DNA of 64,000 nucleotides, taken from assembly GCF_002252475.1 (NCBI RefSeq), contig NZ_NNRK01000011.1:1-64000 (forward strand), read 5' to 3'. Below, one piece after another: positions 1-64,000 of the stretch (the stretch's first letter is position 1; each line of letters begins with the position of its first letter). The DNA is from Brucella rhizosphaerae (GTDB lineage: Bacteria > Pseudomonadota > Alphaproteobacteria > Rhizobiales > Rhizobiaceae). The position numbers and the translations under genes are program-made. The notes below the pieces were generated by a model that was not told where the DNA came from, searched no databases, and was given only the letters and a program-made list of their open reading frames with translations.

Positions 1-3000
1 GCTTGCCGTTCTCGTTCTCAAAAAACTGACCGTCAACACCGGCCTGCATGATGAAGGTATTGATGTCCTGATGCAGATCACCGGCCGTCGAACCGCTTTC
101 CAGCCGGTTATGCGCGCCTTCGACACGACCCCAGATCGCAGCATTGCTGGCGGCGTCAGCCTGTGTTGCCGCCTGTGTTGCCGATTGTGTTGCCTGCTGG
201 CCCAGATAGCGATCTCCCACCCGCTGTTGCAAGGTCGACAGACGATTGAGCGCCTGAAGCGTTGCGGTATAGGCTTCATAGATGGGTGCTGCCGCACTGT
301 AACGCGGACCCGTTGGCGTTGTCGGGTCAGTCGGATCGGTTGGATTTGTGGGGTTTGTCGGATTGGTTGGATCTGTCGGGTTGGTCAGATTTGGCTTGGT
401 GTTCTGGCTAACCAGATACCAGTTGCCATCATTGGGATCAGCCTTGCTGTTCTTCTGCAGCGTATAGGCATAGGCCGACGAGGTCATGAGCGCCTGCTGT
501 CCATCTTTGGTGGTGTAATCGCCATTCAATGTAAACGTGCCATTCGACTGACCATTCACATCAACCACTTTGATGCCGTTGACCGTCTGAGCACCAAGGC
601 CGCCACGATTGGTGACCTGAACCTTGGTAGTCCCGGATGTGTTGCCACTCACCTGAAGCTTGTCACTCACTGCATTATCGTCGGCCAACACCGTGTTGAT
701 CGCAAGCGTGCCGCCATTACCGGTGTAATTACCAGCTATGTTCAGCACGGTTCCGCCGGTGCCGCCAAAGTTAACGGCACCAGAGTTGGAAAGCGCTGCC
801 ATATTGGTGGAGAACCCACCCAGATCAATGGCCGAGCCATCAGCCACCGAATAGGCCGATGTTCCGCTGAAGGCGCCCTGTGCACCCTGAATGAGTTTTG
901 CACCAGCAACGTTGGTATCACCCGAATAGGTGTTTGCGCCGTAAAGTGTCAGAGAGCTGGTGCTGGCCTGACTGAGTGTGAGGCCACCTGTGCCGGAGAT
1001 CACGCCTGAGAAGTCATCATGCTGCATCTGATTGAGGGTAAGCGTGCCTGACCCGAGTGTAATATCACCGTCGCCCGTCATCCCGCCTGCAAGTCCGCCG
1101 ATTGTCTCATTGAAGTTTGCAAGATCAAGCTTTGCACCCGACCCGATTGCAACCATGCCAGTACCAAATGCCGTATCGGCAATACCAGCCTGCGCTACAC
1201 CTTTCTCAACGCTCAACCCACCGGAGAAGCTGTTATCACCCGCAAAGGTCGTGGTGCCGGCACCGCGCTGAACAACAGCACCTTCGCCACTGATCTGATT
1301 GGACAAGGTAAAGGCACCGGTTTTGTTGATTGCCAGTGTGCCGACACCATAACGCGTGCTGGCGAGTATGATATTGCTGGTTGCCACAAGGCTGCCGCCA
1401 TCACCCAGCTCAAGCGTGCCTTCGGTGACTTTTGTGTCGCCGGTATAGGTGTTTGCACCTGTCAGCGCCAATGTGCCTGTACCTGACTTGGTGAGGCCTT
1501 CAGTTCCTTGGATTACGGAGGCGATGGTCGCTGTCATCGACGCGCTTTCAAGGGAGCCGTCGCCGACAATGATCAGCTGATCGCCTTGACCGGCAAGGGT
1601 GATAGTTCCACCTTCAATCCGATAGCCGTCCGTCATGAACTGCATGCCATTGACGCTTGGCGTGTAACCCGCATCAATCGTAACCGTACCAGCAGCACCT
1701 TCAAACACAGCAAAAGAATCCACGAGCCATGCGGAATTATTTTGACCGTCTTTATCCGTCCAGTTGTCGTCTGCCAGGCTCCATGTGCCATTACCGCCAT
1801 CAATAACACCATCATTCTTCGGTCCTGTCCCATCCCAGTAGAAGAACTCCCGTCCACCTGTGTTCACCAGATTGACCTGATGATTGACAGCAGTCTGCAA
1901 TGAATAATCACTGACATTGCCCTCTGCCACAGTTCCGATGGTCATGGTGTTTGCGGTCAAAGCACCGGAATAATCAAAAATGCGATAGACACCAATCGGT
2001 GTAACGCTGCCAGTCTGAACATTGAGCTGGCCGTTCAGAGCAAGATCGCCGGTCACATCAAAAAGCGCATCGTTCGACGGCCCACTATTAAGGGTCACAT
2101 CGGTCTGGCTGCCTGTTGCAAGCGTTAAGCCGCTTTTAAACGCGAGCACCTGATTGGATTGCCCGAACAATGTGCCGCCATCAGCAACCGCAGCTGTACC
2201 GCCAATCGTGCCATTTCCGCCCAATGCACCGGTATTATTGACATTGACGGCACCACCAAGCGCGCCATCATCCAGTCGCAGCTGGCCTGCATTGACATTG
2301 GTCTGGCCAGTGAAGGCACTGCTGTCGCCGCTCAGCGCCAGTGTGCCAGTGCCAAGCTTGTTCAGCGCACCTGCACCGGTAAAGATGGTTGCCAGCGAGA
2401 ATGTGTTATCAGCATCGGCAATATCAAATCCACCGCCATTTGCGCCCCAGTTGATTGTCCGCGTTGTGGTGTCAAAGATTGTGCCTGTCACCTGCAAGGT
2501 GCCGCCGTTGAAGTTCAGGGCGCCAGCAACACCACCAAGATTATCATCCTGACTGGCCGATATAGTACCGGCATTGAGATTGGTATCACCCGAATAGCTG
2601 TTGTCACCGCTCAGGGTCAGGGTACCTGTACCCATCTGCGTGAGCGAGCCGGTGCCGCTGATCACCTGAGATAAGGCTGTCGCATCGATATTGTTGACGA
2701 CAAGGCTGGCATTATTGACGATGTCGCCTGCAATAAACCCGTCTGTAACACCATCACCCAGTTGCAGAACACCACCTGATATCGTCGTGTCGCCGGTATA
2801 AGTGTTTTGTGCGGTCATGATCAGCGTGCCGTCACCTGACTTGGTCAGACCGCCTTTGGCCTCAAGCGCATTGGCAAACACACCGCTGAAGGTCGCTGTC
2901 TTGGTATCATCGACAATAATCGTCCCGCCAGCAGACGTCAGTGTGGCAGTGCGGGCCGAACTCAGCGTATCTGTGAGCTTCAATGTGCCGCCCGTAAAGC

Positions 3001-4861
3001 GCAGATCGCCAGCCGCAGCGCCGAGATTATTGTCGGCTGCAACCGACAGAATACCAGCCGCAAGTTCTGTACCTCCGGTATAGGTGTTGGTGCCGGATAA
3101 GACCAATGTGCCTGCGCCAAGCTTGGTCAGCGAACCGCCACCAAGAAGTGCTTGGGAAACAGTGAATGTATTGCTGGCCTCAGCAATATCAAAGCCACCG
3201 CCGCCAGCACCCCACGTGATCGCCCGGGCCGTTGAGGTCATTGTCGTGCCGGTCACTTGCAGAGTCCCGCCATCAAATGTCAGTCCACCGGCCGCATCAC
3301 CAAGCTTGCTATCCGCGGAAACCGAAAGCCTGCCACCCGAAAACACCGTTCCACCAGAATAGGTATTGTCGGCAGTCAGGATCGTGGTGCCTGAGCCAAC
3401 ACCCATGACATTGCCGGTGCCGGTGATGGTTTTATCATAGGTGTAACTACCCGAGCGACCAAACGCCAGCGTGCCTTTATTCGTGGCATCTGTCCCGGTG
3501 ATGATATTGTCCGAGGCGAGACTGCCGGTAGCAGTATCATTACCGAATTGCAGCACCCCGCCGGTGATAGTCACGGCTCCGGTAAAACTGCTATCCGCAG
3601 TCAGAATGGCCGTGCCGGAAATCTGATTGATAACACCAATCGATGTGGTTGTTCCGTTGCTCATGGCAGGGCTGAACACATAATCCATGCCGGTATGATT
3701 GAAGTTGATTATACCCTCGGCGAACAGAGTTACACCGCCATCTGCGCTCACACTGCCGGGTGCTACCGCCGCATCACCAACTGCGGCACCGATGTTCAGT
3801 ATGCCCGATGAACCGGCCAAACCAATTCCCAGTACAAGGCTTCTCGCGGATTGGAACGCCCCCCCATTGGAAACAGTGAGGGTGCCCGTTGGTGACGCAT
3901 CATTGTTTATCCCGAGTGTAAGTGTTCCTTGTAAGGACTGGTCTTTGAAGACAGACCCGGCACCGTCAACAGTGGTTTTGCCGCCCAAAGTATAGCTAGT
4001 ATTTGTACCTATTAGGTCGAACTCTCCGCCATCCAGCACGTTGAACCCGGATTGTTCTGTTGTCAGTATTGTTGTATTACTGTTGGAGAATTCCACAATA
4101 GAACCAATCCCAGTAGCTGTGAGTTTAGCACCAGTGAAAGAATTTGTTTTCGTGACTAGCTTCCCACCATCACTGATTTCAACAACAGCTCCAAGACTGT
4201 TATTGTTGCTATATCCAAATTTTCCCCCACCGTTACCACCGAGGATATTTAACACGGAGCCCAGGCCACTTACTTTCAAGGTGGACGGTGTTGCGACATT
4301 GGAACCCGAAGACAAATTTGATACTGTTACTTCAGCACCATCAAGTATATTCAGGCTTCCATTACCTCGACTTCTGTTATTATTTTCCCAGCCAATAAAC
4401 AAAAAACTTCCGGCAGCGGTTATCAATTTTGAACCTTTGCCCGTCACTGTAACAGTTGGATTGTCTCCTGAAATGTAATCATAGGTTTGGACTGAATTAC
4501 CGGTCCCGCTCAGGTTCAGCTGACCTCCATTCTGGATTGTCAAGTTGCCGCCTGTCAGCACTGTGTTGCCACCGCTGCCGACGGTGAGATATGCAGCCTG
4601 CGCGGTCTGCCCATCAATGACCGGTGCATTGGCAGACGTCGTTGCCGTCACTCTACCCGTCGTCGGCACGGCTCCCAAAGCCCAGTTTGTAGCCGTGAAC
4701 CAGTCGGTACTGGTTGCGCCTGTCCAGGTGTCATCGGCTCTTGCCACGCCGCCTGATGCCAGCAGCACTTGCGCCAGCACAAGTGCTGACGCGGAATTGC
4801 GCAAAAGGTGTGGGCGTCTCGTACGAGAAGAAACGAAACGGGTGCGAGCGGTAACAATCAT
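1..4861 (-). CDS. Large autotransporter (type Va secretion), 3' end outside window
   Basis: One open frame of about 1,620 codons runs off the window start. Residues 1-42 form a long signal peptide: an Arg-rich start, a hydrophobic ALVLAQVLLASGG core and an ARA cleavage site. The passenger (about 43-1490) is Gly/Thr/Asn/Ser-rich and carries many autotransporter-associated beta-strand repeats of the type GTGTLTLSGxNTYxGxT...GGxLxLG, which build a beta-helix. A Pro-Thr linker follows, then WGRVEG from about residue 1574, the usual beginning of an autotransporter beta-barrel. The barrel end is not in the window. The protein should be an outer-membrane surface protein or adhesin. ATG at 4861 has no well-placed ribosome site. 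An in-frame TTG at 4873 lies 8 bases after AGGA and may be the real start. It stands alone, downstream of an AT-rich promoter region. Confidence 0.9.
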   Translation of the reverse strand, partial: MIVTARTRFVSSRTRRPHLLRNSASALVLAQVLLASGGVARADDTWTGATSTDWFTATNWALGAVPTTGRVTATTSANAPVIDGQTAQAAYLTVGSGGNTVLTGGNLTIQNGGQLNLSGTGNSVQTYDYISGDNPTVTVTGKGSKLITAAGSFLFIGWENNNRSRGNGSLNILDGAEVTVSNLSSGSNVATPSTLKVSGLGSVLNILGGNGGGKFGYSNNNSLGAVVEISDGGKLVTKTNSFTGAKLTATGIGSIVEFSNSNTTILTTEQSGFNVLDGGEFDLIGTNTSYTLGGKTTVDGAGSVFKDQSLQGTLTLGINNDASPTGTLTVSNGGAFQSARSLVLGIGLAGSSGILNIGAAVGDAAVAPGSVSADGGVTLFAEGIINFNHTGMDYVFSPAMSNGTTTSIGVINQISGTAILTADSSFTGAVTITGGVLQFGNDTATGSLASDNIITGTDATNKGTLAFGRSGSYTYDKTITGTGNVMGVGSGTTILTADNTYSGGTVFSGGRLSVSADSKLGDAAGGLTFDGGTLQVTGTTMTSTARAITWGAGGGGFDIAEASNTFTVSQALLGGGSLTKLGAGTLVLSGTNTYTGGTELAAGILSVAADNNLGAAAGDLRFTGGTLKLTDTLSSARTATLTSAGGTIIVDDTKTATFSGVFANALEAKGGLTKSGDGTLIMTAQNTYTGDTTISGGVLQLGDGVTDGFIAGDIVNNASLVVNNIDATALSQVISGTGSLTQMGTGTLTLSGDNSYSGDTNLNAGTISASQDDNLGGVAGALNFNGGTLQVTGTIFDTTTRTINWGANGGGFDIADADNTFSLATIFTGAGALNKLGTGTLALSGDSSAFTGQTNVNAGQLRLDDGALGGAVNVNNTGALGGNGTIGGTAAVADGGTLFGQSNQVLAFKSGLTLATGSQTDVTLNSGPSNDALFDVTGDLALNGQLNVQTGSVTPIGVYRIFDYSGALTANTMTIGTVAEGNVSDYSLQTAVNHQVNLVNTGGREFFYWDGTGPKNDGVIDGGNGTWSLADDNWTDKDGQNNSAWLVDSFAVFEGAAGTVTIDAGYTPSVNGMQFMTDGYRIEGGTITLAGQGDQLIIVGDGSLESASMTATIASVIQGTEGLTKSGTGTLALTGANTYTGDTKVTEGTLELGDGGSLVATSNIILASTRYGVGTLAINKTGAFTLSNQISGEGAVVQRGAGTTTFAGDNSFSGGLSVEKGVAQAGIADTAFGTGMVAIGSGAKLDLANFNETIGGLAGGMTGDGDITLGSGTLTLNQMQHDDFSGVISGTGGLTLSQASTSSLTLYGANTYSGDTNVAGAKLIQGAQGAFSGTSAYSVADGSAIDLGGFSTNMAALSNSGAVNFGGTGGTVLNIAGNYTGNGGTLAINTVLADDNAVSDKLQVSGNTSGTTKVQVTNRGGLGAQTVNGIKVVDVNGQSNGTFTLNGDYTTKDGQQALMTSSAYAYTLQKNSKADPNDGNWYLVSQNTKPNLTNPTDPTNPTNPTNPTDPTDPTTPTGPRYSAAAPIYEAYTATLQALNRLSTLQQRVGDRYLGQQATQSATQAATQADAASNAAIWGRVEGAHNRLESGSTAGDLHQDINTFIMQAGVDGQFFENENGK
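307..385 (-). repeat. Pro-Thr/Asn/Asp tandem repeat linker in autotransporter
   Basis: The coding strand repeats 9-base units giving TNP, TDP and TTP triplets about nine times, just before the barrel domain. The peptide is an extended spacer between passenger and translocator. Slippage in such DNA could change its length between strains. Confidence 0.8.
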
Positions 4862-4873
4862 ATTTTCAGGCAA

Positions 4874-5808
4874 TGTGCATTTCCTTTTAGGAATAAATGT
4901 CCCATCAAAATAATTCTGCCTGAACGCTTAAGAGGCAGCCAGTCGGCGCCATTTCCACGTATTCAGGCCAAGTATTCATGCCATGCGTTTCGGCACAGGC
5001 GAGAAAGCCAATGCCGTTTGAATCAGTTTCGCATCAAGCAGCCTCGAACAGGACTTGCAGCCTTACGTCACTCCCGATCGCCACCGGCAATATGGAAGGC
5101 ACGGAAGTGTTGTTTATGGCTGTGCGATGGAAATGATCATTCAAAGTGATGTTGGTCATTCGTTCCTCATGAAGTAATAAGATCAAGAAAATTATGTATA
5201 AGTAATATAGTATTTATTATTTTCGATTAAAGATCAGTAACGCATCGTTCGTAACAGTGTAATTTTAATAATTATTATCCGTTTAGTCAAACATAATAAA
5301 ATGTGACAATTATTAATTACAAGTATATTATTTATTTATTACTTTAGCGCTTTACATGTTGAAATATGATAGATTAAATTTCGTTTATAAGAGAACATAA
5401 CGCTGATACGACGAATCCCGGTATTGGCTCATGGCAGTGCTTCGGTGCGGCTTTTGCTGGAAAACGGACGTGGAAGGACTCCGCCCTCAGCGCCGTTCGG
5501 ATTGGTTTCTGCCCAGCTTTGGTCGCTTGTCTGTCTGGTAGCCGGCTTCTGCAAGATCGCCCCTCTGCTCGCACAGCTACCGTTTTCCACGAGGCAAGGA
5601 TACAGCAGCGAAGGACGCGCGGAATGAGGGTAAGCCGGAGAAAACGCCATGACTGTCAATGCAAACACCGCTCGCTTTGATATTGGCTGCGCAATGAGTG
5701 AAGACAAAATGCGGGGGCTTGCGTCGTCAGTCTTTGCTGTCACTGCGCATGAAAGCCGTTCCGAGCGCTTCAGGCCTATTTGGTTTGCCCCCATCGGGTG
5801 GTCCGGGT
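4874..5808. other. Intergenic region: AT-rich autotransporter upstream region, then GC-rich stretch without a clear gene
   Basis: Bases 5150-5400 are strongly AT-rich and should hold the autotransporter promoter on the minus strand; no operator could be assigned. Bases 5400-5800 are GC-rich and have several overlapping short open frames on both strands (for example 5429-5794 minus). None has a family motif or a convincing ribosome site. The base composition changes abruptly near 5400. Confidence 0.5.
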
Positions 5809-6106
5809 TTAATGTTCATGTATGCTCGGCCCGAGCGCCGCTTCCGGAGTTGAAGCCGGTCTATTTTGTCGAAGCCACACGGTGGCCTCGGGTGTTGGAG
5901 GTTTGTAGTTCAGTGACGAATGCGGGCGCGCAGTGTTGTGATGTTGTCGCCAGCCTTCGATGATGATCTTTGCTTCCTTAAGCGTATAGAGATTTCTCCG
6001 TTGAGCAGTTCATCACGGAGTCTGGCATTGAAGCTTTCGCAATAGGCGTTCTCTCATGGGCTGCCCAGCACGATGTAAGCTGTATTGGCGCCGACAAGCG
6101 CAGTCA
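5809..6106 (-). pseudogene. Remnant of IS3-family transposase (OrfB C-terminal part)
   Basis: Read on the minus strand, this gives the C-terminal end of an IS3-family DDE transposase: AYIVLGSP, then ENAYCESFNARLRDELLNGE, then after a frameshift YTLKEAKIIIEGWRQHHNT and RPHSSLNYKPPTPEA, ending in TAA at 5809-5811. The conserved Trp of the SPWEN motif is a TGA stop and one base is missing after LLNGEI, so two lesions disrupt the frame. The N-terminal part and the partner OrfA are gone. It marks past insertion at the edge of the AT-rich island. Confidence 0.85.
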
Positions 6107-6788
6107 CTGTACTGCGCGACGTGCAGGACAGCGTTGAGAATTGCTTTAAAATGTTCGTTGGAGCTTTGTTCAGTCCTGCCAAGCAGCCGTCCTGTTAAGG
6201 ATGGACTTTTAATCGTGCCAATGGACATAGCATGCTTCTGATATGATGTGATGCCAAACGACGTTTGTTGTTGCATAGAAAGTGTTGGCTTCATCAGAAG
6301 CGAGCTCGGCGTTAGTGATAGCCTTGTCTGTTGCTATATATGTGGCACCACCCAATGGGGTATAATCGCCGTCCCATTTACCATGGAAATTATCGATAGC
6401 GTGTATCAAACCAGCCACTTGGCCGTCGTGACCCTTAATACCCCCATCTGTGTCTTTGTGGGGCTTCTAGCCACCCATCGCTCAGAATTAGAACCTATCA
6501 GTGACATTGAGAGCTTCCAGTAACTTAAAGCCCATCTTTCATTGCCAGCATCATAGGTTGCGATGACAACCATAGGCCCCCAACGGTGGGCATGTCACGG
6601 TTACATCAGCCCACTTAGCATATCGCTCAAACGTCCTATGCCGCCACTCGTTGTAACCGAGCGGGATAGATGCCCACCTCAAGGGTCTGTAGAGGTAGGT
6701 CTATTTGCACCCCCTAATTTATGACAGTTAAATAAAAATATAAAATCGAATAAAAATAATCGTTATTCTTTAAACGAGGAATCTAACG
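6107..6788. other. Intergenic region with degenerate sequence, no supported gene
   Basis: Short frames occur on both strands (for example 6209-6418 minus and 6248-6523 plus), but none is alignable by eye to a known family and none has a good ribosome site. The position next to a broken transposase suggests decayed mobile-element or gene debris. The last 70 bases are very AT-rich and hold the promoter and leader of the next gene. Confidence 0.5.
6758..6765 (+). promoter_or_regulatory. AATCGTTA motif, copy 1
   Basis: AATCGTTA ends 23 bases before the ATG at 6789. The same 8 bases lie upstream of the starts at 9730 and 13261 in matching orientation, so a common regulator or promoter element is possible. 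Function not known. Confidence 0.4.
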
Positions 6789-7973
6789 ATGCTAGATAAT
6801 AGTATAGAAGATACATACACGTATATATACGACGTAAGGGCAATTTTCTCCAGTAATAGCGCTGAAACAAGCGCATTTCCTGTCAGATACCTAACGTCAA
6901 AAAAAATAAAAATTGTAATATCATCCACTTATGTAGATGGAGGTAATCCTGCACCCAATCTCGGCATTATTCTGCAACTCAATCCTCCTGCTGATGTGCT
7001 TGTAGTTTTCGATGATAAAGGAGAGCATGTAGAAAGCTTTGAAGAAGGAAGGTATAATTTAAAAACAGGGGTCGATGGCAGTGTTATTTTATATCTCGCC
7101 AGTCCGCATAATATATATCAGAATATTCAGGTATACTCACAGAAATATGGTTCTTCTTCTCCAACCGAGTGTGTAATATTTTTCGGCGACAGTACGACTA
7201 TTTCAACAGATATGCCCGCGCCTTTCGTCGATTTGAACGATCAAAACTCGCTGGATATACCAACTGATTCTCCATACTTTAATGTCCATTTTCCAGTTTT
7301 AAATGACGATATAGATCCAGATGCCTTTAGTTGTGTCATTAGTACAAATTCTTGCTACTTCACAAAACAAAATTATTCATCCGCACTATTGCCTCAAGGA
7401 GTGCAAGTACCGTCCGCTTATCTGAATACCGTGGAAGATAATGAAATTTATTACTTTATAGAGAATAATACGGCGGGTGGTGGATTAACCTCGGATAAGC
7501 TCATTTTTCAAGCTAAAGGAATACCTTATAAACACCCGTCAATTGGTCCGTGGCAAAACCGCACCTTGAAATCACGCCCCCTTCTCAATGAAGGACAAAC
7601 TGCCATCACTCCAAGCAATATCTCTGATATTAAATTCAAACTGAAAAATATACCGGAATCAAGCGGAGGCTATACATTCAGAACTGGTGATTCTGTAACT
7701 TTTACCATGTTTATAAATGGATACTTCGCGGGATCCAACGTACAAAAGAACAATGTATTTGAGCTGCCCCCTATCATTATTGAGGACCCTTGCCCCGAGA
7801 ATATATGTATATCACTACCGGCCAATATTCTGGCAGGTTATGGGTCTAATCAAAGTCACTCTCCAGGCAGATATGAGATCGATTACGTCGTTAAACCTGA
7901 GAACAGCGCCGATAAGAGTACATGGTCCCGTCCTACGGCCTGGTTGAAGGGTGCTATCACCACGTCAATATGA
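6789..7973 (+). CDS. Unknown protein, paralogue of the 12059-13261 gene
   Basis: A 394-residue protein without signal peptide or membrane segment, rich in Asn, Ser, Thr, Tyr and aromatic residues as in beta-sandwich proteins. It aligns end to end with the product of 12059-13261. Shared blocks include YIY.V.A.F near the start, a Lys-Ile-Lys/SSTY strand, QLNPP/QINPP, PSAYL.T..DNEI.YF near the middle, QT.ITPSN, F.MFINGY/F.MYINGY, and a closing DYVVKP...W.RP..WLKG. The first 110 residues resemble an Ig-like strand pattern (weak evidence). ACGAGGA at 6774-6780 precedes the ATG well. No family was recognised. It is AT-rich compared with the backbone and is the only plus-strand gene of its island, divergent in arrangement from its paralogue. 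Confidence 0.85.
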   Translation: MLDNSIEDTYTYIYDVRAIFSSNSAETSAFPVRYLTSKKIKIVISSTYVDGGNPAPNLGIILQLNPPADVLVVFDDKGEHVESFEEGRYNLKTGVDGSVILYLASPHNIYQNIQVYSQKYGSSSPTECVIFFGDSTTISTDMPAPFVDLNDQNSLDIPTDSPYFNVHFPVLNDDIDPDAFSCVISTNSCYFTKQNYSSALLPQGVQVPSAYLNTVEDNEIYYFIENNTAGGGLTSDKLIFQAKGIPYKHPSIGPWQNRTLKSRPLLNEGQTAITPSNISDIKFKLKNIPESSGGYTFRTGDSVTFTMFINGYFAGSNVQKNNVFELPPIIIEDPCPENICISLPANILAGYGSNQSHSPGRYEIDYVVKPENSADKSTWSRPTAWLKGAITTSI

Positions 7974-8671
7974 TTTGAGCAGTCTGGGATAGTGTGTGGA
8001 GCTGCGTGGGTAGAAAATCTGCGCTTTCGAAATATATTCGCCGAAGTCAGTTTCCACCAACCTTATCATTGAGGTCATAACGCAACAGTTACAATTCTCA
8101 CTGAGCTTCAAGTTTTCGGATTTGAAGCTTACAGAAAGGGCATGCTGCACTCAAGGTTATGCTGTTAGGGTGGCAGCGCCTATTCTCATAGAATTTGCGC
8201 TGCCTTGTGTCTTGATAATGGGCGGCGCTGGGATGAGTGATCTTTGCTATCCAAGGTGAAAGATACGGTTTTCCCTGTGCAGTTGGGAGGGTCTTTTCGC
8301 GCGAAAATCCTTTGCTAACAATGCCACGATATCAGGAGCAAATTGGTCCATACATGAAATTTTGACAAGTTATTAAGAACGAAGAGCTGGCTCATGGCGG
8401 CGTCAACTATACGACAGAGTTTGTACAATCGGCCGGTAAAATGCGAACGATGGTCACAACTACAATAGCCGTCAATACGGTTTTATCAAGAAACAATAAA
8501 AACACCAGGTATTGTCCAATACCTGGTGTTTTTATTGTTTACATAAAATATCGTCAATCCTGTTACTTGGATCATGATGAATTTACGCCAGAATTACAAA
8601 ATAACCCCGGTACTATCCTCCGATAGTCACAAAAGGAACGTTTATGAGAAGGGAGCGGCCGGCGGCTTTGA
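7974..8671. other. Intergenic region between convergent genes
   Basis: No supported gene. Apart from the long palindrome at 8491-8540, no feature was recognised. Its distance from both stop codons suggests lost or decayed sequence between the two convergent genes. Confidence 0.5.
8491..8540. terminator. 50-base perfect palindrome, likely bidirectional terminator
   Basis: Two 24-base arms, 8491-8514 and 8517-8540, are perfect inverse copies around a 2-base spacer. A GC-containing core (ACACCAGGTATTG) is followed by a T-rich tail on either strand, as expected for a Rho-independent terminator between the convergent genes at 6789-7973 and 8672-9730. It lies over 500 bases after the first stop and 130 after the second, so another role is possible. 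Confidence 0.6.
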
Positions 8672-9730
8672 TTAATCTCTAGTAAAATCTATCCTGACAG
8701 GTACTATGCCATTGGAAAAATTTACCCCATAGATAACGTCGAAATCATCTTGTATGTGGATCGCGAATGAGCGTAGCTGACCTGTTCCTTTTGGAAGGCT
8801 AATGCGGCATTCTTCCAGTACATCGAAAGTTACGGTACTGATGGGTGTAACGTGCAGCTCCCCCAACGGAGTGGATGTGACATAGAACAGAAGTTGCCTC
8901 AGGGAATCCAGAACCAGGTAATTGAAAGATTCCAATTCTCCGTTTACGTCTATAGATTGGGTAATGTAGTTTTCGTTGGTGTCCAAAGCGAGAATTTTTC
9001 TTTTTCCATCGACCGTTAAAATGGGTATGAATAATAATCCATTTACAGTATCCAGAATAGTTTTATCACCATACATAATTCCCTTATCTGGTATGTTAAT
9101 GTATTGTATCTGTGGTGATGCAGTTAAAGTAGAAAAGTATCCTATTATGCTCTCTTGAGTAGGAATGAAATAGCAGGTTTGAGTACGGTTATCGATTGTC
9201 AACGACTCAATAGAATTGTAATTAGTTGTTACGTTATATTCGAACTGTCCTGATTGAAATGCGCTGATAGACCCCTTTCCCTCGTTCACTGCAAAAGCGA
9301 AAATTTTCTTTTGCAGTGAATCGTATGCGTTTGAATAAAAACGGGCGTGCGCTTCTGTAGGCAGTATTTTGGAGTATATGGGAATCGACGGGCTGCCAGT
9401 CAGTTTAGATTTAACGATACAGCTTGTTCCTTTTCCATCGTCTGTCACGCTAACAAATAGAAAATCATCCAGATCGCTAAACGAGAATGGGTAGGATCTA
9501 TCTGCTTCTGACGCATAGAACATGTCTGACTTGACATCATATATATAAGGATCAGCTATATTTATCTTTGCGAGGCCGCGGGGAGGATTAGTCGGAGAAT
9601 GCATGTCAGTCCAACCATGTGATAATACGTACAAGTATTTATACTTATTATCACAAAGCAAAAATGTCGGGTCTTTTACCGGAGATTCAATAGGATCTAG
9701 TGGAGTCAATGTTATTGATTTAATCGCCAT
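8672..9730 (-). CDS. Unknown protein, beta-propeller-like
   Basis: A 352-residue protein with no signal peptide and no membrane segment. Short repeated patterns of the type 'F.V.V.D.G' and 'hydrophobic stretch-Asp-aromatic' (for example FLFVSVTDDGKG, KIFAFAVNEGKG, LLFIPILTVDGK, LLFYVTSTPLG) recur about every 45-60 residues, as in WD40/YVTN-like beta-propellers. That fold call is inference. No catalytic motif was found. It has the same AT-rich composition as the neighbouring genes and an AATCGTTA motif upstream (9783-9790), so it probably belongs with the paralogous pair functionally. The ribosome site (GAGA) is weak. Confidence 0.8.
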   Translation of the reverse strand: MAIKSITLTPLDPIESPVKDPTFLLCDNKYKYLYVLSHGWTDMHSPTNPPRGLAKINIADPYIYDVKSDMFYASEADRSYPFSFSDLDDFLFVSVTDDGKGTSCIVKSKLTGSPSIPIYSKILPTEAHARFYSNAYDSLQKKIFAFAVNEGKGSISAFQSGQFEYNVTTNYNSIESLTIDNRTQTCYFIPTQESIIGYFSTLTASPQIQYINIPDKGIMYGDKTILDTVNGLLFIPILTVDGKRKILALDTNENYITQSIDVNGELESFNYLVLDSLRQLLFYVTSTPLGELHVTPISTVTFDVLEECRISLPKGTGQLRSFAIHIQDDFDVIYGVNFSNGIVPVRIDFTRD

Positions 9731-10284
9731 GATTTTATGTCTCAGGTTAAGCTTACAAGTTAATTATCGTTAATTGAAAATATAACGATTTCTCTTTTGT
9801 ATTCTACGAATCCAATGGGTGCCGCACTTTTCTATAAGTGATTGGTTTGGTATATTGACGGCGAATAGCACCAAGTTGAGCCTCGTTGATGCAACAGTTG
9901 TCACAGGCTCTGTTTCGTCTGAATTTTGTGCTTTGGCTTGGTGAAAAATGCAGCAGATGCACACTCAACCAGGAAGTTTATTACCAAACTTTGGGTGGAG
10001 AAACGGCATATTTCCCCGCACCAGAGAACTGATTTCGACGCATTTGGGGACTGTTTTTGCAAAGTTGTCTTCATTGCGTATCAGAAATTCGATTGCTCTT
10101 GGGTAATCCGTTAGGCAAAACTCAAATGTGAATTTAACCTAACGGAAGTTGAAGCAGAACCGATAGTAATCTGTTGAAATTAAATGTTTATCGGACTTTT
10201 AGTGGCGTTAGAGGCACTCCGCTATTCAATGAACGCTGGACTTCAACGAGGATCCGACCGTTCACAGACCACTTATGTCATTAG
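9731..10284. other. Intergenic region without a supported gene
   Basis: The first 60 bases hold the leader of the 8672-9730 gene. The rest has short frames only (such as 9770-9964 minus, 64 codons), none recognised. An 8-base inverted repeat CCGTTAGG/CCTAACGG at 10108-10115 and 10138-10145 is the only structure seen. Confidence 0.5.
9783..9790 (-). promoter_or_regulatory. AATCGTTA motif, copy 2
   Basis: Minus-strand AATCGTTA, 52 bases before the ATG at 9730. A palindrome-like TTAATTATCGTTAATT lies between this and the start. It is shared with the two paralogue genes. Confidence 0.35.
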
Positions 10285-11697
10285 TTAATCGGGATTATTT
10301 AAGCGTGTATTGATAGCTTCTATGGCCTGTACAAGAGCATAGAGCTGACTTCCATTAATCGCATCTGTTGAATTTCCATCGATTCTACCGGCTGCGAGAT
10401 TGGTTAGCGTTCTTGTCATGCGGTTTGTTGTGTAATTTCCGATGCTAAAGGTGGCTTGTGGGTTCGAGCCAGCGAACTGATATATATTGCCAGAGATGTT
10501 AATTTGAGGCGTACTGATCTGCGGTGCAGTAACACTCGCGGACCCTAATGCGACGCTATATAGGTCCGAGGACCTGCTATTCTGGCCCATCGCGGTGCTG
10601 CCAACGCCACTTGCCATGCTGTCCTGACCGATTGCGACACTGTTGTCGGCTACGGCATTGCTATTGTGGCCTACTGCGAGGCTGAAATGCCCTTCAGTGG
10701 TGCTCGCTGCTCCGATTGCAGTGCTGAGATCTCCAGATGCTGCGCTGCCTTGACCTATGGCAATTCCGTCCTCTCCTGTAGCTCTGCTGCCCTGGCCGGC
10801 TGCAATGCTGAAGTCACCTGAAGCCGAACTTGCCTGACCCGTTGCGGTGCTGTTGATCCCATTTGCAGTGCTACCATAGCCCAGTGCGGTACTATTGGCA
10901 GCTGACGCAATGCTACCCTGACCCAAAGCGGAGCTGTTGACACCACTCGCCACACCATTTGCACCTATCGCGGTGCTGCCAACATTTGAAGCATTGCTGT
11001 TCATGCCAAAAGCTATGCTGTTGCTGCCCGTGGCTGCACTTGCGACACCGATGGTGGTACTGCCGCTACTCGTTGCTTTTGCGCCGTACCCGATAGCAAC
11101 GGTTTTGGAAGCCCCAGCGAGGCTCGTCGCACCATAGGATGAACTGCTGTCGGCGGAAGCAGCACTGCCCTGGCCGATTGCAATGCTGCTGGCTCCTGCC
11201 GCGTTTACATTCGCACCTACCGCAATGCTGTTGGCTCCTGAAACGTTTGCAAACATACCTACCGCAATGCTGTAGTCTCCTTCCACGTAAATATTGGAAC
11301 CTACCGCAGTGCTGTTGGCTCCTCTCACGAGCGTACTGGCGCCTACCGCAGTGCTGTAGTCCCCCTCTGCGATCGCCATGCCTCCTGCCGCAGTGCCGTA
11401 GGCACCATAGGCTTTGGCGCCAGTGCCGATGGCGGTGCTCACAGTGCTTTGTGCTTGGGTGTTCGTTCCTAAGGCATTGCTAAATGCGCCTTCGGCAAGA
11501 CTTCCACTCCCTATCGCTGTAGCGCGCATACCGGACGCAGTGCTATTCGCGCCATAAGCCGAGGAGTAGTATGCCGAAGCGATGCTGTTGAGACCGTAGG
11601 CCGTGTTGTTTGAAGTCTCATCGAGAGCTGTTGTAGAGCTGCTGTTTTCCGAATTCTGTTTTGGATCTTTGTTTGGCTGTGAATTATCTTGAGTCAT
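10285..11697 (-). CDS. YadA-type head-repeat protein lacking signal peptide and membrane anchor
   Basis: 470 residues. Residues 1-35 are polar and Asn/Ser-rich with no hydrophobic signal core. Residues 36-400 are tandem 14-residue repeats of the form S.A.G..S.A.G, the left-handed beta-roll of YadA/Hia trimeric adhesin heads. The C-terminus has the YadA neck motif (TNLAAGRIDGNSTDAINGSQ, then LYAL) at about 434-457 and ends 14 residues later. The coiled-coil stalk and the 12-strand membrane anchor found in trimeric autotransporters are absent, and no continuing frame was seen downstream. So it is either a truncated adhesin or a soluble trimeric head protein. The repeats give strong internal DNA similarity that could recombine. 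AAAGG lies 12 bases before the ATG. Confidence 0.85.
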   Translation of the reverse strand: MTQDNSQPNKDPKQNSENSSSTTALDETSNNTAYGLNSIASAYYSSAYGANSTASGMRATAIGSGSLAEGAFSNALGTNTQAQSTVSTAIGTGAKAYGAYGTAAGGMAIAEGDYSTAVGASTLVRGANSTAVGSNIYVEGDYSIAVGMFANVSGANSIAVGANVNAAGASSIAIGQGSAASADSSSSYGATSLAGASKTVAIGYGAKATSSGSTTIGVASAATGSNSIAFGMNSNASNVGSTAIGANGVASGVNSSALGQGSIASAANSTALGYGSTANGINSTATGQASSASGDFSIAAGQGSRATGEDGIAIGQGSAASGDLSTAIGAASTTEGHFSLAVGHNSNAVADNSVAIGQDSMASGVGSTAMGQNSRSSDLYSVALGSASVTAPQISTPQINISGNIYQFAGSNPQATFSIGNYTTNRMTRTLTNLAAGRIDGNSTDAINGSQLYALVQAIEAINTRLNNPD

Positions 11698-12058
11698 ATC
11701 GATATTATACCTTTATTTTATGAAGGATGCCGTGGGGCTTATCAAATTATTGTATTGTTGCCGGCAGTCCGAGATCAATACCGATCTGCTGCTATTAATA
11801 CTAAATAGTGAAGCACAAATTAGCCTAATGTACCTATTAGAACTTAATATTTCAGCTATAATAGTCGAATTATAAATAAATATTTTGACTATTTATGAGG
11901 ATTGTGGCAGGCGATGACATAAGTATATTTCTTCGAGAAAATAACATTGCCATCGCCATCATATAATTATGTAATTATATAAAATAATAATTGTATTTTT
12001 AACATAAGTTAATATGTGACTAATCACATGAAATTAACAATACTCTAATACGCCAAAT
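11698..12058. other. AT-rich intergenic region
   Basis: Upstream of the YadA-head gene and downstream of the second paralogue. Very AT-rich with long A/T runs from 11820 to 12050. No gene and no clear hairpin were found; it presumably holds the promoter for the 11697 start. Confidence 0.5.
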
Positions 12059-13261
12059 TTAATTTGAATTTACTGTATATATATTTCCTTTAAGCCAATT
12101 AACTGGGCGCCCCCAGGTATTTTCTTCCCCGCCACCTTGTGGCTTAACAACATAATCTACCTCAAATTTGCCCGCTGTGTTCTGCTGGTTTTGCCCGAAC
12201 CCTTCTAAAAAGTTCGAAGGGACTTGCATACTGATGCTTGCGGGGCAAATTGCCGGAATAGTGATCGCCGGTAAATCGAATACAGTGGCCTTTTTTGTGT
12301 TGGACCGGGCATAATATCCGTTAATATACATGGTGAATATGACCACATCACCGGCGTTATAAGTTGTTGTACCTCCGCCCTCGGAATTGTTCTTCAGATG
12401 CATGGTTATGTATGAACTGTTACTCGGGGTGATCGAAGTCTGCCCCTGATTCATGCCAGGGCGTGCAGTCAGGTTGCGGGGCTGATCGGGGTTAACAATC
12501 GGATGAATATAAGGTGTGCCTACAGCTTTAAAGCTCAACGTAGGCGAGGTTAGAACACTAGATCCCATATCATTCTGGAGAAAATAGGCAATTTCATTAT
12601 CTTTATCGGTAGTTAGATATGCGGATGGTATCTTCATTCCTATGGATTCGAGAACTTGCGTATAATCCTCCACGTAAAAATTGACGGAATTAATGATAGC
12701 GATACAGGTGTATCCCTGCGGATCCGTCAGAACATCTGCCGCTATCAGGTTCATATAAAAAAATGGACTAATAGTTGGTATTTCGAGTATATTGTTTGCG
12801 TTCAGTGGAACGGATGGGGCCGGTATAGCAGTTGTTGCCTGTGTGTAGTCGCCAACATATATAGTGTAAGAAATTGGTTCCGAGCTAGCATTTCTTACAG
12901 AATATGGCTCTATTTTATGATACGCATCAGCGAAGCCGGCGAAATAAACCGTGACATTTCCTGTGTTATCCGTCGTAAATGGATAGAGACCTTCTCCGTT
13001 GGGGTCTTGGGATTCTCCATTTACATCAAAAAGAGTGACAGTAGCAGGAGGAGGGTTTATCTGAACAATTACGTCTACATTTGGCGCAGCTTTATCCTCA
13101 TCTTTATATGTAGATGAAAGGGTCATCTTTATTCTTTTAGCTGTTGCGTATAGGACAGGCTTAGGACTCACAGGGACGTTGCTAGTATCAAACGTTGCAG
13201 TTACTTCGTAAATATAATTGGGCCCGGCATCTGTGATATCCAGATTTTCAATCGTATTCAT
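12059..13261 (-). CDS. Unknown protein, paralogue of the 6789-7973 gene
   Basis: A 400-residue protein matching the 394-residue product of 6789-7973 over its whole length (see the motif blocks there, here KRIKMTLSSTY, QINPPP, PSAYLTTDKDNEI, FTMYINGY and a terminal DYVVKP...W.RPVNWLKG). No signal peptide, no membrane helix, no catalytic motif. The N-terminal 110 residues show a pattern like bacterial Ig-like domains (...VTLFDVNGE...GLYPFTTDNTGNVTVYF), which is suggestive only. AAGGAA sits 8 bases before the ATG. The paralogue pair flanks the propeller and YadA-head genes, suggesting one functional cassette, either surface-exposed by an unknown route or cytosolic. Confidence 0.85.
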   Translation of the reverse strand: MNTIENLDITDAGPNYIYEVTATFDTSNVPVSPKPVLYATAKRIKMTLSSTYKDEDKAAPNVDVIVQINPPPATVTLFDVNGESQDPNGEGLYPFTTDNTGNVTVYFAGFADAYHKIEPYSVRNASSEPISYTIYVGDYTQATTAIPAPSVPLNANNILEIPTISPFFYMNLIAADVLTDPQGYTCIAIINSVNFYVEDYTQVLESIGMKIPSAYLTTDKDNEIAYFLQNDMGSSVLTSPTLSFKAVGTPYIHPIVNPDQPRNLTARPGMNQGQTSITPSNSSYITMHLKNNSEGGGTTTYNAGDVVIFTMYINGYYARSNTKKATVFDLPAITIPAICPASISMQVPSNFLEGFGQNQQNTAGKFEVDYVVKPQGGGEENTWGRPVNWLKGNIYTVNSN

Positions 13262-13283
13262 AGCAAATTTCCTTATGTTAAAT

Positions 13284-13291
13284 TAACGATT
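13284..13291 (-). promoter_or_regulatory. AATCGTTA motif, copy 3
   Basis: Minus-strand AATCGTTA, 22 bases before the ATG at 13261, almost the same spacing as copy 1 before its paralogue. Confidence 0.4.
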
Positions 13292-13736
13292 GTATTATAT
13301 TTAACGCTGTAGATTTTGGTATCTGTCATAGATGTCGGGTTGGATCAGATTATATTCACTCTACCTTGTATATCAGGCCTATAGGCATTGTGAATTTACC
13401 GCACGAGTGGACATTGCTGCATTTATAGGGCTGTCAGTCATCGGAATTTAATAACGGGATTTGCTGCGGGACGAGCCTGGAAGCTATGCCGGGTCGAAAT
13501 TATTCCAAAGAGCACTGATCCTTTGCTCAAGCGCAGATCTGGTTCGGCTGGATTGTAAGGCGCTTGAATGCGTGTTCCAGATGGGTCTCGATTGTTCAGC
13601 CGAGGTAAGTGGCTCAACGGTATAAAGTTTATCGGCTAAACCAAAATCCGGTTGTTGTTTGACATAATTCTGGGCACAGACTGAGCGCGCGTTATTCGAT
13701 AGGCTGTCTGATCTGTTCCCATCGCGTCGAATATCC

Positions 13737-13766
13737 AAAACGTCGATCCAAAAGGATCAACGTTTT
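13737..13766 (-). terminator. Hairpin after the aldehyde dehydrogenase gene
   Basis: Arms AAAACGT-x-GATCC and GGATC-x-ACGTTTT around an AAAA/TTTT loop, starting 14 bases after the stop of the 13780-15207 gene. The T-rich closing arm suits Rho-independent termination. Confidence 0.5.
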
Positions 13767-13779
13767 GATTTTTACAATT

Positions 13780-15207
13780 TTATAGAGCATCCGCAGCCAG
13801 AACGGCCTTCGGCTCCAGAAATGCTTCCAGACCGAATGCTCCAAACTCGCGGCCCACGCCGGAGTGTTTGAAGCCACCAAAGGGGGCTTGTGGGTCCATC
13901 GGCTTTTCGTTGATGACAATGCGGCCTGCTTCAAGCTGGCGTGCGACCCGACGCATACGGTCCGCGTTCGTACCCAGAATATATGAAGCAAGACCGTATT
14001 CAGTGTCGTTTGCAATGGCAATTGCCTCATCGTCATCGCGATAGGAAATCACGGTCAGGACCGGGCCGAAAATTTCTTCACGTGCGATGCGCATCTCATT
14101 GGTAACACCTATGAAAACTGTGGGGCGCACGAACCATCCGCGAGCGACGCCATCTGGCCGACCCTCACCACCCACGAGCACTTGCGCACCTTCTTCGTGA
14201 CCCAGGCGAATATAGGACTGCACGCGCTCCCATTGTTTTGCACTGACCATGGGACCAATCTCCGAAGAGGGATCGCTGGAGGGACCGGCTTTCACTGCTG
14301 AAACGGCATCGCGAAGGCGCTCCGTTACGGTTTCGAGCTGGTGTGCCGGTACAAGCAATCTCGTTCCGGCAATGCAGGCCTGCCCGCTGTTGCGAAACGC
14401 CGAAGCCAGAATATTCGGGATTGCCTCATCCAGATTGGCATCATCTAGAAGGATCTGTGGCCCCTTACCACCGAGTTCCAACGTGACACGTTTGAAGGTC
14501 TCGGCAGCGCTGCGCAGAATAGACTTGCCGGTCGCGGTTGAGCCGGTGAAAGTGATTTTCGCAACATCCGGGCTTTCGCTCAACTCTGTTCCCACCACAT
14601 GGCCATATCCATTGACCACATTAAACACGCCTTTCGGCAGTCCAGCCTCATGCAAGGCTTCCAGCACCGCCTGGGTTTGAATTGCACTCATTTCCGAGGG
14701 TTTGATGACTATGGTCGTGCCCGCAGCAATCGCTGTGGCGAGCTTGGTACAGATAAAGCTGATATTGCTGTTCCACGGTGTGATGGCCACGGCCACACCC
14801 ACGGGTTCCATGATTACTTCAGTGTTGCCGATCCGGCGACTGAACGGGTAATTAGCGACAGTTTTAGCCGCTTCCTCAAAGACCTGTGCGGCATGCGGAA
14901 TTGCAAAGCCCAGGAATGATTGCGGTGCGCCGTATTCTTCTGCCATCGCTGCATATAGTGCATCGTGCTTTGCGGCAACGGCGTCACGCAGTGCGTAGAG
15001 CATGGCAATGCGCTCTTCGGGTGTCGTGCGGCGCATAGCGGGAAACGCGCGCTTGGCGGCAGCGATTGCCATCCGCGCGTCCTGAGCATCCCCAAGCCGG
15101 ACTTCACCGATCTTTTCTTCAGTGGCTGGGTTGAAAAGTGCAAAGCTTTCCGCACCATGCGGTGTGACGAAGGCTCCATCGATATAGATATGGTCAATGA
15201 TTTTCAT
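13780..15207 (-). CDS. NAD(P)-dependent aldehyde dehydrogenase
   Basis: 475 residues, full length for the ALDH superfamily. TPWN at 143-146 supplies the oxyanion Asn, FTGSTATGKSI (220-230) binds the cofactor, the general base is Glu244 in LELGGKGP and the nucleophile is Cys278 in NSGQACIAGTR. The enzyme should oxidise an aldehyde to the acid in the cytoplasm; the substrate is not readable from sequence. It is transcribed divergently from a LysR gene across a 98-base gap, the usual layout for a LysR-controlled target. Because a large pyridine-type catabolic block follows, a semialdehyde product is a reasonable guess (inference). Confidence 0.92.
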   Translation of the reverse strand: MKIIDHIYIDGAFVTPHGAESFALFNPATEEKIGEVRLGDAQDARMAIAAAKRAFPAMRRTTPEERIAMLYALRDAVAAKHDALYAAMAEEYGAPQSFLGFAIPHAAQVFEEAAKTVANYPFSRRIGNTEVIMEPVGVAVAITPWNSNISFICTKLATAIAAGTTIVIKPSEMSAIQTQAVLEALHEAGLPKGVFNVVNGYGHVVGTELSESPDVAKITFTGSTATGKSILRSAAETFKRVTLELGGKGPQILLDDANLDEAIPNILASAFRNSGQACIAGTRLLVPAHQLETVTERLRDAVSAVKAGPSSDPSSEIGPMVSAKQWERVQSYIRLGHEEGAQVLVGGEGRPDGVARGWFVRPTVFIGVTNEMRIAREEIFGPVLTVISYRDDDEAIAIANDTEYGLASYILGTNADRMRRVARQLEAGRIVINEKPMDPQAPFGGFKHSGVGREFGAFGLEAFLEPKAVLAADAL

Positions 15208-15305
15208 CGTTCAGTCTCCTGTTTGACTTCAACAGGGATATACAACTCCGTACGTGACAAGATAAGATCATCAATGAGCAACACGTTGATGAGGAAAATT
15301 GCGCA

Positions 15306-16202
15306 ATGAAGGTGAGCTTTGCGGAACTTGAAGCCGTAACCACCGTCGCACGGCTTGGTGGATTTCGTTCTGCGGCGCGGGAGCTGGGCGTTTCATCTTC
15401 TGCACTCAGTCACGCGGTCGCAACGCTTGAAGCGCGAATAGCGGTTCGCCTTTTCAACCGCACAACGCGGTCAATTGCGCTTACCTCTGCAGGTGAAGCC
15501 TTTGTTGCAGACGTGATGCCGGCACTTGCGGCCATTGACGGTGCGCTGGAAAGGGCCACTTATTCGCAGGCCAAGCCGACAGGCACCCTGCGCATTAACA
15601 CGTCCATCGGAGCAGCAAGAATGCTGATGCAGCCCTTGCTGCTGGAATATCTGCGCCGTTATCCAGACATGACGGTGGAAGTCGTCACCGAAGGGGCATT
15701 GGTTGATATCATTGGCCAAGGCTTCGATGCCGGTTTCAGGCTTGCGGAGGCCGTCCCTCCTGACATGATTGCCGTCTCGGTAATCCGGCAGGCACGTATG
15801 GTGGTGGTTGGTTCTCCGGAATATTTTACGGGCAGAACCCTGCCGCAACAGCCTGCTGATCTGGGTAATCACCGATGCATACGTGCGCGTATGGCAAGCG
15901 GGCGTATTTACCACTGGGAGTTTTCACGTCACGGCGAGAACGTGGAGATTGACGTGCCCGGTGTGCTCGTACTGGATGAAAGCGGACTGATGCTGGAGGC
16001 TGCACTTGCAGGTGCTGGTCTCGCGTTTCTTTCGGATTTCGCTACCCGTGAACATGTTGCTGCGGGGCGTCTCATTCAGGTTCTCGACGACTGGACCCCG
16101 CCCTATGAGGGGCTCTATCTCTATTATTCCGGACGTCGTCATGTCCCGGCAAAGCTTCGCGCTTTGATTGACCTCGTCAAGGAAATTCGCTTCGACAGAT
16201 GA
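15306..16202 (+). CDS. LysR-family transcriptional regulator
   Basis: 298 residues. The N-terminal winged HTH (about 3-62) has the LysR pattern ELEAVTTVARLGGFRSAARE, then SSSALSHAV and LFNRTTRSIALTSAG. The remainder is a LysR substrate-binding domain of the usual length, of the CrgA/PP0159 type. Divergent from the aldehyde dehydrogenase gene, so it most likely controls that gene and itself from the shared 98-base region. The inducer is unknown. Confidence 0.92.
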   Translation: MKVSFAELEAVTTVARLGGFRSAARELGVSSSALSHAVATLEARIAVRLFNRTTRSIALTSAGEAFVADVMPALAAIDGALERATYSQAKPTGTLRINTSIGAARMLMQPLLLEYLRRYPDMTVEVVTEGALVDIIGQGFDAGFRLAEAVPPDMIAVSVIRQARMVVVGSPEYFTGRTLPQQPADLGNHRCIRARMASGRIYHWEFSRHGENVEIDVPGVLVLDESGLMLEAALAGAGLAFLSDFATREHVAAGRLIQVLDDWTPPYEGLYLYYSGRRHVPAKLRALIDLVKEIRFDR

Positions 16203-16394
16203 ATAGGTCGTGTGATGGCCTTTAAGCTTGTGGTTCGGCCATTTTCATTTGCAGCATTACCTGGTTAGCGCATTGACCTTTTATAGCGTTGTCATCTAAG
16301 CAACGCTGCGTTCCTCCGGGGATGGCTGGTGCTGGAGCGCAAACTGATCATACTTGCCCGAAAGCGCGTATGAAAAAACCACAAGGAGAGCCGC

Positions 16395-17213
16395 GTGAAG
16401 GGGAATAACGTATTTGCTTTGCGACATATCTGGTTGCATGCATTTGTTCTGCTAATCATTTCTATTTCAGAACTGATTGGCATCCAGAAATTATCCATCG
16501 GTATTGGTGCCGTCATCTTTTTGCCTATGCTTTACGCATTTGCTTTGGGTGTCGTCTTCAATCCCAATATTCTTAAGGCAACTGGCAAAGTCCTGAAATC
16601 GGATTCGGTCAAGCTTTCCGGTACAATGATCACCATTGCCATTATGCCGTTTATTGCCAAATTTGGTACGACGGTTGGCCCGCAGATTGATAATATCATT
16701 GCGGCCGGTCCTGCTCTTGTTTTGCAGGAAATTGGCAACCTGGGCACGATTGCACTGGCCTTCCCGATAGCTGTCTTTGTGCTGCGTATGGGACGTGAAA
16801 CTGTCGGCGCTACCTATTCCATCGACCGTGAGCCAAATCTGGCTTTGATTGCCGATAAGTATGGTCTTGATAGCCCTGAAGGTGCTGGCGTGATGGGCGT
16901 TTATGCGACCGGAACCCTGATTGGCACGTTTGTTTTTGCACTACTGCCGCCTATTATTCACAGTTTCGGACTGTTTGATTTCCGCGCGCTTGCCATGTCA
17001 TGCGGCGTTGGCTCAGGCAGTATGCTCGCCGCCTGTACCGGCGGGTTAGTCAGCGTTATTCCGGAACAAAAGGATCTGATTCTGGCGTTGGCTGCGGCCA
17101 GCAATATTCTCACTTATGCGACAGGCCTTTATGTCGGTTTGTTCGTGGCGCTGCCTTTGACGGAATGGCTCTATAAGAAGTGCCGTCCTGAAGAATATCG
17201 CGACGCTGCGTAA
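16395..17213 (+). CDS. DUF3100 membrane protein (putative transporter subunit)
   Basis: 272 residues with about seven or eight hydrophobic segments and the Gly/Ser-rich MSCGVGSGSMLAACTGGL motif typical of DUF3100 proteins. GTG start with AAGGAGAG 6 bases before it. The family has no proven function that I know of, but its members look like two-subunit permeases. The next gene encodes a second small membrane protein 12 bases on, followed by an M20 amidohydrolase, so a carrier for an acylated or amidated substrate is a fair inference. Confidence 0.8.
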   Translation: MKGNNVFALRHIWLHAFVLLIISISELIGIQKLSIGIGAVIFLPMLYAFALGVVFNPNILKATGKVLKSDSVKLSGTMITIAIMPFIAKFGTTVGPQIDNIIAAGPALVLQEIGNLGTIALAFPIAVFVLRMGRETVGATYSIDREPNLALIADKYGLDSPEGAGVMGVYATGTLIGTFVFALLPPIIHSFGLFDFRALAMSCGVGSGSMLAACTGGLVSVIPEQKDLILALAAASNILTYATGLYVGLFVALPLTEWLYKKCRPEEYRDAA

Positions 17214-17225
17214 GGGGATGATGAG

Positions 17226-17741
17226 ATGACTTCCAATTCCATGAAAAACAAAATCGACACTCTGACCTTGTCCGTTGAGGCGACAGATGAGCGTAAGATC
17301 GATATTGTCGAAAATGCCTTACTGCTGATAATCGCCTGTTTTCTCGGACTTGTTGCCAATTGGATTGGCACAGGCGTTACGCCTGTACAGGCATTGCCTG
17401 GCATGGCGGTGCTTTATGCGGCCTCCATCTTCGGTTTGATGCTGGCTCGTTTTATGCCGTTTTATCTGCCAAGCGTGGCATGGGTGTCGCTGATTGCCAT
17501 CATCGTCACCATTCCGGGCGTGCCGGGATCAGATTATGTGGTAGCCAAAGTTGCCGACCTCAACTTCCTGGCACTGGCGACACCAGCGCTTGCCTATGGC
17601 GGTTTGGCACTCACACGCAACGAGTTTGAGATTGCCCGCCGTTCGGGTTGGAAAATCGTTATTGTTGCCATCTGCGTGATGATCGGTACCTATCTCGGCT
17701 CGGTCATTGTCGCTGATCTGATGTTGCGTGTCACTGGTTAA
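17226..17741 (+). CDS. Small integral membrane protein, partner of DUF3100 protein
   Basis: 171 residues: about 35 polar residues in front, then four to five hydrophobic helices. Immediately follows the DUF3100 gene and precedes the M20 hydrolase. Not recognised as an individual family, but the pairing and spacing suggest it is the second subunit of the same membrane complex. Confidence 0.75.
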   Translation: MTSNSMKNKIDTLTLSVEATDERKIDIVENALLLIIACFLGLVANWIGTGVTPVQALPGMAVLYAASIFGLMLARFMPFYLPSVAWVSLIAIIVTIPGVPGSDYVVAKVADLNFLALATPALAYGGLALTRNEFEIARRSGWKIVIVAICVMIGTYLGSVIVADLMLRVTG

Positions 17742-17748
17742 ACAAGTG

Positions 17749-17775
17749 TCGGGGCAGGTCAAGAACCTGCCCCGA
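17749..17775 (+). terminator. Intercistronic hairpin after the membrane-protein pair
   Basis: Perfect 11-base arms TCGGGGCAGGT/ACCTGCCCCGA around a CAAGA loop, 8 bases after the stop at 17741. No T-run follows, so it may be an attenuator or mRNA-end stabiliser separating expression of the permease from the hydrolase, not a strong terminator. Confidence 0.55.
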
Positions 17776-17803
17776 TCCGATTTATCATATAGGGAATAAT
17801 CAT

Positions 17804-18961
17804 ATGGCTGTTCTTCTGACAGAAGCCGATATCGCGGAAGCACTGGCATGGCGGCATGATCTGCACCGCCATCCCGAATTGAGCTTCGAGGAAAATCGAA
17901 CAGCCGGATTTATTGCTGAAAAGCTTATGCAATGGGGCTTTGCCGTCAGGACAGGTTATGCCCGAACGGGTGTTATTGGTAGCTTGACGCGTGGGTCGTC
18001 CAAGCGTGCCATCGGGATCCGGGCTGATATGGATGCGCTGCCGATTGCTGAAAAGAGTGGCGTACCCTACGCCTCGCAGACAGCGGGAAAGATGCACGCC
18101 TGTGGTCATGATGGCCATGTGACGATGGCTCTTGCTGCGGCGAAGGCTGTCAGCCAGATGGAGTTCGACGGAACAGTACATTTCATCTTTCAGCCCGCTG
18201 AGGAAAATGAAGGCGGCGGTCGTGAAATGGTGCAAGAAGGACTGTTCACGGATTTCCCCGTTGACGCAATTTATGGTTTGCATAACTGGCCCGCACTTGA
18301 TGTCGGCACGTGCGTAGCGCGTGATGACGCGATGATGGCAGCGTTTGGCACGTTCGAGATCGAAGTCACGGGCAAAGGTGCTCATGGGGCAATGCCGCAT
18401 GAAGGTGCCGACCCAGTGGTTGCGACAGCGCAGATCGTCACCGCTTTGCAGACCATTGCCAGCCGCAATGTATCACCGCTTGAATCCGCAGTCGTTTCAG
18501 TGACGCAGATACATGGTGGTGATGCGTGGAATGTTATTCCCGAGACCATGATTGTCCGTGGGACAACGCGCTGGTTTTCGCCTGAAGTCGGCTTAACGAT
18601 TTCTCAGCGTATGCAAGCGTTGGCAGCGTCGATTGCCGAAGGCTTTGGCTGTACGGCGAAGATCATTTATGAAGAGCGCTATCCATCGACAATCAATGCG
18701 GCGGAGAATGCCCGCAAGATACGCGAACTGGCGGCGTCCCCTGATCTCGGTCTGAAGGTGTTGGACGTGGCACCAAGCATGGCTGCGGAAGATTTCGCTT
18801 TCATGTTGCAAGAAAGGCCAGGCTGCTATTTCTGGCTCGGCAGTCGCCGCGATGGCGATAACCCGGGCCTGCATTCGCCATATTACGATTTCAATGATGC
18901 GCTTTTGCCTATCGGCGCTAATTTCTGGATAAAGCTGGTCGCAACCGAACTGACCGCTTAG
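17804..18961 (+). CDS. M20-family amidohydrolase (hippurate hydrolase/AbgB type)
   Basis: 385 residues, normal for the family. Metal-binding motifs are present: GIRADMDALPI, then MHACGHDGHVTMAL with the Cys-Gly-His-Asp ligands, then the EEN glutamate pair and GAHGAMPHEGADPV in the dimerisation domain. HPELSFEE is the typical N-terminal signature. Such enzymes hydrolyse N-acyl amino acids or similar amides in the cytoplasm, using two divalent metal ions. Its place after a probable permease pair suggests hydrolysis of the imported compound. A LysR gene follows after 45 bases. Confidence 0.9.
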   Translation: MAVLLTEADIAEALAWRHDLHRHPELSFEENRTAGFIAEKLMQWGFAVRTGYARTGVIGSLTRGSSKRAIGIRADMDALPIAEKSGVPYASQTAGKMHACGHDGHVTMALAAAKAVSQMEFDGTVHFIFQPAEENEGGGREMVQEGLFTDFPVDAIYGLHNWPALDVGTCVARDDAMMAAFGTFEIEVTGKGAHGAMPHEGADPVVATAQIVTALQTIASRNVSPLESAVVSVTQIHGGDAWNVIPETMIVRGTTRWFSPEVGLTISQRMQALAASIAEGFGCTAKIIYEERYPSTINAAENARKIRELAASPDLGLKVLDVAPSMAAEDFAFMLQERPGCYFWLGSRRDGDNPGLHSPYYDFNDALLPIGANFWIKLVATELTA

Positions 18962-19006
18962 TAAGGATCGAGTTGACCAGCGGTGCTCGCTGAGCAACAT
19001 ATCGGC

Positions 19007-19912
19007 ATGGAAACGCTTGACGCTAAAGAATTACGTATGTTCATGGCAGTGGTCCGGATCGGTTCGATCCGGGGTGCCGCTGAACACATGAATGTCGCAC
19101 CCTCGGTGGTAAGCCGCCAGATTGCAGATACAGAACGCAATATCGGTTTATCGTTGTTTGAGCGCAACGCGCGCGGCATGGCTTTGACCGAAGCAGGTGA
19201 ACTGGTTCTGGAGCATAGCAGGCGCATTCTTGAAGAAAGCAGTCTGCTCACGGAGCAGTTAGGGCTCCTCAAAGGTGTTCAACAGCGACGTGTCCGTATT
19301 CTGTGCGGGGAGGGTTTTCTGGCCGACGTGCTCCAGCACGGGCTTGGTTCTTTTGTAAAAGTTTATCCCGATGTGCAGTATGACCTCCAATTGGGCAGCA
19401 CCGAGAGTGTTCTCGACGGCATTGCCAATGGCGATGCGGATATTGGTATCGCCTATAATCCGCTGATGGATACGCGCGTTCGTTCGCTGGCTATTTCTCG
19501 CCAGCCGCTGTGTGTCGTGACCCCGCCTGACCACCCATTACTGATAAAAGATCGATTGGAACTCGCTGATTGTGCGGGCATGCCCAATGCGCTTTTGCGC
19601 GCCGGGCATGGCATCACGCAGTTGGTTACGCGTGTTGCAGCAGATGGTGGTTTTGCCAATGCCCCATTGGTGGAAACAACATCGATCGATGTGCTGCGGC
19701 GGTTTGTTATTGCCGGTCTGGGCATATCCTTTTTACCTCGCTTTGCCGTTTCTACTGAGCTTGCTCGTGGTGCGGTCGGGGTGCGTGAATTGTCAGATCC
19801 GCCTTTGGCCGAGGCGAGCGCACATTTGATGGTACGCGCACGTCGCCGCTTGCCGCTGTCGGTTGAACGCCTCAGCGGGTTCCTTGCTGGTAGCATGGCG
19901 GCGTTCAGGTAA
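19007..19912 (+). CDS. LysR-family transcriptional regulator
   Basis: Residues 1-65 hold the winged HTH (ELRMFMAVVRIGSIRGAAEH, then APSVVSRQIADTERNIGLSLFERNARGMALTEAG), followed by a LysR effector-binding domain. ATG at 19007 gives the usual seven residues before the HTH; an in-frame GTG at 18983 would add eight residues without a better ribosome site. It lies in the same direction after the amidohydrolase and before the dehydrogenase pair, so either could be its target. Confidence 0.9.
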   Translation: METLDAKELRMFMAVVRIGSIRGAAEHMNVAPSVVSRQIADTERNIGLSLFERNARGMALTEAGELVLEHSRRILEESSLLTEQLGLLKGVQQRRVRILCGEGFLADVLQHGLGSFVKVYPDVQYDLQLGSTESVLDGIANGDADIGIAYNPLMDTRVRSLAISRQPLCVVTPPDHPLLIKDRLELADCAGMPNALLRAGHGITQLVTRVAADGGFANAPLVETTSIDVLRRFVIAGLGISFLPRFAVSTELARGAVGVRELSDPPLAEASAHLMVRARRRLPLSVERLSGFLAGSMAAFR

Positions 19913-20050
19913 GCTCCTTTTCGACTGTTGCTGGATGTGGGACGCTGCGTTGTCTGCAATCCGGCTATGCGCTGCCCCCCATAGGTGCGAGCTTTCCTTC
20001 ATTGAATTCTGACTGGGCTTCGGCCGGTATAATGAAAATGGAGATGCGGA

Positions 20051-20941
20051 ATGTCGCTACAGGGAAAACCAGTGATTGGCGTTGTTGGGCTTGGCAGTAT
20101 GGGCCTTGGCATGGCGCAGACACTTGCGTCCAAAGGCTTGACGACGCTAGGTTTTGATCTGTCTGCGGAGCGTAAGGCTCTGGCGGAGAAGGCAGGCGTA
20201 ACGCCGTCTGACACGCTCGACCTCTTGTTTGAGAAGTCCAACTTCCTTGTTTTCTCCCTGCCGACAGCACGTGACGTTGAAAACGTCGTCAACGCGCATA
20301 GCCATCTTCTGGAAAGTTCGGAGCGCGGCCGTGTAATCATCATCGACACTTCCACATCTGAACCAGATGTAAGCCGTGCGCTCGCGGCCAAGCTCGATGC
20401 TATGGGACATGGTTTCCTTGATGCGCCTGTCAGCGGCGGTCCGGCTGGTGCGGCCGCGGGTAAACTGACCATGATGATTGGCGGTAGTGATGCCGATCTG
20501 GCGCTTGCGCAGCCCGTTATCGAAACCCTGGCGGCCAAAGCTCTGCATGTCGGCCCAAGTGGCGCGGGTAATGTTGCAAAGCTTGTCAATAATTTGCTCG
20601 CGGCGGCCCATATGGTGACCACCAGTGAAGGACTGAAACTGGCGCTTGCTGCGGGAATAAGCCCCGAATCCGCATTGCGTGTTCTCAATGCCGCTTCCGG
20701 CAAGTCGATGATTAGCGAAGTCCACTTCCCGACCTGGGTAATGAACGACCGGTTCGACAGCGGTTTCTCGATGGGGCTGATGCGCAAAGATGTTCGTCTT
20801 GCCCAGGAAATGGCTGAGCGCACTGGTGCAGAAAACCCGCTGACGTCGGTTGTGGCCAAGCTATGGGCCGGTGCCGAACATCTCAAAGACAGCGATGATT
20901 TCACCCGAATGGGTGCGTTTCAGCCTGAATCCTCCAAATAA
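20051..20941 (+). CDS. NAD(P)-dependent oxidoreductase of the 3-hydroxyisobutyrate dehydrogenase family
   Basis: 296 residues. N-terminal Rossmann motif GVVGLGSMGLGMA, substrate signature DAPVSGGPAGA, and the catalytic Lys in NVAKLVNNLL. This family (beta-hydroxyacid dehydrogenases) oxidises a hydroxymethyl or hydroxy acid to the semialdehyde. The aldehyde dehydrogenase 11 bases downstream would convert such a semialdehyde onward, so the two probably act in sequence. A second member of the family lies at 32800-33696. Confidence 0.9.
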   Translation: MSLQGKPVIGVVGLGSMGLGMAQTLASKGLTTLGFDLSAERKALAEKAGVTPSDTLDLLFEKSNFLVFSLPTARDVENVVNAHSHLLESSERGRVIIIDTSTSEPDVSRALAAKLDAMGHGFLDAPVSGGPAGAAAGKLTMMIGGSDADLALAQPVIETLAAKALHVGPSGAGNVAKLVNNLLAAAHMVTTSEGLKLALAAGISPESALRVLNAASGKSMISEVHFPTWVMNDRFDSGFSMGLMRKDVRLAQEMAERTGAENPLTSVVAKLWAGAEHLKDSDDFTRMGAFQPESSK

Positions 20942-20952
20942 AGAGCACTATA

Positions 20953-22497
20953 ATGACCCACCCAATTGATCCACAGGCACAGGCCGCGCGCATCTCCGAG
21001 ATTTTCAAAGGCTTTTTTCCGAAAGGCGAAATCGGTAGCTTTGTAAACGGTGAGATCGTTACAGGCAGCGGTGCTGATCAGAACTTGACCGATCCTGCGA
21101 CTGGTAAGGTTTTTGCTTCCTTCAAGGATGCGGACCAATCAATCATCGATGCTGCGATGGACAGCGCTTCCCGCGCCCAGAAAGAATGGATGTCGTTAAC
21201 GGCATCAGCGCGCGGTCGTGTGATGAATGAAATCGCCCGGCGTATTCGTGAACACGCTCCGTTGATCGCCGAAATCGAAAGCCGTTCAGCAGGCCGACCG
21301 ATCCGCGACATTCGTGGCGAGGCCGTTCGCGTCGCCGAAATGTTTGAATATTATGCGGGCTGGTGTGACAAGCTTTACGGTGACGTTATTCCCGTGCCGA
21401 GCAGCCATCTCAATTACACTCGTCACGAGCCGATCGGTGTTGTTACGCAGATAACACCATGGAACGCGCCACTTTTCACCGGCGGTTGGCAGATTGCACC
21501 GGCAATCTGTGCAGGGAATGGCGTGGTAATCAAACCGTCCGAACTAACGCCGCTTTCTACATTGATCCTCGGACTCATGTGCGAGCAGGGCGGTGCACCG
21601 CGCGGTCTGGTCAATGTTATTGCGGGACAGGGACCGACTGCCGGTCAGGCTGCGGTTTCGCACCCGCGCACCGGGCTGGTGGTTTTTGTTGGTTCAGCAC
21701 AGGCAGGCTCAGCGATTGCAGCCACGGCTGCCAGGAATGTAGTGCCTTGCATTCTCGAACTGGGCGGTAAATCCGGCAATATCGTATTTCCTGATGCCAA
21801 TATCGAACGCGCAATTATTGGCGCACAGTCAGCAATCTTCAGCGGCGCCGGACAGAGCTGTGTTTCAGGCTCACGATTGCTGGTACATCGCTCTATCCAT
21901 CAGCAGTTCGTGGAGCGTTATGCCGATGCTGCAAACCATATAGTTGTTGGCAATCCCTATGACGACAATTCGCATATAGGCCCGATCAACAATGCACGCC
22001 AATGGTCAAAAATCGATCAGATGGTGCGTGAGGGCGTAGCCGATGGCGCTGTTCTTGCGGCCGGCGGCAAAAAGCCGGAGCACCTGGAGGAAACAGGCGG
22101 TTATTATTACGCGCCGACGATCCTTGATAACGTCGAACCGGCGATGACCATCGCGAAAGAAGAAGTGTTTGGTCCTGTTGTTGCCGTGATGGCTTTCGAC
22201 GATGAAGCTGAAGCGATTGCCCTTGCCAATGACAACCCCTACGGGCTGGCTGGTGCTGTGTGGACCGAAAATGTGGCCCGCGCTCATCGTGTCGCTGCAA
22301 ATGTGCGGGCAGGTACCTTCTGGATCAATGGCTATAAAACCATTTCGGTCATGTCTCCGTTCGGCGGCTTCGGACGCAGTGGTTATGGACGCTCCAGTGG
22401 TAAGGATGCTCTGATGGCCTACACGCAGGCCAAGAGCATCTGGGTGGAAACAGCCGAAAGCCCCGCCGTGACTTTTGGCTATTCGCCAGAAGTGTAA
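20953..22497 (+). CDS. NAD(P)-dependent aldehyde dehydrogenase
   Basis: 514 residues. Contains TPWN (Asn171), the cofactor loop FVGSAQAGSAI, Glu269 in LELGGKSG and nucleophile Cys303 in GAGQSCVSGSR. Follows the beta-hydroxyacid dehydrogenase by 11 bases, making a two-gene alcohol-to-acid module. A strong terminator closes the unit at 22525. The exact substrate is unknown; a C4-C5 semialdehyde from ring breakdown is inference. Confidence 0.92.
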   Translation: MTHPIDPQAQAARISEIFKGFFPKGEIGSFVNGEIVTGSGADQNLTDPATGKVFASFKDADQSIIDAAMDSASRAQKEWMSLTASARGRVMNEIARRIREHAPLIAEIESRSAGRPIRDIRGEAVRVAEMFEYYAGWCDKLYGDVIPVPSSHLNYTRHEPIGVVTQITPWNAPLFTGGWQIAPAICAGNGVVIKPSELTPLSTLILGLMCEQGGAPRGLVNVIAGQGPTAGQAAVSHPRTGLVVFVGSAQAGSAIAATAARNVVPCILELGGKSGNIVFPDANIERAIIGAQSAIFSGAGQSCVSGSRLLVHRSIHQQFVERYADAANHIVVGNPYDDNSHIGPINNARQWSKIDQMVREGVADGAVLAAGGKKPEHLEETGGYYYAPTILDNVEPAMTIAKEEVFGPVVAVMAFDDEAEAIALANDNPYGLAGAVWTENVARAHRVAANVRAGTFWINGYKTISVMSPFGGFGRSGYGRSSGKDALMAYTQAKSIWVETAESPAVTFGYSPEV

Positions 22498-22524
22498 GCT
22501 ATCCACGGGCAGAGCAATAAATGC

Positions 22525-22556
22525 AAATCCCCGCATAAAGTGCGGGGATTTTTTTG
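22525..22556. terminator. Rho-independent terminator
   Basis: Arms AAATCCCCGCA/TGCGGGGATTT with a 5-base loop followed by a T-run, between the convergent genes ending at 22497 and 22579. The A-run on the other side lets it work in both directions. Confidence 0.9.
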
Positions 22557-22578
22557 CCCAAAATTCAAGTGCGCACGG

Positions 22579-24105
22579 TTAACCGATAAAGTCCCTCGCA
22601 AAGCTTTCAGCGATGGCCAATATGGCCGCATGGATAGGTCCAGCGGTCAGACTGGGTAAGACAGAGCCATCAACCACATACAGATTATCCAAACCGCGCA
22701 GTCGCAGATCAGAATCCACAACGGCAGTTTCATCCTTACCCATGCGGCAGGTGCCTGACGGATGGTGATGTGTTATCGCTGCTTTGGCAATGAAAGCGTC
22801 GATTTCGCTGTTGGTGTTAAGCGGACCCGGCAATATTTCATGATCGCGCCATTCGTCGAGCTCAGACCTGTGCCCAATTTCACGCGCTGCTTTGAGGGCG
22901 GAACGAAACAACGCTCGGTCGTTTTCTGTTTGCAAATAGCGAGGGTCTATCAGCAGAGGATCGTTGGGCTGTGTGCCGGTAATGCGGATTTCGCCACGGC
23001 TTGTTGGATGCGTCACTCCAAACAGGAAGGAATAGGCGCTCCCCGGAGCAGGCGCTGCAAAACTCTCCGAGACGATAGGAGCTACTCCGCAGCCAACAAC
23101 GATTTCGGGTTGACCATTGGCGGAGAAATCGTCTGCGCGCATGTAGGCCATGCTTTCCGAATGTTGCAGCCGGGATGGCGCTAGATGTTTTCGGGTGGCA
23201 TAAATATTTCCAGCCCCCAACAGATGATCCATCAGATTGAGGCCGAGTTCAGGCGATTGGATACGGCAGGCGACACCGGCTTCGCGCAGCACGTCTTCAC
23301 GACCGATTCCCGAACGCATAAGAAGTGCGGGGCTTTCCACTGATCCGGCGCAGAGGATTATCTGGTCGGCGGTGATTTTCATGTTGCCGGTTGGTCCAGC
23401 AATTTCGAGCGCTGTAACGTGTGATTTATTCAGTTCCAGAGAGCGTGTTAATGCGTTCGTCATGATCGTGAGGTTGGGACGAGACCGCACGGCTGGCGTT
23501 AGCCACGCTTCAGCGACCGTCACACGACGTCCATCGCGGATCATCAGCGAATTGGGTGTGACGCCGATCATCTGACCAGTATTGTGACCGGGAATGTGGG
23601 GCAGACCAAGAGCAGCTCCGGCCTCGATGAAGGATCGTGCTAAAGAGCTGACCTCTTCATCAGGGATATAGATAGGCATGGGGCCGTTTTCGCCATGGAT
23701 GCCATCGCCGCCAAGCGAATGGTTCTCGATGGCCCTAAATGCCGACTGCAATCCTTCCCAGCTCCAACGTTCGTCACCAGTCGCTTCTGCCCATGCAGCA
23801 AAATCAGCGGGATGGCCGCGCATGTAGCCCATGGCATGCAGCAGGCTTGAACCACCCAACCCCTTACCGCGCGCCCAGGAGTGTATACGCCCTGCCGTTC
23901 CCGGCTGTGGGGTGGTCTGATAGTCCCAATCATAGCTGCGATGCTGGATTGCAGGCCACATTGCCGGTTTCCAAATATCCGGATCTGTCGGTTCGCCACC
24001 GGCTTCGATCAGCACCACTTTGCGCGACTGATCTTCGCTCAGGCGTGCTGCAAGAAGGGCACCGGCAGAGCCGGCACCAATGATTGCCACATCATATTGT
24101 GCCAT
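22579..24105 (-). CDS. GMC oxidoreductase resembling pyridoxine 4-oxidase
   Basis: 508 residues, FAD-dependent glucose-methanol-choline family: FAD site IIGAGSAGALLAARL at the N-terminus, GGSSLLHAMGYMRG flavin loop, and the C-terminal catalytic region THHHPSGTCRMG and TAGPIHAAIL. From memory, the overall sequence (RSYDWDY, HAMGYMRGHP, GDGIHG, IGVTPNSL.IRDGRRV, EIVVGCGVAPIVSESF) follows Mesorhizobium loti pyridoxine 4-oxidase closely; an alignment was not run. That enzyme oxidises the 4-hydroxymethyl of pyridoxine to pyridoxal with O2. Last gene of the minus-strand operon, 4 bases after the NicX-type gene. Other alcohols are possible. Confidence 0.85.
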   Translation of the reverse strand: MAQYDVAIIGAGSAGALLAARLSEDQSRKVVLIEAGGEPTDPDIWKPAMWPAIQHRSYDWDYQTTPQPGTAGRIHSWARGKGLGGSSLLHAMGYMRGHPADFAAWAEATGDERWSWEGLQSAFRAIENHSLGGDGIHGENGPMPIYIPDEEVSSLARSFIEAGAALGLPHIPGHNTGQMIGVTPNSLMIRDGRRVTVAEAWLTPAVRSRPNLTIMTNALTRSLELNKSHVTALEIAGPTGNMKITADQIILCAGSVESPALLMRSGIGREDVLREAGVACRIQSPELGLNLMDHLLGAGNIYATRKHLAPSRLQHSESMAYMRADDFSANGQPEIVVGCGVAPIVSESFAAPAPGSAYSFLFGVTHPTSRGEIRITGTQPNDPLLIDPRYLQTENDRALFRSALKAAREIGHRSELDEWRDHEILPGPLNTNSEIDAFIAKAAITHHHPSGTCRMGKDETAVVDSDLRLRGLDNLYVVDGSVLPSLTAGPIHAAILAIAESFARDFIG

Positions 24106-24109
24106 CGGT

Positions 24110-25153
24110 TTACTTCTGATCTTCGGGGATAACCGCGCCTTCCAGCGTCATGACTTCGCCATCGAGCGAAACCGAGCAATTGCGCAGCGGAATATCGAGA
24201 TGGCAGGGCGTATCGCGATCACCACCGGCTTCCGTATTCGGACCCGACGACCAAAGGAAATTACCTGCAAAAGAGCGTGCGTCCATACCCAATTGTGCTT
24301 CCGGATTATAGAGGCCCAGAACGGTCCAATTGGCACGGTTCTCAAGTCCCCAGCCGACATGCGCCATGGCATAGGCCCGTGGATCGTTGAAGCTTTCCAT
24401 AAACTTGCGCATGAATTCGGCGTCATAGCCGCCCTTGATATCGACGATGAAGCCTTTCTCAATGGTAACGGTGATTGGAGCGCGAGCGTATTTTTTGAAC
24501 GGCAGCAGAATATCACCTTCATCAATGACGATTGTGCCCTCTGCACTGCCTTCATCCGGCCAACGGGCGGAGAAGCAGCTTGGCCAATGATCCCAGCGAC
24601 CCGGCTCATCAGCAAGGCCGTATTGGGTGAGAACCGGATATTGACCAAGGCGGCAGCGGAAATCCGTGCCTGCCTTTGAGGTCACGTGCATTTCTTTTGC
24701 TGCGCCAATTTTCTTCGCCGCAGCCAGAACGCGTAACTTATCCTCCGGGCGTGGTATCTGACGCATCATGATTGCAGGTGGCTCAACCGCCAAAAGCATG
24801 CGCGTGCCGGTTTTGAGCACCTGTTCCTGCTCTTTGGAAAACAGAAGCTGCAATGTGTCGATGACCATGTCGGACGCTTTGAGACAGGCAAGCGCCGCCG
24901 AGTTTCCATCCAGCGGGGTCTTGCCGATATAGCCTGATTTGTCTGGTGAGATTGCCTTATCGCTGTTAACGGGCGCCAGGTTCAGTTCGGTGACAACGGC
25001 CCCAAGGTCGGAAGCTGCAAGCTTGGCAATATAGGCAATCTGCTTGTTGCTGTCGTCACTTGTCAGGATCGTTACCTGCTCGCCTGCTTTCAGGTTGCAC
25101 ATTTCGAGCACCTGTCTCCAGCCCTTCAAGAACTGTGCGTCACTGATAGACAT
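24110..25153 (-). CDS. nicX: 2,5-dihydroxypyridine 5,6-dioxygenase (NicX) family
   Basis: 347 residues, about the length of NicX (350). NicX opens 2,5-dihydroxypyridine with O2 to N-formylmaleamate using one Fe(II) held by His265, His318 and Asp320. Here the same ligands are at the same numbers: His265 in AHVGWGLE, His318 and Asp320 in TPCHLDIPLRNC. Other family blocks: LLAVEPP, ADEPGRWDHWPS, IEKGFI.DI.GG and GNFLWSSGPNTE. Residue 105, His in NicX as I remember it, is Phe here (LLFSKEQEQ). The change sits by the substrate pocket and suggests a different or substituted pyridinediol, for example one with a 6-methyl group. Central ring-cleavage gene of the operon. Confidence 0.88.
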   Translation of the reverse strand: MSISDAQFLKGWRQVLEMCNLKAGEQVTILTSDDSNKQIAYIAKLAASDLGAVVTELNLAPVNSDKAISPDKSGYIGKTPLDGNSAALACLKASDMVIDTLQLLFSKEQEQVLKTGTRMLLAVEPPAIMMRQIPRPEDKLRVLAAAKKIGAAKEMHVTSKAGTDFRCRLGQYPVLTQYGLADEPGRWDHWPSCFSARWPDEGSAEGTIVIDEGDILLPFKKYARAPITVTIEKGFIVDIKGGYDAEFMRKFMESFNDPRAYAMAHVGWGLENRANWTVLGLYNPEAQLGMDARSFAGNFLWSSGPNTEAGGDRDTPCHLDIPLRNCSVSLDGEVMTLEGAVIPEDQK

Positions 25154-25279
25154 GATAATACCTCCGTTGGGCGTTGCCCGTTTGTGTCGGCCGCGTCCAG
25201 AAGAGCTTCGGTTTTGATCGACGCGCTCTTTCTGATTGGTTATCTTGGACGCAGTCAGTTCCCTCTGATGTGGATGTTT

Positions 25280-25795
25280 CTATAGCGCGGTCTGGTTGGC
25301 CAGCGTGAAGAAATTACGGTTGTAATGAAGCAGCGGCGATGTCTCGGGGCCAAAGCGGATAGCCTTTACCTGACCAATGAAAATCGAATGGCTGTCGGTC
25401 TCGGATACGGACGCGATTTCACAGTCGAGATTAGCCATCGCATGGTCAAGGGCTGGTGCTCCAGTGACAAGACGTGTCCAGCCATAAGGCGCAAATTTGT
25501 CTTCGCCCATTTCACCGATCTGGCCTGCGAAACGCATGGCGATTTCACGCTGACCATCTGCGAGAATGTTGACACAGAAATTCCCGGCAACAGTAATTGC
25601 TCTGTGGGCTTCACCGAAACGATTGACACAGACAAGCATCGAAGGCGGTGTGATTGACATCGAACAGACTGCTGTTGCGGTTAGTCCGCGTCGGGTTTCG
25701 CCTTCTCCGGCAGTAATAATATTGACTGTCGCTGCAAGCTGGCGCATCGCTGTGCGAAAATCATCGGTTAACTGATCGATGGGGGGCTGTGTCAC
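25280..25795 (-). CDS. Flavin reductase (HpaC type), partner of the HpaB-like monooxygenase
   Basis: 171 residues when started at GTG 25795, which overlaps the stop of the upstream amidase gene (GTGA) and has AAAGGAGG 8 bases before it. It shows the flavin-reductase domain pattern: FRTAMRQLAATVNIIT near the start, GLTATAVCSMS..PPSMLVCVN, FCVNIL, then a C-terminal LLHYNRNFF. Such proteins reduce FMN/FAD with NAD(P)H and hand the reduced flavin to a two-component monooxygenase, here probably the HpaB-like product of 28981-30468. The longer frame up to 25957 is not needed. Confidence 0.9.
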   Translation of the reverse strand: MTQPPIDQLTDDFRTAMRQLAATVNIITAGEGETRRGLTATAVCSMSITPPSMLVCVNRFGEAHRAITVAGNFCVNILADGQREIAMRFAGQIGEMGEDKFAPYGWTRLVTGAPALDHAMANLDCEIASVSETDSHSIFIGQVKAIRFGPETSPLLHYNRNFFTLANQTAL

Positions 25796-27090
25796 AGAGT
25801 GCCTCCTTTTGCAGCGATTGCTGTTTCCAAAAACAGTGCGGCGGCGGCAAGACGATGATCTGCGCCACGCGCACCAACCAGTTGAACGCCAACTGGCAAG
25901 CCTTTTGGCCCTTTGGATACGGGCAGACAGATCAACGGCACCTGCAACACGCTCCACAGACGGTTGTAGATTGGATCACCTGTTGCCATGCCCTCCGGCG
26001 CTTCCCCGGGAGCGGCGAGCGTAAGGACTGCGTCGAAGCGTGAAAGGATTGCATCCATTAAGTGGCGAATACCCGGAATTTCGGCCATCGCAGCCCGATA
26101 ACGTCGCTCATCGATGCAGCCCTGATCTTCCAGCATATTGCGTGTGACAGACGTCAGTTCCATCCAGTTGTGGCTGATCTCCGATGCAAGCGACTGGGTG
26201 ACTTCCCAACCCATTACCGCTTCATGCAGGTCGAATATGCCGTCATACCAGGCTGGGGCCGGGATGAGCGTCAATTCAGCGCCTTCGGCTTCGGCGAGGG
26301 ATGCAAGATGGTTGACCGTCTCAATTGCATAGTCTTCGGCCTTTTCGAGGCGCGTTCCAAGAAGCACGCCAATGCGTGGCCGCGCTGGTGGTGTCAGCGC
26401 AGCCAGTTCGGATCGACCACTTAGTGTCGCTACGCAATGAGCCGCATCACCAATGTTACGGGCGATGATCCCAAGCGTATCAAGTCCATGGCAAAGAACC
26501 TTGATGCCGACAGTATTGATTGACCCGAAGGTTGGTTTGAATGCGGTCACGCCGCAAAAACTTGCCGGACGAATGACAGAACCGGAGGTTTGGGTTCCGA
26601 ATGCGAGAGGCACCATCCCGGCGGCAACCGCAGCGCAGGACCCTGATGACGAACCGCCCGGCGTGTGAGCTGGATTGTGCGGGTTGCGGGTCTTGTTGGG
26701 ACTTGCCATGGCAAGTTCCGTGCTAACCGTTTTGCCTAAAACCAGTCCTCCAGAGTTCTTTGCGATCTGAACTGCTGGCGCATCCCACGGCGGCTGGAAC
26801 CCTTGATAAATCGTGGTTCCATATCCGGTTGGCATATCAACCGTGTCGATTACGTCTTTCACGCCGATAGGGACACCCGCAAGCGGCCCCGTGACCCCGC
26901 TTTTGTCCAGTGTGTCAGCATTGGCGCGGGCTTGTTCAACATTGAGGTGTTGCCACGCCTTGATCGGGCCATCTGTTTCGGCAATGCGTTCCAGATGTGC
27001 TTCAGTGACTGCACGGACACTCAGTTGTTGGGCATTAACGGCGGTGGCAATTTCGCGGGCGCTAAGGGCTAGAATTTGTTTATTTTTCAT
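25792..27090 (-). CDS. Amidase-signature hydrolase
   Basis: 432 residues from ATG 27090, which has AAGGA 8 bases upstream. Amidase-signature fold with the Ser-cisSer-Lys triad: Lys in GVPIGVKDVID, and the Gly/Ser motif THTPGGSSSGSCAAVAAGMV. Hydrolyses an amide bond in the cytoplasm. It sits 12 bases after a second amidase-signature gene and overlaps the flavin reductase start. Beside a ring-cleaving NicX homologue, candidates are removal of the N-acyl group from the cleavage product or hydrolysis of maleamate (inference; NicD and NicF, the known enzymes for these steps, belong to other families). Confidence 0.9.
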   Translation of the reverse strand: MKNKQILALSAREIATAVNAQQLSVRAVTEAHLERIAETDGPIKAWQHLNVEQARANADTLDKSGVTGPLAGVPIGVKDVIDTVDMPTGYGTTIYQGFQPPWDAPAVQIAKNSGGLVLGKTVSTELAMASPNKTRNPHNPAHTPGGSSSGSCAAVAAGMVPLAFGTQTSGSVIRPASFCGVTAFKPTFGSINTVGIKVLCHGLDTLGIIARNIGDAAHCVATLSGRSELAALTPPARPRIGVLLGTRLEKAEDYAIETVNHLASLAEAEGAELTLIPAPAWYDGIFDLHEAVMGWEVTQSLASEISHNWMELTSVTRNMLEDQGCIDERRYRAAMAEIPGIRHLMDAILSRFDAVLTLAAPGEAPEGMATGDPIYNRLWSVLQVPLICLPVSKGPKGLPVGVQLVGARGADHRLAAAALFLETAIAAKGGTL

Positions 27091-27101
27091 CAGTGTTTTC
27101 C

Positions 27102-28520
27102 TTAGCCGAACAATGCTGGACGACGGTCTATCCAAGGAGCTGCGCGCTCCAGTTCGGCTGCGAGTGCAAAAAGCAAAGCATCGTTTCCGAAAGCTGCGCC
27201 CAAATGCGAGCCGATAGGGAGACCGGTTGGGCTCATACCGAGCGGAACAGACATTGCAGGACAGCCGGACGTGTTGAACGCAGCCGTGAAAGGTGAGTGG
27301 GACCAGAACAGATCGTAGAATTCATCAAGGCTTTTGCCTCTGCCTGCAAGCTTGCCCAATAGTGGCGCAGGTTCGGCTGCGGCGGGCGTGAGCATGATGT
27401 CATATTGGCCGAAAAATTTTGCCATAGACCGCGACGAGGCGTGAAGCTGATTTACAGCCCAAAGATAGCGCGTGCCGGGAGTTGCCAGTGCCTCGCGCAC
27501 CCATTCCTGATTGACGGGTTCAAGCTTTGCGATGTTCGCCGATGCAGGATCGCCGCCTGTCACACCAAGCGCGACATTGACGCCGACGATAATATGCCAT
27601 GCCGTTTTAAGCGCCTCAGCATCATAACCAGCATCCGCAACTTCTTCGACATGATGCCCGAGGCTTTCAAGAAGCTTCGCTGTATCTCGAATGCTTTGGA
27701 TCATTTCAGGTGCGATATGACTGCCATCGGGCGAGGCAAGGATCATTGCAATTTTTAGGCGAGATGGAGCTTTGTCGAGTGCTGCAAGATAGCTGCCGTG
27801 TGTTGCAGGCGAAGCCCATGGATCGCCGAGGTCGCTGCCGCCAGAAATCTCCAGCATTGCAGCATTGTCGCGAACTGACCATGTTACTGCGTGAGGTGTC
27901 GACATGCCACCGATGGCTTCTGCTGCGGCAGGGCCGACAGGGTTGATCAGCCGTGATGGCTTGAAGCCAAAAAGTCCGCAATGGCTTGCGGGAAGGCGGG
28001 TTGATCCGGCACCATCTGAGCTATTGGCAAGCGGAACCATGCCGCTTGCAACGGCAGCAGTGGAGCCGCCCGATGATCCACCAGCGCTGCGGCTCAAATC
28101 CCATGGATTGCGGGTGGGGCCGAAAGCTTCAGACTCCGTTGTGAAGCTCAATGCAAATTCGGGCGTATTGGATTTCCCTACAATCACCATGCCTGCCGCT
28201 TTGTAGCGTGCGGTAATCGTGGAATCGCGCTTGCTCACTGCATTGCGCAGTAATTCAGAGCCGCTGGACAGAAGCATTCCCTCGGCTTCAAACCCTGTGT
28301 TCTTGAGCAGCATAGGCACGCCCGAAAGCGGGCTTTTCTTTAAACCATTGGCGATTTGTTGCCGGGCAAGGTCAAAATGCGCATGCACCACGGCATTGAG
28401 TTGCGGATTGAGCCGCTCTATTCGTTCGATGGTCGTATCGAGTACTTCGCCTGCACTGATCTCGCCTTTGGAAATCAGTTCGGAAATTGCGAGGCCGTCT
28501 TTTCTTGCCAGATCGTCCAT
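27102..28520 (-). CDS. Amidase-signature hydrolase
   Basis: 472 residues. Catalytic Lys in GVPMLLKNTGFEAEG and the Ser cluster in SAGGSSGGSTAAVASGMV. DGAGSTRLPA is the usual third block, here in a form common to 6-aminohexanoate-cyclic-dimer hydrolase and related amidases. Four bases downstream of the SnoaL-like gene and 12 upstream of the other amidase gene, so translated from one mRNA. Two consecutive amidases suggest that two C-N bonds are cut in sequence. Confidence 0.9.
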   Translation of the reverse strand: MDDLARKDGLAISELISKGEISAGEVLDTTIERIERLNPQLNAVVHAHFDLARQQIANGLKKSPLSGVPMLLKNTGFEAEGMLLSSGSELLRNAVSKRDSTITARYKAAGMVIVGKSNTPEFALSFTTESEAFGPTRNPWDLSRSAGGSSGGSTAAVASGMVPLANSSDGAGSTRLPASHCGLFGFKPSRLINPVGPAAAEAIGGMSTPHAVTWSVRDNAAMLEISGGSDLGDPWASPATHGSYLAALDKAPSRLKIAMILASPDGSHIAPEMIQSIRDTAKLLESLGHHVEEVADAGYDAEALKTAWHIIVGVNVALGVTGGDPASANIAKLEPVNQEWVREALATPGTRYLWAVNQLHASSRSMAKFFGQYDIMLTPAAAEPAPLLGKLAGRGKSLDEFYDLFWSHSPFTAAFNTSGCPAMSVPLGMSPTGLPIGSHLGAAFGNDALLFALAAELERAAPWIDRRPALFG

Positions 28521-28524
28521 CGTC

Positions 28525-28914
28525 TCAACTCATCTGCGCTTTAAAGAGATCAAGGTCCCACATATCTTTTGTGCCGGACAGAAGCCCATCCCTGATTTCA
28601 AAAATATGCAGACCGTCGAGGATGATTTTGCGAGGCATTATGTTCTCGCCGCGCGGGGTGAAGGTTCCTGTCATATGGTAGGGGACGGCAACCTGAGTGC
28701 CTGCACGGATATAGCCACGTCTTTCCCATGCTACATCTGGCAGCATGCGCCAGAAGCCAATCAGCCCTTCCGCCAGTGCGGCATGGCCTTCGCGACGTTT
28801 CGCCATGGCTACTTCTTCATGCCAGCCATCGGCATGATAAAGTGACACGGCTTTGTCCGCATCGCGCGATGCATAGGCATCATAAAAGCGGTCGATGAGC
28901 GTGGCGTGATCCAT
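28525..28914 (-). CDS. SnoaL/NTF2-like protein
   Basis: 129 residues from ATG 28914, preceded by GGAG at 8 bases. Pattern of an NTF2-like cone: FYDAYASRDADKAVSLYHADGW, then GHAALAEGLIGFWRMLPD and a C-terminal LDGLHIFEIRDGLL. These small proteins act as isomerases, hydratases or cyclases in degradation of cyclic compounds, but catalysis cannot be read from motifs. It lies between the monooxygenase and the amidases. An in-frame start at 28929 is less likely. Confidence 0.85.
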   Translation of the reverse strand: MDHATLIDRFYDAYASRDADKAVSLYHADGWHEEVAMAKRREGHAALAEGLIGFWRMLPDVAWERRGYIRAGTQVAVPYHMTGTFTPRGENIMPRKIILDGLHIFEIRDGLLSGTKDMWDLDLFKAQMS

Positions 28915-28942
28915 CGCAATCTCCAACAAGTCCCGATACTAA

Positions 28943-28982
28943 GAACCCCGCCCGATTTGCACCGGACGGGGCAGCGGGGTTC
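28943..28982 (-). other. Intercistronic hairpin between monooxygenase and SnoaL-like genes
   Basis: Arms GAACCCCGC and GCGGGGTTC, 28943-28951 and 28974-28982, with an inner CCCG/CGGG pair. It overlaps the stop codon of the 28981-30468 gene. No T-run, so it could tune mRNA decay or the ratio of monooxygenase to downstream enzymes. Confidence 0.5.
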
Positions 28983-30468
28983 ATTCGATGCCGGCGATTT
29001 TCTTCACCTGAGCAACGTAACCGTCTCGCTTGACTTCATTATAAAGTCTGGCGCGAAGAGCGGGCGCTGGTGTAGCGTTGACGTTTTCGAACAAGGCCAC
29101 ACGACCAGCCAGAGAACCGGACGTCATATCCCAGATGAAATTCATCAGCTGTTCTTTGACCATGGCCGAAACGCCGTGTCCGGGAAGCAACTCGTGCAGG
29201 AAGTGGCCAACTTCAGGATTGTCGAAGGCTTTCTTGCCAAAGCGCATGACCAGACCCTGGCCACACAATTCCTGCAGGATATGAATGATCTTCGGATAGT
29301 TTTCGATGGAGTAGAGACGACCGGCGGTCAACATGCCGACATCGGGACGCATGACGTCGCCTTCTGTTGGCACCGCCAATGCTTCCGCTGCCGTGACAAA
29401 TGCGCGAAGCGTCTGGGCATATTCGACCAACTGTCCAAGCATCATCTGGACGGCCGGGATTTTGCCCGTACCCAGATAATCCAGCACCATCTGTCCGGCA
29501 CCGACAAAAAGCTCTGCCTTGACTGCGAGGCGCGTGAGCACGTGCCAATGTGCGAAGACGCATACAGGCCCGTAATAGCTCATTGCCGTCGGGTCGCCGA
29601 GATTGAACAAACGTTCTTTCGGCACGAAGACATTGTCGAATACGATGAACTGATCGGCTTCCTCGCCAAGGCTCGCTACCGGATGATCGAATTTACTCGA
29701 CAATGGCTGTGAGACCATTTCGCGCGAGATCATCTTGATGCCGGGCGTGTCGATTGGAACCGAACCCCAGATGCAGGCATCTGCCGGTGTTTCCTGAATA
29801 CCACCAAGATTGGTGAAGAAAATGTCGTTGGCTTGCGCAGCAATCGAGCCTACGGTTTTCGCACCGTAAATATAGACGCCATCTTTCGTCACTTTACGGG
29901 CTTTAAGCAGCGATGCTTCGGATGCCTTAGGCGAAGAACGATCAGCCTGCGGTCCGGCAAGGCTTTCAGATGCAGTCAGATTGTTGTTCTGACCATATTC
30001 CATGTAGCGTTCGATATTCTCTGCGAAGTCGGGATCAATGCCATCAATGAGAGACTTCTTCTTTTTGAAGGTCGGCAGATAGGCATAAAGACCAACGACG
30101 ATGGATGGCGCAAGATCCGGTGGACGTCCAAAAGTGCCTGCTGTCTTGAGCGATGTATATTCGATCATCCGACGGCGTGCAGCCAGGTCTTCCCTGGTAC
30201 GTGGAATCTGCCACGAGCGGCTGAGCACAGCCCCTGCCTTTTCGTCATAATAGGTGGTGGCGTCGGCGTGTTCTTCCGTGAACTGATCGTCGAACATCGA
30301 TGCGAGAAGATCGATGCCCTTTGCCAGGGCCGGTTCGTCATAAACCGAATTCAGCTTTTGCCCGCCAACCCAGATCTGGCGATTATCTTTGAGAGATTCT
30401 TTATACTGTTCGCCGGTTTTCAGCCGGTGCGGCTTACTTACTGGTTTCGTGGCTGTTCCCTGTGTCAC
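28981..30468 (-). CDS. HpaB-type flavin-dependent aromatic/pyridine monooxygenase
   Basis: 495 residues, matching the 4-hydroxyphenylacetate 3-monooxygenase oxygenase component in length and plan: acyl-CoA-dehydrogenase-like fold, KTGEQYKESLKDNRQIWVGG at the start, DGVYIYGAKTVGSIAAQANDI in the middle, FDHPVASLGEEADQFIVFDNVFVPKERLF, and a helical C-terminal domain. It uses reduced FAD from a separate reductase (25280-25795). With NicX downstream, the likely reaction is hydroxylation of a hydroxypyridine to a para-diol, ready for ring cleavage (inference). It is the first large gene of the operon, preceded by a small carboxymuconolactone-decarboxylase-like gene. Confidence 0.9.
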   Translation of the reverse strand: MTQGTATKPVSKPHRLKTGEQYKESLKDNRQIWVGGQKLNSVYDEPALAKGIDLLASMFDDQFTEEHADATTYYDEKAGAVLSRSWQIPRTREDLAARRRMIEYTSLKTAGTFGRPPDLAPSIVVGLYAYLPTFKKKKSLIDGIDPDFAENIERYMEYGQNNNLTASESLAGPQADRSSPKASEASLLKARKVTKDGVYIYGAKTVGSIAAQANDIFFTNLGGIQETPADACIWGSVPIDTPGIKMISREMVSQPLSSKFDHPVASLGEEADQFIVFDNVFVPKERLFNLGDPTAMSYYGPVCVFAHWHVLTRLAVKAELFVGAGQMVLDYLGTGKIPAVQMMLGQLVEYAQTLRAFVTAAEALAVPTEGDVMRPDVGMLTAGRLYSIENYPKIIHILQELCGQGLVMRFGKKAFDNPEVGHFLHELLPGHGVSAMVKEQLMNFIWDMTSGSLAGRVALFENVNATPAPALRARLYNEVKRDGYVAQVKKIAGIE

Positions 30469-30537
30469 TTGGGCCTCCTATTGCAATTGGAATCGCCGGT
30501 GTTCCCCGCTTTTATGGAGCGTTTCCGGTTGTAGGTA

Positions 30538-30948
30538 TCAGGCGCTTTCTGCCTTTTCGTCCCGCATCTGACGAATGACTTCGGTAGCAACGCGCATTGA
30601 ATCGAGCGCGGCGGGAACGCCGCAATAAATGGCTGCCTGAAGAATAACCTCGACGATCTCTTCTTCCGTCACACCATTGTTCAAGGCTCCACGAACATGA
30701 ATTTTCACTTCATGTGGACGGTTCAATGCTGTCAGCATGGCGAGGTTGAGAAAACTGCGGGTCTTGCGCTCCAGCCCCGGACGGGTCCAGATTTCACCCC
30801 AGCACCATTCCGTAACAAGCTTTTGCAGCGGAGCGGTCAGGTCATCGGCCTTGGCAAGGGAAGGCGCAACATAGCCGTCGCCAAGGACCTCGCGTCTGAC
30901 CTTCAACCCTTTCTGAAATTGTTCACCGGTGAATTCGGGACGAGTCAT
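30538..30948 (-). CDS. Carboxymuconolactone decarboxylase-family protein
   Basis: 136 residues from ATG 30948 (GGAGAG just before), the usual length for PcaC-type proteins. Family motifs: TRPEFTGEQFQKGLKVRREVLG at the start, EWCWGEIWTRPGLERKTRSF, then GVTEEEIVEVILQAAIYCGVPAAL with the conserved Cys and the Gly-Val-Pro turn. In the protocatechuate pathway such proteins decarboxylate a lactone; here the role could be decarboxylation of a pyridine carboxylate or lactone intermediate. A longer start at 31041 is possible. First gene of the minus-strand operon. Confidence 0.88.
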   Translation of the reverse strand: MTRPEFTGEQFQKGLKVRREVLGDGYVAPSLAKADDLTAPLQKLVTEWCWGEIWTRPGLERKTRSFLNLAMLTALNRPHEVKIHVRGALNNGVTEEEIVEVILQAAIYCGVPAALDSMRVATEVIRQMRDEKAESA

Positions 30949-31066
30949 GCATCTCTCCGTTAAGGTGGGCAGTCCGGCAGCCTTGCTCTCGTTGCTTGGT
31001 TGCGATGATTGTGCCGTTCTGATTGTCTCAAGGTTAGACATGTCGGACTTGACCTGTCAATAGATT

Positions 31067-31089
31067 GTATGACAAGATTACGGTCATAC
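31067..31089. promoter_or_regulatory. Inverted repeat in the divergent promoter region (candidate GntR operator)
   Basis: GTATGAC-9 bases-GTCATAC, perfect arms, between the divergent starts at 30948 and 31146. Its centre holds ATTACGGT, a string also found at 37972-37979 and nearly at the GntR gene (36320-36326). Confidence 0.55.
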
Positions 31090-31145
31090 TAAAAATGAAG
31101 TCGAACGTGCTTCAGCATACAACGATATAAAATGGGAACATCACG

Positions 31146-31991
31146 GTGGATCAGGCGGCTGGACTTGATGAAAAAATAACGCCTTTTGAGCTTTATGCAT
31201 TACGCTACGCCACCCATGAAGGACGGACTGCCAAAGATAATTTTCTTTATGCAGACCCACATGAGTCGGGCGAAAATCTCGATTATTTTATCTGGCTGGC
31301 TCGTCGCGATGACGAGGTTTTCGTCATCGATACAGGCTTTGGCCAGGAAGCTGCAGACGCCCGCGGGCGCACCCTTTTGCGCCGCCCTGTGGACGCGCTG
31401 GCTTTGCTTGATGTTGATGCACAGCAAGTGCGTCAGGTGATTTTGACACATCTCCACTACGATCACGCTGGTACACTGAGTGATTTTCCGGCAGCACATT
31501 TTCATCTTCAGGTCGACGAAGCGGGACACGCCACGGGGCCATACATGTGCGACCCAAAAGCACGCGCTCCTTTCGATGTTGAGAACATCGTGGCTTATGT
31601 TCGTAACCTCTATGCCGGAAGAATAGAATTTCATCGCGGCGACAAGGAGCTGGTCTCCGGATTATGGTTGCACGCAATCCCGGGCCATAGTGCAGCTTTG
31701 CAGGCGGTGCGCGTTTACACCAAACGCGGATGGGTCGTTCTGGCGTCTGATGCAACGCATTTTTACGCCAATATGGAGCGCGAAAACCCGTTCCCGGTGC
31801 TGTTTGACGAAGCAGCTCTCATTCGCGGTTATTCAAGATTGATCGAACTGGCACCCAGCCTGAACCATATCGTGCCCGGGCATGATCCTGCGGTCATGCG
31901 TGCCTATAAAGCTCCATCAGAAAAGCTGAACGGCATTGTCGTGCGACTGGATGAAGAGCCTATCCTGCGCTGGGAGGAGCTTGCACGATGA
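31146..31991 (+). CDS. MBL-fold lactonase/hydrolase
   Basis: 281 residues, GTG start. Metallo-beta-lactamase fold with the two-zinc site THLHYDHAG (His102, His104, Asp106, His107), His181 in IPGHSA, Asp202 in ASDATH and His246 in VPGHDP. It has the N-acyl-homoserine-lactonase plan. In vitamin B6 breakdown an MBL-fold enzyme opens 4-pyridoxolactone; this protein is not an obvious close match to that enzyme, but ring-opening of a lactone made by the following SDR is the best fit in context (inference). Overlaps the next gene by ATGA. Confidence 0.88.
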   Translation: MDQAAGLDEKITPFELYALRYATHEGRTAKDNFLYADPHESGENLDYFIWLARRDDEVFVIDTGFGQEAADARGRTLLRRPVDALALLDVDAQQVRQVILTHLHYDHAGTLSDFPAAHFHLQVDEAGHATGPYMCDPKARAPFDVENIVAYVRNLYAGRIEFHRGDKELVSGLWLHAIPGHSAALQAVRVYTKRGWVVLASDATHFYANMERENPFPVLFDEAALIRGYSRLIELAPSLNHIVPGHDPAVMRAYKAPSEKLNGIVVRLDEEPILRWEELAR

Positions 31992-32770
31992 CAGTGGGTG
32001 CAGGGCGCGGGGTGCTGATTACTGGATCGGCGCTTGGTCTGGGTCTGGAGCTTGCTCGCGTATTCGCAAAGGCAGGTGACCGGGTCTTTCTCACGGATAT
32101 TTTGTCTGATGTTGACGATGCGGCAACTGCTCTGACTGGTGAAACCGGTCAGCCTGTTGGCGCATTAGCAATCGATCTTTCTCGTGAAGGCGCGGCAGGT
32201 GAGCTTGCGGCCGCTGCAAAGGAACATCTGGGCACAATCGATATCCTCATTAACAACGCTGTTATTCGCAAGATGTCGCCAGTGCAGTCGCTGGGAGATT
32301 CCGATTGGGATAGGGCGCTGGAGGTCAACCTGTCGGCCCCTTTTCGGTTAATCCGAGCCTGTCTGCCAGACATGCAGGCGTGCGGCTGGGGTCGTATAGT
32401 CAATATGGCCTCGGTTTATAGCCTGATTGCGCTTGCCGGACGCGTGGATTACGTCACCACAAAGCACGCAATGATTGGTCTTACGCGTACGGTGGCGCTT
32501 GAACTCGCCGCTACATCAATCACCTGCAATGCAATCTGCCCCGGCCTGATGGCAACAGATTCGGCGCTCAGCCGTATCGAAGCGCTGGCTGCCGAAAAGA
32601 ACATCAGCCGCGAAGAAGCCACGCGGGTTTTCCTAGCCTCCCGTCAGCCGGGTGGCAAATTTATTCCAATGGAGACGGTGACAGCACTTGCGCTGTTCCT
32701 TTGCGGTTCTGCCAGCGAGGGCATTAATGGCGCAGCTATCCCGGTAGATAATGGCTGGTCGTTTGCGTGA
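31988..32770 (+). CDS. Short-chain dehydrogenase/reductase
   Basis: 260 residues. Gly-rich LITGSALGLGLE, NN at 89-90, catalytic Ser142 (MASVYSL), Tyr155 and Lys159 (DYVTTKH). Coupled to the lactonase gene by an ATGA overlap. It could oxidise a cyclic hemiacetal of a pyridoxal-like compound to the lactone that the MBL protein opens, as pyridoxal 4-dehydrogenase does; this is inference from context. Confidence 0.9.
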   Translation: MTVGAGRGVLITGSALGLGLELARVFAKAGDRVFLTDILSDVDDAATALTGETGQPVGALAIDLSREGAAGELAAAAKEHLGTIDILINNAVIRKMSPVQSLGDSDWDRALEVNLSAPFRLIRACLPDMQACGWGRIVNMASVYSLIALAGRVDYVTTKHAMIGLTRTVALELAATSITCNAICPGLMATDSALSRIEALAAEKNISREEATRVFLASRQPGGKFIPMETVTALALFLCGSASEGINGAAIPVDNGWSFA

Positions 32771-32799
32771 AAGCTGGACCACGATAACAGGAGAGTGGA

Positions 32800-33696
32800 A
32801 TGTCTGAAGTGGGTTTTGTTGGCCTTGGCAATATGGGACGCCCTATGGCGGAGCGTATCATAGGCGCAGGCTACAAGCTTGTCGTCAATGATCGTGCAGA
32901 AACAGCCGTTGCAGCAATGGTGGCAGCAGGCGCTGAGGCCTCGGCAAGCCTTGAGGAATTGACGGGGCGGGTCGAAACCATTTTCCTGTCGCTGCCAACA
33001 CCTGAAGTAGTGCTTGCGGTCGGTCGGTCGATTGCAGCAAATCCGGGCATTGTAAAACGTGTTGTCGATCTTTCGACCACGGGTCCCAAAGCTGAGATGG
33101 ATCTGGCGGAGATATTGTCAGATGCTGGGATAGCTTTGATTGATAGTCCGGTTTCGGGCGGAGTTGCTGGCGCAAAGAAAGGTACGCTGGCCTTGATGGC
33201 CGCAGGCCCATCTGCACATTTTGAGATTGTTCTGCCGATGTTGCTGGCGCTTGGCAAGGTGATCCGTGTTGCGGAAGAGCCGGGCAAAGCGCAGGTCATG
33301 AAGCTCATCAATAATATATGCTCGGCGGCGGCACTTGCGATTACATCAGAGGCGATGGTGATGGGTGCGAAAGCTGGGCTTGATGCCGATGTTATGATCG
33401 AAGTGCTCAATGCCGGATCAGGCCGTACATCGGCGAGCGTCGACAAGATTCCGCGTTTCGTTCTGCCACGTAGTTTCGATTTTGGCTTCGCCATTGCCTT
33501 ATCTCTCAAAGATATTCGGCTTTGTCTTGAAGAAGCGGAGCGGCTTGGTGTGCCAATGCTGGTAGGGAATGCCGTGCGGATGCTCTTTTCAATCACCAAA
33601 GCCGATTTGGGCCCGGATGCAGACATGACTGCAATTATTCGTCCTTTGGAGCAGTGGGCGAATACTGAAGTGCGTGGCAAGGCTGCTGGCGTATGA
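32800..33696 (+). CDS. 3-hydroxyisobutyrate dehydrogenase-family oxidoreductase
   Basis: 298 residues. NAD(P) site GFVGLGNMGRPMAERI, substrate loop DSPVSGGVAGAKKGTL, and catalytic Lys in QVMKLINN. AGGAGAG stands before the ATG. Third gene of the plus-strand operon. Acts on a small beta- or gamma-hydroxy acid; 2-(hydroxymethyl)glutarate dehydrogenase of nicotinate fermentation belongs to the same family, which makes a pyridine-derived acid plausible. Confidence 0.9.
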   Translation: MSEVGFVGLGNMGRPMAERIIGAGYKLVVNDRAETAVAAMVAAGAEASASLEELTGRVETIFLSLPTPEVVLAVGRSIAANPGIVKRVVDLSTTGPKAEMDLAEILSDAGIALIDSPVSGGVAGAKKGTLALMAAGPSAHFEIVLPMLLALGKVIRVAEEPGKAQVMKLINNICSAAALAITSEAMVMGAKAGLDADVMIEVLNAGSGRTSASVDKIPRFVLPRSFDFGFAIALSLKDIRLCLEEAERLGVPMLVGNAVRMLFSITKADLGPDADMTAIIRPLEQWANTEVRGKAAGV

Positions 33697-33697
33697 C

Positions 33698-35071
33698 ATG
33701 GCAGGTTTAAGCACCATTCTTGCCGAGTTTGTTCATGCACCGCCAATCATGCCTGAGGTGGTGCGCGCCGCCGGACGCCGGTCGTTGCTCAACATGGTGG
33801 GTACGGCGATTGGCGGTTCAAATGAGGCCGCAATCCAAAAGCTGGCAGCAATGCTGCCAGCCTTTTCCGGTCCTGAAACGGCGAGCATTATCGGACGAAC
33901 AGAGCGGGCCGATATGCTTTGGGCCGCTTACATCAATGCGGCATCCGCCAATATTTTTGATTATGACGATACGCATATTCCGACGGTTATTCATCCAGCC
34001 GCACCCGTTGCGCCTGCTGTTCTGGCACTTGCCGAAACACTGGCTGCCGAGGGACGTCCCGTATCAGGTGGGGCGTTGATTGAGGCGTTTGTCTTAGGTG
34101 CAGAAATCACCTGCCGATTGGGAAATGCGCTTCACCCGGATCATTACGCGCGCGGATGGCATATCACTTCGACCTGTGGAGCATTTGGTGCAGCTCTGGC
34201 TGTCGGCAGACTATTGCGGCTTTCTCCATCGCAGCTTGTAGACGCTTTGGGGCATGCATTGGCGCAGGCTACGGGATCGGTTGAAACACTGGGCACAATG
34301 TCTAAAAGCCTCTCCGTAGGGCAGGCAGCACGTGCAGGACTTATGTCAGCGCTGCTTGCAGCTAAGGGCTATACTGGCCCGGATGCGCCACTGGAAGGCG
34401 CAAGGGGTTTTCTAGCCTTGCATTCTGATAACCCCGATTTTTCCGCGCTGACGGATGATCTGGGGGGCCGCTGGGAAATATTGAAGAATACGTTCAAGCC
34501 ATATCCATGTGGAGTGGTTTTGAACCCGGTTATCGAAGCCTGCCTGGCACTTCATGCGGAAGGCAACTTCAAGGCCGATGAGATAGCCTCAATTACACTG
34601 ACAGGTCATCCGCTTTTGCGTCAGCGCACAGATCGCCCGGATGTCTCGACAGGCAGGCTGGCGCAGGTCAGTGCACAACATGCGGTGGCCGTCAGCCTGT
34701 TATGGGGCAGGGCAGATCTGGAAGCTTTTTCGGACAGTGCCGTTGGTAATCCGGAACTTAAAGCCGTAGCGCGCAAGCTGTCATTTTTAGATGATCCTTC
34801 CTTTACATTTGAGGCCGCGGAAGTTTGTCTTCTGCTTCAGGATGGGCGCAAGCTTGTGCGCAAGATTGATGCCGCCAAAGGTGGACTAGAGTATCCAATG
34901 AGTGAGGCTGATCTGGCCGCGAAGTTTCGCACGCAGATTGTTTGGCGCGGGATTGAACTCGATGGCGATGCATTAATTGCTTCTCTCGGAGCGATTGAAA
35001 ATGCTGCTGATGGAGCTTCCTTCCTCGCCCTGGCGCGAGCTGACACGACTAACAAAGGGAGAGAGATATGA
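33698..35071 (+). CDS. MmgE/PrpD-family protein
   Basis: 457 residues from ATG 33698, one base after the preceding stop; a GTG at 33674 would add eight residues. MmgE/PrpD fold: FDYDDTHIPTVIHPAAPVAPA, then RGWHITSTCGAFGAA, GTMSKSLSVGQAARAG, and FKPYPCGVVLNPVIEA. The family includes 2-methylcitrate dehydratase and cis-aconitate decarboxylase, so it dehydrates or decarboxylates a tricarboxylate-like acid. Overlaps the aminotransferase start (ATGA), showing tight coupling. Substrate unknown. Confidence 0.88.
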   Translation: MAGLSTILAEFVHAPPIMPEVVRAAGRRSLLNMVGTAIGGSNEAAIQKLAAMLPAFSGPETASIIGRTERADMLWAAYINAASANIFDYDDTHIPTVIHPAAPVAPAVLALAETLAAEGRPVSGGALIEAFVLGAEITCRLGNALHPDHYARGWHITSTCGAFGAALAVGRLLRLSPSQLVDALGHALAQATGSVETLGTMSKSLSVGQAARAGLMSALLAAKGYTGPDAPLEGARGFLALHSDNPDFSALTDDLGGRWEILKNTFKPYPCGVVLNPVIEACLALHAEGNFKADEIASITLTGHPLLRQRTDRPDVSTGRLAQVSAQHAVAVSLLWGRADLEAFSDSAVGNPELKAVARKLSFLDDPSFTFEAAEVCLLLQDGRKLVRKIDAAKGGLEYPMSEADLAAKFRTQIVWRGIELDGDALIASLGAIENAADGASFLALARADTTNKGREI

Positions 35072-36249
35072 GCCACGGGAAGATTGCCGATCCGATATTC
35101 ACTTTGACCACAGGCCCGGTAGATGCTTACCCGGCCGTATTGCGTGCGCTGTCCCGGCCCGTTCTTTACGATTACGATCCGGCTTTTCTGGCGGTCTATG
35201 AATCTGTGAACGCCAAAGTGCAGCGCGCCTTCCACACCACAACACCACCGGTCATTCTTCAGGGTGAGCCAGTTTTGGGGCTGGAAGCGGCTGCTGCCTC
35301 GCTGATTGCGAAAAATGATGTCGTGCTCAATCTCGTTTCTGGCGTTTATGGCAAGGGCTTTGGCTATTGGGCTGCTCGCTATGCGAAAGAAGTTGTCGAG
35401 CTTGCAGTACCCTATAATGAAGTGCTGACAGCGAATGCCGTTGCTGATTTTTTAAAGAAGCACCCGGAGGTAGCAGTGGTTTCGCTTTGTCATCACGACA
35501 CACCATCCGGCACGGTAAACCCGGTTGCCGGAATCGGCACCGTGGTAAAGGCTGCGGGTAAGCTATTCATCGTGGATTCCGTTTCAGCTTTCGGCGGAAT
35601 GGACGTTCTGCCTGAAACAGCTTGCGCAGATATTTTTGTAACCGGTCCGAATAAATGTCTGGGCTGCCCTCCCGGACTGACACTGTTGCATGTGAGCGAA
35701 GCTGCATGGGAGAAAATAGCGGCTAATCCTGATGCACCCAAAGCCTCAATCCTGTCGATCAGTGACTGGAGGAACGCACACAGGGCCGATCGGCCATTTC
35801 CCTTCACACCATCCGTTACCGAAATCAATGCTCTTGATGCAGCACTCGATCTTTATCTGGAAGAGGGTGAGGAAGCCGTGTGGGCCCGACATGCATTGAC
35901 GGCGAAAGCCTGTCGGGCAGGTGTTCAGGCTGCCGGCCTCAAGCTTTGGGCAGCCCGTGAAGAAATTGCATCGGCAACCTGTACTGCAGTCGCAATTCCA
36001 GATGGAATCGATGAAGCGAAACTGCGTGCGTCCATACGTGACCGATATGGTGTCGTTTTCTCATCGGGTCGTGCCGAGACTCTGGGTAAGCTGACCCGAA
36101 TTGGGCATATGGGGCCAACTGCACGCCCGACATATTCGCTTATATCGGTGGCAGCAATTGCCGGGGGGCTCAAAGCCGCAGGCGTTAAAGACATCGATGT
36201 AGGGGCCGGAGTTGCAGCAGCAATGGCGGTTATATACACGGCAAAATAG
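35068..36249 (+). CDS. ppaT: Pyridoxamine-pyruvate aminotransferase
   Basis: 393 residues, class V aminotransferase fold. From memory it follows Mesorhizobium loti PPAT almost without gaps. The residues that define PPAT there (Glu68, Lys197, Arg336, Arg345) are here Glu67 (QGEPVLGLEA), Lys196 (GPNKCLG), Arg335 (SSGRAETLG) and Arg344 (LTRIGHMG), one position lower throughout. PPAT turns pyridoxamine + pyruvate into pyridoxal + alanine and needs no bound PLP, since pyridoxal itself is the substrate. It is the strongest sign that this block degrades vitamin B6 or a close pyridine relative. A related aminomethylpyridine substrate cannot be excluded. Confidence 0.9.
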   Translation: MSHGKIADPIFTLTTGPVDAYPAVLRALSRPVLYDYDPAFLAVYESVNAKVQRAFHTTTPPVILQGEPVLGLEAAAASLIAKNDVVLNLVSGVYGKGFGYWAARYAKEVVELAVPYNEVLTANAVADFLKKHPEVAVVSLCHHDTPSGTVNPVAGIGTVVKAAGKLFIVDSVSAFGGMDVLPETACADIFVTGPNKCLGCPPGLTLLHVSEAAWEKIAANPDAPKASILSISDWRNAHRADRPFPFTPSVTEINALDAALDLYLEEGEEAVWARHALTAKACRAGVQAAGLKLWAAREEIASATCTAVAIPDGIDEAKLRASIRDRYGVVFSSGRAETLGKLTRIGHMGPTARPTYSLISVAAIAGGLKAAGVKDIDVGAGVAAAMAVIYTAK

Positions 36250-36306
36250 TCAGGCGGTGCACCTTAAACAGGCATAGGGGTAATCTGGTGCTTTCAAAAC
36301 AAGCAA

Positions 36307-36328
36307 TTACCGTATAGTAATACGGTAA
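36307..36328. promoter_or_regulatory. Operator-like inverted repeat before GntR gene
   Basis: TTACCGTAT-AGTA-ATACGGTAA, perfect 9-base arms, 35 bases before the ATG at 36363. Size and symmetry fit a GntR/FCD dimer, so self-control is likely. Confidence 0.65.
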
Positions 36329-36362
36329 TACCGATCCCCATAAACCAAAGGGGTACAAACTT

Positions 36363-37079
36363 ATGGCTATGTCTATGAACGGAAGAACTCCGCCTATTGA
36401 TTTTAAAGTGATAAAAGCTGCAGCACCTGTGCGTCATAGCGTTACGGAAAGCATCCGCAACTCTATCGCTGTGGGGTATTTTACGGCGGGGCAGCGTATC
36501 ACTGAACGTGACTTGTGCGAAATGACGGGTGTCAGCCGTACGGCTGTGCGTGAAGCACTCCGGCAGCTCGAAAGCGAAGGTCTGGTCGAAGTCGTTCCGC
36601 ATCGCGGGCCGATTGTGGCTCGTTTAAGGCCGGAACAGGCGGAAGGCATCTATCAGGTGCGTGTGGAGCTTGAAGGGCTGGCATGTGAACTGTTTGCCCG
36701 CAACGCCACCGATGAGGATATCGCAGCGCTGAAAGCGGCTTTCGAAGTGCTGAAGCAAGGCGACAAGGTCACTGATCCTTTGGAGCGTTTGACGGCCAAG
36801 AATGCGTTTTATGATAGCCTGATTTTTGGTGCCCATAACGAGGCGCTTGGTCATACGCTTTCTTCGCTGAATGCGCGCGTCATGGTCTTGCGCGCGACAT
36901 CATTGGGCGCGCCAGGTCGCACACGTGAAAGCCTTGCAGAACTGGAAGAAGTGGTTGGGCATCTGGCTGCCAGACGAGGCAAGGAAGCCCGCAAAGCAGC
37001 CGCTCATCATGTGATGAATGCAGGCAAAGTCGCAATTGCCATTCTGCGAGAGCGACTGGCGCAGGAAGCCGATGCCTAG
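36363..37079 (+). CDS. GntR-family regulator (FadR subfamily, FCD domain)
   Basis: 238 residues. Winged HTH at about 22-85: VTESIRNSIAVGYFTAGQRI, then MTGVSRTAVREALRQLESEGLVEV. FCD helical effector domain after that (QVRVELEGLACELFA, NEALGHTL, HHVMNAG). Lies at the end of the plus-strand catabolic operon with its own inverted repeat upstream. A pathway intermediate is the likely effector, releasing repression. A hairpin terminator follows at once. Confidence 0.9.
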   Translation: MAMSMNGRTPPIDFKVIKAAAPVRHSVTESIRNSIAVGYFTAGQRITERDLCEMTGVSRTAVREALRQLESEGLVEVVPHRGPIVARLRPEQAEGIYQVRVELEGLACELFARNATDEDIAALKAAFEVLKQGDKVTDPLERLTAKNAFYDSLIFGAHNEALGHTLSSLNARVMVLRATSLGAPGRTRESLAELEEVVGHLAARRGKEARKAAAHHVMNAGKVAIAILRERLAQEADA

Positions 37080-37083
37080 ATTA

Positions 37084-37109
37084 AACGCCGGGGTTATATC
37101 CCCGGCGTT
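37084..37109. terminator. Bidirectional hairpin between convergent genes
   Basis: Arms AACGCCGGGG/CCCCGGCGTT around a TTATAT loop, between the GntR stop (37079) and the SDR stop (37094). It extends into the last codons of the SDR gene. Strong GC stem, short T-tracts. Confidence 0.7.
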
Positions 37110-37861
37110 GCTCCACCATCCACGTTGATGACCGTGCCGTGTACATATGCGGCAGCGGGGCTGCACAAAAAGCGGACGACATCTGCTACTTCATCGGCTT
37201 CGCCATAGCGCTGTATGCCCTGTGCCTCACGAATTTCTTCGCGTGCAGCTTCAATGGAAATATTGCGGTCTCTTGCGAGCACCTCGATACGGCGGCTCAG
37301 ACGATCCGTCATGATATGGCCGGGACAGAGGGTATTGATCCGCATACCTGTGCCTTGTGCGCGTTTGGAAATCGCCTTGGTGAAGTTGATAAGTGCGGAA
37401 TTGACTGAACCACCAATAGTAAAGTCCGGCTCAGGCGTATGCGCGCCGACGCCCGATATATTGACAATCACGCCCTTGCGGTCAGACAAGGCAGCCCAGG
37501 CAGCTCGACAAAAACGCACACTGGCATGAAATTTGAGAGCAAAACCTTCCTGAAAATCCTCATCCGTCAGCGATAGGAAGTCGCCGCGCTTGGTCGCGCC
37601 AGCATTGTTTATGAGCACATCGATTTGTCCGGTTGCGCCCAGCGTCTCCGCGACCACGTGCTCAGCAGCTCCTGGTTTTGACAGATCTGCGGCAATGACC
37701 ATCACCTGTGGCGAACCAGCTGCGCGCGCCAATTCCGAAGTTTCCTCCAGCGCGGCCGCATCGCGTGCACAAAGGCTGAGCGCGAATCCGTCTTTTGCGA
37801 GCCCGATGGCGAAGGCCCGACCCAATCCGCGGCTGGCTCCAGTGACAATTGCTGTGCGCAT
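37094..37861 (-). CDS. SDR-family protein with altered catalytic tetrad
   Basis: 255 residues. Cofactor motif TGASRGLG and NNAG at about 89-92 are normal, as are the C-terminal CPGHIMTDR and NVDGGATPG. The catalytic YxxxK is not found: the matching segment reads IGGSVNSALINFTKA, with Ser in place of Tyr and Ala in place of Lys. The conserved Ser region (NISGVGAH) is present. It could act as a non-redox SDR (isomerase, dehydratase) or use other residues. It lies beside the GntR gene in the opposite direction, with ATTACGGT upstream (37972), so it is probably in the same regulon. Confidence 0.85.
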   Translation of the reverse strand: MRTAIVTGASRGLGRAFAIGLAKDGFALSLCARDAAALEETSELARAAGSPQVMVIAADLSKPGAAEHVVAETLGATGQIDVLINNAGATKRGDFLSLTDEDFQEGFALKFHASVRFCRAAWAALSDRKGVIVNISGVGAHTPEPDFTIGGSVNSALINFTKAISKRAQGTGMRINTLCPGHIMTDRLSRRIEVLARDRNISIEAAREEIREAQGIQRYGEADEVADVVRFLCSPAAAYVHGTVINVDGGATPGI

Positions 37862-38134
37862 ATTTTTACTCTCTCGTGAATGCTGCTTCTGCCCGCTTTG
37901 CTTTTTCTATTTAAATCCAATGGGATATAAGAAATGTTGCAAAATCGTCGTCCGTTGATTTTCAATATTGTATTACGGTATGATCATGCTATCGTATTCT
38001 CGCACTGTCAATCGGGGTTGCGGTTTTTGCGCTAAGAGATCGCTGAGCGATCTTCTTCAAAGATCGGCCCTTTCCGAACGGAGGAGCCAGATGCAGGGCT
38101 GTGAAAGATTGAAAGTCAGTTTGAGCAGGCGTTG
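37862..38134. other. Intergenic region with ATTACGGT half-site
   Basis: No gene. ATTACGGTAT at 37972-37981, followed by an imperfect dyad (ACGGTATGATCATGCTATCGT), resembles the sites at 31067-31089 and 36307-36328. A small hairpin AGATCGCT/AGCGATCT lies near 38037-38053. The region holds the SDR promoter. Confidence 0.5.
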
Positions 38135-38539
38135 TTACAGCGCATCGCATCGGGTTGTCTTCACGTCTGCAGCACAACGCAGATGGATCGGATCAGGGGT
38201 GACACCAGCGCGGCGTTCCATGGGAATTTCCGCCCGCGTTGCCCAGTCATCGCCTTTGTGTCCACACCATATCCGCTGCACGGCCATCTCGTTACCCACT
38301 GCGTTCAACTGGAAGACATTGCCTGTTTTTACATCGACGCCAAAGCTGAACGAACGGCTGGCGCCGGGGCTGACTTCACCGAGGTCGGCAGAAAACCAAT
38401 GCGCGATGGACGCAGAACAAACCAATGCGGTCTTGCCACTGTTTTCAACCGTAATGTCAAGTGACTGGCTGTTGACGGATGCAGATGCCGTGTTCAGTCC
38501 AAGAATTGCTGTAGCAAGAAAGATGAGGTGAGTTTTCAT
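38135..38539 (-). CDS. Small exported protein of unknown function
   Basis: 134 residues with a signal peptide (MKTHLIFLATAILGLNTASA) and four Cys residues in the mature part (LVCSAS, IWCGH, LRCAAD, RCDAL), so it is probably periplasmic with disulfides. No family recognised. It is divergent from the BMP ABC operon, with only 87 bases between the starts, so it shares that control region. Similar small exported proteins are common in Brucellaceae (general impression). Confidence 0.75.
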   Translation of the reverse strand: MKTHLIFLATAILGLNTASASVNSQSLDITVENSGKTALVCSASIAHWFSADLGEVSPGASRSFSFGVDVKTGNVFQLNAVGNEMAVQRIWCGHKGDDWATRAEIPMERRAGVTPDPIHLRCAADVKTTRCDAL

Positions 38540-38626
38540 TTCAAAACATTGCTCCCGGTTTCTACTTTAAAAATCATCCGGGACGGAAGAATTAGTCAAC
38601 AAAAATCTATAAAAGGGAACAATAAA

Positions 38627-39670
38627 ATGAAAAGAATGATAACAGGAGCTGTCAGCAGTGCTGTACTCGCTCTCGCCTTGAGTGGCTGGATGGCGAGTAG
38701 TGCTTTGGCCGAGGAGATTACTTCAATTGCCATCCTGGCCCCAGAAATGGGAACTGATATGGGCTGGAACCAGCAAGGCGTCGATGCAGCCAAGGCTGCG
38801 GGAGAGGCTGCTGGCGTCAAGGTCGTTGTCGCAGAAAACCTGGGTTATGGCGATGTCCGTCCAACCTTGCGCGAACTTGCTGAAGACGGCGCTGGACTGC
38901 TGATCGCCCATGCTTCCGGCTATAATACGGCTGCGCCTGAAATTGGCGCGGAAATGAATGTTCCTGTGGCGATCGTAGATAGTCCTGACAAACTCGCCGA
39001 TGGCAAGGTCGCGGACTACACCGCAGCAGGCAGCGATGGCGCATATCTTGCAGGCCGCCTTGCCGCTAAAGTCAGCCGGACCAAAATTGTGGGTATCGTC
39101 GTTTCGGGTGAACCGCCATCGTGGAACAATATGTCGGTCGCCTTCGCCCAGGGCGTTAAGGCTGAGAACCCGGCTGTTGAAGTTCGTTATGCGGTTATTG
39201 GACCAGCTGCCTATGCAGATGCAGCGGGTGGCAAGCGTGTAGCTGAAACTGTGATAGCTTCAGGCGCGGATATTATTTTTGGACAGGGTAACGGTTCCAG
39301 TTTCGGCATGTTGCAGGCCGTTGAAACCACGCCGGCAACTGATGGGGGGAAAGCCTATTTCATTGACGTCATCGGCGACAAAACCTCTATCGACAAGGGC
39401 TATCTTTTGTCCTCGGTCATTTGGGATCTGACTCCTGTTTATGCTGCGATGATCCAAGACCTGAAAGACGGAAAGTACGGCAGCCATAACTATAATATCA
39501 AGCTTGCGGACGGCAGCCTTCGACTTTTGAAAACCAAGAATATCCCGGATGATGTCTGGAAAGAGATGGAAGCTCTTCAGGCGGATGTTGTGTCTGGAGC
39601 CATCAAGGTTGAGCCGAAGTTTGACGCAGACAGCGTTCATGCGCTGGTGAAGACCGTCGCAGCGAAGTAA
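38627..39670 (+). CDS. BMP-family ABC transporter substrate-binding protein
   Basis: 347 residues from ATG 38627, preceded by AAAAGGGA; the longer frame from 38528 is unlikely as it would hide the signal peptide. Signal peptide MKRMITGAVSSAVLALALSG...SALA, then a BMP (basic membrane protein/Med) fold: SIAILAPEMGTDMGWNQQG, EIGAEMNV, VGIVVSGEPPSWNNM, GADIIFGQGNGSSFG. The family binds nucleosides and, in the spirochete RfuABCD system, riboflavin. First gene of a five-gene operon (binding protein, ATPase, two permeases, FAD-synthetase-like). Ligand here could be riboflavin, a nucleoside or a pyridine. Confidence 0.9.
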   Translation: MKRMITGAVSSAVLALALSGWMASSALAEEITSIAILAPEMGTDMGWNQQGVDAAKAAGEAAGVKVVVAENLGYGDVRPTLRELAEDGAGLLIAHASGYNTAAPEIGAEMNVPVAIVDSPDKLADGKVADYTAAGSDGAYLAGRLAAKVSRTKIVGIVVSGEPPSWNNMSVAFAQGVKAENPAVEVRYAVIGPAAYADAAGGKRVAETVIASGADIIFGQGNGSSFGMLQAVETTPATDGGKAYFIDVIGDKTSIDKGYLLSSVIWDLTPVYAAMIQDLKDGKYGSHNYNIKLADGSLRLLKTKNIPDDVWKEMEALQADVVSGAIKVEPKFDADSVHALVKTVAAK

Positions 39671-39830
39671 ACCAGCCTGCTCTTAGAACCCGTCTCGTCA
39701 TAACCGCGCGCATTGTCTGACATTTTGACATTTGTCGATGTGAACGATGTGCATGCAGCTTGTTTGATCTCCGCGTCACGGCGTGGTTTGGCAAGCTGCG
39801 ACGAGACGGATTTGCATGAAGGATAATGAG

Positions 39831-41402
39831 ATGCAGGCGACAACCGAACAGGTAGCCTTTTCATCAAACTCCGCAGCGAAGCCATTTGTCGGTCTGCGCG
39901 GTATTACCAAGCGCTTTCCCGGTGTTGTTGCCAATAGCAATGTCAGCACAGATATATGGCCGGGAGAGGTTCATGTTCTGCTCGGTGAGAACGGTGCGGG
40001 CAAATCCACGCTGGTGGGGATGCTGTCGGGGCTCCAGCAGCCGGACGACGGCTGGATCGAGATTGACGGAACTGCTGTCAAGGTAACCTCGCCCCGTCAC
40101 GCCCTCACGCTGGGTATTGGCACTGTATTCCAGCACTCCATGCTGGTCCCAAGTTTAACAGTTGTGGACAATTTCACGCTGGGCGGCATCTGGTGGCGTA
40201 AGCCAGACCGTAATGGCATCGCAAAACGCATCAAGGAAACCGCAAGTCGTGTAGGGCTGCAGGTTGATCCTTTCGCACTTGTTGCGAGCCTTTCGCTCGG
40301 CGAACGCCAGCAGGTCGAAATACTGCGTGCTTTGATGCGCGGCAGCCGCTGTCTCATTCTTGATGAAGCAACTGCAATGTTGACGCCAAATGAAGCGGTG
40401 TCACTTGGCCAGTTGATGCGTCGGCTGGTAGCCGAAGGGCTGGCTGTTATTTTCATTACGCACAAGCTCAATGAAGCGCTTGCCTATGGCGATAGGATTT
40501 CTGTCTTGCGCCTTGGTAAAAATGCCGGTGCGATTGCTCCCGACGAACTGCATTCCAATAGTGACGAACAGAACACCGAAAACATTATTCGTCTGATGTT
40601 CGGCCAGTCCGCATCCAGCGATAGTGCTGGCGAGTTCCGCACCAGCCGGGAATTGGGTCCAGTCGTGCTTGAGGTAACAAAGCTCAACTCAGAATCTGGT
40701 CGGATTCCGGTTTGCGATGTTTCAATCACCCTCAGATCGAGAGAAGTACTCGGAATTGCAGGCATCGACGGGAATGGCCAGAAAGAGTTGGCTGAAGCGT
40801 TGGCCGGGCAGGCACTTTCATCAGGCAGTGTCAAACTGCACGGCGCTGAAATTGGTTCACTCTCGGTGGGTGAGCGGCGCGCTGCCGGATTGCGCTATGT
40901 CACTGATGACAGGTTGGGAGAGGGGACGGTAGGAGCATTTGCTGTCGCAACCAATTTCCTTCTTAAGGATATTGGGGCCTCTCCTTTCTGGCGAAAGGGC
41001 ATCGAGAAGCCTCACTCTATTCGTTCACAGGCTATAGAACATGTACGCAATTTTGATATTCGTACGCCTGATGTTCAAACACCTGTAGGAACGTTGTCGG
41101 GCGGAAATATTCAGAAAGTTTTGCTGGCACGAGAACTGACAGGTGCTGCCGAGGCCGTTATTTTCGCCAAGCCAACCTATGGCCTTGATGTGAAGAACAT
41201 TCGCGCTACCCGCCAGCGCATTCGCGATGCTGCCGACGCAGGCAGGGCGGTTTTACTGATTTCAACAGATCTGGACGAGCTGCTTGAGTTGGCTGACAGG
41301 GTCGCCGTTATCGATCAGGGCAGGGTCGTTGGTACGGTTCAAAATGGTGTGGGTGCGCGCGATGCAATCGGTCGCCTGATGAGTACCGGAGGAGAAGAAT
41401 GA
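39831..41402 (+). CDS. ABC transporter ATPase with two nucleotide-binding domains
   Basis: 523 residues from ATG 39831 (AAGGA 8 bases before). First ABC domain: Walker A LLGENGAGKSTLVGML, signature SLGERQQVEILRAL, Walker B CLILDEATAML. Second domain, as usual in sugar/nucleoside importers, has a non-standard Walker A (GIDGNGQKELAEAL), signature LSGGNIQKVLLAREL and VIFAKPTYGLDV. Drives the two permeases that follow and overlaps the next gene by ATGA. Confidence 0.92.
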   Translation: MQATTEQVAFSSNSAAKPFVGLRGITKRFPGVVANSNVSTDIWPGEVHVLLGENGAGKSTLVGMLSGLQQPDDGWIEIDGTAVKVTSPRHALTLGIGTVFQHSMLVPSLTVVDNFTLGGIWWRKPDRNGIAKRIKETASRVGLQVDPFALVASLSLGERQQVEILRALMRGSRCLILDEATAMLTPNEAVSLGQLMRRLVAEGLAVIFITHKLNEALAYGDRISVLRLGKNAGAIAPDELHSNSDEQNTENIIRLMFGQSASSDSAGEFRTSRELGPVVLEVTKLNSESGRIPVCDVSITLRSREVLGIAGIDGNGQKELAEALAGQALSSGSVKLHGAEIGSLSVGERRAAGLRYVTDDRLGEGTVGAFAVATNFLLKDIGASPFWRKGIEKPHSIRSQAIEHVRNFDIRTPDVQTPVGTLSGGNIQKVLLARELTGAAEAVIFAKPTYGLDVKNIRATRQRIRDAADAGRAVLLISTDLDELLELADRVAVIDQGRVVGTVQNGVGARDAIGRLMSTGGEE

Positions 41403-42490
41403 GCGATCAACAGGCCAGCACCGCCGGAGTGGGGCGCTCGACGCTGCGTGCACCTTTTTCAGCCTGGGGCAGGATATTAACCGTCAGCATTGGGCCGCTG
41501 ATAGCTGCACTCGTCTTGGGTGGGCTTATACTTCTGGCGATGGGTGTCAATCCGCTGAGCTATTATGGATATGTTGTCGAGCGGGCAATATTATCGCCGT
41601 CGGGGCTCTCAGCAACCTTGACCCGTATGGGACCGTTTCTTCTTATCGCGGCAAGTTTGATTGTCGCCTTCCGGGCAGGCATCTGGAATCTCGGTGGAGA
41701 TGGCCAGTTTCTGTTGGCTGCGGTTATTGTTGCTGCGACCACGCCACTATTGCATGAGGCGGGTCTTCCTATCTGGCTCAACCTGGCCATCGGTTTGATC
41801 ATCGGTCTTCTAATCGGCGCACTTTGGGGGCTTCTGCCTGCAATGCTGAAAGCGTGGCATGGCATTAATGAGATTATTACAACGCTGATGATGAGTTTTC
41901 TGGGCGTCTCGCTCGCAAATGTACTTGTGAAACTCGCATTTCTCGATCCGGCAACCACCACGCCACAAACCCGAACCTTGCCCGTAGACGCCAGACTACC
42001 AAAGCTATTCGACACCACAATTTCCTCAGGTCTGATAGTTGGTCTTGTTGTTATCATTGCGATGCATCTGATGATGACCAGGACATCATTCGGCATGAAG
42101 CTGCGTCTGGTTGGTGCCAATCCGCGAGCCGCTGTTCACGCGGGCCTTTCAGTGCCAAAACTAACGATTGCTGTGTTTGCCATTTCGGCTGGTCTTGCGG
42201 GGCTGTCCGGTGCTGTGGACATATTGGGCACTCAGGGCAATGTGCGGGCCGACTGGAATCCGGCGTACAGCCTTACAGTCGTGCCGCTGGTTTTTCTTGC
42301 CCGGTTGAACGGGTTTGGATCAATCGCTTATGTCTTTTTGTTTTCAGCGCTTACGATCGGTGGAGAAAGTGCCGCGCGTCGTCTTGGTGTGCCGAGCTTC
42401 TTCTCACTGGTCATCGTAGCGCTGTTGCTGATCACGCTCGCATTGGCGGAATATTTTGACAAAAATCGCCAGTATCGCGCGAAGATCTAG
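41399..42490 (+). CDS. ABC transporter permease (BMP/nucleoside-type)
   Basis: 363 residues with about ten membrane helices and the inner-membrane component motif of the BPD_transp_2 family (FRAGIWNLGGDGQFLLAA; GLSVPKLTIAVFAISAGLAGLSGAVDILG). Coupled by overlap to the ATPase gene. Forms a heterodimer channel with the next permease. Confidence 0.9.
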   Translation: MSDQQASTAGVGRSTLRAPFSAWGRILTVSIGPLIAALVLGGLILLAMGVNPLSYYGYVVERAILSPSGLSATLTRMGPFLLIAASLIVAFRAGIWNLGGDGQFLLAAVIVAATTPLLHEAGLPIWLNLAIGLIIGLLIGALWGLLPAMLKAWHGINEIITTLMMSFLGVSLANVLVKLAFLDPATTTPQTRTLPVDARLPKLFDTTISSGLIVGLVVIIAMHLMMTRTSFGMKLRLVGANPRAAVHAGLSVPKLTIAVFAISAGLAGLSGAVDILGTQGNVRADWNPAYSLTVVPLVFLARLNGFGSIAYVFLFSALTIGGESAARRLGVPSFFSLVIVALLLITLALAEYFDKNRQYRAKI

Positions 42491-42499
42491 GGGAAAGAA

Positions 42500-43432
42500 A
42501 TGTCACTTTTTACAGAAAGTTTCATCATCACCCTGTTCCTGGGGGCAATAGCTGCGGGAACGCCGTTATTGCTGGCGGGTTTGGGAGAGCAGCTCTCCGA
42601 GAAGGCAGGGGTGCTCAATATCGGCCTCGAAGGCATGATTCTGGCGGGCGCTTATGCCGGATTTCTTGTTGCGTGGAGCAGCGGAAGCATGGGGCTGGGC
42701 TTCATCGGCGGTGCCGCAGCGGGTGCTTTCATTGCCGCTTTCATGGTTTTGCTTTGTGTGCGGTTGGGGCTTAACCAGATCGTTATCGGCATCGCGCTAA
42801 CCTTGGCCGTCCAAGGACTGACTGCGCTTTTGCATTTCGTGCAGTTTTCCCGCAGCTATCCCCGTCTCGATGGTGCCTCCAAATGGCCGATCTGGCCTTT
42901 GTCCGAAATACCGATAGCGGGGCCCATCCTGTTTAACCACAATCCGATTGTATATGTGGCGGTTGCGCTGGTTGTGGTCTTTGCCTGGGTCTACAGGATG
43001 ACGCATTTTGGTATCGCGTTACAAGCGGCTGGCGATAAGCCGGCAGCACTGGATGCAACAGGCGTAGATGTCATTCGCACCCGCAGCATTGCGGTGCTGA
43101 CAACTGGTGCGCTGGCGGGGCTGGGCGGTGCATTCATGTCGGTCGCGGTTGCAGGGGTTTTTATCCCGTTCATGAGCCACGGCAATGGTTTTATTGCAAT
43201 CGTTCTCGCGATGCTGGCGCGTGGGCGACCACTGTGGGTATTGGGTGGCGCGCTGTTGTTTGGCGCAAGTTTGTCTCTGGCAACGGCTCTACAGGTAGCT
43301 GGCGTCAATGTGCCAACCGATGTCATTCAAATGTTGCCTTTCGCGATGGTCATGTTGGTCCTTCTGGTTGCTGGCCGAAAGGCAAGTCTACCGCAAGCGC
43401 TCGGTGAAAGCTTTGTGCGTGGGGCTCGTTGA
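42500..43432 (+). CDS. ABC transporter permease (BMP/nucleoside-type)
   Basis: 310 residues, eight or nine helices. Family blocks GLGEQLSEKAGVLNIGLEGM and GVDVIRTRSIAVLTTGALAGLGGAF. Nine bases after the first permease, 15 bases before the FAD-synthetase-like gene. Confidence 0.9.
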   Translation: MSLFTESFIITLFLGAIAAGTPLLLAGLGEQLSEKAGVLNIGLEGMILAGAYAGFLVAWSSGSMGLGFIGGAAAGAFIAAFMVLLCVRLGLNQIVIGIALTLAVQGLTALLHFVQFSRSYPRLDGASKWPIWPLSEIPIAGPILFNHNPIVYVAVALVVVFAWVYRMTHFGIALQAAGDKPAALDATGVDVIRTRSIAVLTTGALAGLGGAFMSVAVAGVFIPFMSHGNGFIAIVLAMLARGRPLWVLGGALLFGASLSLATALQVAGVNVPTDVIQMLPFAMVMLVLLVAGRKASLPQALGESFVRGAR

Positions 43433-43447
43433 GCGGAGGATCGGAGC

Positions 43448-44236
43448 ATGATTTTTGAACGTGCCTTTGCATTGTCGACCGGGATTAAGCCTGTCCAGGT
43501 TGTTCGTAATGGCACCCTCTCGGGCAGCAACCTGGCGCGAGCTGTGATTGCTTTAGGGAATTTTGATGGCTTCCATTTGGGCCATCAGTTGCTGCTCCAG
43601 AAAGCCAGACAAATAGCAGGTACGATACGTCCCCTTGCGGTCATGTCTGTTGAGCCGCATCCGCGTCAGTTCTTTAACCCGGATATTGTGATCGCACGGC
43701 TCGCTCTTCCAGAACAGAAGCATCGATTGGCAGAAATGCTGGGGCTTGATTATATTTTTGAACCAGATTTTAACCAGGACTTCGCTTCCCTCACGCCAGA
43801 AGCCTTCGTCATCGATATATTGCACAGAAGGCTCGACATTTCCCACATAATTGTTGGCGAAAATTTCCGGTTTGGTGCGGGCCGCAGAGGCAATTGTGAA
43901 ACCCTGATTACACTGGCGAATAGCGTTGGAATAGGCGTTGATATCATCCCACTACAAACAGCGTTTTCTTCCACACATATTCGGAAAGCCCTGCAGGACG
44001 GTAATGTCAAATCAGCGTGCCAATCTTTAGGCAGAGCATGGGAAGCCAGTATCGTTTGGCGGGATAATGGCTATCATTTGGCTGAGGGCCTCGTTTGTCC
44101 GAAAGAGGGATATTATGTTCTGGCCGACCCATCAGATGGACGTGTTTTCATATCGCAATTAGCACAAGACGGCAGAATTTGGTCTGCCGTCTCATGTCCA
44201 GGCAGGGTCTCATTCCTGGCACGTTTAGAGCGCTGA
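43448..44236 (+). CDS. FAD synthetase-like protein (RibF nucleotidyltransferase domain, no complete kinase)
   Basis: 262 residues. Residues 30-185 form the RibF-type adenylyltransferase: ALGNFDGFHLGHQLLL with the HxGH motif, EPHPRQFF, IIVGENFRFGAGRRGN, and AFSSTHIRKAL. Standard bifunctional RibF continues with a riboflavin kinase domain of about 120 residues with a PTAN motif; here only about 65 residues follow and no PTAN is seen. It may be an FMN adenylyltransferase only, or a repurposed enzyme. Its place at the end of a BMP importer operon suggests that the imported compound is a flavin, or that FAD supply is matched to the flavin enzymes upstream (inference). Confidence 0.85.
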   Translation: MIFERAFALSTGIKPVQVVRNGTLSGSNLARAVIALGNFDGFHLGHQLLLQKARQIAGTIRPLAVMSVEPHPRQFFNPDIVIARLALPEQKHRLAEMLGLDYIFEPDFNQDFASLTPEAFVIDILHRRLDISHIIVGENFRFGAGRRGNCETLITLANSVGIGVDIIPLQTAFSSTHIRKALQDGNVKSACQSLGRAWEASIVWRDNGYHLAEGLVCPKEGYYVLADPSDGRVFISQLAQDGRIWSAVSCPGRVSFLARLER

Positions 44237-44275
44237 AATCACTCGAACTAACGATCCGCCGACGGAGCATTCGTT

Positions 44276-45010
44276 TCAGTGGGCAGCACTGCTTCTCAGT
44301 TTTTGCTCTGCAAAAACGAAGGCTGCATTGATCAGGATAGCAAGCGCTGCCACGATGAAACCACCTTGCAGAACAAATGCTGTATTGCCGGATAAAAGCC
44401 CTGCAACGATGACTTCACCAAGCGTGCTTGCAGCAACCGTCGAGCCGATGGTCGCTGTCGACAGCGAGATAATCGCGGCAAGGCGTATGCCTGACAAGAT
44501 GACCGGCAGCGCAAGCGGCAGTTCGACATTGAACAACAATTGCCGGTCGGTCATCCCCATGCCGCGCCCTGCATCGACAACGGATGGTTCAAGTTCAGTG
44601 AGACCCGTCAGCGTGTTTTCAAAAATCGGAAGCAGGCCATAAAGCAGCAATGCGATGAAAGCCGGAACAGACCCGAAGCCGAATATCGGCACGGCGATGG
44701 CCAGTACGGCGACAGGCGGGAAAGTCTGGCCTATATTGGCAATAGCACGCGAGAGAGGCAGAAACTCGCGCCCGCTTGGCCGTGTCGTGAGAATGCCGAG
44801 TGTTACAGCAATAATCGTTGCCGCCAGCGTTGCAAACCCTACCAGCGCTAAATGATTGATGGTGAGCGCAAGTAGCGAATTCTGAGTATAAATCGCTGGT
44901 GAATTGTTGCGCGTGAATGGTGCCAGATAGCTCTGGAACAATTCGGGTTTGATGATGAAGATACAAAGAAGAACCAGCAATCCGGTCTTCAGGACTGTGC
45001 CCAGTTTCAT
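44276..45010 (-). CDS. yehW: Betaine-type ABC transporter permease (YehW/OpuC-like)
   Basis: 244 residues, about six helices, with the EAA-loop block GRGMGMTDRQLLFNVELPLALPVILSGIRLA of the binding-protein-dependent permease family. Order and sizes of this and the three preceding genes match the E. coli osmF(yehZ)-yehYXW operon. Its start overlaps the ATPase stop by four bases. The 49-residue-shorter companion pattern to the long permease (45957-47144) implies a heterodimer. Last gene of the operon, convergent with the FAD-synthetase-like gene. Confidence 0.9.
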   Translation of the reverse strand: MKLGTVLKTGLLVLLCIFIIKPELFQSYLAPFTRNNSPAIYTQNSLLALTINHLALVGFATLAATIIAVTLGILTTRPSGREFLPLSRAIANIGQTFPPVAVLAIAVPIFGFGSVPAFIALLLYGLLPIFENTLTGLTELEPSVVDAGRGMGMTDRQLLFNVELPLALPVILSGIRLAAIISLSTATIGSTVAASTLGEVIVAGLLSGNTAFVLQGGFIVAALAILINAAFVFAEQKLRSSAAH

Positions 45011-45945
45011 GCGACCCTCCGGGCATGGTCTTCAATTGCAGTGCGGGTGATGCGGCCAACGATCTGGCCGTCGCGGCTCACGGGTAGTGCTGAGCGACCC
45101 GACCATAAGCTCGCTCCCAGTGCTTCGCGTAATGATGTGTCACTGGAGATCGCATCCCCGTCCGCATCGCCCGGCTCTAAGAGATTGTCGACCGTTTCAA
45201 GTGACAGCAGTCGGAATACGCGATCGCTGCCACCGCCAAGCAAGGCATGAACGAAGTCTGTGGCTGGCTTGGTGATGATGTCTTCGGGCGTCGCATATTG
45301 CAGCAATTTGCCCTTGTCCATTACCGCAATGCGCGAGCCAAGTCTGATTGCTTCTTCCATGTCATGGGTAACAAGTACAATCGTAGTCCCGTAATGTTTC
45401 TGTATCGCCAGCAGATCTTCCTGCGCCTTGTCGCGGATGATTGGATCGAGCGCGCCGAACGGTTCATCCATCAAGAGGATCGCTGGATTGGATGCCAATG
45501 CGCGGGCCACACCGATGCGCTGCTGCTGACCGCCTGACAATTCATGTGGCATGCGATCACGATAGATCGCTGGGTCAAGTCGAAACAGCGTCAGCAATTC
45601 ATCAACACGGGCGGATATTCGGGTCTTATCCCAGCCAAGCAGGGTGGGGACGGTCCCGATATTTTCAGCAATAGTGCGGTGCGGAAACAGTCCATGGCCC
45701 TGAATTGCATAGCCGATACCGCGCCGCAGAATATGCGGGGGCAATTCGCGATTGTCTTTACCATCGATCTTGATCACACCATGGCTCGGTTCCACCAGCC
45801 GGTTGATCATACGCATGAGTGTGGTCTTGCCTGAGCCGGACGTGCCGACAATGACGGCCACATCACCTGCTTCGATGGTCAGCGAGACATTGTCGACGGC
45901 CGTTTGTGCGCCATAGATGCGGGTGATATTTGAAATCTCGATCAT
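45007..45945 (-). CDS. yehX: Betaine-type ABC transporter ATPase (YehX/OpuCA-like)
   Basis: 312 residues. Walker A VGTSGSGKTTLMRMI, Q-loop YAIQGHGLFPH, signature LSGGQQQRIGVARAL, Walker B LLMDEPFGALD, H-loop LVTHDMEEA. A C-terminal tail of about 90 residues contains a single CBS-like unit (SALPVSRDGQIVGRITRTAI). In OpuA-type systems CBS domains sense ionic strength; here only one is seen. Confidence 0.92.
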   Translation of the reverse strand: MIEISNITRIYGAQTAVDNVSLTIEAGDVAVIVGTSGSGKTTLMRMINRLVEPSHGVIKIDGKDNRELPPHILRRGIGYAIQGHGLFPHRTIAENIGTVPTLLGWDKTRISARVDELLTLFRLDPAIYRDRMPHELSGGQQQRIGVARALASNPAILLMDEPFGALDPIIRDKAQEDLLAIQKHYGTTIVLVTHDMEEAIRLGSRIAVMDKGKLLQYATPEDIITKPATDFVHALLGGGSDRVFRLLSLETVDNLLEPGDADGDAISSDTSLREALGASLWSGRSALPVSRDGQIVGRITRTAIEDHARRVA

Positions 45946-45956
45946 GGGGCTGGTTC

Positions 45957-47144
45957 CTAATTCTGATGGCCGCGGCTGATTTCGATCAGCGCATCAAGCA
46001 AAATGGCGGCGACGAATGCCATGGCAACGGTTGGCAAGGCGCCCAGTAGCACAAGGTCAGTAGCTGTCTGGGCGATGCCCTGAAAGACGAACATGCCAAG
46101 TCCACCGCCTCCTACGAGGCCTGCAATGACCGCAAGGCCAATGTTCTGCACCAGCACGATGCGGATGCCGGTCAGGATAACCGGGAAGGCCAGAGGCAGC
46201 TCCACAGAAAACAAGCGCTGGCGGCGGGTCATGCCAACCCCACGTGCGGCGTCTACGACCGAAGGTGAAACATTATCGAGACCGGTCACGGTTGCGGAAA
46301 CGATAGGCAAAAGTGCATAAGCGACTAGTGCGATGAAGGCTGGCGCGGGGCCAATACCTGCAATGCCGAGGGCTGCCGCACCTGGAAGATTGGCTCCAAC
46401 CCATGCAAGCGGGGCGATCAGCACACCAAACAATGCCATGGATGGGATCGTCTGGATGACATTGAAGAATGAGAGAACTGCATCGCGTATACGCTTGAAG
46501 CGATGGACTATAATGCCGATCGGCGTGGCAATGATGAAGGCTGCAATGAGCGAGCCAACGGCCAGAAACGCATGAGTGCTAATCGCGCTCGCAAAGGCGC
46601 TGCGGCGGGAGACATATTCCTTGAGAATGGAGATGTCGCTCCACACACCGCTATAGAGAAACACACCAAGGAGCAGAACGAAAATACCAAGGGCTGCCAA
46701 CCGCGGCAGGGGCTTAAGATTCAGGCGAACAAGCGTGTCGCCAATGGCAAGCGCCAATGCAAACACGATCAGCCACAGCCCGCCACCCGGCGAAACGCGC
46801 GCGTAATTATTGCCGGCCGGGGTCAGATAGGTAGCGCTCCAGCCAATCGCGATGGCAATCACGATGAGGGTGATTACGAGAATGCCAAGCCGCAGGGCAA
46901 GCTTTGAACGCAGCGCCATGATGAGGGCGGTCCCAAGCGTCAGTGCTATCAGCACCAGCGCCTGCGCGAGAGGCAAGGCATTCCAGATATAAACGGGTGC
47001 AGTTGCCGCGACGCGATTGGGGCGCACAAGGGCAAAAGGCTGGAAGAGTATGGCCGCGATGATGATGAGGGCAATGACCAGCCCGAGCCTGTCGAAGGTA
47101 AACCGGGAGGGAGGGGCGGCGGCACGGTCTGCGGTTAATTGCAT
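45957..47144 (-). CDS. yehY: Betaine-type ABC transporter permease (YehY-like)
   Basis: 395 residues. An N-terminal membrane region (about 1-160, five helices) precedes the permease domain, as in YehY. EAA loop GVGMTRRQRLFSVELPLAFPVILTGIRI. Its start lies 122 bases after the binding-protein gene stop. Confidence 0.9.
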   Translation of the reverse strand: MQLTADRAAAPPSRFTFDRLGLVIALIIIAAILFQPFALVRPNRVAATAPVYIWNALPLAQALVLIALTLGTALIMALRSKLALRLGILVITLIVIAIAIGWSATYLTPAGNNYARVSPGGGLWLIVFALALAIGDTLVRLNLKPLPRLAALGIFVLLLGVFLYSGVWSDISILKEYVSRRSAFASAISTHAFLAVGSLIAAFIIATPIGIIVHRFKRIRDAVLSFFNVIQTIPSMALFGVLIAPLAWVGANLPGAAALGIAGIGPAPAFIALVAYALLPIVSATVTGLDNVSPSVVDAARGVGMTRRQRLFSVELPLAFPVILTGIRIVLVQNIGLAVIAGLVGGGGLGMFVFQGIAQTATDLVLLGALPTVAMAFVAAILLDALIEISRGHQN

Positions 47145-47266
47145 GGTGAGTCCTGTTCGCCGGGAATGCTGCTGGCTTCAGCGACGGCCGTGCGGGGCAC
47201 ATCTTCAAAGCAAACTATAAGGAATGGGGTCCCTGCCGGAACTACTGCTCCCGGCAGGGAAAGGGA

Positions 47267-48181
47267 TTACTTGATAAAGCCCTTGGAGGTCAGATATTCG
47301 CGCGCGACATCAGCGGCAGGTTCGCCACCAACCTGGACGCGACCATTGAGATCCTGGAGGCTTTCGAGAGAGAAGGATTCAAACACCGGCTTTAGAAGTT
47401 CGGCGATTTGTGGATTTTCCTTCAGCACAGCTTCACGAATGATCGGGGTTGGCAAATAGACTGGCTGCACACCTTTGTCGTCGTTCAGCACTACCAGATC
47501 CGCAGGTGCGATACCGCCATCTGTTCCGTAGACCATGGCGGCATTGGCGCCCGAAGTCTGTTGGGCAGCAGCAGCGATTGTTGCCGCCGTATCGCCGCCT
47601 GAAAGTGTGATCAGCTGATCGGGCTTGAGGGTGAAACTATACGCCGTCTGGAAGGCAGGTAAGGCCGTGGCTGAACTGACAAACTCTGATGAGGCTGCAA
47701 GCTTGATCTGTCCACCATCGCTTACATATTTACCAAAATCGGTAAGCGATTTCAGGTTGTTCTTTTCTGCCACATCGCGACGCAGGGCAATTGCCCAGGT
47801 GTTGTTGGCATTGGCGGGCGTCAACCAGACAATCTTGTTGGCGTCATAGTCGAGCTTCTTGGCTTCTTCATAACCTGCTTCAGCCTTGTTCCACACGGGC
47901 AGATCGCCCTTGTTGAAGAAGAAGGCAGCATTGCCGGTATATTCAGGATAGATGTCGATCTGGCCCTGTGTGATAGCTTCACGCACGATTGGCGTTGCGC
48001 CCAGCTGGATCTTATCGACAACCCCAATATTGTTGGCCTTAAGAACCTGTGAAATAATGTTCCCCAGTACACCGCCTTCTGTGTCGATCTTGGAGCCGAC
48101 GACAACGTCGGCTGCCAAAGCAGAACTGGTGGCAGTTACCACGCCGGCCAATATGCCGGCCATCATCAAAGAAGTCTTCAT
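47267..48181 (-). CDS. osmF: Betaine-type ABC transporter binding protein (OsmF/YehZ-like)
   Basis: 304 residues from ATG 48181 (GGGAG upstream). Signal peptide MKTSLMMAGILAGVVTATSSALA, then the OpuAC/OsmF fold: VVVGSKIDTEGGVLGNIISQ, GATPIVREAITQGQIDIYPEYTG, and PIIREAVLKENPQIAELL. Members bind quaternary ammonium compounds such as glycine betaine, carnitine and, in the EgtU group, ergothioneine, in an aromatic box. The ergothioneine-type catabolic operon lies just beyond the adjacent LysR gene, so this may be an ergothioneine importer (inference). The box residues could not be confirmed by eye. Confidence 0.88.
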   Translation of the reverse strand: MKTSLMMAGILAGVVTATSSALAADVVVGSKIDTEGGVLGNIISQVLKANNIGVVDKIQLGATPIVREAITQGQIDIYPEYTGNAAFFFNKGDLPVWNKAEAGYEEAKKLDYDANKIVWLTPANANNTWAIALRRDVAEKNNLKSLTDFGKYVSDGGQIKLAASSEFVSSATALPAFQTAYSFTLKPDQLITLSGGDTAATIAAAAQQTSGANAAMVYGTDGGIAPADLVVLNDDKGVQPVYLPTPIIREAVLKENPQIAELLKPVFESFSLESLQDLNGRVQVGGEPAADVAREYLTSKGFIK

Positions 48182-48350
48182 AGTTATGTTCTCCCTCACA
48201 GTCAGACGCTGTTTGAATTTCAGGCTAATTTAAAACACCGGAAAGGGATATATCCCAGATTCCGAACGAAGGATGCCTCAGCAAGCGCCTGCCATCCCGA
48301 TCATGTTTTATAAGCGTCGAAAACCAATTCTCGCGAGAAATAAAATTCTA

Positions 48351-49517
48351 CTAATTGTCCTCTGTTAGCAGTGACACCATCTCATTTAACATCGTTGGTG
48401 TAAAAGTGTTCCGACGCCATACAAATGAAAGTATCTGACGGTGTTCCTGACCAAGCGGATACTGCGTTATCGGAAATGGAAGACGGGCAACGACCGGCTC
48501 TGGCAATATCGAAAGATAGCCGTGACGAGTGACCAGGTTGATGATGACGGGAATGGAGTCCATCTCAATTAAGCGAAGCTTGGACGGCCCTACCGGTCCA
48601 AGCACGCTTTCCAGATAGAGCATCGCGTGCTGTCGGATGCCGCTTTTGGCGCTGGGCAGTGCCAGTCGATGCTTTTGCAAGAACGCGGCCATATCGTCTT
48701 GCAGTTCTGCCATGACACGGTGATCGCCAATCAGTGCGAGCGGCGTATCGGATACGACGCAGCCGTCAAAGTCTTTGGAAAAGTCGTCGTGATCTATGAG
48801 GATGGCGTCATAGCGACGGCTTTTGAGACCTGAGACCAGCTCTTCGGCAGTGTTGGCAGATATTGTTAGCGGCTGGCGCGGGTAGAGTTTTTCCCACCCA
48901 GCCGTCAGATTGGCCAATATCTGAGCAATGTTGCTTTCATGGCCGAGCGGCATCACAGACCCGACCCGACAGGTCGCGAGATTATATCGGAAACGATCGG
49001 AAGAGGCGTGAGACAACTCCTCCCAGTTGCTTATAATTGTCTCGACAAGAGTGAGCATTCTCTTTCCCGCTTCGGTGCAGCTCACTCCAGACCGGTTCCG
49101 TTCAAATAAAGCGCAACCGAGATTGCGCTCCAGTTCGGAGAGCTGACGGGTCAGTTGTGGCTGCCCCATGCCGAGGCTTTTGGCTGCTGCGCGTATGCTC
49201 CCCGCTTGCGCTGCGACAGAAAAGCGAATGAGAGCAGTAAGAGAAATGGCCGCGCGATTATTGGTGACGCCACCGATAGATTGCAATTGACGACCAAGCT
49301 GCGCCGCTTCGTTAAATAATCTGCGGCGCTTTTGTGCTTCCAGTGTCAGGCTCAGGACAGCACCTTCCCGCCGCATCAGTGGTACAGCAAGCGCCGTTTC
49401 CATTCGCTCAAGGGCTGCACTGACAGTGGATGGTGCGCGGCCTTCCTGACGCGCAGTCTCGCGTATGGAGCAAGTTGAAATCAGCGAGTTAATGATCAGG
49501 ATAGTGGCAATGTCCAT
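48351..49517 (-). CDS. LysR-type regulator with two N-terminal HTH domains
   Basis: 388 residues, about 85 longer than usual for LysR. Residues 1-65 form one LysR-like HTH (TCSIRETARQEGRAPSTVSAALERMETALAVPLMRR...LSLT). Residues 92-152 form a second, more regular one (TALIRFSVAAQAGSIRAAAK, MGQPQLTRQLSELERNLGCALFERNRSGVSCTEAG). An effector-binding domain follows (GSVMPLGHES, LPSAKSGIRQ, YLSILPEPV). Located between the betaine importer and the thio-imidazole operon, divergent from the latter, so it probably controls one or both. Confidence 0.88.
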   Translation of the reverse strand: MDIATILIINSLISTCSIRETARQEGRAPSTVSAALERMETALAVPLMRREGAVLSLTLEAQKRRRLFNEAAQLGRQLQSIGGVTNNRAAISLTALIRFSVAAQAGSIRAAAKSLGMGQPQLTRQLSELERNLGCALFERNRSGVSCTEAGKRMLTLVETIISNWEELSHASSDRFRYNLATCRVGSVMPLGHESNIAQILANLTAGWEKLYPRQPLTISANTAEELVSGLKSRRYDAILIDHDDFSKDFDGCVVSDTPLALIGDHRVMAELQDDMAAFLQKHRLALPSAKSGIRQHAMLYLESVLGPVGPSKLRLIEMDSIPVIINLVTRHGYLSILPEPVVARLPFPITQYPLGQEHRQILSFVWRRNTFTPTMLNEMVSLLTEDN

Positions 49518-49844
49518 TAAGATACCCCGATTTGCTCTTTGAAGTCGCGCCGCCCACGACGGGCCGGCAGAAGAATAAACATCAGCTTGTCGCTGGCCTA
49601 TCGCATAGATTCATATTGCTTGCATCATGACATCGACAGGTCTTTATATTTCACGAAAGTCAATGCTGTCAGATTACCTGTGTTGCGTGAAGTCGCGACC
49701 TTAAACATGTCACCCAGTACGATTGTTTACGGCCTGGCTTATCTAAAATCCCCACATCGCGCGTTCGCAATATGGGATATCCCTTGTGCTCGCGGCGTCA
49801 GATAAGCTCATCCTGACAGCCTATTCTTGAAGGTATTGAAAACA
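49518..49844 (+). promoter_or_regulatory. Divergent control region, LysR and lyase operon
   Basis: About 330 bases without a supported gene between the LysR start (49517) and the lyase start (49845). It should hold both promoters and the LysR sites. AAGG at 49830-49833 serves the GTG start at 49845. No long inverted repeat was recognised. Confidence 0.5.
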
Positions 49845-51437
49845 GTGCAGATCGTGTTGAACGGGCAGCCGTTAGGCTTTGCCGATATGATGAAGATCGG
49901 GAATGGAGAACTCGAGGTCTCAGCCTCCGCCGAAGGCATGGACCGCGTGAGGGCTTCCCGTGCTGTTCTGGAAGAAGCGATCCGCAATGGTGTTCCCGTT
50001 TATGGCGCCACGACCGGCGTTGGCGCGATGAAGGATATTGCCTGGTCCAGTGAAGAACTCGACGAGTTCAACATGGGGTTGGTACGCGCGCATCATTTCG
50101 GCACCGGCACAGCATTCCCACCATCAGTCGTGCGCAAGGCTATAGCCATTCGCATCAATACGATCCTCACGGGGCAGGTTGGTTGCACGACCGGACTGGT
50201 TGACGCCTATCTCGATTTATTGCGGACCAATGTTATTCCTGTTGTACGGCGAACCGGATCTATCGGCTGTGCTGATATTGGCCTGATGGGGCAGATTGGT
50301 GCAGTTCTGACAGGTGTTGGCGAGGCGATGTATCAGGGTGAGCGCATGCCAGCCGCCGATGCTCTGGCTGCCGCTGGCCTCAAAGCCCACCGTATGGCGC
50401 CGCGCGATGCATTGGCTTCGCTTTCCGCCAATGCGGTGAGCTTTGCCGCAGCCGCACGTGCGCTGCGTGATGCGGCTTCGGTCATCCGGGTCATGTTGGC
50501 AACCAGCCTTACAGCCTCCGGTGCACTGGGTGCGTCTGCTGATCCGTGGCTGGCTGCCTGCCATGTAGGAACGCCGCGTGAGGCTCTGGTTGGAAAGTGG
50601 TATTGCGATGCAGCCGCTTCGTGGCAATGGCCGGTATCAACGCACGTGCAGGATCCGCTGAGCCTTCGCATGGTGGCGCAGGTTTTTGGCACGATTATCG
50701 AGAGCCTGCTTGGTGCTGGTTATAAGATCCTACAGGCGACCGGACGCTCAGATGATAATCCGGTTGTGGTCGAAGGCCGCGTCGTGACCTCCGGCGGGTC
50801 ATTGCCGCTTGACGTGACAGTTCTGCTTGAATCCGTCTCCGTTTGCATGGCGCATGCTGCGCGTAATGCGTTTAATCGCTGCGTGCTTCTGGGCAATGGT
50901 CATCGCCGGGGCCTGCCGCTTAATCTTGTGCCGGAAGGCAGGATCGCAACCGGCTTCGGCCCGATCATCAAGCTTGCTGGTGAGATATTCTCTCGCGTTC
51001 TTTCGCTAAGTCCACCTGTGTCTGCGCAGTCGCTGGTCGTGGCAGGTGGAATGGAAGACGAAGCTGCTTTCCTGCCGCTGGTGATCGAGCGTTTTGAACG
51101 ACAGGTTGAAGCACTGAAACGTCTGGCAGCATTGGAAGCGCTGCTGTCCTCGCAAGCCATCGATATTGTCGGAGACGAGCCAAAGGGCGTGGCTGGGCTG
51201 ATCTATGAACAGGTGCGCAAATGCTCACCGTTCTATGACAAAGACCGACCTCTTTCCTCCGAAGTCGAATGCATCGAAGAGCTGATTTGCTCGGACGCTA
51301 TCGTTGCGCAGATTATTGATCGCGCGCCGATCAATAGTTTTGACAGCTTCTTCGCATTGGGTACTGCACCCGAAGGTACGCCGGAAGCGACACGCGCGAA
51401 AGTCGTGGTTGCCGCTCCCGCATTTAAAGAGAACTGA
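49845..51437 (+). CDS. MIO-less histidine ammonia-lyase homologue, probable ergothionase
   Basis: 530 residues from GTG 49845; a TTG at 49827 would add six. The HAL/PAL fold is clear: YGATTGVGAMKD holds the catalytic Tyr (Tyr53), then RINTILTG, the helical bundle and RSDDNPVVVEGRVVTSGG. In HAL/PAL enzymes an Ala-Ser-Gly triad cyclises into the MIO electrophile; here the GSxGASG segment reads GSIGCADIG, Cys-Ala-Asp at 142-144, so MIO cannot form in the normal way. Ergothionase, which removes trimethylamine from ergothioneine to give thiourocanate, is a lyase of this fold that works without MIO. Downstream genes supply the remaining steps, so this is the best call. First gene of the five-gene operon. 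Confidence 0.82.
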   Translation: MQIVLNGQPLGFADMMKIGNGELEVSASAEGMDRVRASRAVLEEAIRNGVPVYGATTGVGAMKDIAWSSEELDEFNMGLVRAHHFGTGTAFPPSVVRKAIAIRINTILTGQVGCTTGLVDAYLDLLRTNVIPVVRRTGSIGCADIGLMGQIGAVLTGVGEAMYQGERMPAADALAAAGLKAHRMAPRDALASLSANAVSFAAAARALRDAASVIRVMLATSLTASGALGASADPWLAACHVGTPREALVGKWYCDAAASWQWPVSTHVQDPLSLRMVAQVFGTIIESLLGAGYKILQATGRSDDNPVVVEGRVVTSGGSLPLDVTVLLESVSVCMAHAARNAFNRCVLLGNGHRRGLPLNLVPEGRIATGFGPIIKLAGEIFSRVLSLSPPVSAQSLVVAGGMEDEAAFLPLVIERFERQVEALKRLAALEALLSSQAIDIVGDEPKGVAGLIYEQVRKCSPFYDKDRPLSSEVECIEELICSDAIVAQIIDRAPINSFDSFFALGTAPEGTPEATRAKVVVAAPAFKEN

Positions 51438-51484
51438 CTTAGAGCACATTGGTTCATAGTGACTGGCTGGGCAGGAGAATAGAT

Positions 51485-52864
51485 ATGGCTGATTTTGATC
51501 TGGTTTTACAGGGAACCGTAGTGCTGCCTGACCGCATTGTGGATCGCGGCTATGTTGCGGTGCGTGATGGCAAGATCATCCAGCTTGGCACCGGAACGCC
51601 GCCTGCAGCCCAAGAGCGGCATCTGCTTGGCGAAGCGCTCATCATGCCGGGCGCAATTGATGCACAGGTGCATTCTCTGTCGCAAAAAAACCAGGAAGAT
51701 TTCATCTGGTCGACCCGCACAGCCGCAGCTGGTGGCGTTACCACCATTGTCGATATGCCTTATGATGAAGGCGATCTGATTTGCTCTGCAGCGGCGGCGC
51801 AACGCAAGATCGCACATGCCGGTAAACAGGCCTTCGTCGATTTCGCGCTCTATGGCACGATTGATCCTCTGGAAGGTACCGTACGCATTGCCGAACAGGC
51901 GGAAGCGGGCGTGGCTGCATTTAAGTTCTCGACCTTTGGCACGGATCCGAAGCGTTTCCCTCGCATCAACCCGCCGCTTCTGGCGGAATGCTTTGCGGAA
52001 GTGGCTAAAACCGGCCTGACTGCTGGCGTGCATAATGAGAATGACGAATATGTGCAGTCGGCAATGAAGAAGGTCAAGGATGCGGGCATCACGGACTATC
52101 GTGCCCATGGCATGTCGCGTCCGCCGCTGACTGAACTTCTGGCTATGACCGAGATTTATGAAATTGGCGCCGCTACCGGTTGCCCCGCGCATGTGGTGCA
52201 TTGCTCGCTTGGTCGCGGTTATGAGATAGCTGCATCTTATCGTGCTCAAGGCTATCAGGCGACTGTTGAATGTCTCATTCATTATCTGATGCTGGATGAA
52301 GAAAATGATGCGAAGCGTCTTGGTGGACGCTCCAAGTGCAATCCGCCTTTGCGTCCACGTGCCGAAGTGGAAAAGCTTTGGCGTGAGTTGGTGAATGGCA
52401 ATGTAACGTTGCTGTCTACTGATCACGTCAGCTGGTCGCTCGACCGCAAGACCAATCCGGATATGCTTGCCAATGCATCTGGCTTGCCGGGTTTGGAAAC
52501 TCTCATTCCATTGTTCGTTAAAGGCGCTATGGAGCGCGGCGTGTCGCTGTCATGGGGTGCGAAGCTGATGGCGGAGAACCCTGCCAGGCATTTCCGCCTT
52601 GATCATATCAAGGGCGCACTGACGCCGGATCGCGATGCCGATATCATGGTACTGACACCTGAAACTTATATCTACGATGCGGCTTCAACGGGGAATAACG
52701 TTGCTGGCTGGTCGCCTTTCGACGGGATAGAGCTGCCTTACAAAGTGGCGGCAACCTATGTGCGGGGTCAAAAGGTCTATGATGGCAAGAATGTCATCGC
52801 GACCGAAGGCTCAGGTCAGTTTGTCCGCCCGCCATTGCGTCATATCATTGCAGGACACGCATAA
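51485..52864 (+). CDS. Hydantoinase/dihydropyrimidinase-like amidohydrolase with altered metal site
   Basis: 459 residues from ATG 51485 (AGGAG 8 bases before). Dihydropyrimidinase/allantoinase family: PGAID at 57-61, carbamylated-Lys position K147 (AAFKFSTFG), His183 (GVHNEND), His239 (HVVHCS) and Asp313 (STDHVSW). The first metal ligands, normally His-x-His, read Gln61-Val-His63. Expected job: opening the hydantoin ring of hydantoin-5-propionate to N-carbamoyl-glutamate, the step before the next gene. Gln for His may shift metal content or leave a single metal. Stop and next start share a base (TAATG). Confidence 0.85.
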   Translation: MADFDLVLQGTVVLPDRIVDRGYVAVRDGKIIQLGTGTPPAAQERHLLGEALIMPGAIDAQVHSLSQKNQEDFIWSTRTAAAGGVTTIVDMPYDEGDLICSAAAAQRKIAHAGKQAFVDFALYGTIDPLEGTVRIAEQAEAGVAAFKFSTFGTDPKRFPRINPPLLAECFAEVAKTGLTAGVHNENDEYVQSAMKKVKDAGITDYRAHGMSRPPLTELLAMTEIYEIGAATGCPAHVVHCSLGRGYEIAASYRAQGYQATVECLIHYLMLDEENDAKRLGGRSKCNPPLRPRAEVEKLWRELVNGNVTLLSTDHVSWSLDRKTNPDMLANASGLPGLETLIPLFVKGAMERGVSLSWGAKLMAENPARHFRLDHIKGALTPDRDADIMVLTPETYIYDAASTGNNVAGWSPFDGIELPYKVAATYVRGQKVYDGKNVIATEGSGQFVRPPLRHIIAGHA

Positions 52865-54117
52865 TGAGTACCAATCTCCCGGTTCAGGCTAAGCGTATCG
52901 CGGAAGATATCGACGCATTGGCCGCGATCACCGAGCCGGGCCGTCCGTGGACAAGGCGTGTGTTCTCGCCGCTCTATCTGGAAGGCCGCGCTTATCTCGA
53001 AAAGCGTATGCAGACTGCAGGTCTTGAAACCCGTATCGATGCGGCTGGTAATCTGATCGGCCTTCGTAAAGGACAGGGCGGCAATAAAGGCGTCATCATG
53101 CTTGGGTCGCATTCTGATACTGTGCCGGAAGGTGGACGCTTTGACGGCATTGCCGGGGTGGTGACGGCGCTGGAAGTGGCGCGTGCTTTGAGTGATCATG
53201 GCGTTGAGCTTGATCACGATCTGGAAATTGTTGATTTTCTCGCAGAAGAAGTCAGCCCCTTTGGCGTTTCCTGCATTGGCAGTCGCGGCATGACCGGACA
53301 ATTGCCGAAAGAATGGCTTGATCGTGTCAGCGACGGGCGCACGTTGCACGCGGCATTTGGCGAAGTCGGGGGGAATGCCGAAACGGTTTTAAGCCAGAGC
53401 CGCCCCGATCTTGCAGCGTTTCTGGAACTGCATATCGAACAGGGGCCAGTGCTGGAAACCGAACATAAGGATATCGGCATCGTAACGGCGATTGCTGGCA
53501 TTAGCCGTTTTGAAATCGCAATCGAAGGCCGCGCCGATCATGCTGGTACAACGCCGATGGGGCAGCGCGCAGATGCGCTGGTCGCGGCGTCCAAGCTGGT
53601 GCTGGATATCAACGAAAAGGCCTTTGAACTGGCAGCAACACCTGGGCATTTTACGGCAACGGTGGGAGAATTCCGCATTGAACCCAATGCTGCCAATGTG
53701 GTGCCGTCGCTGGTTCGGCTATTGATCGATACACGGGCAGAATTTCGTCCAGACATGGAAAGCTTCGCGCAATGGCTTGATGAAAACTGTGCGAAGCGGG
53801 CAAGTTCAGATGGTGTGGTTATCGAAAGTATAAAGCGCGTCTCCGATAATCTTCCCGCACCTGCAAACGAAAATGTGCTGACACATCTGGAAGCCGCTTG
53901 CGAGACGGTCGGTGCCAGCCATCGGCGTCTGGCATCGGGTGCCGGACATGACACTGCATGGCTGTCGAAGGTTGCGCCAGCGGCGATGATTTTCGTACCG
54001 AGCAAAGGCGGGCGCAGCCATACGCCGGAAGAATGGACAGACAACAGCGAAATCACCTTGGGTGCAGCCGTGCTTTATGAAGCGGTGCTTTCCCTCGACA
54101 AATCGCTGCCAAATTAG
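52864..54117 (+). CDS. N-carbamoyl-L-amino acid hydrolase/allantoate amidohydrolase family (M20)
   Basis: 417 residues. Two-metal M20 site: His and Asp in GSHSDTVPEGGRFDGIAGV, Glu pair in FLAEEVSPFG, His in LELHIEQGPVLE, and late His in GGRSHTPEEW. Dimer domain GRADHAGTTPM. Typical HyuC/AmaB enzymes release CO2 and NH3 from N-carbamoyl amino acids. Following a hydantoinase, N-carbamoyl-glutamate to glutamate is the expected step. Confidence 0.9.
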   Translation: MSTNLPVQAKRIAEDIDALAAITEPGRPWTRRVFSPLYLEGRAYLEKRMQTAGLETRIDAAGNLIGLRKGQGGNKGVIMLGSHSDTVPEGGRFDGIAGVVTALEVARALSDHGVELDHDLEIVDFLAEEVSPFGVSCIGSRGMTGQLPKEWLDRVSDGRTLHAAFGEVGGNAETVLSQSRPDLAAFLELHIEQGPVLETEHKDIGIVTAIAGISRFEIAIEGRADHAGTTPMGQRADALVAASKLVLDINEKAFELAATPGHFTATVGEFRIEPNAANVVPSLVRLLIDTRAEFRPDMESFAQWLDENCAKRASSDGVVIESIKRVSDNLPAPANENVLTHLEAACETVGASHRRLASGAGHDTAWLSKVAPAAMIFVPSKGGRSHTPEEWTDNSEITLGAAVLYEAVLSLDKSLPN

Positions 54118-54140
54118 AACAAACAGGCAGGAGAAACCGA

Positions 54141-55235
54141 ATGGGACGGATACTTGTTGAGAAAGACGTTGAAGCTGCGGTCAAGGGCGGCTCCGTTTAT
54201 GCAGCTGGCGGCGGCGGCTGGGCCGATCATGGCCGTATGCTGGGTTATGCGGCTGTCAGCATTGGCAAGCCGGAACTGGTTTCAATTGATGAACTTGACT
54301 CCAATGACTGGATCGCAACCGCAGCCGCCATTGGTGCGCCAGCCTCAACAACGCCGTGGGAAATGCAGGGCGTTGATTACGTCAAAGCGGTCGATCTGTT
54401 GCAGAAGGAGCTGGGCGAACCGCTCAAAGGTCTGATCATTGGTCAGAACGGCAAATCTTCGACGCTCAATGGTTGGTTGCCATCAGCCATTCTTGGCACC
54501 AAGGTAGTTGATGCGGTTGGCGATATCCGTGCGCATCCAACGGGTGACATGGGCTCGATCGGCATGGCCGGTTCGCCGGAACAGATGATCCAGACGGCAG
54601 TCGGCGGCAATCGCTCGGAAAACCGTTACATTGAGCTGGTGGTCAAGGGTGCTACCGCAAAAGTTTCGCCGATCCTGCGCGCCGCTTCCGACCAATCGGG
54701 CGGCTTTATCGCTTCCTGCCGCAACCCACTGCGTGCTTCCTATGTGCGCACGCATGCAGCACTTGGCGGCATCTCGATGGCTTTGAGCCTCGGCGAAGCG
54801 ATTATTGCCGCTGAAGCCAAGGGTGGCCATGCGGTGATCGATGCGGTCTGCAAAAACACTGGTGGTCATATTCTGGCCGAAGGTGCGATCACGGAAAAGA
54901 ACGTGGTCTATACTAAGGAAGCCTTTGATATTGGCACTGTGAAGGTTGGCATTGGCGATAAGGCTGTCACTCTTCATGTGATGAACGAGTATATGGCAGT
55001 TGATGACAAGGACGGCGCGCGCGTCGCGACTTTCCCGTCCGTCATTACCACACTATCGGAAGAGGGCTTGCCGCTCAGCGTTGGCGAGCTTCGTGAGGGC
55101 ATGAAGATCTTCATCCTGCACGTACCCATGAGCATCATTCCATTGTCCGCGAGCGTCCTTGATCCAACTGTCTATCCATCAGTTGAAAAGGCGATGGGCA
55201 TCGAAATTGCGAAATATGTGCAGGGAGTGAAGTAA
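54141..55235 (+). CDS. DUF917 protein (S-methyl-thiohydantoin desulfurase family)
   Basis: 364 residues with the DUF917 plan: GGSVYAAGGGGWADHGRM at the start, ELDSNDWIATAAAIGAPAST, DIRAHPTGDMGSIGM, and a C-terminal VPMSIIPLSAS.LDPTVYPSVEKAMG. The Pfam family is named for S-methyl thiohydantoin desulfurase. In this operon it would replace the sulfur of a thiohydantoin-propionate with oxygen, giving the hydantoin that the 51485-52864 product opens. AGGAGA precedes the ATG. Alternatively it acts on an S-methylated form of the substrate. Confidence 0.85.
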   Translation: MGRILVEKDVEAAVKGGSVYAAGGGGWADHGRMLGYAAVSIGKPELVSIDELDSNDWIATAAAIGAPASTTPWEMQGVDYVKAVDLLQKELGEPLKGLIIGQNGKSSTLNGWLPSAILGTKVVDAVGDIRAHPTGDMGSIGMAGSPEQMIQTAVGGNRSENRYIELVVKGATAKVSPILRAASDQSGGFIASCRNPLRASYVRTHAALGGISMALSLGEAIIAAEAKGGHAVIDAVCKNTGGHILAEGAITEKNVVYTKEAFDIGTVKVGIGDKAVTLHVMNEYMAVDDKDGARVATFPSVITTLSEEGLPLSVGELREGMKIFILHVPMSIIPLSASVLDPTVYPSVEKAMGIEIAKYVQGVK

Positions 55236-55237
55236 CC

Positions 55238-56899
55238 ATGCCAAAGGCAAATCCACGTCATCCGAACTTTCCCATTCCGGGTGGTCCGGAACTTCGTGCC
55301 AAGGGCTGGCGTCAGGAAGCCCTGCTGCGCCTGCTCGAAAACGTGCTTTCGGTCGGTGAAGACCCTGAGAATCTGATCGTTTATGCAGCGCTCGGCAAGG
55401 CGGCGCGTAACTGGCCTGCGCATCGCGCCATCGTCAGGACGCTTCTGGAGATGGACGAAAATCACACGCTGCTCATCCAGTCGGGCAAGCCTGTGGGCTT
55501 AATGAAAACCCACGCCAAGGCACCGCTCGTCATCATGGCGAATTGCAATATTGTCGGACAATGGGCGAAGGCCGAGTATTTCTATGAATTGCAGCGCAAG
55601 GGTCTGATCTGCTGGGGCGGCCTTACGGCTGGTGCGTGGCAGTACATCGGTAGTCAGGGCGTTATTCAGGGCACCTATGAAATCTTTATGCGCATTGCGC
55701 AGAAGCGCTTCAATGGAGATCTGGCTGGACGGTTCATTCTGACTGCCGGTCTTGGTGGTATGGGCGGTGCGCAGCCGCTTGCCGGTCGCATGGCTGGTGC
55801 TGCGATCCTCTGTGTGGATATCGATCCTGAACGTGCAAGAATGCGTAAGGAAATCGGCTATTTGCAGGAAATCGCGCCTGATCTCGATACTGCACTTGCC
55901 ATGATTGATCAGGCGGTCAGGGAAAAGCGAGCATTGTCCGTTGGACTTGTAGGCAATGCAGCTGAAGTCTATCCGGAAATTGCACGTCGCGGCATTGTGC
56001 CGGATATCGTCACTGATCAGACCTCAGCGCATGATCTGGTCTATGGCTATGTGCCAAAGGGCATGAGCCTTGGTCAGGTCAAGGACTTGCGTGAAGACGG
56101 TCAGGGGCAGCTGATGGCTGCGAGCCGTGCTTCTATCGTTGAGCATGTAAAGGCGATGCTGAGCTTCCAGAAAAAGGGCTCGGAAGTATTTGACAATGGC
56201 AACCTGATCCGCACACAAGCGCGGGAAGGTGGAGTGGAAAACGCATTCGATATTCCCATCTTCACGGAGGCTTATCTGCGTCCGCTGTTCGCACGTGCAA
56301 TCGGTCCGTTCCGCTGGATGGCAACATCAGGTGAAGAGAGCGACATTGCAAAGATCGATGATGTGCTGTTGGAAATGTTTGCCGACAATCACATCGTTAC
56401 CAACTGGATCAAGCTTGCTCGCGAGCATGTACCATTTGAAGGTCTGCCAGCGCGTATCGCGTGGCTTGGCCATGGCGAGCGCACGGCACTGGCGCTACGC
56501 GTCAATGAAATGGTAGCATCCGGTGAACTCAAGGGGCCGGTAGCTTTCTCGCGTGATCATCTTGATGCGGGTGCCATGGCGCATCCAAATATCATGACTG
56601 AAGGTATGAAGGATGGTTCAGACGCCATCGCAGACTGGCCGCTGATCGATGCGATGATGCTCTGCGCATCGATGGCCGATCTGGTGGTGGTGCATTCGGG
56701 CGGCGGCGGCTATGCCGGTTATATGACCAGCGCGGGCGTTACAGTGGTGGCCGACGGCACGCCGGAAGGTGCTGAACGTCTTGAACATTCCTTGACCAAT
56801 GATACGGCACTTGGCGTTATTCGTTATGCCGATGCAGGCTACGAAGAGTCCTTGGACGAAATCTCCAGGAAGAATGTACCCTATATTCCGCTCTCATAA
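55238..56899 (+). CDS. Urocanase-family hydratase, probable thiourocanate hydratase
   Basis: 553 residues, normal for urocanase. NAD+-binding loop FILTAGLGGMGGAQPLAGRMAGA and conserved VDIDPERARMRKEIGYL, TDQTSAHDLVYGYVPKGMS, HSGGGGYAGYMTSAGVTVV. Urocanase adds water across urocanate to make imidazolone propionate; no hutH/hutI/hutG neighbour for ordinary histidine breakdown is present here. With a probable ergothionase and a thiohydantoin desulfurase, thiourocanate is the likelier substrate (inference). Two bases after the DUF917 gene; last in the operon. Confidence 0.88.
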   Translation: MPKANPRHPNFPIPGGPELRAKGWRQEALLRLLENVLSVGEDPENLIVYAALGKAARNWPAHRAIVRTLLEMDENHTLLIQSGKPVGLMKTHAKAPLVIMANCNIVGQWAKAEYFYELQRKGLICWGGLTAGAWQYIGSQGVIQGTYEIFMRIAQKRFNGDLAGRFILTAGLGGMGGAQPLAGRMAGAAILCVDIDPERARMRKEIGYLQEIAPDLDTALAMIDQAVREKRALSVGLVGNAAEVYPEIARRGIVPDIVTDQTSAHDLVYGYVPKGMSLGQVKDLREDGQGQLMAASRASIVEHVKAMLSFQKKGSEVFDNGNLIRTQAREGGVENAFDIPIFTEAYLRPLFARAIGPFRWMATSGEESDIAKIDDVLLEMFADNHIVTNWIKLAREHVPFEGLPARIAWLGHGERTALALRVNEMVASGELKGPVAFSRDHLDAGAMAHPNIMTEGMKDGSDAIADWPLIDAMMLCASMADLVVVHSGGGGYAGYMTSAGVTVVADGTPEGAERLEHSLTNDTALGVIRYADAGYEESLDEISRKNVPYIPLS

Positions 56900-56936
56900 G
56901 CTTTGCGGTGAAAGTTTGGTCCTCGTTTGATTTGAA

Positions 56937-56975
56937 AGAAAGCACTCTGATGTTGCACACGTCAGAGTGCTTTCT
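56937..56975 (+). terminator. Hairpin after the thio-imidazole operon
   Basis: Arms AGAAAGCACTCTGA/TCAGAGTGCTTTCT around an 11-base loop, 38 bases after the urocanase-family stop. The stem closes with A and T runs, so it could serve both converging transcripts. Confidence 0.7.
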
Positions 56976-57039
56976 GGGTTTGGACAAAGGTTTCCAAACT
57001 GGTGTTTTGGTTGTTGAGAACGACTGATTATCAGGCGCT

Positions 57040-57798
57040 TTATCTGCTCATTCGGAAACGCGGAAAAATCTCCATGGAAAGATAGTCTTCATCGAAACTT
57101 GAAATATGAACCAGAGCGACGCGGTTGAGAAACTCAACTGTGTTGTTGCGAAAGGTGAGTAAATCATCGCTGCGCAATTCCCGCAGCATCCGATTGATAT
57201 GTATCGGAGTAAGTCCGAGAGCATCGCCAAGTTCAGATTGGGTAAGGGGGCAGAAGAAGCTGTCTTCATTGCCCGTTCCGTTCAGTCGTGCCCTATGACC
57301 AAGCTCCAGGAGCAAATGCGCAACACGAACAAAAGCGCTGCGTCGTCCGATACTGATGATGTGTTCAACAAGGATCGCGCGTTGACGTGCCATGAGTTCC
57401 ATAAAGGTCATGGCAAGACGCGGGCATTTTGCCAGAGATTCTGTGAGGTGGTCCAGGGAAAGCTCGAAAACCGAGAGCTCCGTGACTGAGATCAGAGTGT
57501 AATAGTTGAAGCCGATGCCGGTTCTGAAACCCAGAAAATCGCCCTTCATTGGAAAGTCCAGAATCTGGCGGTCACCGTCCGCGAGGTCACGATAGATGCA
57601 CCCCCAGCCTCCTTTGATGATATGGATAGAGTTCGCCCAATCGCCTTGACTGCTGACCACTGTGTGCGGGGCGTATGTTTTGACGGACACAGGAAGTGCG
57701 CTGAGGATGCCGGAATCGCTCTCCTCAAAAACGGCACCAATTGGCGGGCTTTCGAGGAAATGGCGAAATGTTTTTGCATCGTCTGCACTGACCGCCAT
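57040..57798 (-). CDS. Crp/Fnr-family transcriptional regulator
   Basis: 252 residues. Cyclic-nucleotide-type beta-roll (about 30-150: VVSSQGDWANSIHIIKGGWG, GDFLGFRTGIGFNYYTLISVTELSVFEL), a dimer helix, and a winged HTH at about 175-235 with PLTQSELGDALGLTPIHINRMLRELR. No Cys cluster for an FNR iron-sulfur centre. Isolated gene, so targets unknown; it lies between the thio-imidazole operon and the polysaccharide genes. Confidence 0.9.
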   Translation of the reverse strand: MAVSADDAKTFRHFLESPPIGAVFEESDSGILSALPVSVKTYAPHTVVSSQGDWANSIHIIKGGWGCIYRDLADGDRQILDFPMKGDFLGFRTGIGFNYYTLISVTELSVFELSLDHLTESLAKCPRLAMTFMELMARQRAILVEHIISIGRRSAFVRVAHLLLELGHRARLNGTGNEDSFFCPLTQSELGDALGLTPIHINRMLRELRSDDLLTFRNNTVEFLNRVALVHISSFDEDYLSMEIFPRFRMSR

Positions 57799-58161
57799 TG
57801 GTACATGTCCGAAGAATGGATTGTTTTCCTGTTTCTCGCGCCTGCAGTTTTCCTACGGGCAGGGCGTTCCATTAAGTTTCAGGGAGCGCATTTGTTTTGG
57901 CAAGGTAGTAATCTCTACCACTAATTGCGTAGATATCTGAGCTTTTACTAAACCATATTTCCCACAACTGCTTAATCTAGGTTAATGACACTGTGATAAA
58001 AATGGGGCAATCTTCTAATCAATAAAAACAAGAATAAGAATTGATTACGGGGTTAGAAATATATCTCACTGAAATCAAAAAATAGGCGGCCGTTGCGCTT
58101 CAGTCATCGTGACATGAAAACGGTAGAATTGCGCGCATAATTCGGTTTTGAGGGCGAAAAA
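57799..58161. other. Intergenic region between divergent regulators
   Basis: No gene supported. AT-rich around 57940-58080 and expected to hold promoters for the Crp/Fnr gene and the LuxR-type gene. Confidence 0.5.
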
Positions 58162-58938
58162 ATGAACGTTTCTCCGCATTTTAATAGCGTAAACAGTGAA
58201 ATAAGAAATAATAGTCACATTGTGACAAAAGATGCATCAAACAAGTCAGAAGATTCTTTCGACAGTTTGCTGCCGTTACTTGTCATTATCGACAACCGTG
58301 CGTTGGACCGAGAATGTCTGGCACATGGGTTGACCAACCACAGTATCGAAATGTCCATCGCGACATTCAGTTCCTTTGAACAATGGCAGCATCAACGTCG
58401 TGGACGTACAGTAAGCGCCGTGCTCTTTAATATAGGTGGTCAGAAAGTATCGGATCCCGCTGTAGGGAACTATCTCAACCGCATCGTCAGCGATTGTGCG
58501 CCTGCCCCGGTTATCATTCTGGCGGACAAAGAGGAAATCTCGCAAGTTCTCAAAGCACTTGATTATGGTGTTAGGGGATATATTCCAACATCTGTCAATG
58601 TAAACGTGTGTGTAGAAGCTTTGCGGCTAGCTATGGCTGGTGGAACCTTTGTTCCCGCAAGTAGTGTGCTTGCACTTCGTCACGCGACAGATCCCAATTC
58701 TCACCGGCTCCAGCCGTTGGGGGGCATGTTCACCCAACGCCAGGCTGAGGTAGTCAACGCATTGCGCCGGGGCAAGGCAAACAAGATTATTGCCTATGAA
58801 CACAAACTTCGGGAAAGCACCGTTAAAGTTCATATTCGCAACATCATGAAGAAACTGAAGGCGTCTAATCGCACAGAAGTTGCCTGCATTATCAACGAGC
58901 TATTCCCATCGGAAACATCTTTTTCCGATATTCATTAA
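58162..58938 (+). CDS. LuxR/NarL-type regulator with degenerate receiver
   Basis: 258 residues. Residues 36-155 resemble a response-regulator receiver (LLVIIDNRALDRECLAHGL; APVIILADKEE; ALDYGVRGYIP), but the phosphorylated Asp is Asn90 (SAVLFNIGG) and the Lys after GY is missing. The C-terminal LuxR HTH is intact (about 190-250: FTQRQAEVVNALRRGKANKIIAYEHKLRESTVKVHIRNIMKKLKA as two blocks). It should bind DNA independently of phosphorylation. 67 bases before the ExoP-like gene, so a role in polysaccharide control is likely. Confidence 0.88.
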   Translation: MNVSPHFNSVNSEIRNNSHIVTKDASNKSEDSFDSLLPLLVIIDNRALDRECLAHGLTNHSIEMSIATFSSFEQWQHQRRGRTVSAVLFNIGGQKVSDPAVGNYLNRIVSDCAPAPVIILADKEEISQVLKALDYGVRGYIPTSVNVNVCVEALRLAMAGGTFVPASSVLALRHATDPNSHRLQPLGGMFTQRQAEVVNALRRGKANKIIAYEHKLRESTVKVHIRNIMKKLKASNRTEVACIINELFPSETSFSDIH

Positions 58939-59005
58939 AGCCCTGTTGGGTTTGGAAAATAGCATCGTCACAACGCAGAGCCTTTTCTCATGAAGGAGAC
59001 TTTTT

Positions 59006-61201
59006 GTGATTATCTCCGACGTTTCATCAGGAAACGCACGGCAGCCACTGGCTGACCTGTTCGAAACCATAAAACGCAGAAAAACGTTGCTTATTGTACC
59101 AGTGGTTGCGGGGGCCTGCATTGGATTTATAGGCTATCTCACCGCACCGGTCAGCTACGTTTCAGAATCCGTTCTGGTACTCGATATGCGTCGTGTGCAG
59201 GCGCTTCCTAACGAAAGTGCTATCACCCCCTTACCTCAGGATAGCCCGGTTCTGCGTTCTGAACTGGATATCATCAGTTCGCGCATGATGGCGCGTAAGG
59301 TCATAGATATTCTGCAAGCCGAGAATATTGTCGTACCGACCGGTTTCCGATCGCGAACCGTGCTTTCTTCTGCATCGGACAGTGGTATGCAGGAGCGTGA
59401 GGCACGCGATGTCGACCCGGCAGCCCGTGAACGTCAGCGGATCGACCTTTTGCTCTCGCGACTACGCGTCAGTAACGATGGTCGATCATATACAATCTTC
59501 ATTTCATATCGGGCATCCGATCCCGTTTATGCGGCAAAAGTCGCCAATGCATTTGTAACAGCGTATCTTGATCATCAGATCGATGTGCAGCAGTCGGCTG
59601 CGCGTCGTATCAGCGAGTGGCTTGGTGAAAAGCTCGTTACGCTGCGTAGTAACCTTGAAGACGCTGAGCGTGCAGCGGAGGATTTCAGACAGAAATCGCG
59701 TCTTGCTGGAGATCCGGGACAGATTAGTTTCCAAGCTCAGCGTGTTGCGGCATTAAATACTGAGATTGTCGCGGCAACTGGTGCGGTATCGCTTGCGGAA
59801 GCACGGCTTCGCACTGCGGAATCTCTCAAAACAAACAATGAAGCGCCGGCCATGACAGAAGTGCTGGCCTCACCCGCGATCCAGTCGCTGCGCAATGAAC
59901 AGGCGCGGGTCGAGCGCCAGCTTGATGAGTTGAGATCAAACGGTGCGTTGAAAAGTGCAGAAATTCCCGTCCTCACAGCGGAACGGGAGGCTCTCCAGCA
60001 GCAGATTTCCGCACAGGTTGATGAAATAACAAAGAGTCTCAGCAATGAAATCCAGATTGCCCGACAACGGCGCGTGGGACTTGAAGAGGCACTCAAAGTT
60101 GCGGAAACTGAACTTGGAGACGCTAACCAGGCGCAAGTCAAAGCTGTACAACTCGACCGCGAAGCCAATGCAAGCCGAACCGTCTATGAGAGTTATCTGA
60201 CACGCTATAAGCAGCTCATTGAACAGGACGGGATTGCCGTACCTGAAGCTCAGATGATCTCTGCTGCTGAACCGGCAATGGCCAAGGCAGGCCCCAACCT
60301 CGCAAACTGGCTGTTACTTGGTTTGGGATTGGGCGGCATGGTAGCGCTTCTGGGCACAGTTTTGAGGGAAACCTTCGATAAAATTCGTCCTGCTCAGACA
60401 GCGTCGTTTATACTACCGGGAATTCCTGCCGCTACGCTGCTTCCTTTGACGCGTCAGTTGACTGTGCCAATGCTTGTCAATCGTGGGCTTGACCCAACCA
60501 GCGCTTTCGGGCGGGCGATCAAGTCTGTTCATGATCGTCTGCGGTTGCTGACGCGCGGGCGCGATTCACTTGCTCTTTCGGTCGTGTCTCTGACTGATAA
60601 CGAAGGGAAAACGCTTCTTATTACCGCATTGGCACAACAGTTCGCTGCATCAGGAGTGGCTGTCGCTGTCATTGATGCGACAAACCGTCATTCGAGGCTT
60701 TCAGAAGCATTTGGGCTTCCTGAAAATGAATATGGCATTACGTCATTTGGTCGGGTTCTTCCGGGAGCAACTCTCATACACGATCACAGTTCGGGAATTG
60801 ATATCATAACTCCTGGCAAGCAATTGCAGGAGGGCGAATGGCTCGCAGATCTGATCACTCAACTTCGCACTGATCATAAGATTATACTGGTGGACTTGCC
60901 GGCAGTGATGGAGGACAAGCGCTCGCTTCTATTATCCCGAGCCACAGATACTGCACTTCTGGTGGTCCAACCGGATCGTAAGGATCAGCATGCGAACCTC
61001 GCATTGATACAAACAATGGCGTCTCTGGGAAGGAAACCGGCACTTGCAGTCGTCAACCAGGTTTCAGCCTCTTACCGCAACTGGTTAAGTATTGCCGTGG
61101 GCTATTGTCGTCCGGGCGCAAGAAAAGCCGGTCAGTTTTTGCGGTCAGTAACGACGCGACGCAATCGTGTTGATGCTGACAAAATGCAAGATCAGGCGTG
61201 A
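59006..61201 (+). CDS. Polysaccharide chain-length/export protein (ExoP/Wzc/GumC family)
   Basis: 731 residues from GTG 59006, with GAAGGAGA 6 bases before. Membrane helices at about 28-48 and 430-450 enclose a periplasmic Wzz domain with long coiled coils. The cytoplasmic part (about 500-700) resembles the BY-kinase: NEGKTLLITALAQQ (Walker A, GKT kept), VAVIDATNRHSRL at Walker A' (Asp then unusual Thr-Asn), KIILVDLPAVM at Walker B. No C-terminal Tyr cluster is seen, so autophosphorylation is doubtful. Forms the inner-membrane part of a polysaccharide exporter with the next gene. Confidence 0.88.
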   Translation: MIISDVSSGNARQPLADLFETIKRRKTLLIVPVVAGACIGFIGYLTAPVSYVSESVLVLDMRRVQALPNESAITPLPQDSPVLRSELDIISSRMMARKVIDILQAENIVVPTGFRSRTVLSSASDSGMQEREARDVDPAARERQRIDLLLSRLRVSNDGRSYTIFISYRASDPVYAAKVANAFVTAYLDHQIDVQQSAARRISEWLGEKLVTLRSNLEDAERAAEDFRQKSRLAGDPGQISFQAQRVAALNTEIVAATGAVSLAEARLRTAESLKTNNEAPAMTEVLASPAIQSLRNEQARVERQLDELRSNGALKSAEIPVLTAEREALQQQISAQVDEITKSLSNEIQIARQRRVGLEEALKVAETELGDANQAQVKAVQLDREANASRTVYESYLTRYKQLIEQDGIAVPEAQMISAAEPAMAKAGPNLANWLLLGLGLGGMVALLGTVLRETFDKIRPAQTASFILPGIPAATLLPLTRQLTVPMLVNRGLDPTSAFGRAIKSVHDRLRLLTRGRDSLALSVVSLTDNEGKTLLITALAQQFAASGVAVAVIDATNRHSRLSEAFGLPENEYGITSFGRVLPGATLIHDHSSGIDIITPGKQLQEGEWLADLITQLRTDHKIILVDLPAVMEDKRSLLLSRATDTALLVVQPDRKDQHANLALIQTMASLGRKPALAVVNQVSASYRNWLSIAVGYCRPGARKAGQFLRSVTTRRNRVDADKMQDQA

Positions 61202-61210
61202 GGCAATAAA

Positions 61211-62458
61211 ATGGTTTACGGGCTTATTCACTTTCGAATGCAGGCACACTTTAAAGCGGCACTCTTGTCTGGATTTATCGCTATTGGGTTGAGTAACTGG
61301 ACCTATGCGCAAGGTCAGTCCTATCTCGTTAGTCCCAATGATGTTTTGCAGGTAACTGTTTATGGCCAGCCCTCTCTGACGGGCCTTTATCCGGTCGATG
61401 TTGACGGCAATATTGGCTATCCGGTGGTTGGCAACATCAATGTCATAGGTCTGTCTACACCACAAATCAGTGAAAAGATTGCCAGTTCTCTGTCCGAACA
61501 TATACCGGGACTGACTGTGACTGCCGCGATCAATCAATATGCGCCGGTGTTTGTTGTTGGCGATGTAAAGGCACCGGGTAAATATGAGTTTCGCCCGGGA
61601 ATGGTTGCGCTGGAGCTTATGGCCCTGGGCGGAGGAGCGGGAAAAGGTGAAGCGCCGGCGGTTACTGCCGGTATGCAGCTGATCTCTGCACAACAAGAAT
61701 ATGCTGATCTGCAAATGCAGATTACAACGACGAATATTCGTAGGGGACGTCTCCAAGCTGAACTTAATGGGACAGAGTTCAAATATGAGCTGCCGGATTC
61801 CACACCGGCAAACAAGCAGGCTGCGGCGCTTAGCCAGCATATGCTCGAGGGCGAAAAGACGCTTTTCAATGTTCGCCGTAATAATCTCGCGGCCGAACGT
61901 CAGGCATTAGAAGCGCAATCGGCAAGTTATGGAGATGAGATCCAGACACTCCAGCAGAGCATCAAACTTCACGATGCCGAAATTCAGCTTCTGCAGGAAA
62001 ATGTTGATTCAAGTAAATCTCTCGTTGACCGCGGTCTTGCTGCAAAATCCAATCTTCGTGACATGGAACGTGATCTTTCTGCAACCCGGCGCGATGCGCT
62101 GGAGTTAGGATCGTTTTTGGCGCGGGCAAGACAAAATCAACTCGCAGTACAGCAGCGGATTGCCAATCTTGAGGAAGTTCGAAAAAGCGAAGCGGCTGGC
62201 AGTATGCAGGAGCTGGATCTCAATATCGCTCGTATGGAATTGCGCAGCAATGCACAGCTCCAGACTATGGCCGAGATTGCCAAATCTTCGGGCAATATTT
62301 CTTCATCGGACATGCGCCAGAAACTGGTCTTTACGATCAGTCGAAACGTAAACGGTACATTTGAGGATATTGTCGGTAGCGAACGCACCGAGATCAAACC
62401 CGGAGATATTCTGCGTATCGAGTTGGATATGAGCAAACTGACGGGGTCACCTTCGTAA
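61211..62458 (+). CDS. Polysaccharide export protein (ExoF/Wza-like)
   Basis: 415 residues. Signal peptide (from Met10: MQAHFKAALLSGFIAIGLSNWTYA in two blocks); an in-frame Met at 61238 may be the true start. Polysaccharide-export beta domain SPNDVLQVTVYGQPSLTGLYPVD, then an SLBB unit (APVFVVGDVKAPGKYEFRPGM), then about 150 residues of coiled coil as in rhizobial ExoF. Ends with a short EIKPGDILRIEL strand. Nine bases after the ExoP-like gene, so both act in one envelope-spanning complex. Confidence 0.88.
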   Translation: MVYGLIHFRMQAHFKAALLSGFIAIGLSNWTYAQGQSYLVSPNDVLQVTVYGQPSLTGLYPVDVDGNIGYPVVGNINVIGLSTPQISEKIASSLSEHIPGLTVTAAINQYAPVFVVGDVKAPGKYEFRPGMVALELMALGGGAGKGEAPAVTAGMQLISAQQEYADLQMQITTTNIRRGRLQAELNGTEFKYELPDSTPANKQAAALSQHMLEGEKTLFNVRRNNLAAERQALEAQSASYGDEIQTLQQSIKLHDAEIQLLQENVDSSKSLVDRGLAAKSNLRDMERDLSATRRDALELGSFLARARQNQLAVQQRIANLEEVRKSEAAGSMQELDLNIARMELRSNAQLQTMAEIAKSSGNISSSDMRQKLVFTISRNVNGTFEDIVGSERTEIKPGDILRIELDMSKLTGSPS

Positions 62459-62488
62459 CTATCGTCTAACAACAAGACACAATAAAAA

Positions 62489-62513
62489 GGGCGTCGCATG
62501 GAATGAGGCGCCC
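62489..62513. terminator. Weak hairpin between convergent genes
   Basis: GGGCGTC and GGCGCCC arms (one mismatch) with an 11-base loop, preceded by an A-run and followed by AT-rich DNA, between stops at 62458 and 62586. Confidence 0.4.
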
Positions 62514-62585
62514 ATAATTATTTCATATTCCAGAGAGCATTCAATAAGGCTATTTGGCGGCGCCGTTAGCAGGCAAGATGATTGC

Positions 62586-63566
62586 TTATGCTGCAACCGG
62601 CGTGGTAGCGTTTTGAACCCAGTTCCGATAAACGTCCCTGATACCGTCCTGAAGACGAATACGCGGCTTCCAGCCAATTGCATGCATCACAGACGTGTCG
62701 AGGAGCTTGCGCGGGGTTCCATCTGGCTTAGTAAGGTCATGTTCGAGCTTGCCTTCAAATCCGACCACATTCGCGATTGTCAGAGCAAGTTCTTTAATCG
62801 AAATCTCTTCACCAGTACCGATATTTACAGGCTCAACGCTGTCGCTGAACCTCAATAGGTGAACACAGGCATCGGCAAGATCATCGACATGTAAGAACTC
62901 GCGCAATGGCGTACCGCTGCCCCAAAGCGTGATATGATCACTACCGTTGATTTTTGCTTCGTGAACGCGGCGCATGAGGGCTGGCAGCACGTGCGATGTA
63001 TGAGGATCAAAGTTGTCGTTTGGCCCATAGAGGTTTGTCGGCATTGCAGTCATGAATTGATTGCCAAACTGACGTGCACAGGCCTGAGCATATTTTAAAG
63101 CCGCAATTTTTGCGATCGCATAGGCTTCATTGGTGGGTTCTAATGAACCAGTCAGTAAAGCGTGTTCGTGCAAGGGTTGAGGAGCATCGCGGGGATATAT
63201 ACAGCTCGACCCCAGCCAAAGCAGACGCTCGACATTTGATAGATGGGCTGCACGAATAATATTCATGCCAATGGCGAGATTATCATAGAGATAGTCCGCC
63301 GGGTATTGTGAGTTGGCCAGAATTCCGCCAACGCGGGCAGCAGCTACGATAATGACATCGGGTTTATGATGCGCGACATATTGCTCTGTCGGACTTTGTC
63401 GTGTGAGATCAAGATCGCTATGGGAGACACTGATGACTTCACAGTCCACGGATTGAAGCCTTCGCAGCAGTGCTGATCCCACCATGCCAGTGTGACCGGC
63501 AACGAAAACTTTTTTTCCTGAAAGCGAATAGACGGGTCGAGGCGGTTTATCAGCCGTAGAAATCAT
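62586..63566 (-). CDS. fcl: GDP-L-fucose synthase
   Basis: 326 residues from ATG 63566. NADP site VAGHTGMVGSALLRRL, catalytic Ser in LGSSCIYPRDAPQP, Tyr/Lys in YAIAKIAALK, and NFDPHTSHVLPAL..R. Converts GDP-4-keto-6-deoxymannose to GDP-fucose by epimerisation and reduction. The ATG lies inside the end of the gmd gene (17 bases overlap), so they are translated together. A longer frame up to 63704 is an artefact of the overlap. Confidence 0.93.
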   Translation of the reverse strand: MISTADKPPRPVYSLSGKKVFVAGHTGMVGSALLRRLQSVDCEVISVSHSDLDLTRQSPTEQYVAHHKPDVIIVAAARVGGILANSQYPADYLYDNLAIGMNIIRAAHLSNVERLLWLGSSCIYPRDAPQPLHEHALLTGSLEPTNEAYAIAKIAALKYAQACARQFGNQFMTAMPTNLYGPNDNFDPHTSHVLPALMRRVHEAKINGSDHITLWGSGTPLREFLHVDDLADACVHLLRFSDSVEPVNIGTGEEISIKELALTIANVVGFEGKLEHDLTKPDGTPRKLLDTSVMHAIGWKPRIRLQDGIRDVYRNWVQNATTPVAA

Positions 63567-64000
63567 TGCGTCCAGCCTCCCGCATAATATTGCGCATGTC
63601 CCAATCGACCATTTCGGTGACAAGATTTCCAAATCTCGTCGTATGTTCCCAGCCAAGACGGTTCTTCGCTTTGGATGCGTCACCCAACAGGAAATCAACC
63701 TCATTGGGACGAAAATAACGGGGATCTATCTCAATCAGACATTTGCCTGATTTCCGGTCGACACCAACTTCGTTGACCCCATCACCATCCCATTCGATTT
63801 GTTTGTCGACGGCGTTAAATGCGAGCTCGACAAACTCACGCACAGTGTGTGTTTCCCCTGTAGCAAGAACGTAGTCGTCGGCTGCATCTTCTTGCAAAAT
63901 CCGCCACATTCCCTCGACGTAGTCGCGTGCATGGCCCCAGTCACGGCGGGCGTTAAGATTGCCTAACCGCAGCTTCTCCTGAAGTCCTCTTTCGATTGCT
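63550..64000 (-). CDS. gmd: GDP-mannose 4,6-dehydratase, C-terminal part (gene runs off the window)
   Basis: About 150 C-terminal residues: RLGNLNARRDWGHARDYVEG, MWRILQ, DDYVLATGETHTVREFVE, and IDPRYFRPNEVDFLLGD. Converts GDP-mannose to the keto-deoxy sugar used by the overlapping fcl product. The N-terminal NAD domain and start lie beyond base 64000. Fucose or a related deoxysugar is presumably built into the polysaccharide exported by the genes upstream. Confidence 0.95.
   Translation of the reverse strand, partial: AIERGLQEKLRLGNLNARRDWGHARDYVEGMWRILQEDAADDYVLATGETHTVREFVELAFNAVDKQIEWDGDGVNEVGVDRKSGKCLIEIDPRYFRPNEVDFLLGDASKAKNRLGWEHTTRFGNLVTEMVDWDMRNIMREAGRNDFYG

What the first reader, a model, noticed from the sequence alone, without database searches (positions are those of the whole stretch)
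22579..36249. A hybrid vitamin B6-like pathway with NicX/HpaB ring opening
Two genes carry clear vitamin B6 signatures: a pyridoxine-4-oxidase-like GMC enzyme and pyridoxamine-pyruvate aminotransferase. In known B6 pathways the ring is opened by a flavoprotein (MHPC oxygenase) and AAMS hydrolase follows. Neither is here. Instead the cluster has an HpaB/HpaC two-component monooxygenase, a NicX-type pyridinediol dioxygenase and two amidases. A consistent scheme is oxidation at C4, lactone formation and opening, decarboxylation, para-hydroxylation, then NicX-type cleavage. The full order is inference; the gene set itself is seen.
Basis: partly seen in the sequence, partly recalled or inferred. 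Interest (0 to 1): 0.9.

Follow-up and report, generated by a model that had tools for sequence, protein, structure and literature searches.

The report
Third vitamin B6 breakdown route, predicted
A bacterium carries a gene cluster that seems to break down vitamin B6 in a way not described in the papers we could search: it adds an oxygen to the ring and then splits it the way bacteria split products of vitamin B3.

Summary
The gene set is real. PPAT (NF046070, 644.6 bits, cut-off 600) and pyridoxine 4-oxidase (790.6 bits to PDB 4ha6) sit with an HpaB-type oxygenase, flavin reductase, NicX homologue (398 bits to P. putida NicX) and two amidases. It recurs. Of 80 PPAT loci, 23 carry this HpaB, 51 the Mesorhizobium-type lactonase and/or pyridoxal dehydrogenase, none both, 6 neither. 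Seven other genomes with NicX at 62% identity or more have HpaB, PPAT and PNO nearby. All 16 distinct cluster NicX sequences have Gln177, where the nicotinate-cluster ones examined have Glu; iron ligands are kept. Thirteen genomes with the cluster have no pyridoxal dehydrogenase, 4-pyridoxolactonase or FHMPC dehydrogenase over cut-off; a Mesorhizobium control has all three. Best reading: a third B6 pathway. Pyridoxal, or an oxidised form, is hydroxylated at C6, opened between C2 and C3, and loses acetate and ammonia through the amidases. All chemistry is inferred; no enzyme here has been assayed.

The parts
22579..24105 (-). pyridoxine 4-oxidase (GMC flavoprotein): pyridoxine to pyridoxal
   Evidence: 790.6 bits to PDB 4ha6/3t37; the PNO of M. 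loti DSM 2626 scores 598.8 bits to the same entry
24110..25153 (-). NicX-like non-haem Fe(II) ring-cleavage dioxygenase with Gln177 in place of Glu177
   Evidence: 398 bits to 7cn3; H265, S302, H318, D320 and H189 kept, Q177 in 16 of 16 distinct cluster-linked sequences
25280..25795 (-). flavin reductase (RutF/HpaC-like), proposed partner of HpaB; start inferred, open frame reaches 25957
25792..27135 (-). amidase-signature amidase A
   Evidence: PF01425 216.8 bits
27102..28520 (-). amidase-signature amidase B
   Evidence: PF01425 276.8 bits
28525..28929 (-). SnoaL/NTF2-like protein, step unknown, kept in both lineages
   Evidence: PF12680 58 bits
28981..30468 (-). HpaB-type oxygenase, proposed C6 hydroxylase
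   Evidence: PDB 7dbw 213.5, 9j9j 213.4, 3hwc 207.3 bits, against 170.8 for Thermus HpaB and 124.8 for 6qyh; among the best conserved genes of the cluster; His309 in 12 of 13 aligned homologues
30538..31041 (-). PcaC-like carboxymuconolactone decarboxylase-family protein
   Evidence: TIGR02425 148.6 bits, cut-off 155.7
31146..31991 (+). MBL-fold lactonase-like hydrolase, not of the 4-pyridoxolactonase family
31988..32770 (+). SDR dehydrogenase, nearest to 3-hydroxybutyrate dehydrogenases
32800..33696 (+). 3-hydroxyisobutyrate dehydrogenase-like protein
33674..35071 (+). MmgE/PrpD-like protein, nearest solved IDS epimerase and cis-aconitate decarboxylase
35068..36249 (+). pyridoxamine-pyruvate aminotransferase (PPAT): pyridoxamine to pyridoxal
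   Evidence: NF046070 644.6 bits, cut-off 600; 2z9u 560.2 bits
36363..37079 (+). GntR regulator, kept near PPAT in window-type clusters
37094..37861 (-). second SDR, seen in window-type clusters only
38528..39670 (+). BMP-type solute-binding protein, proposed B6 importer
   Evidence: PF02608; in 23 of 23 HpaB-type and 45 of 48 lactonase+PLDH PPAT loci
39783..41402 (+). ABC transporter ATPase
41399..42490 (+). ABC transporter permease 1
42500..43432 (+). ABC transporter permease 2

Best explanation
The cluster is a vitamin B6 catabolic system that opens the ring by a third route. Shown by sequence: genes for pyridoxine to pyridoxal (PNO), pyridoxamine to pyridoxal (PPAT), a two-component flavin oxygenase, a NicX-type dioxygenase with an intact iron site, two amidases, and by association a BMP-type importer. 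Inferred: HpaB with the flavin reductase adds OH at C6, para to the 3-OH, of pyridoxal or an oxidised form. That makes a 2,5-dihydroxypyridine-type ring. The NicX homologue cleaves between the old C2 and C3 and gives an N-acetyl, not N-formyl, amide because C2 bears the methyl group. The two amidases release acetate and ammonia and so do the work of NicD and NicF. What is left is a butenedioate with the old C4 group and a CH2OH, which can close to a butenolide. The PcaC-like protein, the lactonase, the HIBDH-like enzyme (the CH2OH now stands as in 3-hydroxyisobutyrate) and the PrpD-like enzyme would finish it towards a C4 acid such as succinate semialdehyde. The order of the late steps and the state of C4 at hydroxylation are open.
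For: PPAT over cut-off and PNO of the solved kind. At 80 PPAT loci the HpaB set and the lactonase/PLDH set exclude each other: 23 and 51, 0 both, 6 neither. A search with NicX alone gave 7 other genomes at 62-69% identity; all 7 have HpaB at 72-76% and PPAT and PNO in the neighbourhood (one of the 7 is Labrenzia sp. 011, already found by PPAT). HpaB-linked PPATs lie in two separate parts of the PPAT tree. NicX iron ligands are kept; residue 177 is Gln in 16 of 16 distinct cluster NicX and Glu in 6 of 6 seen beside nicC/D-type genes; Glu177 of P. putida NicX binds N1 and O1 of the substrate (PMC7910607, passages). HpaB scores as high to a 4-nitrophenol 4-monooxygenase and nearly as high to chlorophenol 4-monooxygenases as to its top hit; HadA hydroxylates phenols without a para group at the para position (PMC6180312, passages). 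PLDH, 4-pyridoxolactonase and FHMPC dehydrogenase: none over cut-off in 13 of 13 genomes with the cluster, all three in the M. loti control (in one search only 99 of 198 candidates of G476 were scored).
Against: No activity is known for any gene of the cluster. P. putida NicX is reported to act on 2,5-dihydroxypyridine only (PMC7910607), so a 6-methyl substrate is a claim to test. The top PDB hit of HpaB by a hair, 7dbw, is named 4-hydroxyphenylacetate 3-hydroxylase, an ortho name. Gln177 is not exclusive: three other homologues have it, two in HpaB clusters without PPAT or PNO in the stretch (Thioclava, Terrarubrum) and one (L133/L167) beside genes that look like a molybdenum hydroxylase by eye. 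The 16 cluster NicX are one related group, so Gln177 may be a single inherited change. Residue 105 does not separate the groups. Of 62 NicX match rows only 30 were held and examined. How C4 is handled in lineage 2 is unknown, and SnoaL has no step.
Confidence: 0.7

Rival explanations
1. One reading: the SDR oxidises pyridoxal to 4-pyridoxolactone, the MBL enzyme opens it to 4-pyridoxate, a decarboxylation follows, then HpaB and NicX act on a simpler methylpyridinediol.
For: An MBL lactonase-like gene and an SDR gene lie side by side near PPAT in window-type clusters, the same kinds of enzyme as in Mesorhizobium-type loci.
Against: Neither belongs to the known families. Lineage 2 has neither within the stretches held. 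The PcaC-like gene lies near a PcaD-like hydrolase in lineage 2.
Confidence: 0.17
2. The cluster degrades another 3-hydroxypyridine, and PNO and PPAT have been recruited for a look-alike.
For: Related HpaB plus NicX-like sets without PPAT or PNO in the stretch held exist on Thioclava, Terrarubrum and Peribacillus plasmids.
Against: PPAT and PNO both lie near the cluster in all seven genomes found by NicX alone, PPAT passes its equivalog cut-off, and the same kind of ABC transporter stands at lactonase/PLDH B6 loci.
Confidence: 0.09
3. HpaB hydroxylates ortho to the 3-OH, or acts at another step, and NicX opens the ring at another bond.
For: The HpaB family includes ortho-acting enzymes, and the top PDB hit bears such a name.
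Against: Both ortho positions of B6 carry substituents, para-acting enzymes score about as high, and NicX is known for the 2,5-dihydroxy pattern (PMC7910607).
Confidence: 0.04

Closest known systems
Vitamin B6 degradation pathway I (Mesorhizobium loti MAFF303099)
   Same: PNO and PPAT; the Mesorhizobium-type loci seen here also share the BMP-type ABC transporter
   Different: No pyridoxal dehydrogenase, 4-pyridoxolactonase or FHMPC dehydrogenase over cut-off; predicted ring opening by HpaB plus NicX in place of MHPC oxygenase (pathway recalled; only the reference list of PMC3538738 was seen)
Nicotinate nic pathway (NicC, NicX, NicD, NicF, NicE)
   Same: NicX-type dioxygenase with the same iron ligands
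   Different: HpaB and flavin reductase in place of NicC, two amidase-signature amidases in place of NicD and NicF, Gln177 in place of Glu177
HadA/TftD/TcpA-type two-component flavin monooxygenases
   Same: among the closest solved relatives of the HpaB homologue (202-207 bits for TcpA and TftD entries), reductase gene in the same cluster
   Different: linked to B6 genes; substrate predicted to be a hydroxypyridine
HpaB plus NicX-like clusters on Peribacillus, Thioclava and Terrarubrum plasmids (L107-L109)
   Same: HpaB at 49-65%, NicX-like dioxygenase, flavin reductase
   Different: no PPAT or PNO in the stretch held; Peribacillus has Glu177 with an alpha/beta hydrolase and isochorismatase genes; Thioclava and Terrarubrum have Gln177 with two amidases

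Membership tests
B6 degradation pathway I | PPAT | tested here: met
   NF046070 644.6 bits, cut-off 600
B6 degradation pathway I | pyridoxine 4-oxidase | tested here: met
   790.6 bits to 4ha6
B6 degradation pathway I | pyridoxal 4-dehydrogenase, SDR type | tested here: not met
   NF047923: best in own genome 210.3 bits, cut-off 325, and that is not SDR1
B6 degradation pathway I | 4-pyridoxolactonase | tested here: not met
   NF047925: best 47.3 bits, the window's MBL 40 bits, cut-off 325
B6 degradation pathway I | FHMPC 5-dehydrogenase | tested here: not met
   NF042925: best 165.3 bits, cut-off 500
B6 degradation pathway I | MHPC oxygenase | tested here: inconclusive
   28 FAD_binding_3 matches; the five strongest look like other types; one compared with PDB: MHPCO 54 bits, salicylate monooxygenase 178; no MHPCO profile run
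B6 degradation pathway I | AAMS hydrolase | not tested
   no reference sequence or model was used
NicX dioxygenases | iron ligands His265, Ser302, His318, Asp320 | tested here: met
   ligands from PMC7910607 passages
NicX dioxygenases | Glu177 and His189 substrate contacts | tested here: not met
   His189 kept, Glu177 is Gln
Nicotinate nic cluster | NicC, NicD, NicF, NicE neighbours | tested here: not met
   none recognised among the genes at 17.8-37.9 kb that were scanned
HadA/TftD-type para-hydroxylases | HpaB_N and HpaB domains with a flavin reductase in the cluster | tested here: met
   PF11794 208.9, PF03241 136.2, PF01613 132.3 bits
HadA/TftD-type para-hydroxylases | hydroxylation para to the OH | not testable with these tools
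   needs an enzyme assay
4-carboxymuconolactone decarboxylase PcaC | TIGR02425 cut-off | tested here: not met
   148.6 bits, cut-off 155.7; same superfamily, PF02627 86.7 bits

The most novel reading that the evidence does not exclude
A third aerobic route of vitamin B6 breakdown in which pyridoxal itself, without passing through 4-pyridoxic acid, is hydroxylated at C6 and opened between C2 and C3 by a NicX-type dioxygenase tuned by Gln177 to 6-methyl rings; acetate and ammonia leave through two amidases, and a PcaC-like decarboxylase with a lactonase finishes the carbon skeleton. The late part was built twice, with an MBL lactonase in one lineage and a PcaD-like hydrolase in the other.
Probability: 0.4. 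Interest if true: 0.85.

Novelty: new variant of a known kind. Interest (0 to 1): 0.74.

Why it matters
Vitamin B6 breakdown is known from two routes, both opened by a single-component flavoprotein (recalled). A route that uses a two-component flavin oxygenase and a non-haem iron dioxygenase would add a new chemistry, give likely substrates to several unassigned families (a SnoaL-like protein, an MBL lactonase, a PrpD-like enzyme), correct annotations such as '4-hydroxyphenylacetate 3-hydroxylase', and offer one residue, 177, for testing how NicX enzymes choose their substrate.

Tried and rejected
Position 105 of NicX as a marker: rejected, Phe also occurs in nicotinate-type clusters such as L150. 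HIBDH1 and ALDH at 20051-22497 as part of the cluster: not seen beside PNO in the relatives looked at (R. daejeonense plasmid; L089-L091). FAD synthetase-like gene at 43448-44236 as a core gene: full length in two window-type loci only, L009 and L015. HpaB search in 385 genomes of the class at E 1e-150 found the own genome only. SnoaL against PDB: nothing below E 0.03. A structure prediction of SnoaL was not obtained. Paper searches listed no report of an HpaB or NicX route for B6; I saw titles and starts of abstracts, two lists were capped (20 of 158 papers, 40 of 87), and the library holds open-licence papers only, so this is no proof of absence. M. loti DSM 2626 as a source of an MHPCO sequence: a motif scan of the loci held and an ORF list of the stretch upstream of its PNO showed none; the motif could miss it.
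Full report
The window is the start of contig C2 of a 4.9 Mb genome. Its PPAT lies nearest to strains named Brucella and Ochrobactrum, environmental species as far as I recall. The cluster has two divergent arms. The minus-strand arm runs from 31041 down to 22579: PcaC-like, HpaB, SnoaL, amidase B, amidase A, flavin reductase, NicX, PNO. The plus-strand arm runs from 31146 to 36249: MBL, SDR1, HIBDH2, PrpD-like, PPAT. Then follow a GntR gene, a second SDR on the other strand and a BMP-type ABC transporter.

Two genes tie it to vitamin B6 firmly. PPAT passes its curated cut-off, 644.6 against 600 bits. The GMC enzyme scores 790.6 bits to the solved pyridoxine 4-oxidase 4ha6, more than the PNO beside the B6 locus of M. 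loti DSM 2626, 598.8 bits. The transporter is a third tie: its BMP gene is found at 23 of 23 PPAT loci with this HpaB and at 45 of 48 with both lactonase and PLDH.

The arrangement is repeated. A scan with PPAT confirmed 246 stretches, of which the best 80 were kept. Sorted by tblastn with identity thresholds that I set, 23 carry this HpaB (55% identity or more), 51 carry the Mesorhizobium-type lactonase and/or PLDH (48 of them both), none carry HpaB and either of these, and 6 carry neither. Of the six, L020 and L022 are short contigs with window-type genes, L010 seems to have lost the middle of the cluster, L041 is a short contig, and L065 and L076 show PPAT alone. The lactonase used for the sorting (L060) and the PLDH (L040) pass their own family cut-offs. 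These loci were not shown to hold MHPC oxygenase. The search in the other direction agrees. NicX alone, in 397 genomes of the order, matched 58; above 60% identity there were the own genome and seven others, the next being at 55%. All seven have HpaB at 72-76% beside NicX.

The clusters come in two lineages. The window type (16 of the 23) has MBL, SDR1, HIBDH2 and PrpD-like genes. The second (7 of the 23: Labrenzia, four Ancylobacter, Rhizobium FKL33, an Enterobacterales bin) has none of these four in the stretch held, often cut at 10 kb. Six stretches of this lineage (L100, L141, L143-L146) have instead a PcaC-like gene, an alpha/beta hydrolase (for L146 PcaD-like, 164.8 bits, cut-off 255.85), a crotonase-like gene (by eye) and another HIBDH-like gene. 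In the PPAT tree the HpaB-linked sequences lie in two parts, one with the window type and one beside lactonase/PLDH sequences.

NicX: the four iron ligands and His189 are kept in the window's protein. Residue 177, which in P. putida holds N1 and O1 of the substrate (PMC7910607, passages), is Gln. It is Gln in 16 of 16 distinct cluster-linked NicX. It is Glu in 17 other distinct homologues, among them 6 of 6 that I saw with nicC/D-type neighbours (L148, L150, L151, L153, L169, L170). It is Val in nine distant ones, and Gln in three more: Thioclava, Terrarubrum and L133. The first two lie with an HpaB and two amidases; L133 does not. Two partial rows gave no residue, and 32 of the 62 match rows were not held. 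I read this as a sign of a shift of substrate, not as proof.

HpaB: its best PDB matches are 7dbw (named 4-hydroxyphenylacetate 3-hydroxylase, 213.5 bits), 9j9j (4-nitrophenol 4-monooxygenase, 213.4) and chlorophenol 4-monooxygenases (200.5-207.3), ahead of Thermus HpaB at 170.8. It does not reach the HpaB-1 cut-off, 221.1 against 480.2. HadA, of this group, hydroxylates phenols without a para group at the para position, and a His is its proposed base (PMC6180312, passages). A His at window position 309 aligns with His293 of 7dbw by my count and is kept in 12 of 13 homologues aligned, all but the distant one of L060; that it is the same His as in HadA is inferred. Para to the 3-OH of B6 is C6, the only free ring carbon. 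This makes the 2,5-dihydroxypyridine pattern. Cleavage then gives an N-acetyl amide, which would explain why amidase-signature amidases stand in for NicD and NicF.

The Mesorhizobium route is not seen elsewhere in these genomes. In 14 genomes searched with three family models, the M. loti control passes all three cut-offs and the 13 genomes with the cluster pass none. For six of the 13, completeness is not told, and only 99 of 198 candidates of G476 were scored. MHPC oxygenase was judged only from FAD_binding_3 matches. AAMS hydrolase was not tested.

Mass balance of the proposed scheme, by hand: pyridoxal C8H9NO3 plus O gives C8H9NO4; plus O2 gives C8H9NO6; plus two water minus acetic acid minus ammonia gives C6H6O6, a formyl-hydroxymethyl-butenedioic acid. 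With C4 as a carboxylate it would be an aconitate-like tricarboxylate. A PcaC-like protein, a lactonase, an HIBDH-like dehydrogenase and a PrpD-like protein near cis-aconitate decarboxylase fit such compounds, but this part is inference.

Literature: the searches named in Tried and rejected listed no HpaB or NicX route for B6. I read passages of PMC7910607, PMC6180312, PMC6525221 and PMC3538738 only; the details of the known B6 pathways are recalled.

Noticed in passing
window 44276-56899: Aromatic amino acid lyase, amidohydrolase, S-Me-THD-like protein and urocanase (Pfam) with an M20-type hydrolase (by eye), beside an osmoprotectant-type ABC transporter (by eye): looks like an ergothioneine-type or other imidazole catabolic cluster (role recalled).
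   Followed up: partly
L099 4833-5984: In M. loti DSM 2626 a gentisate-dioxygenase-like cupin (209 bits, cut-off 442) lies between a GMC gene that may be 4-pyridoxate dehydrogenase and the FHMPC dehydrogenase; no MHPC oxygenase was noticed nearby, so this strain may open the ring in yet another way.
   Followed up: partly
L060 9165-17789: A Tepidamorphus bin has lactonase, PPAT and PLDH followed by a distant flavin reductase (29%), HpaB (26%), a small cupin-like protein (by eye) and an amidase (29%): possibly a further combination.
   Followed up: partly
L109 11992-22407: Peribacillus plasmid with two HpaB copies (49%), NicX with Glu177, alpha/beta hydrolase, isochorismatase and Asp/Glu racemase genes: may serve a plain 3-hydroxypyridine.
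   Followed up: partly
L010 8494-10004: In B. grignonensis the flavin reductase and the end of the PrpD-like gene are close together; HpaB, amidases and the rest between them are missing.
   Followed up: no
window 43448-44236: FAD synthetase-like gene after the transporter (PF06574), full length in two window-type relatives, with weaker relatives in the Thioclava, Terrarubrum and Peribacillus HpaB clusters.
   Followed up: partly
window 17804-22497: M20 hydrolase, LysR, HIBDH-like and aldehyde dehydrogenase genes next to PNO, not seen there in the relatives looked at.
   Followed up: partly
L167 9784-15181: NicX-like protein (36%) with Gln177 beside genes that look like a molybdenum hydroxylase by eye.
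   Followed up: partly
L064 2132-3688: In the Enterobacterales bin the PNO-like gene is split over two reading frames.
   Followed up: no
L035: A record named Mycobacterium sp. KBS0706 carries a PPAT that groups with Inquilinus; the name may be wrong.
   Followed up: no
window 10285-11697: Protein with many short repeats of the trimeric autotransporter head kind (by eye, recalled).
   Followed up: no
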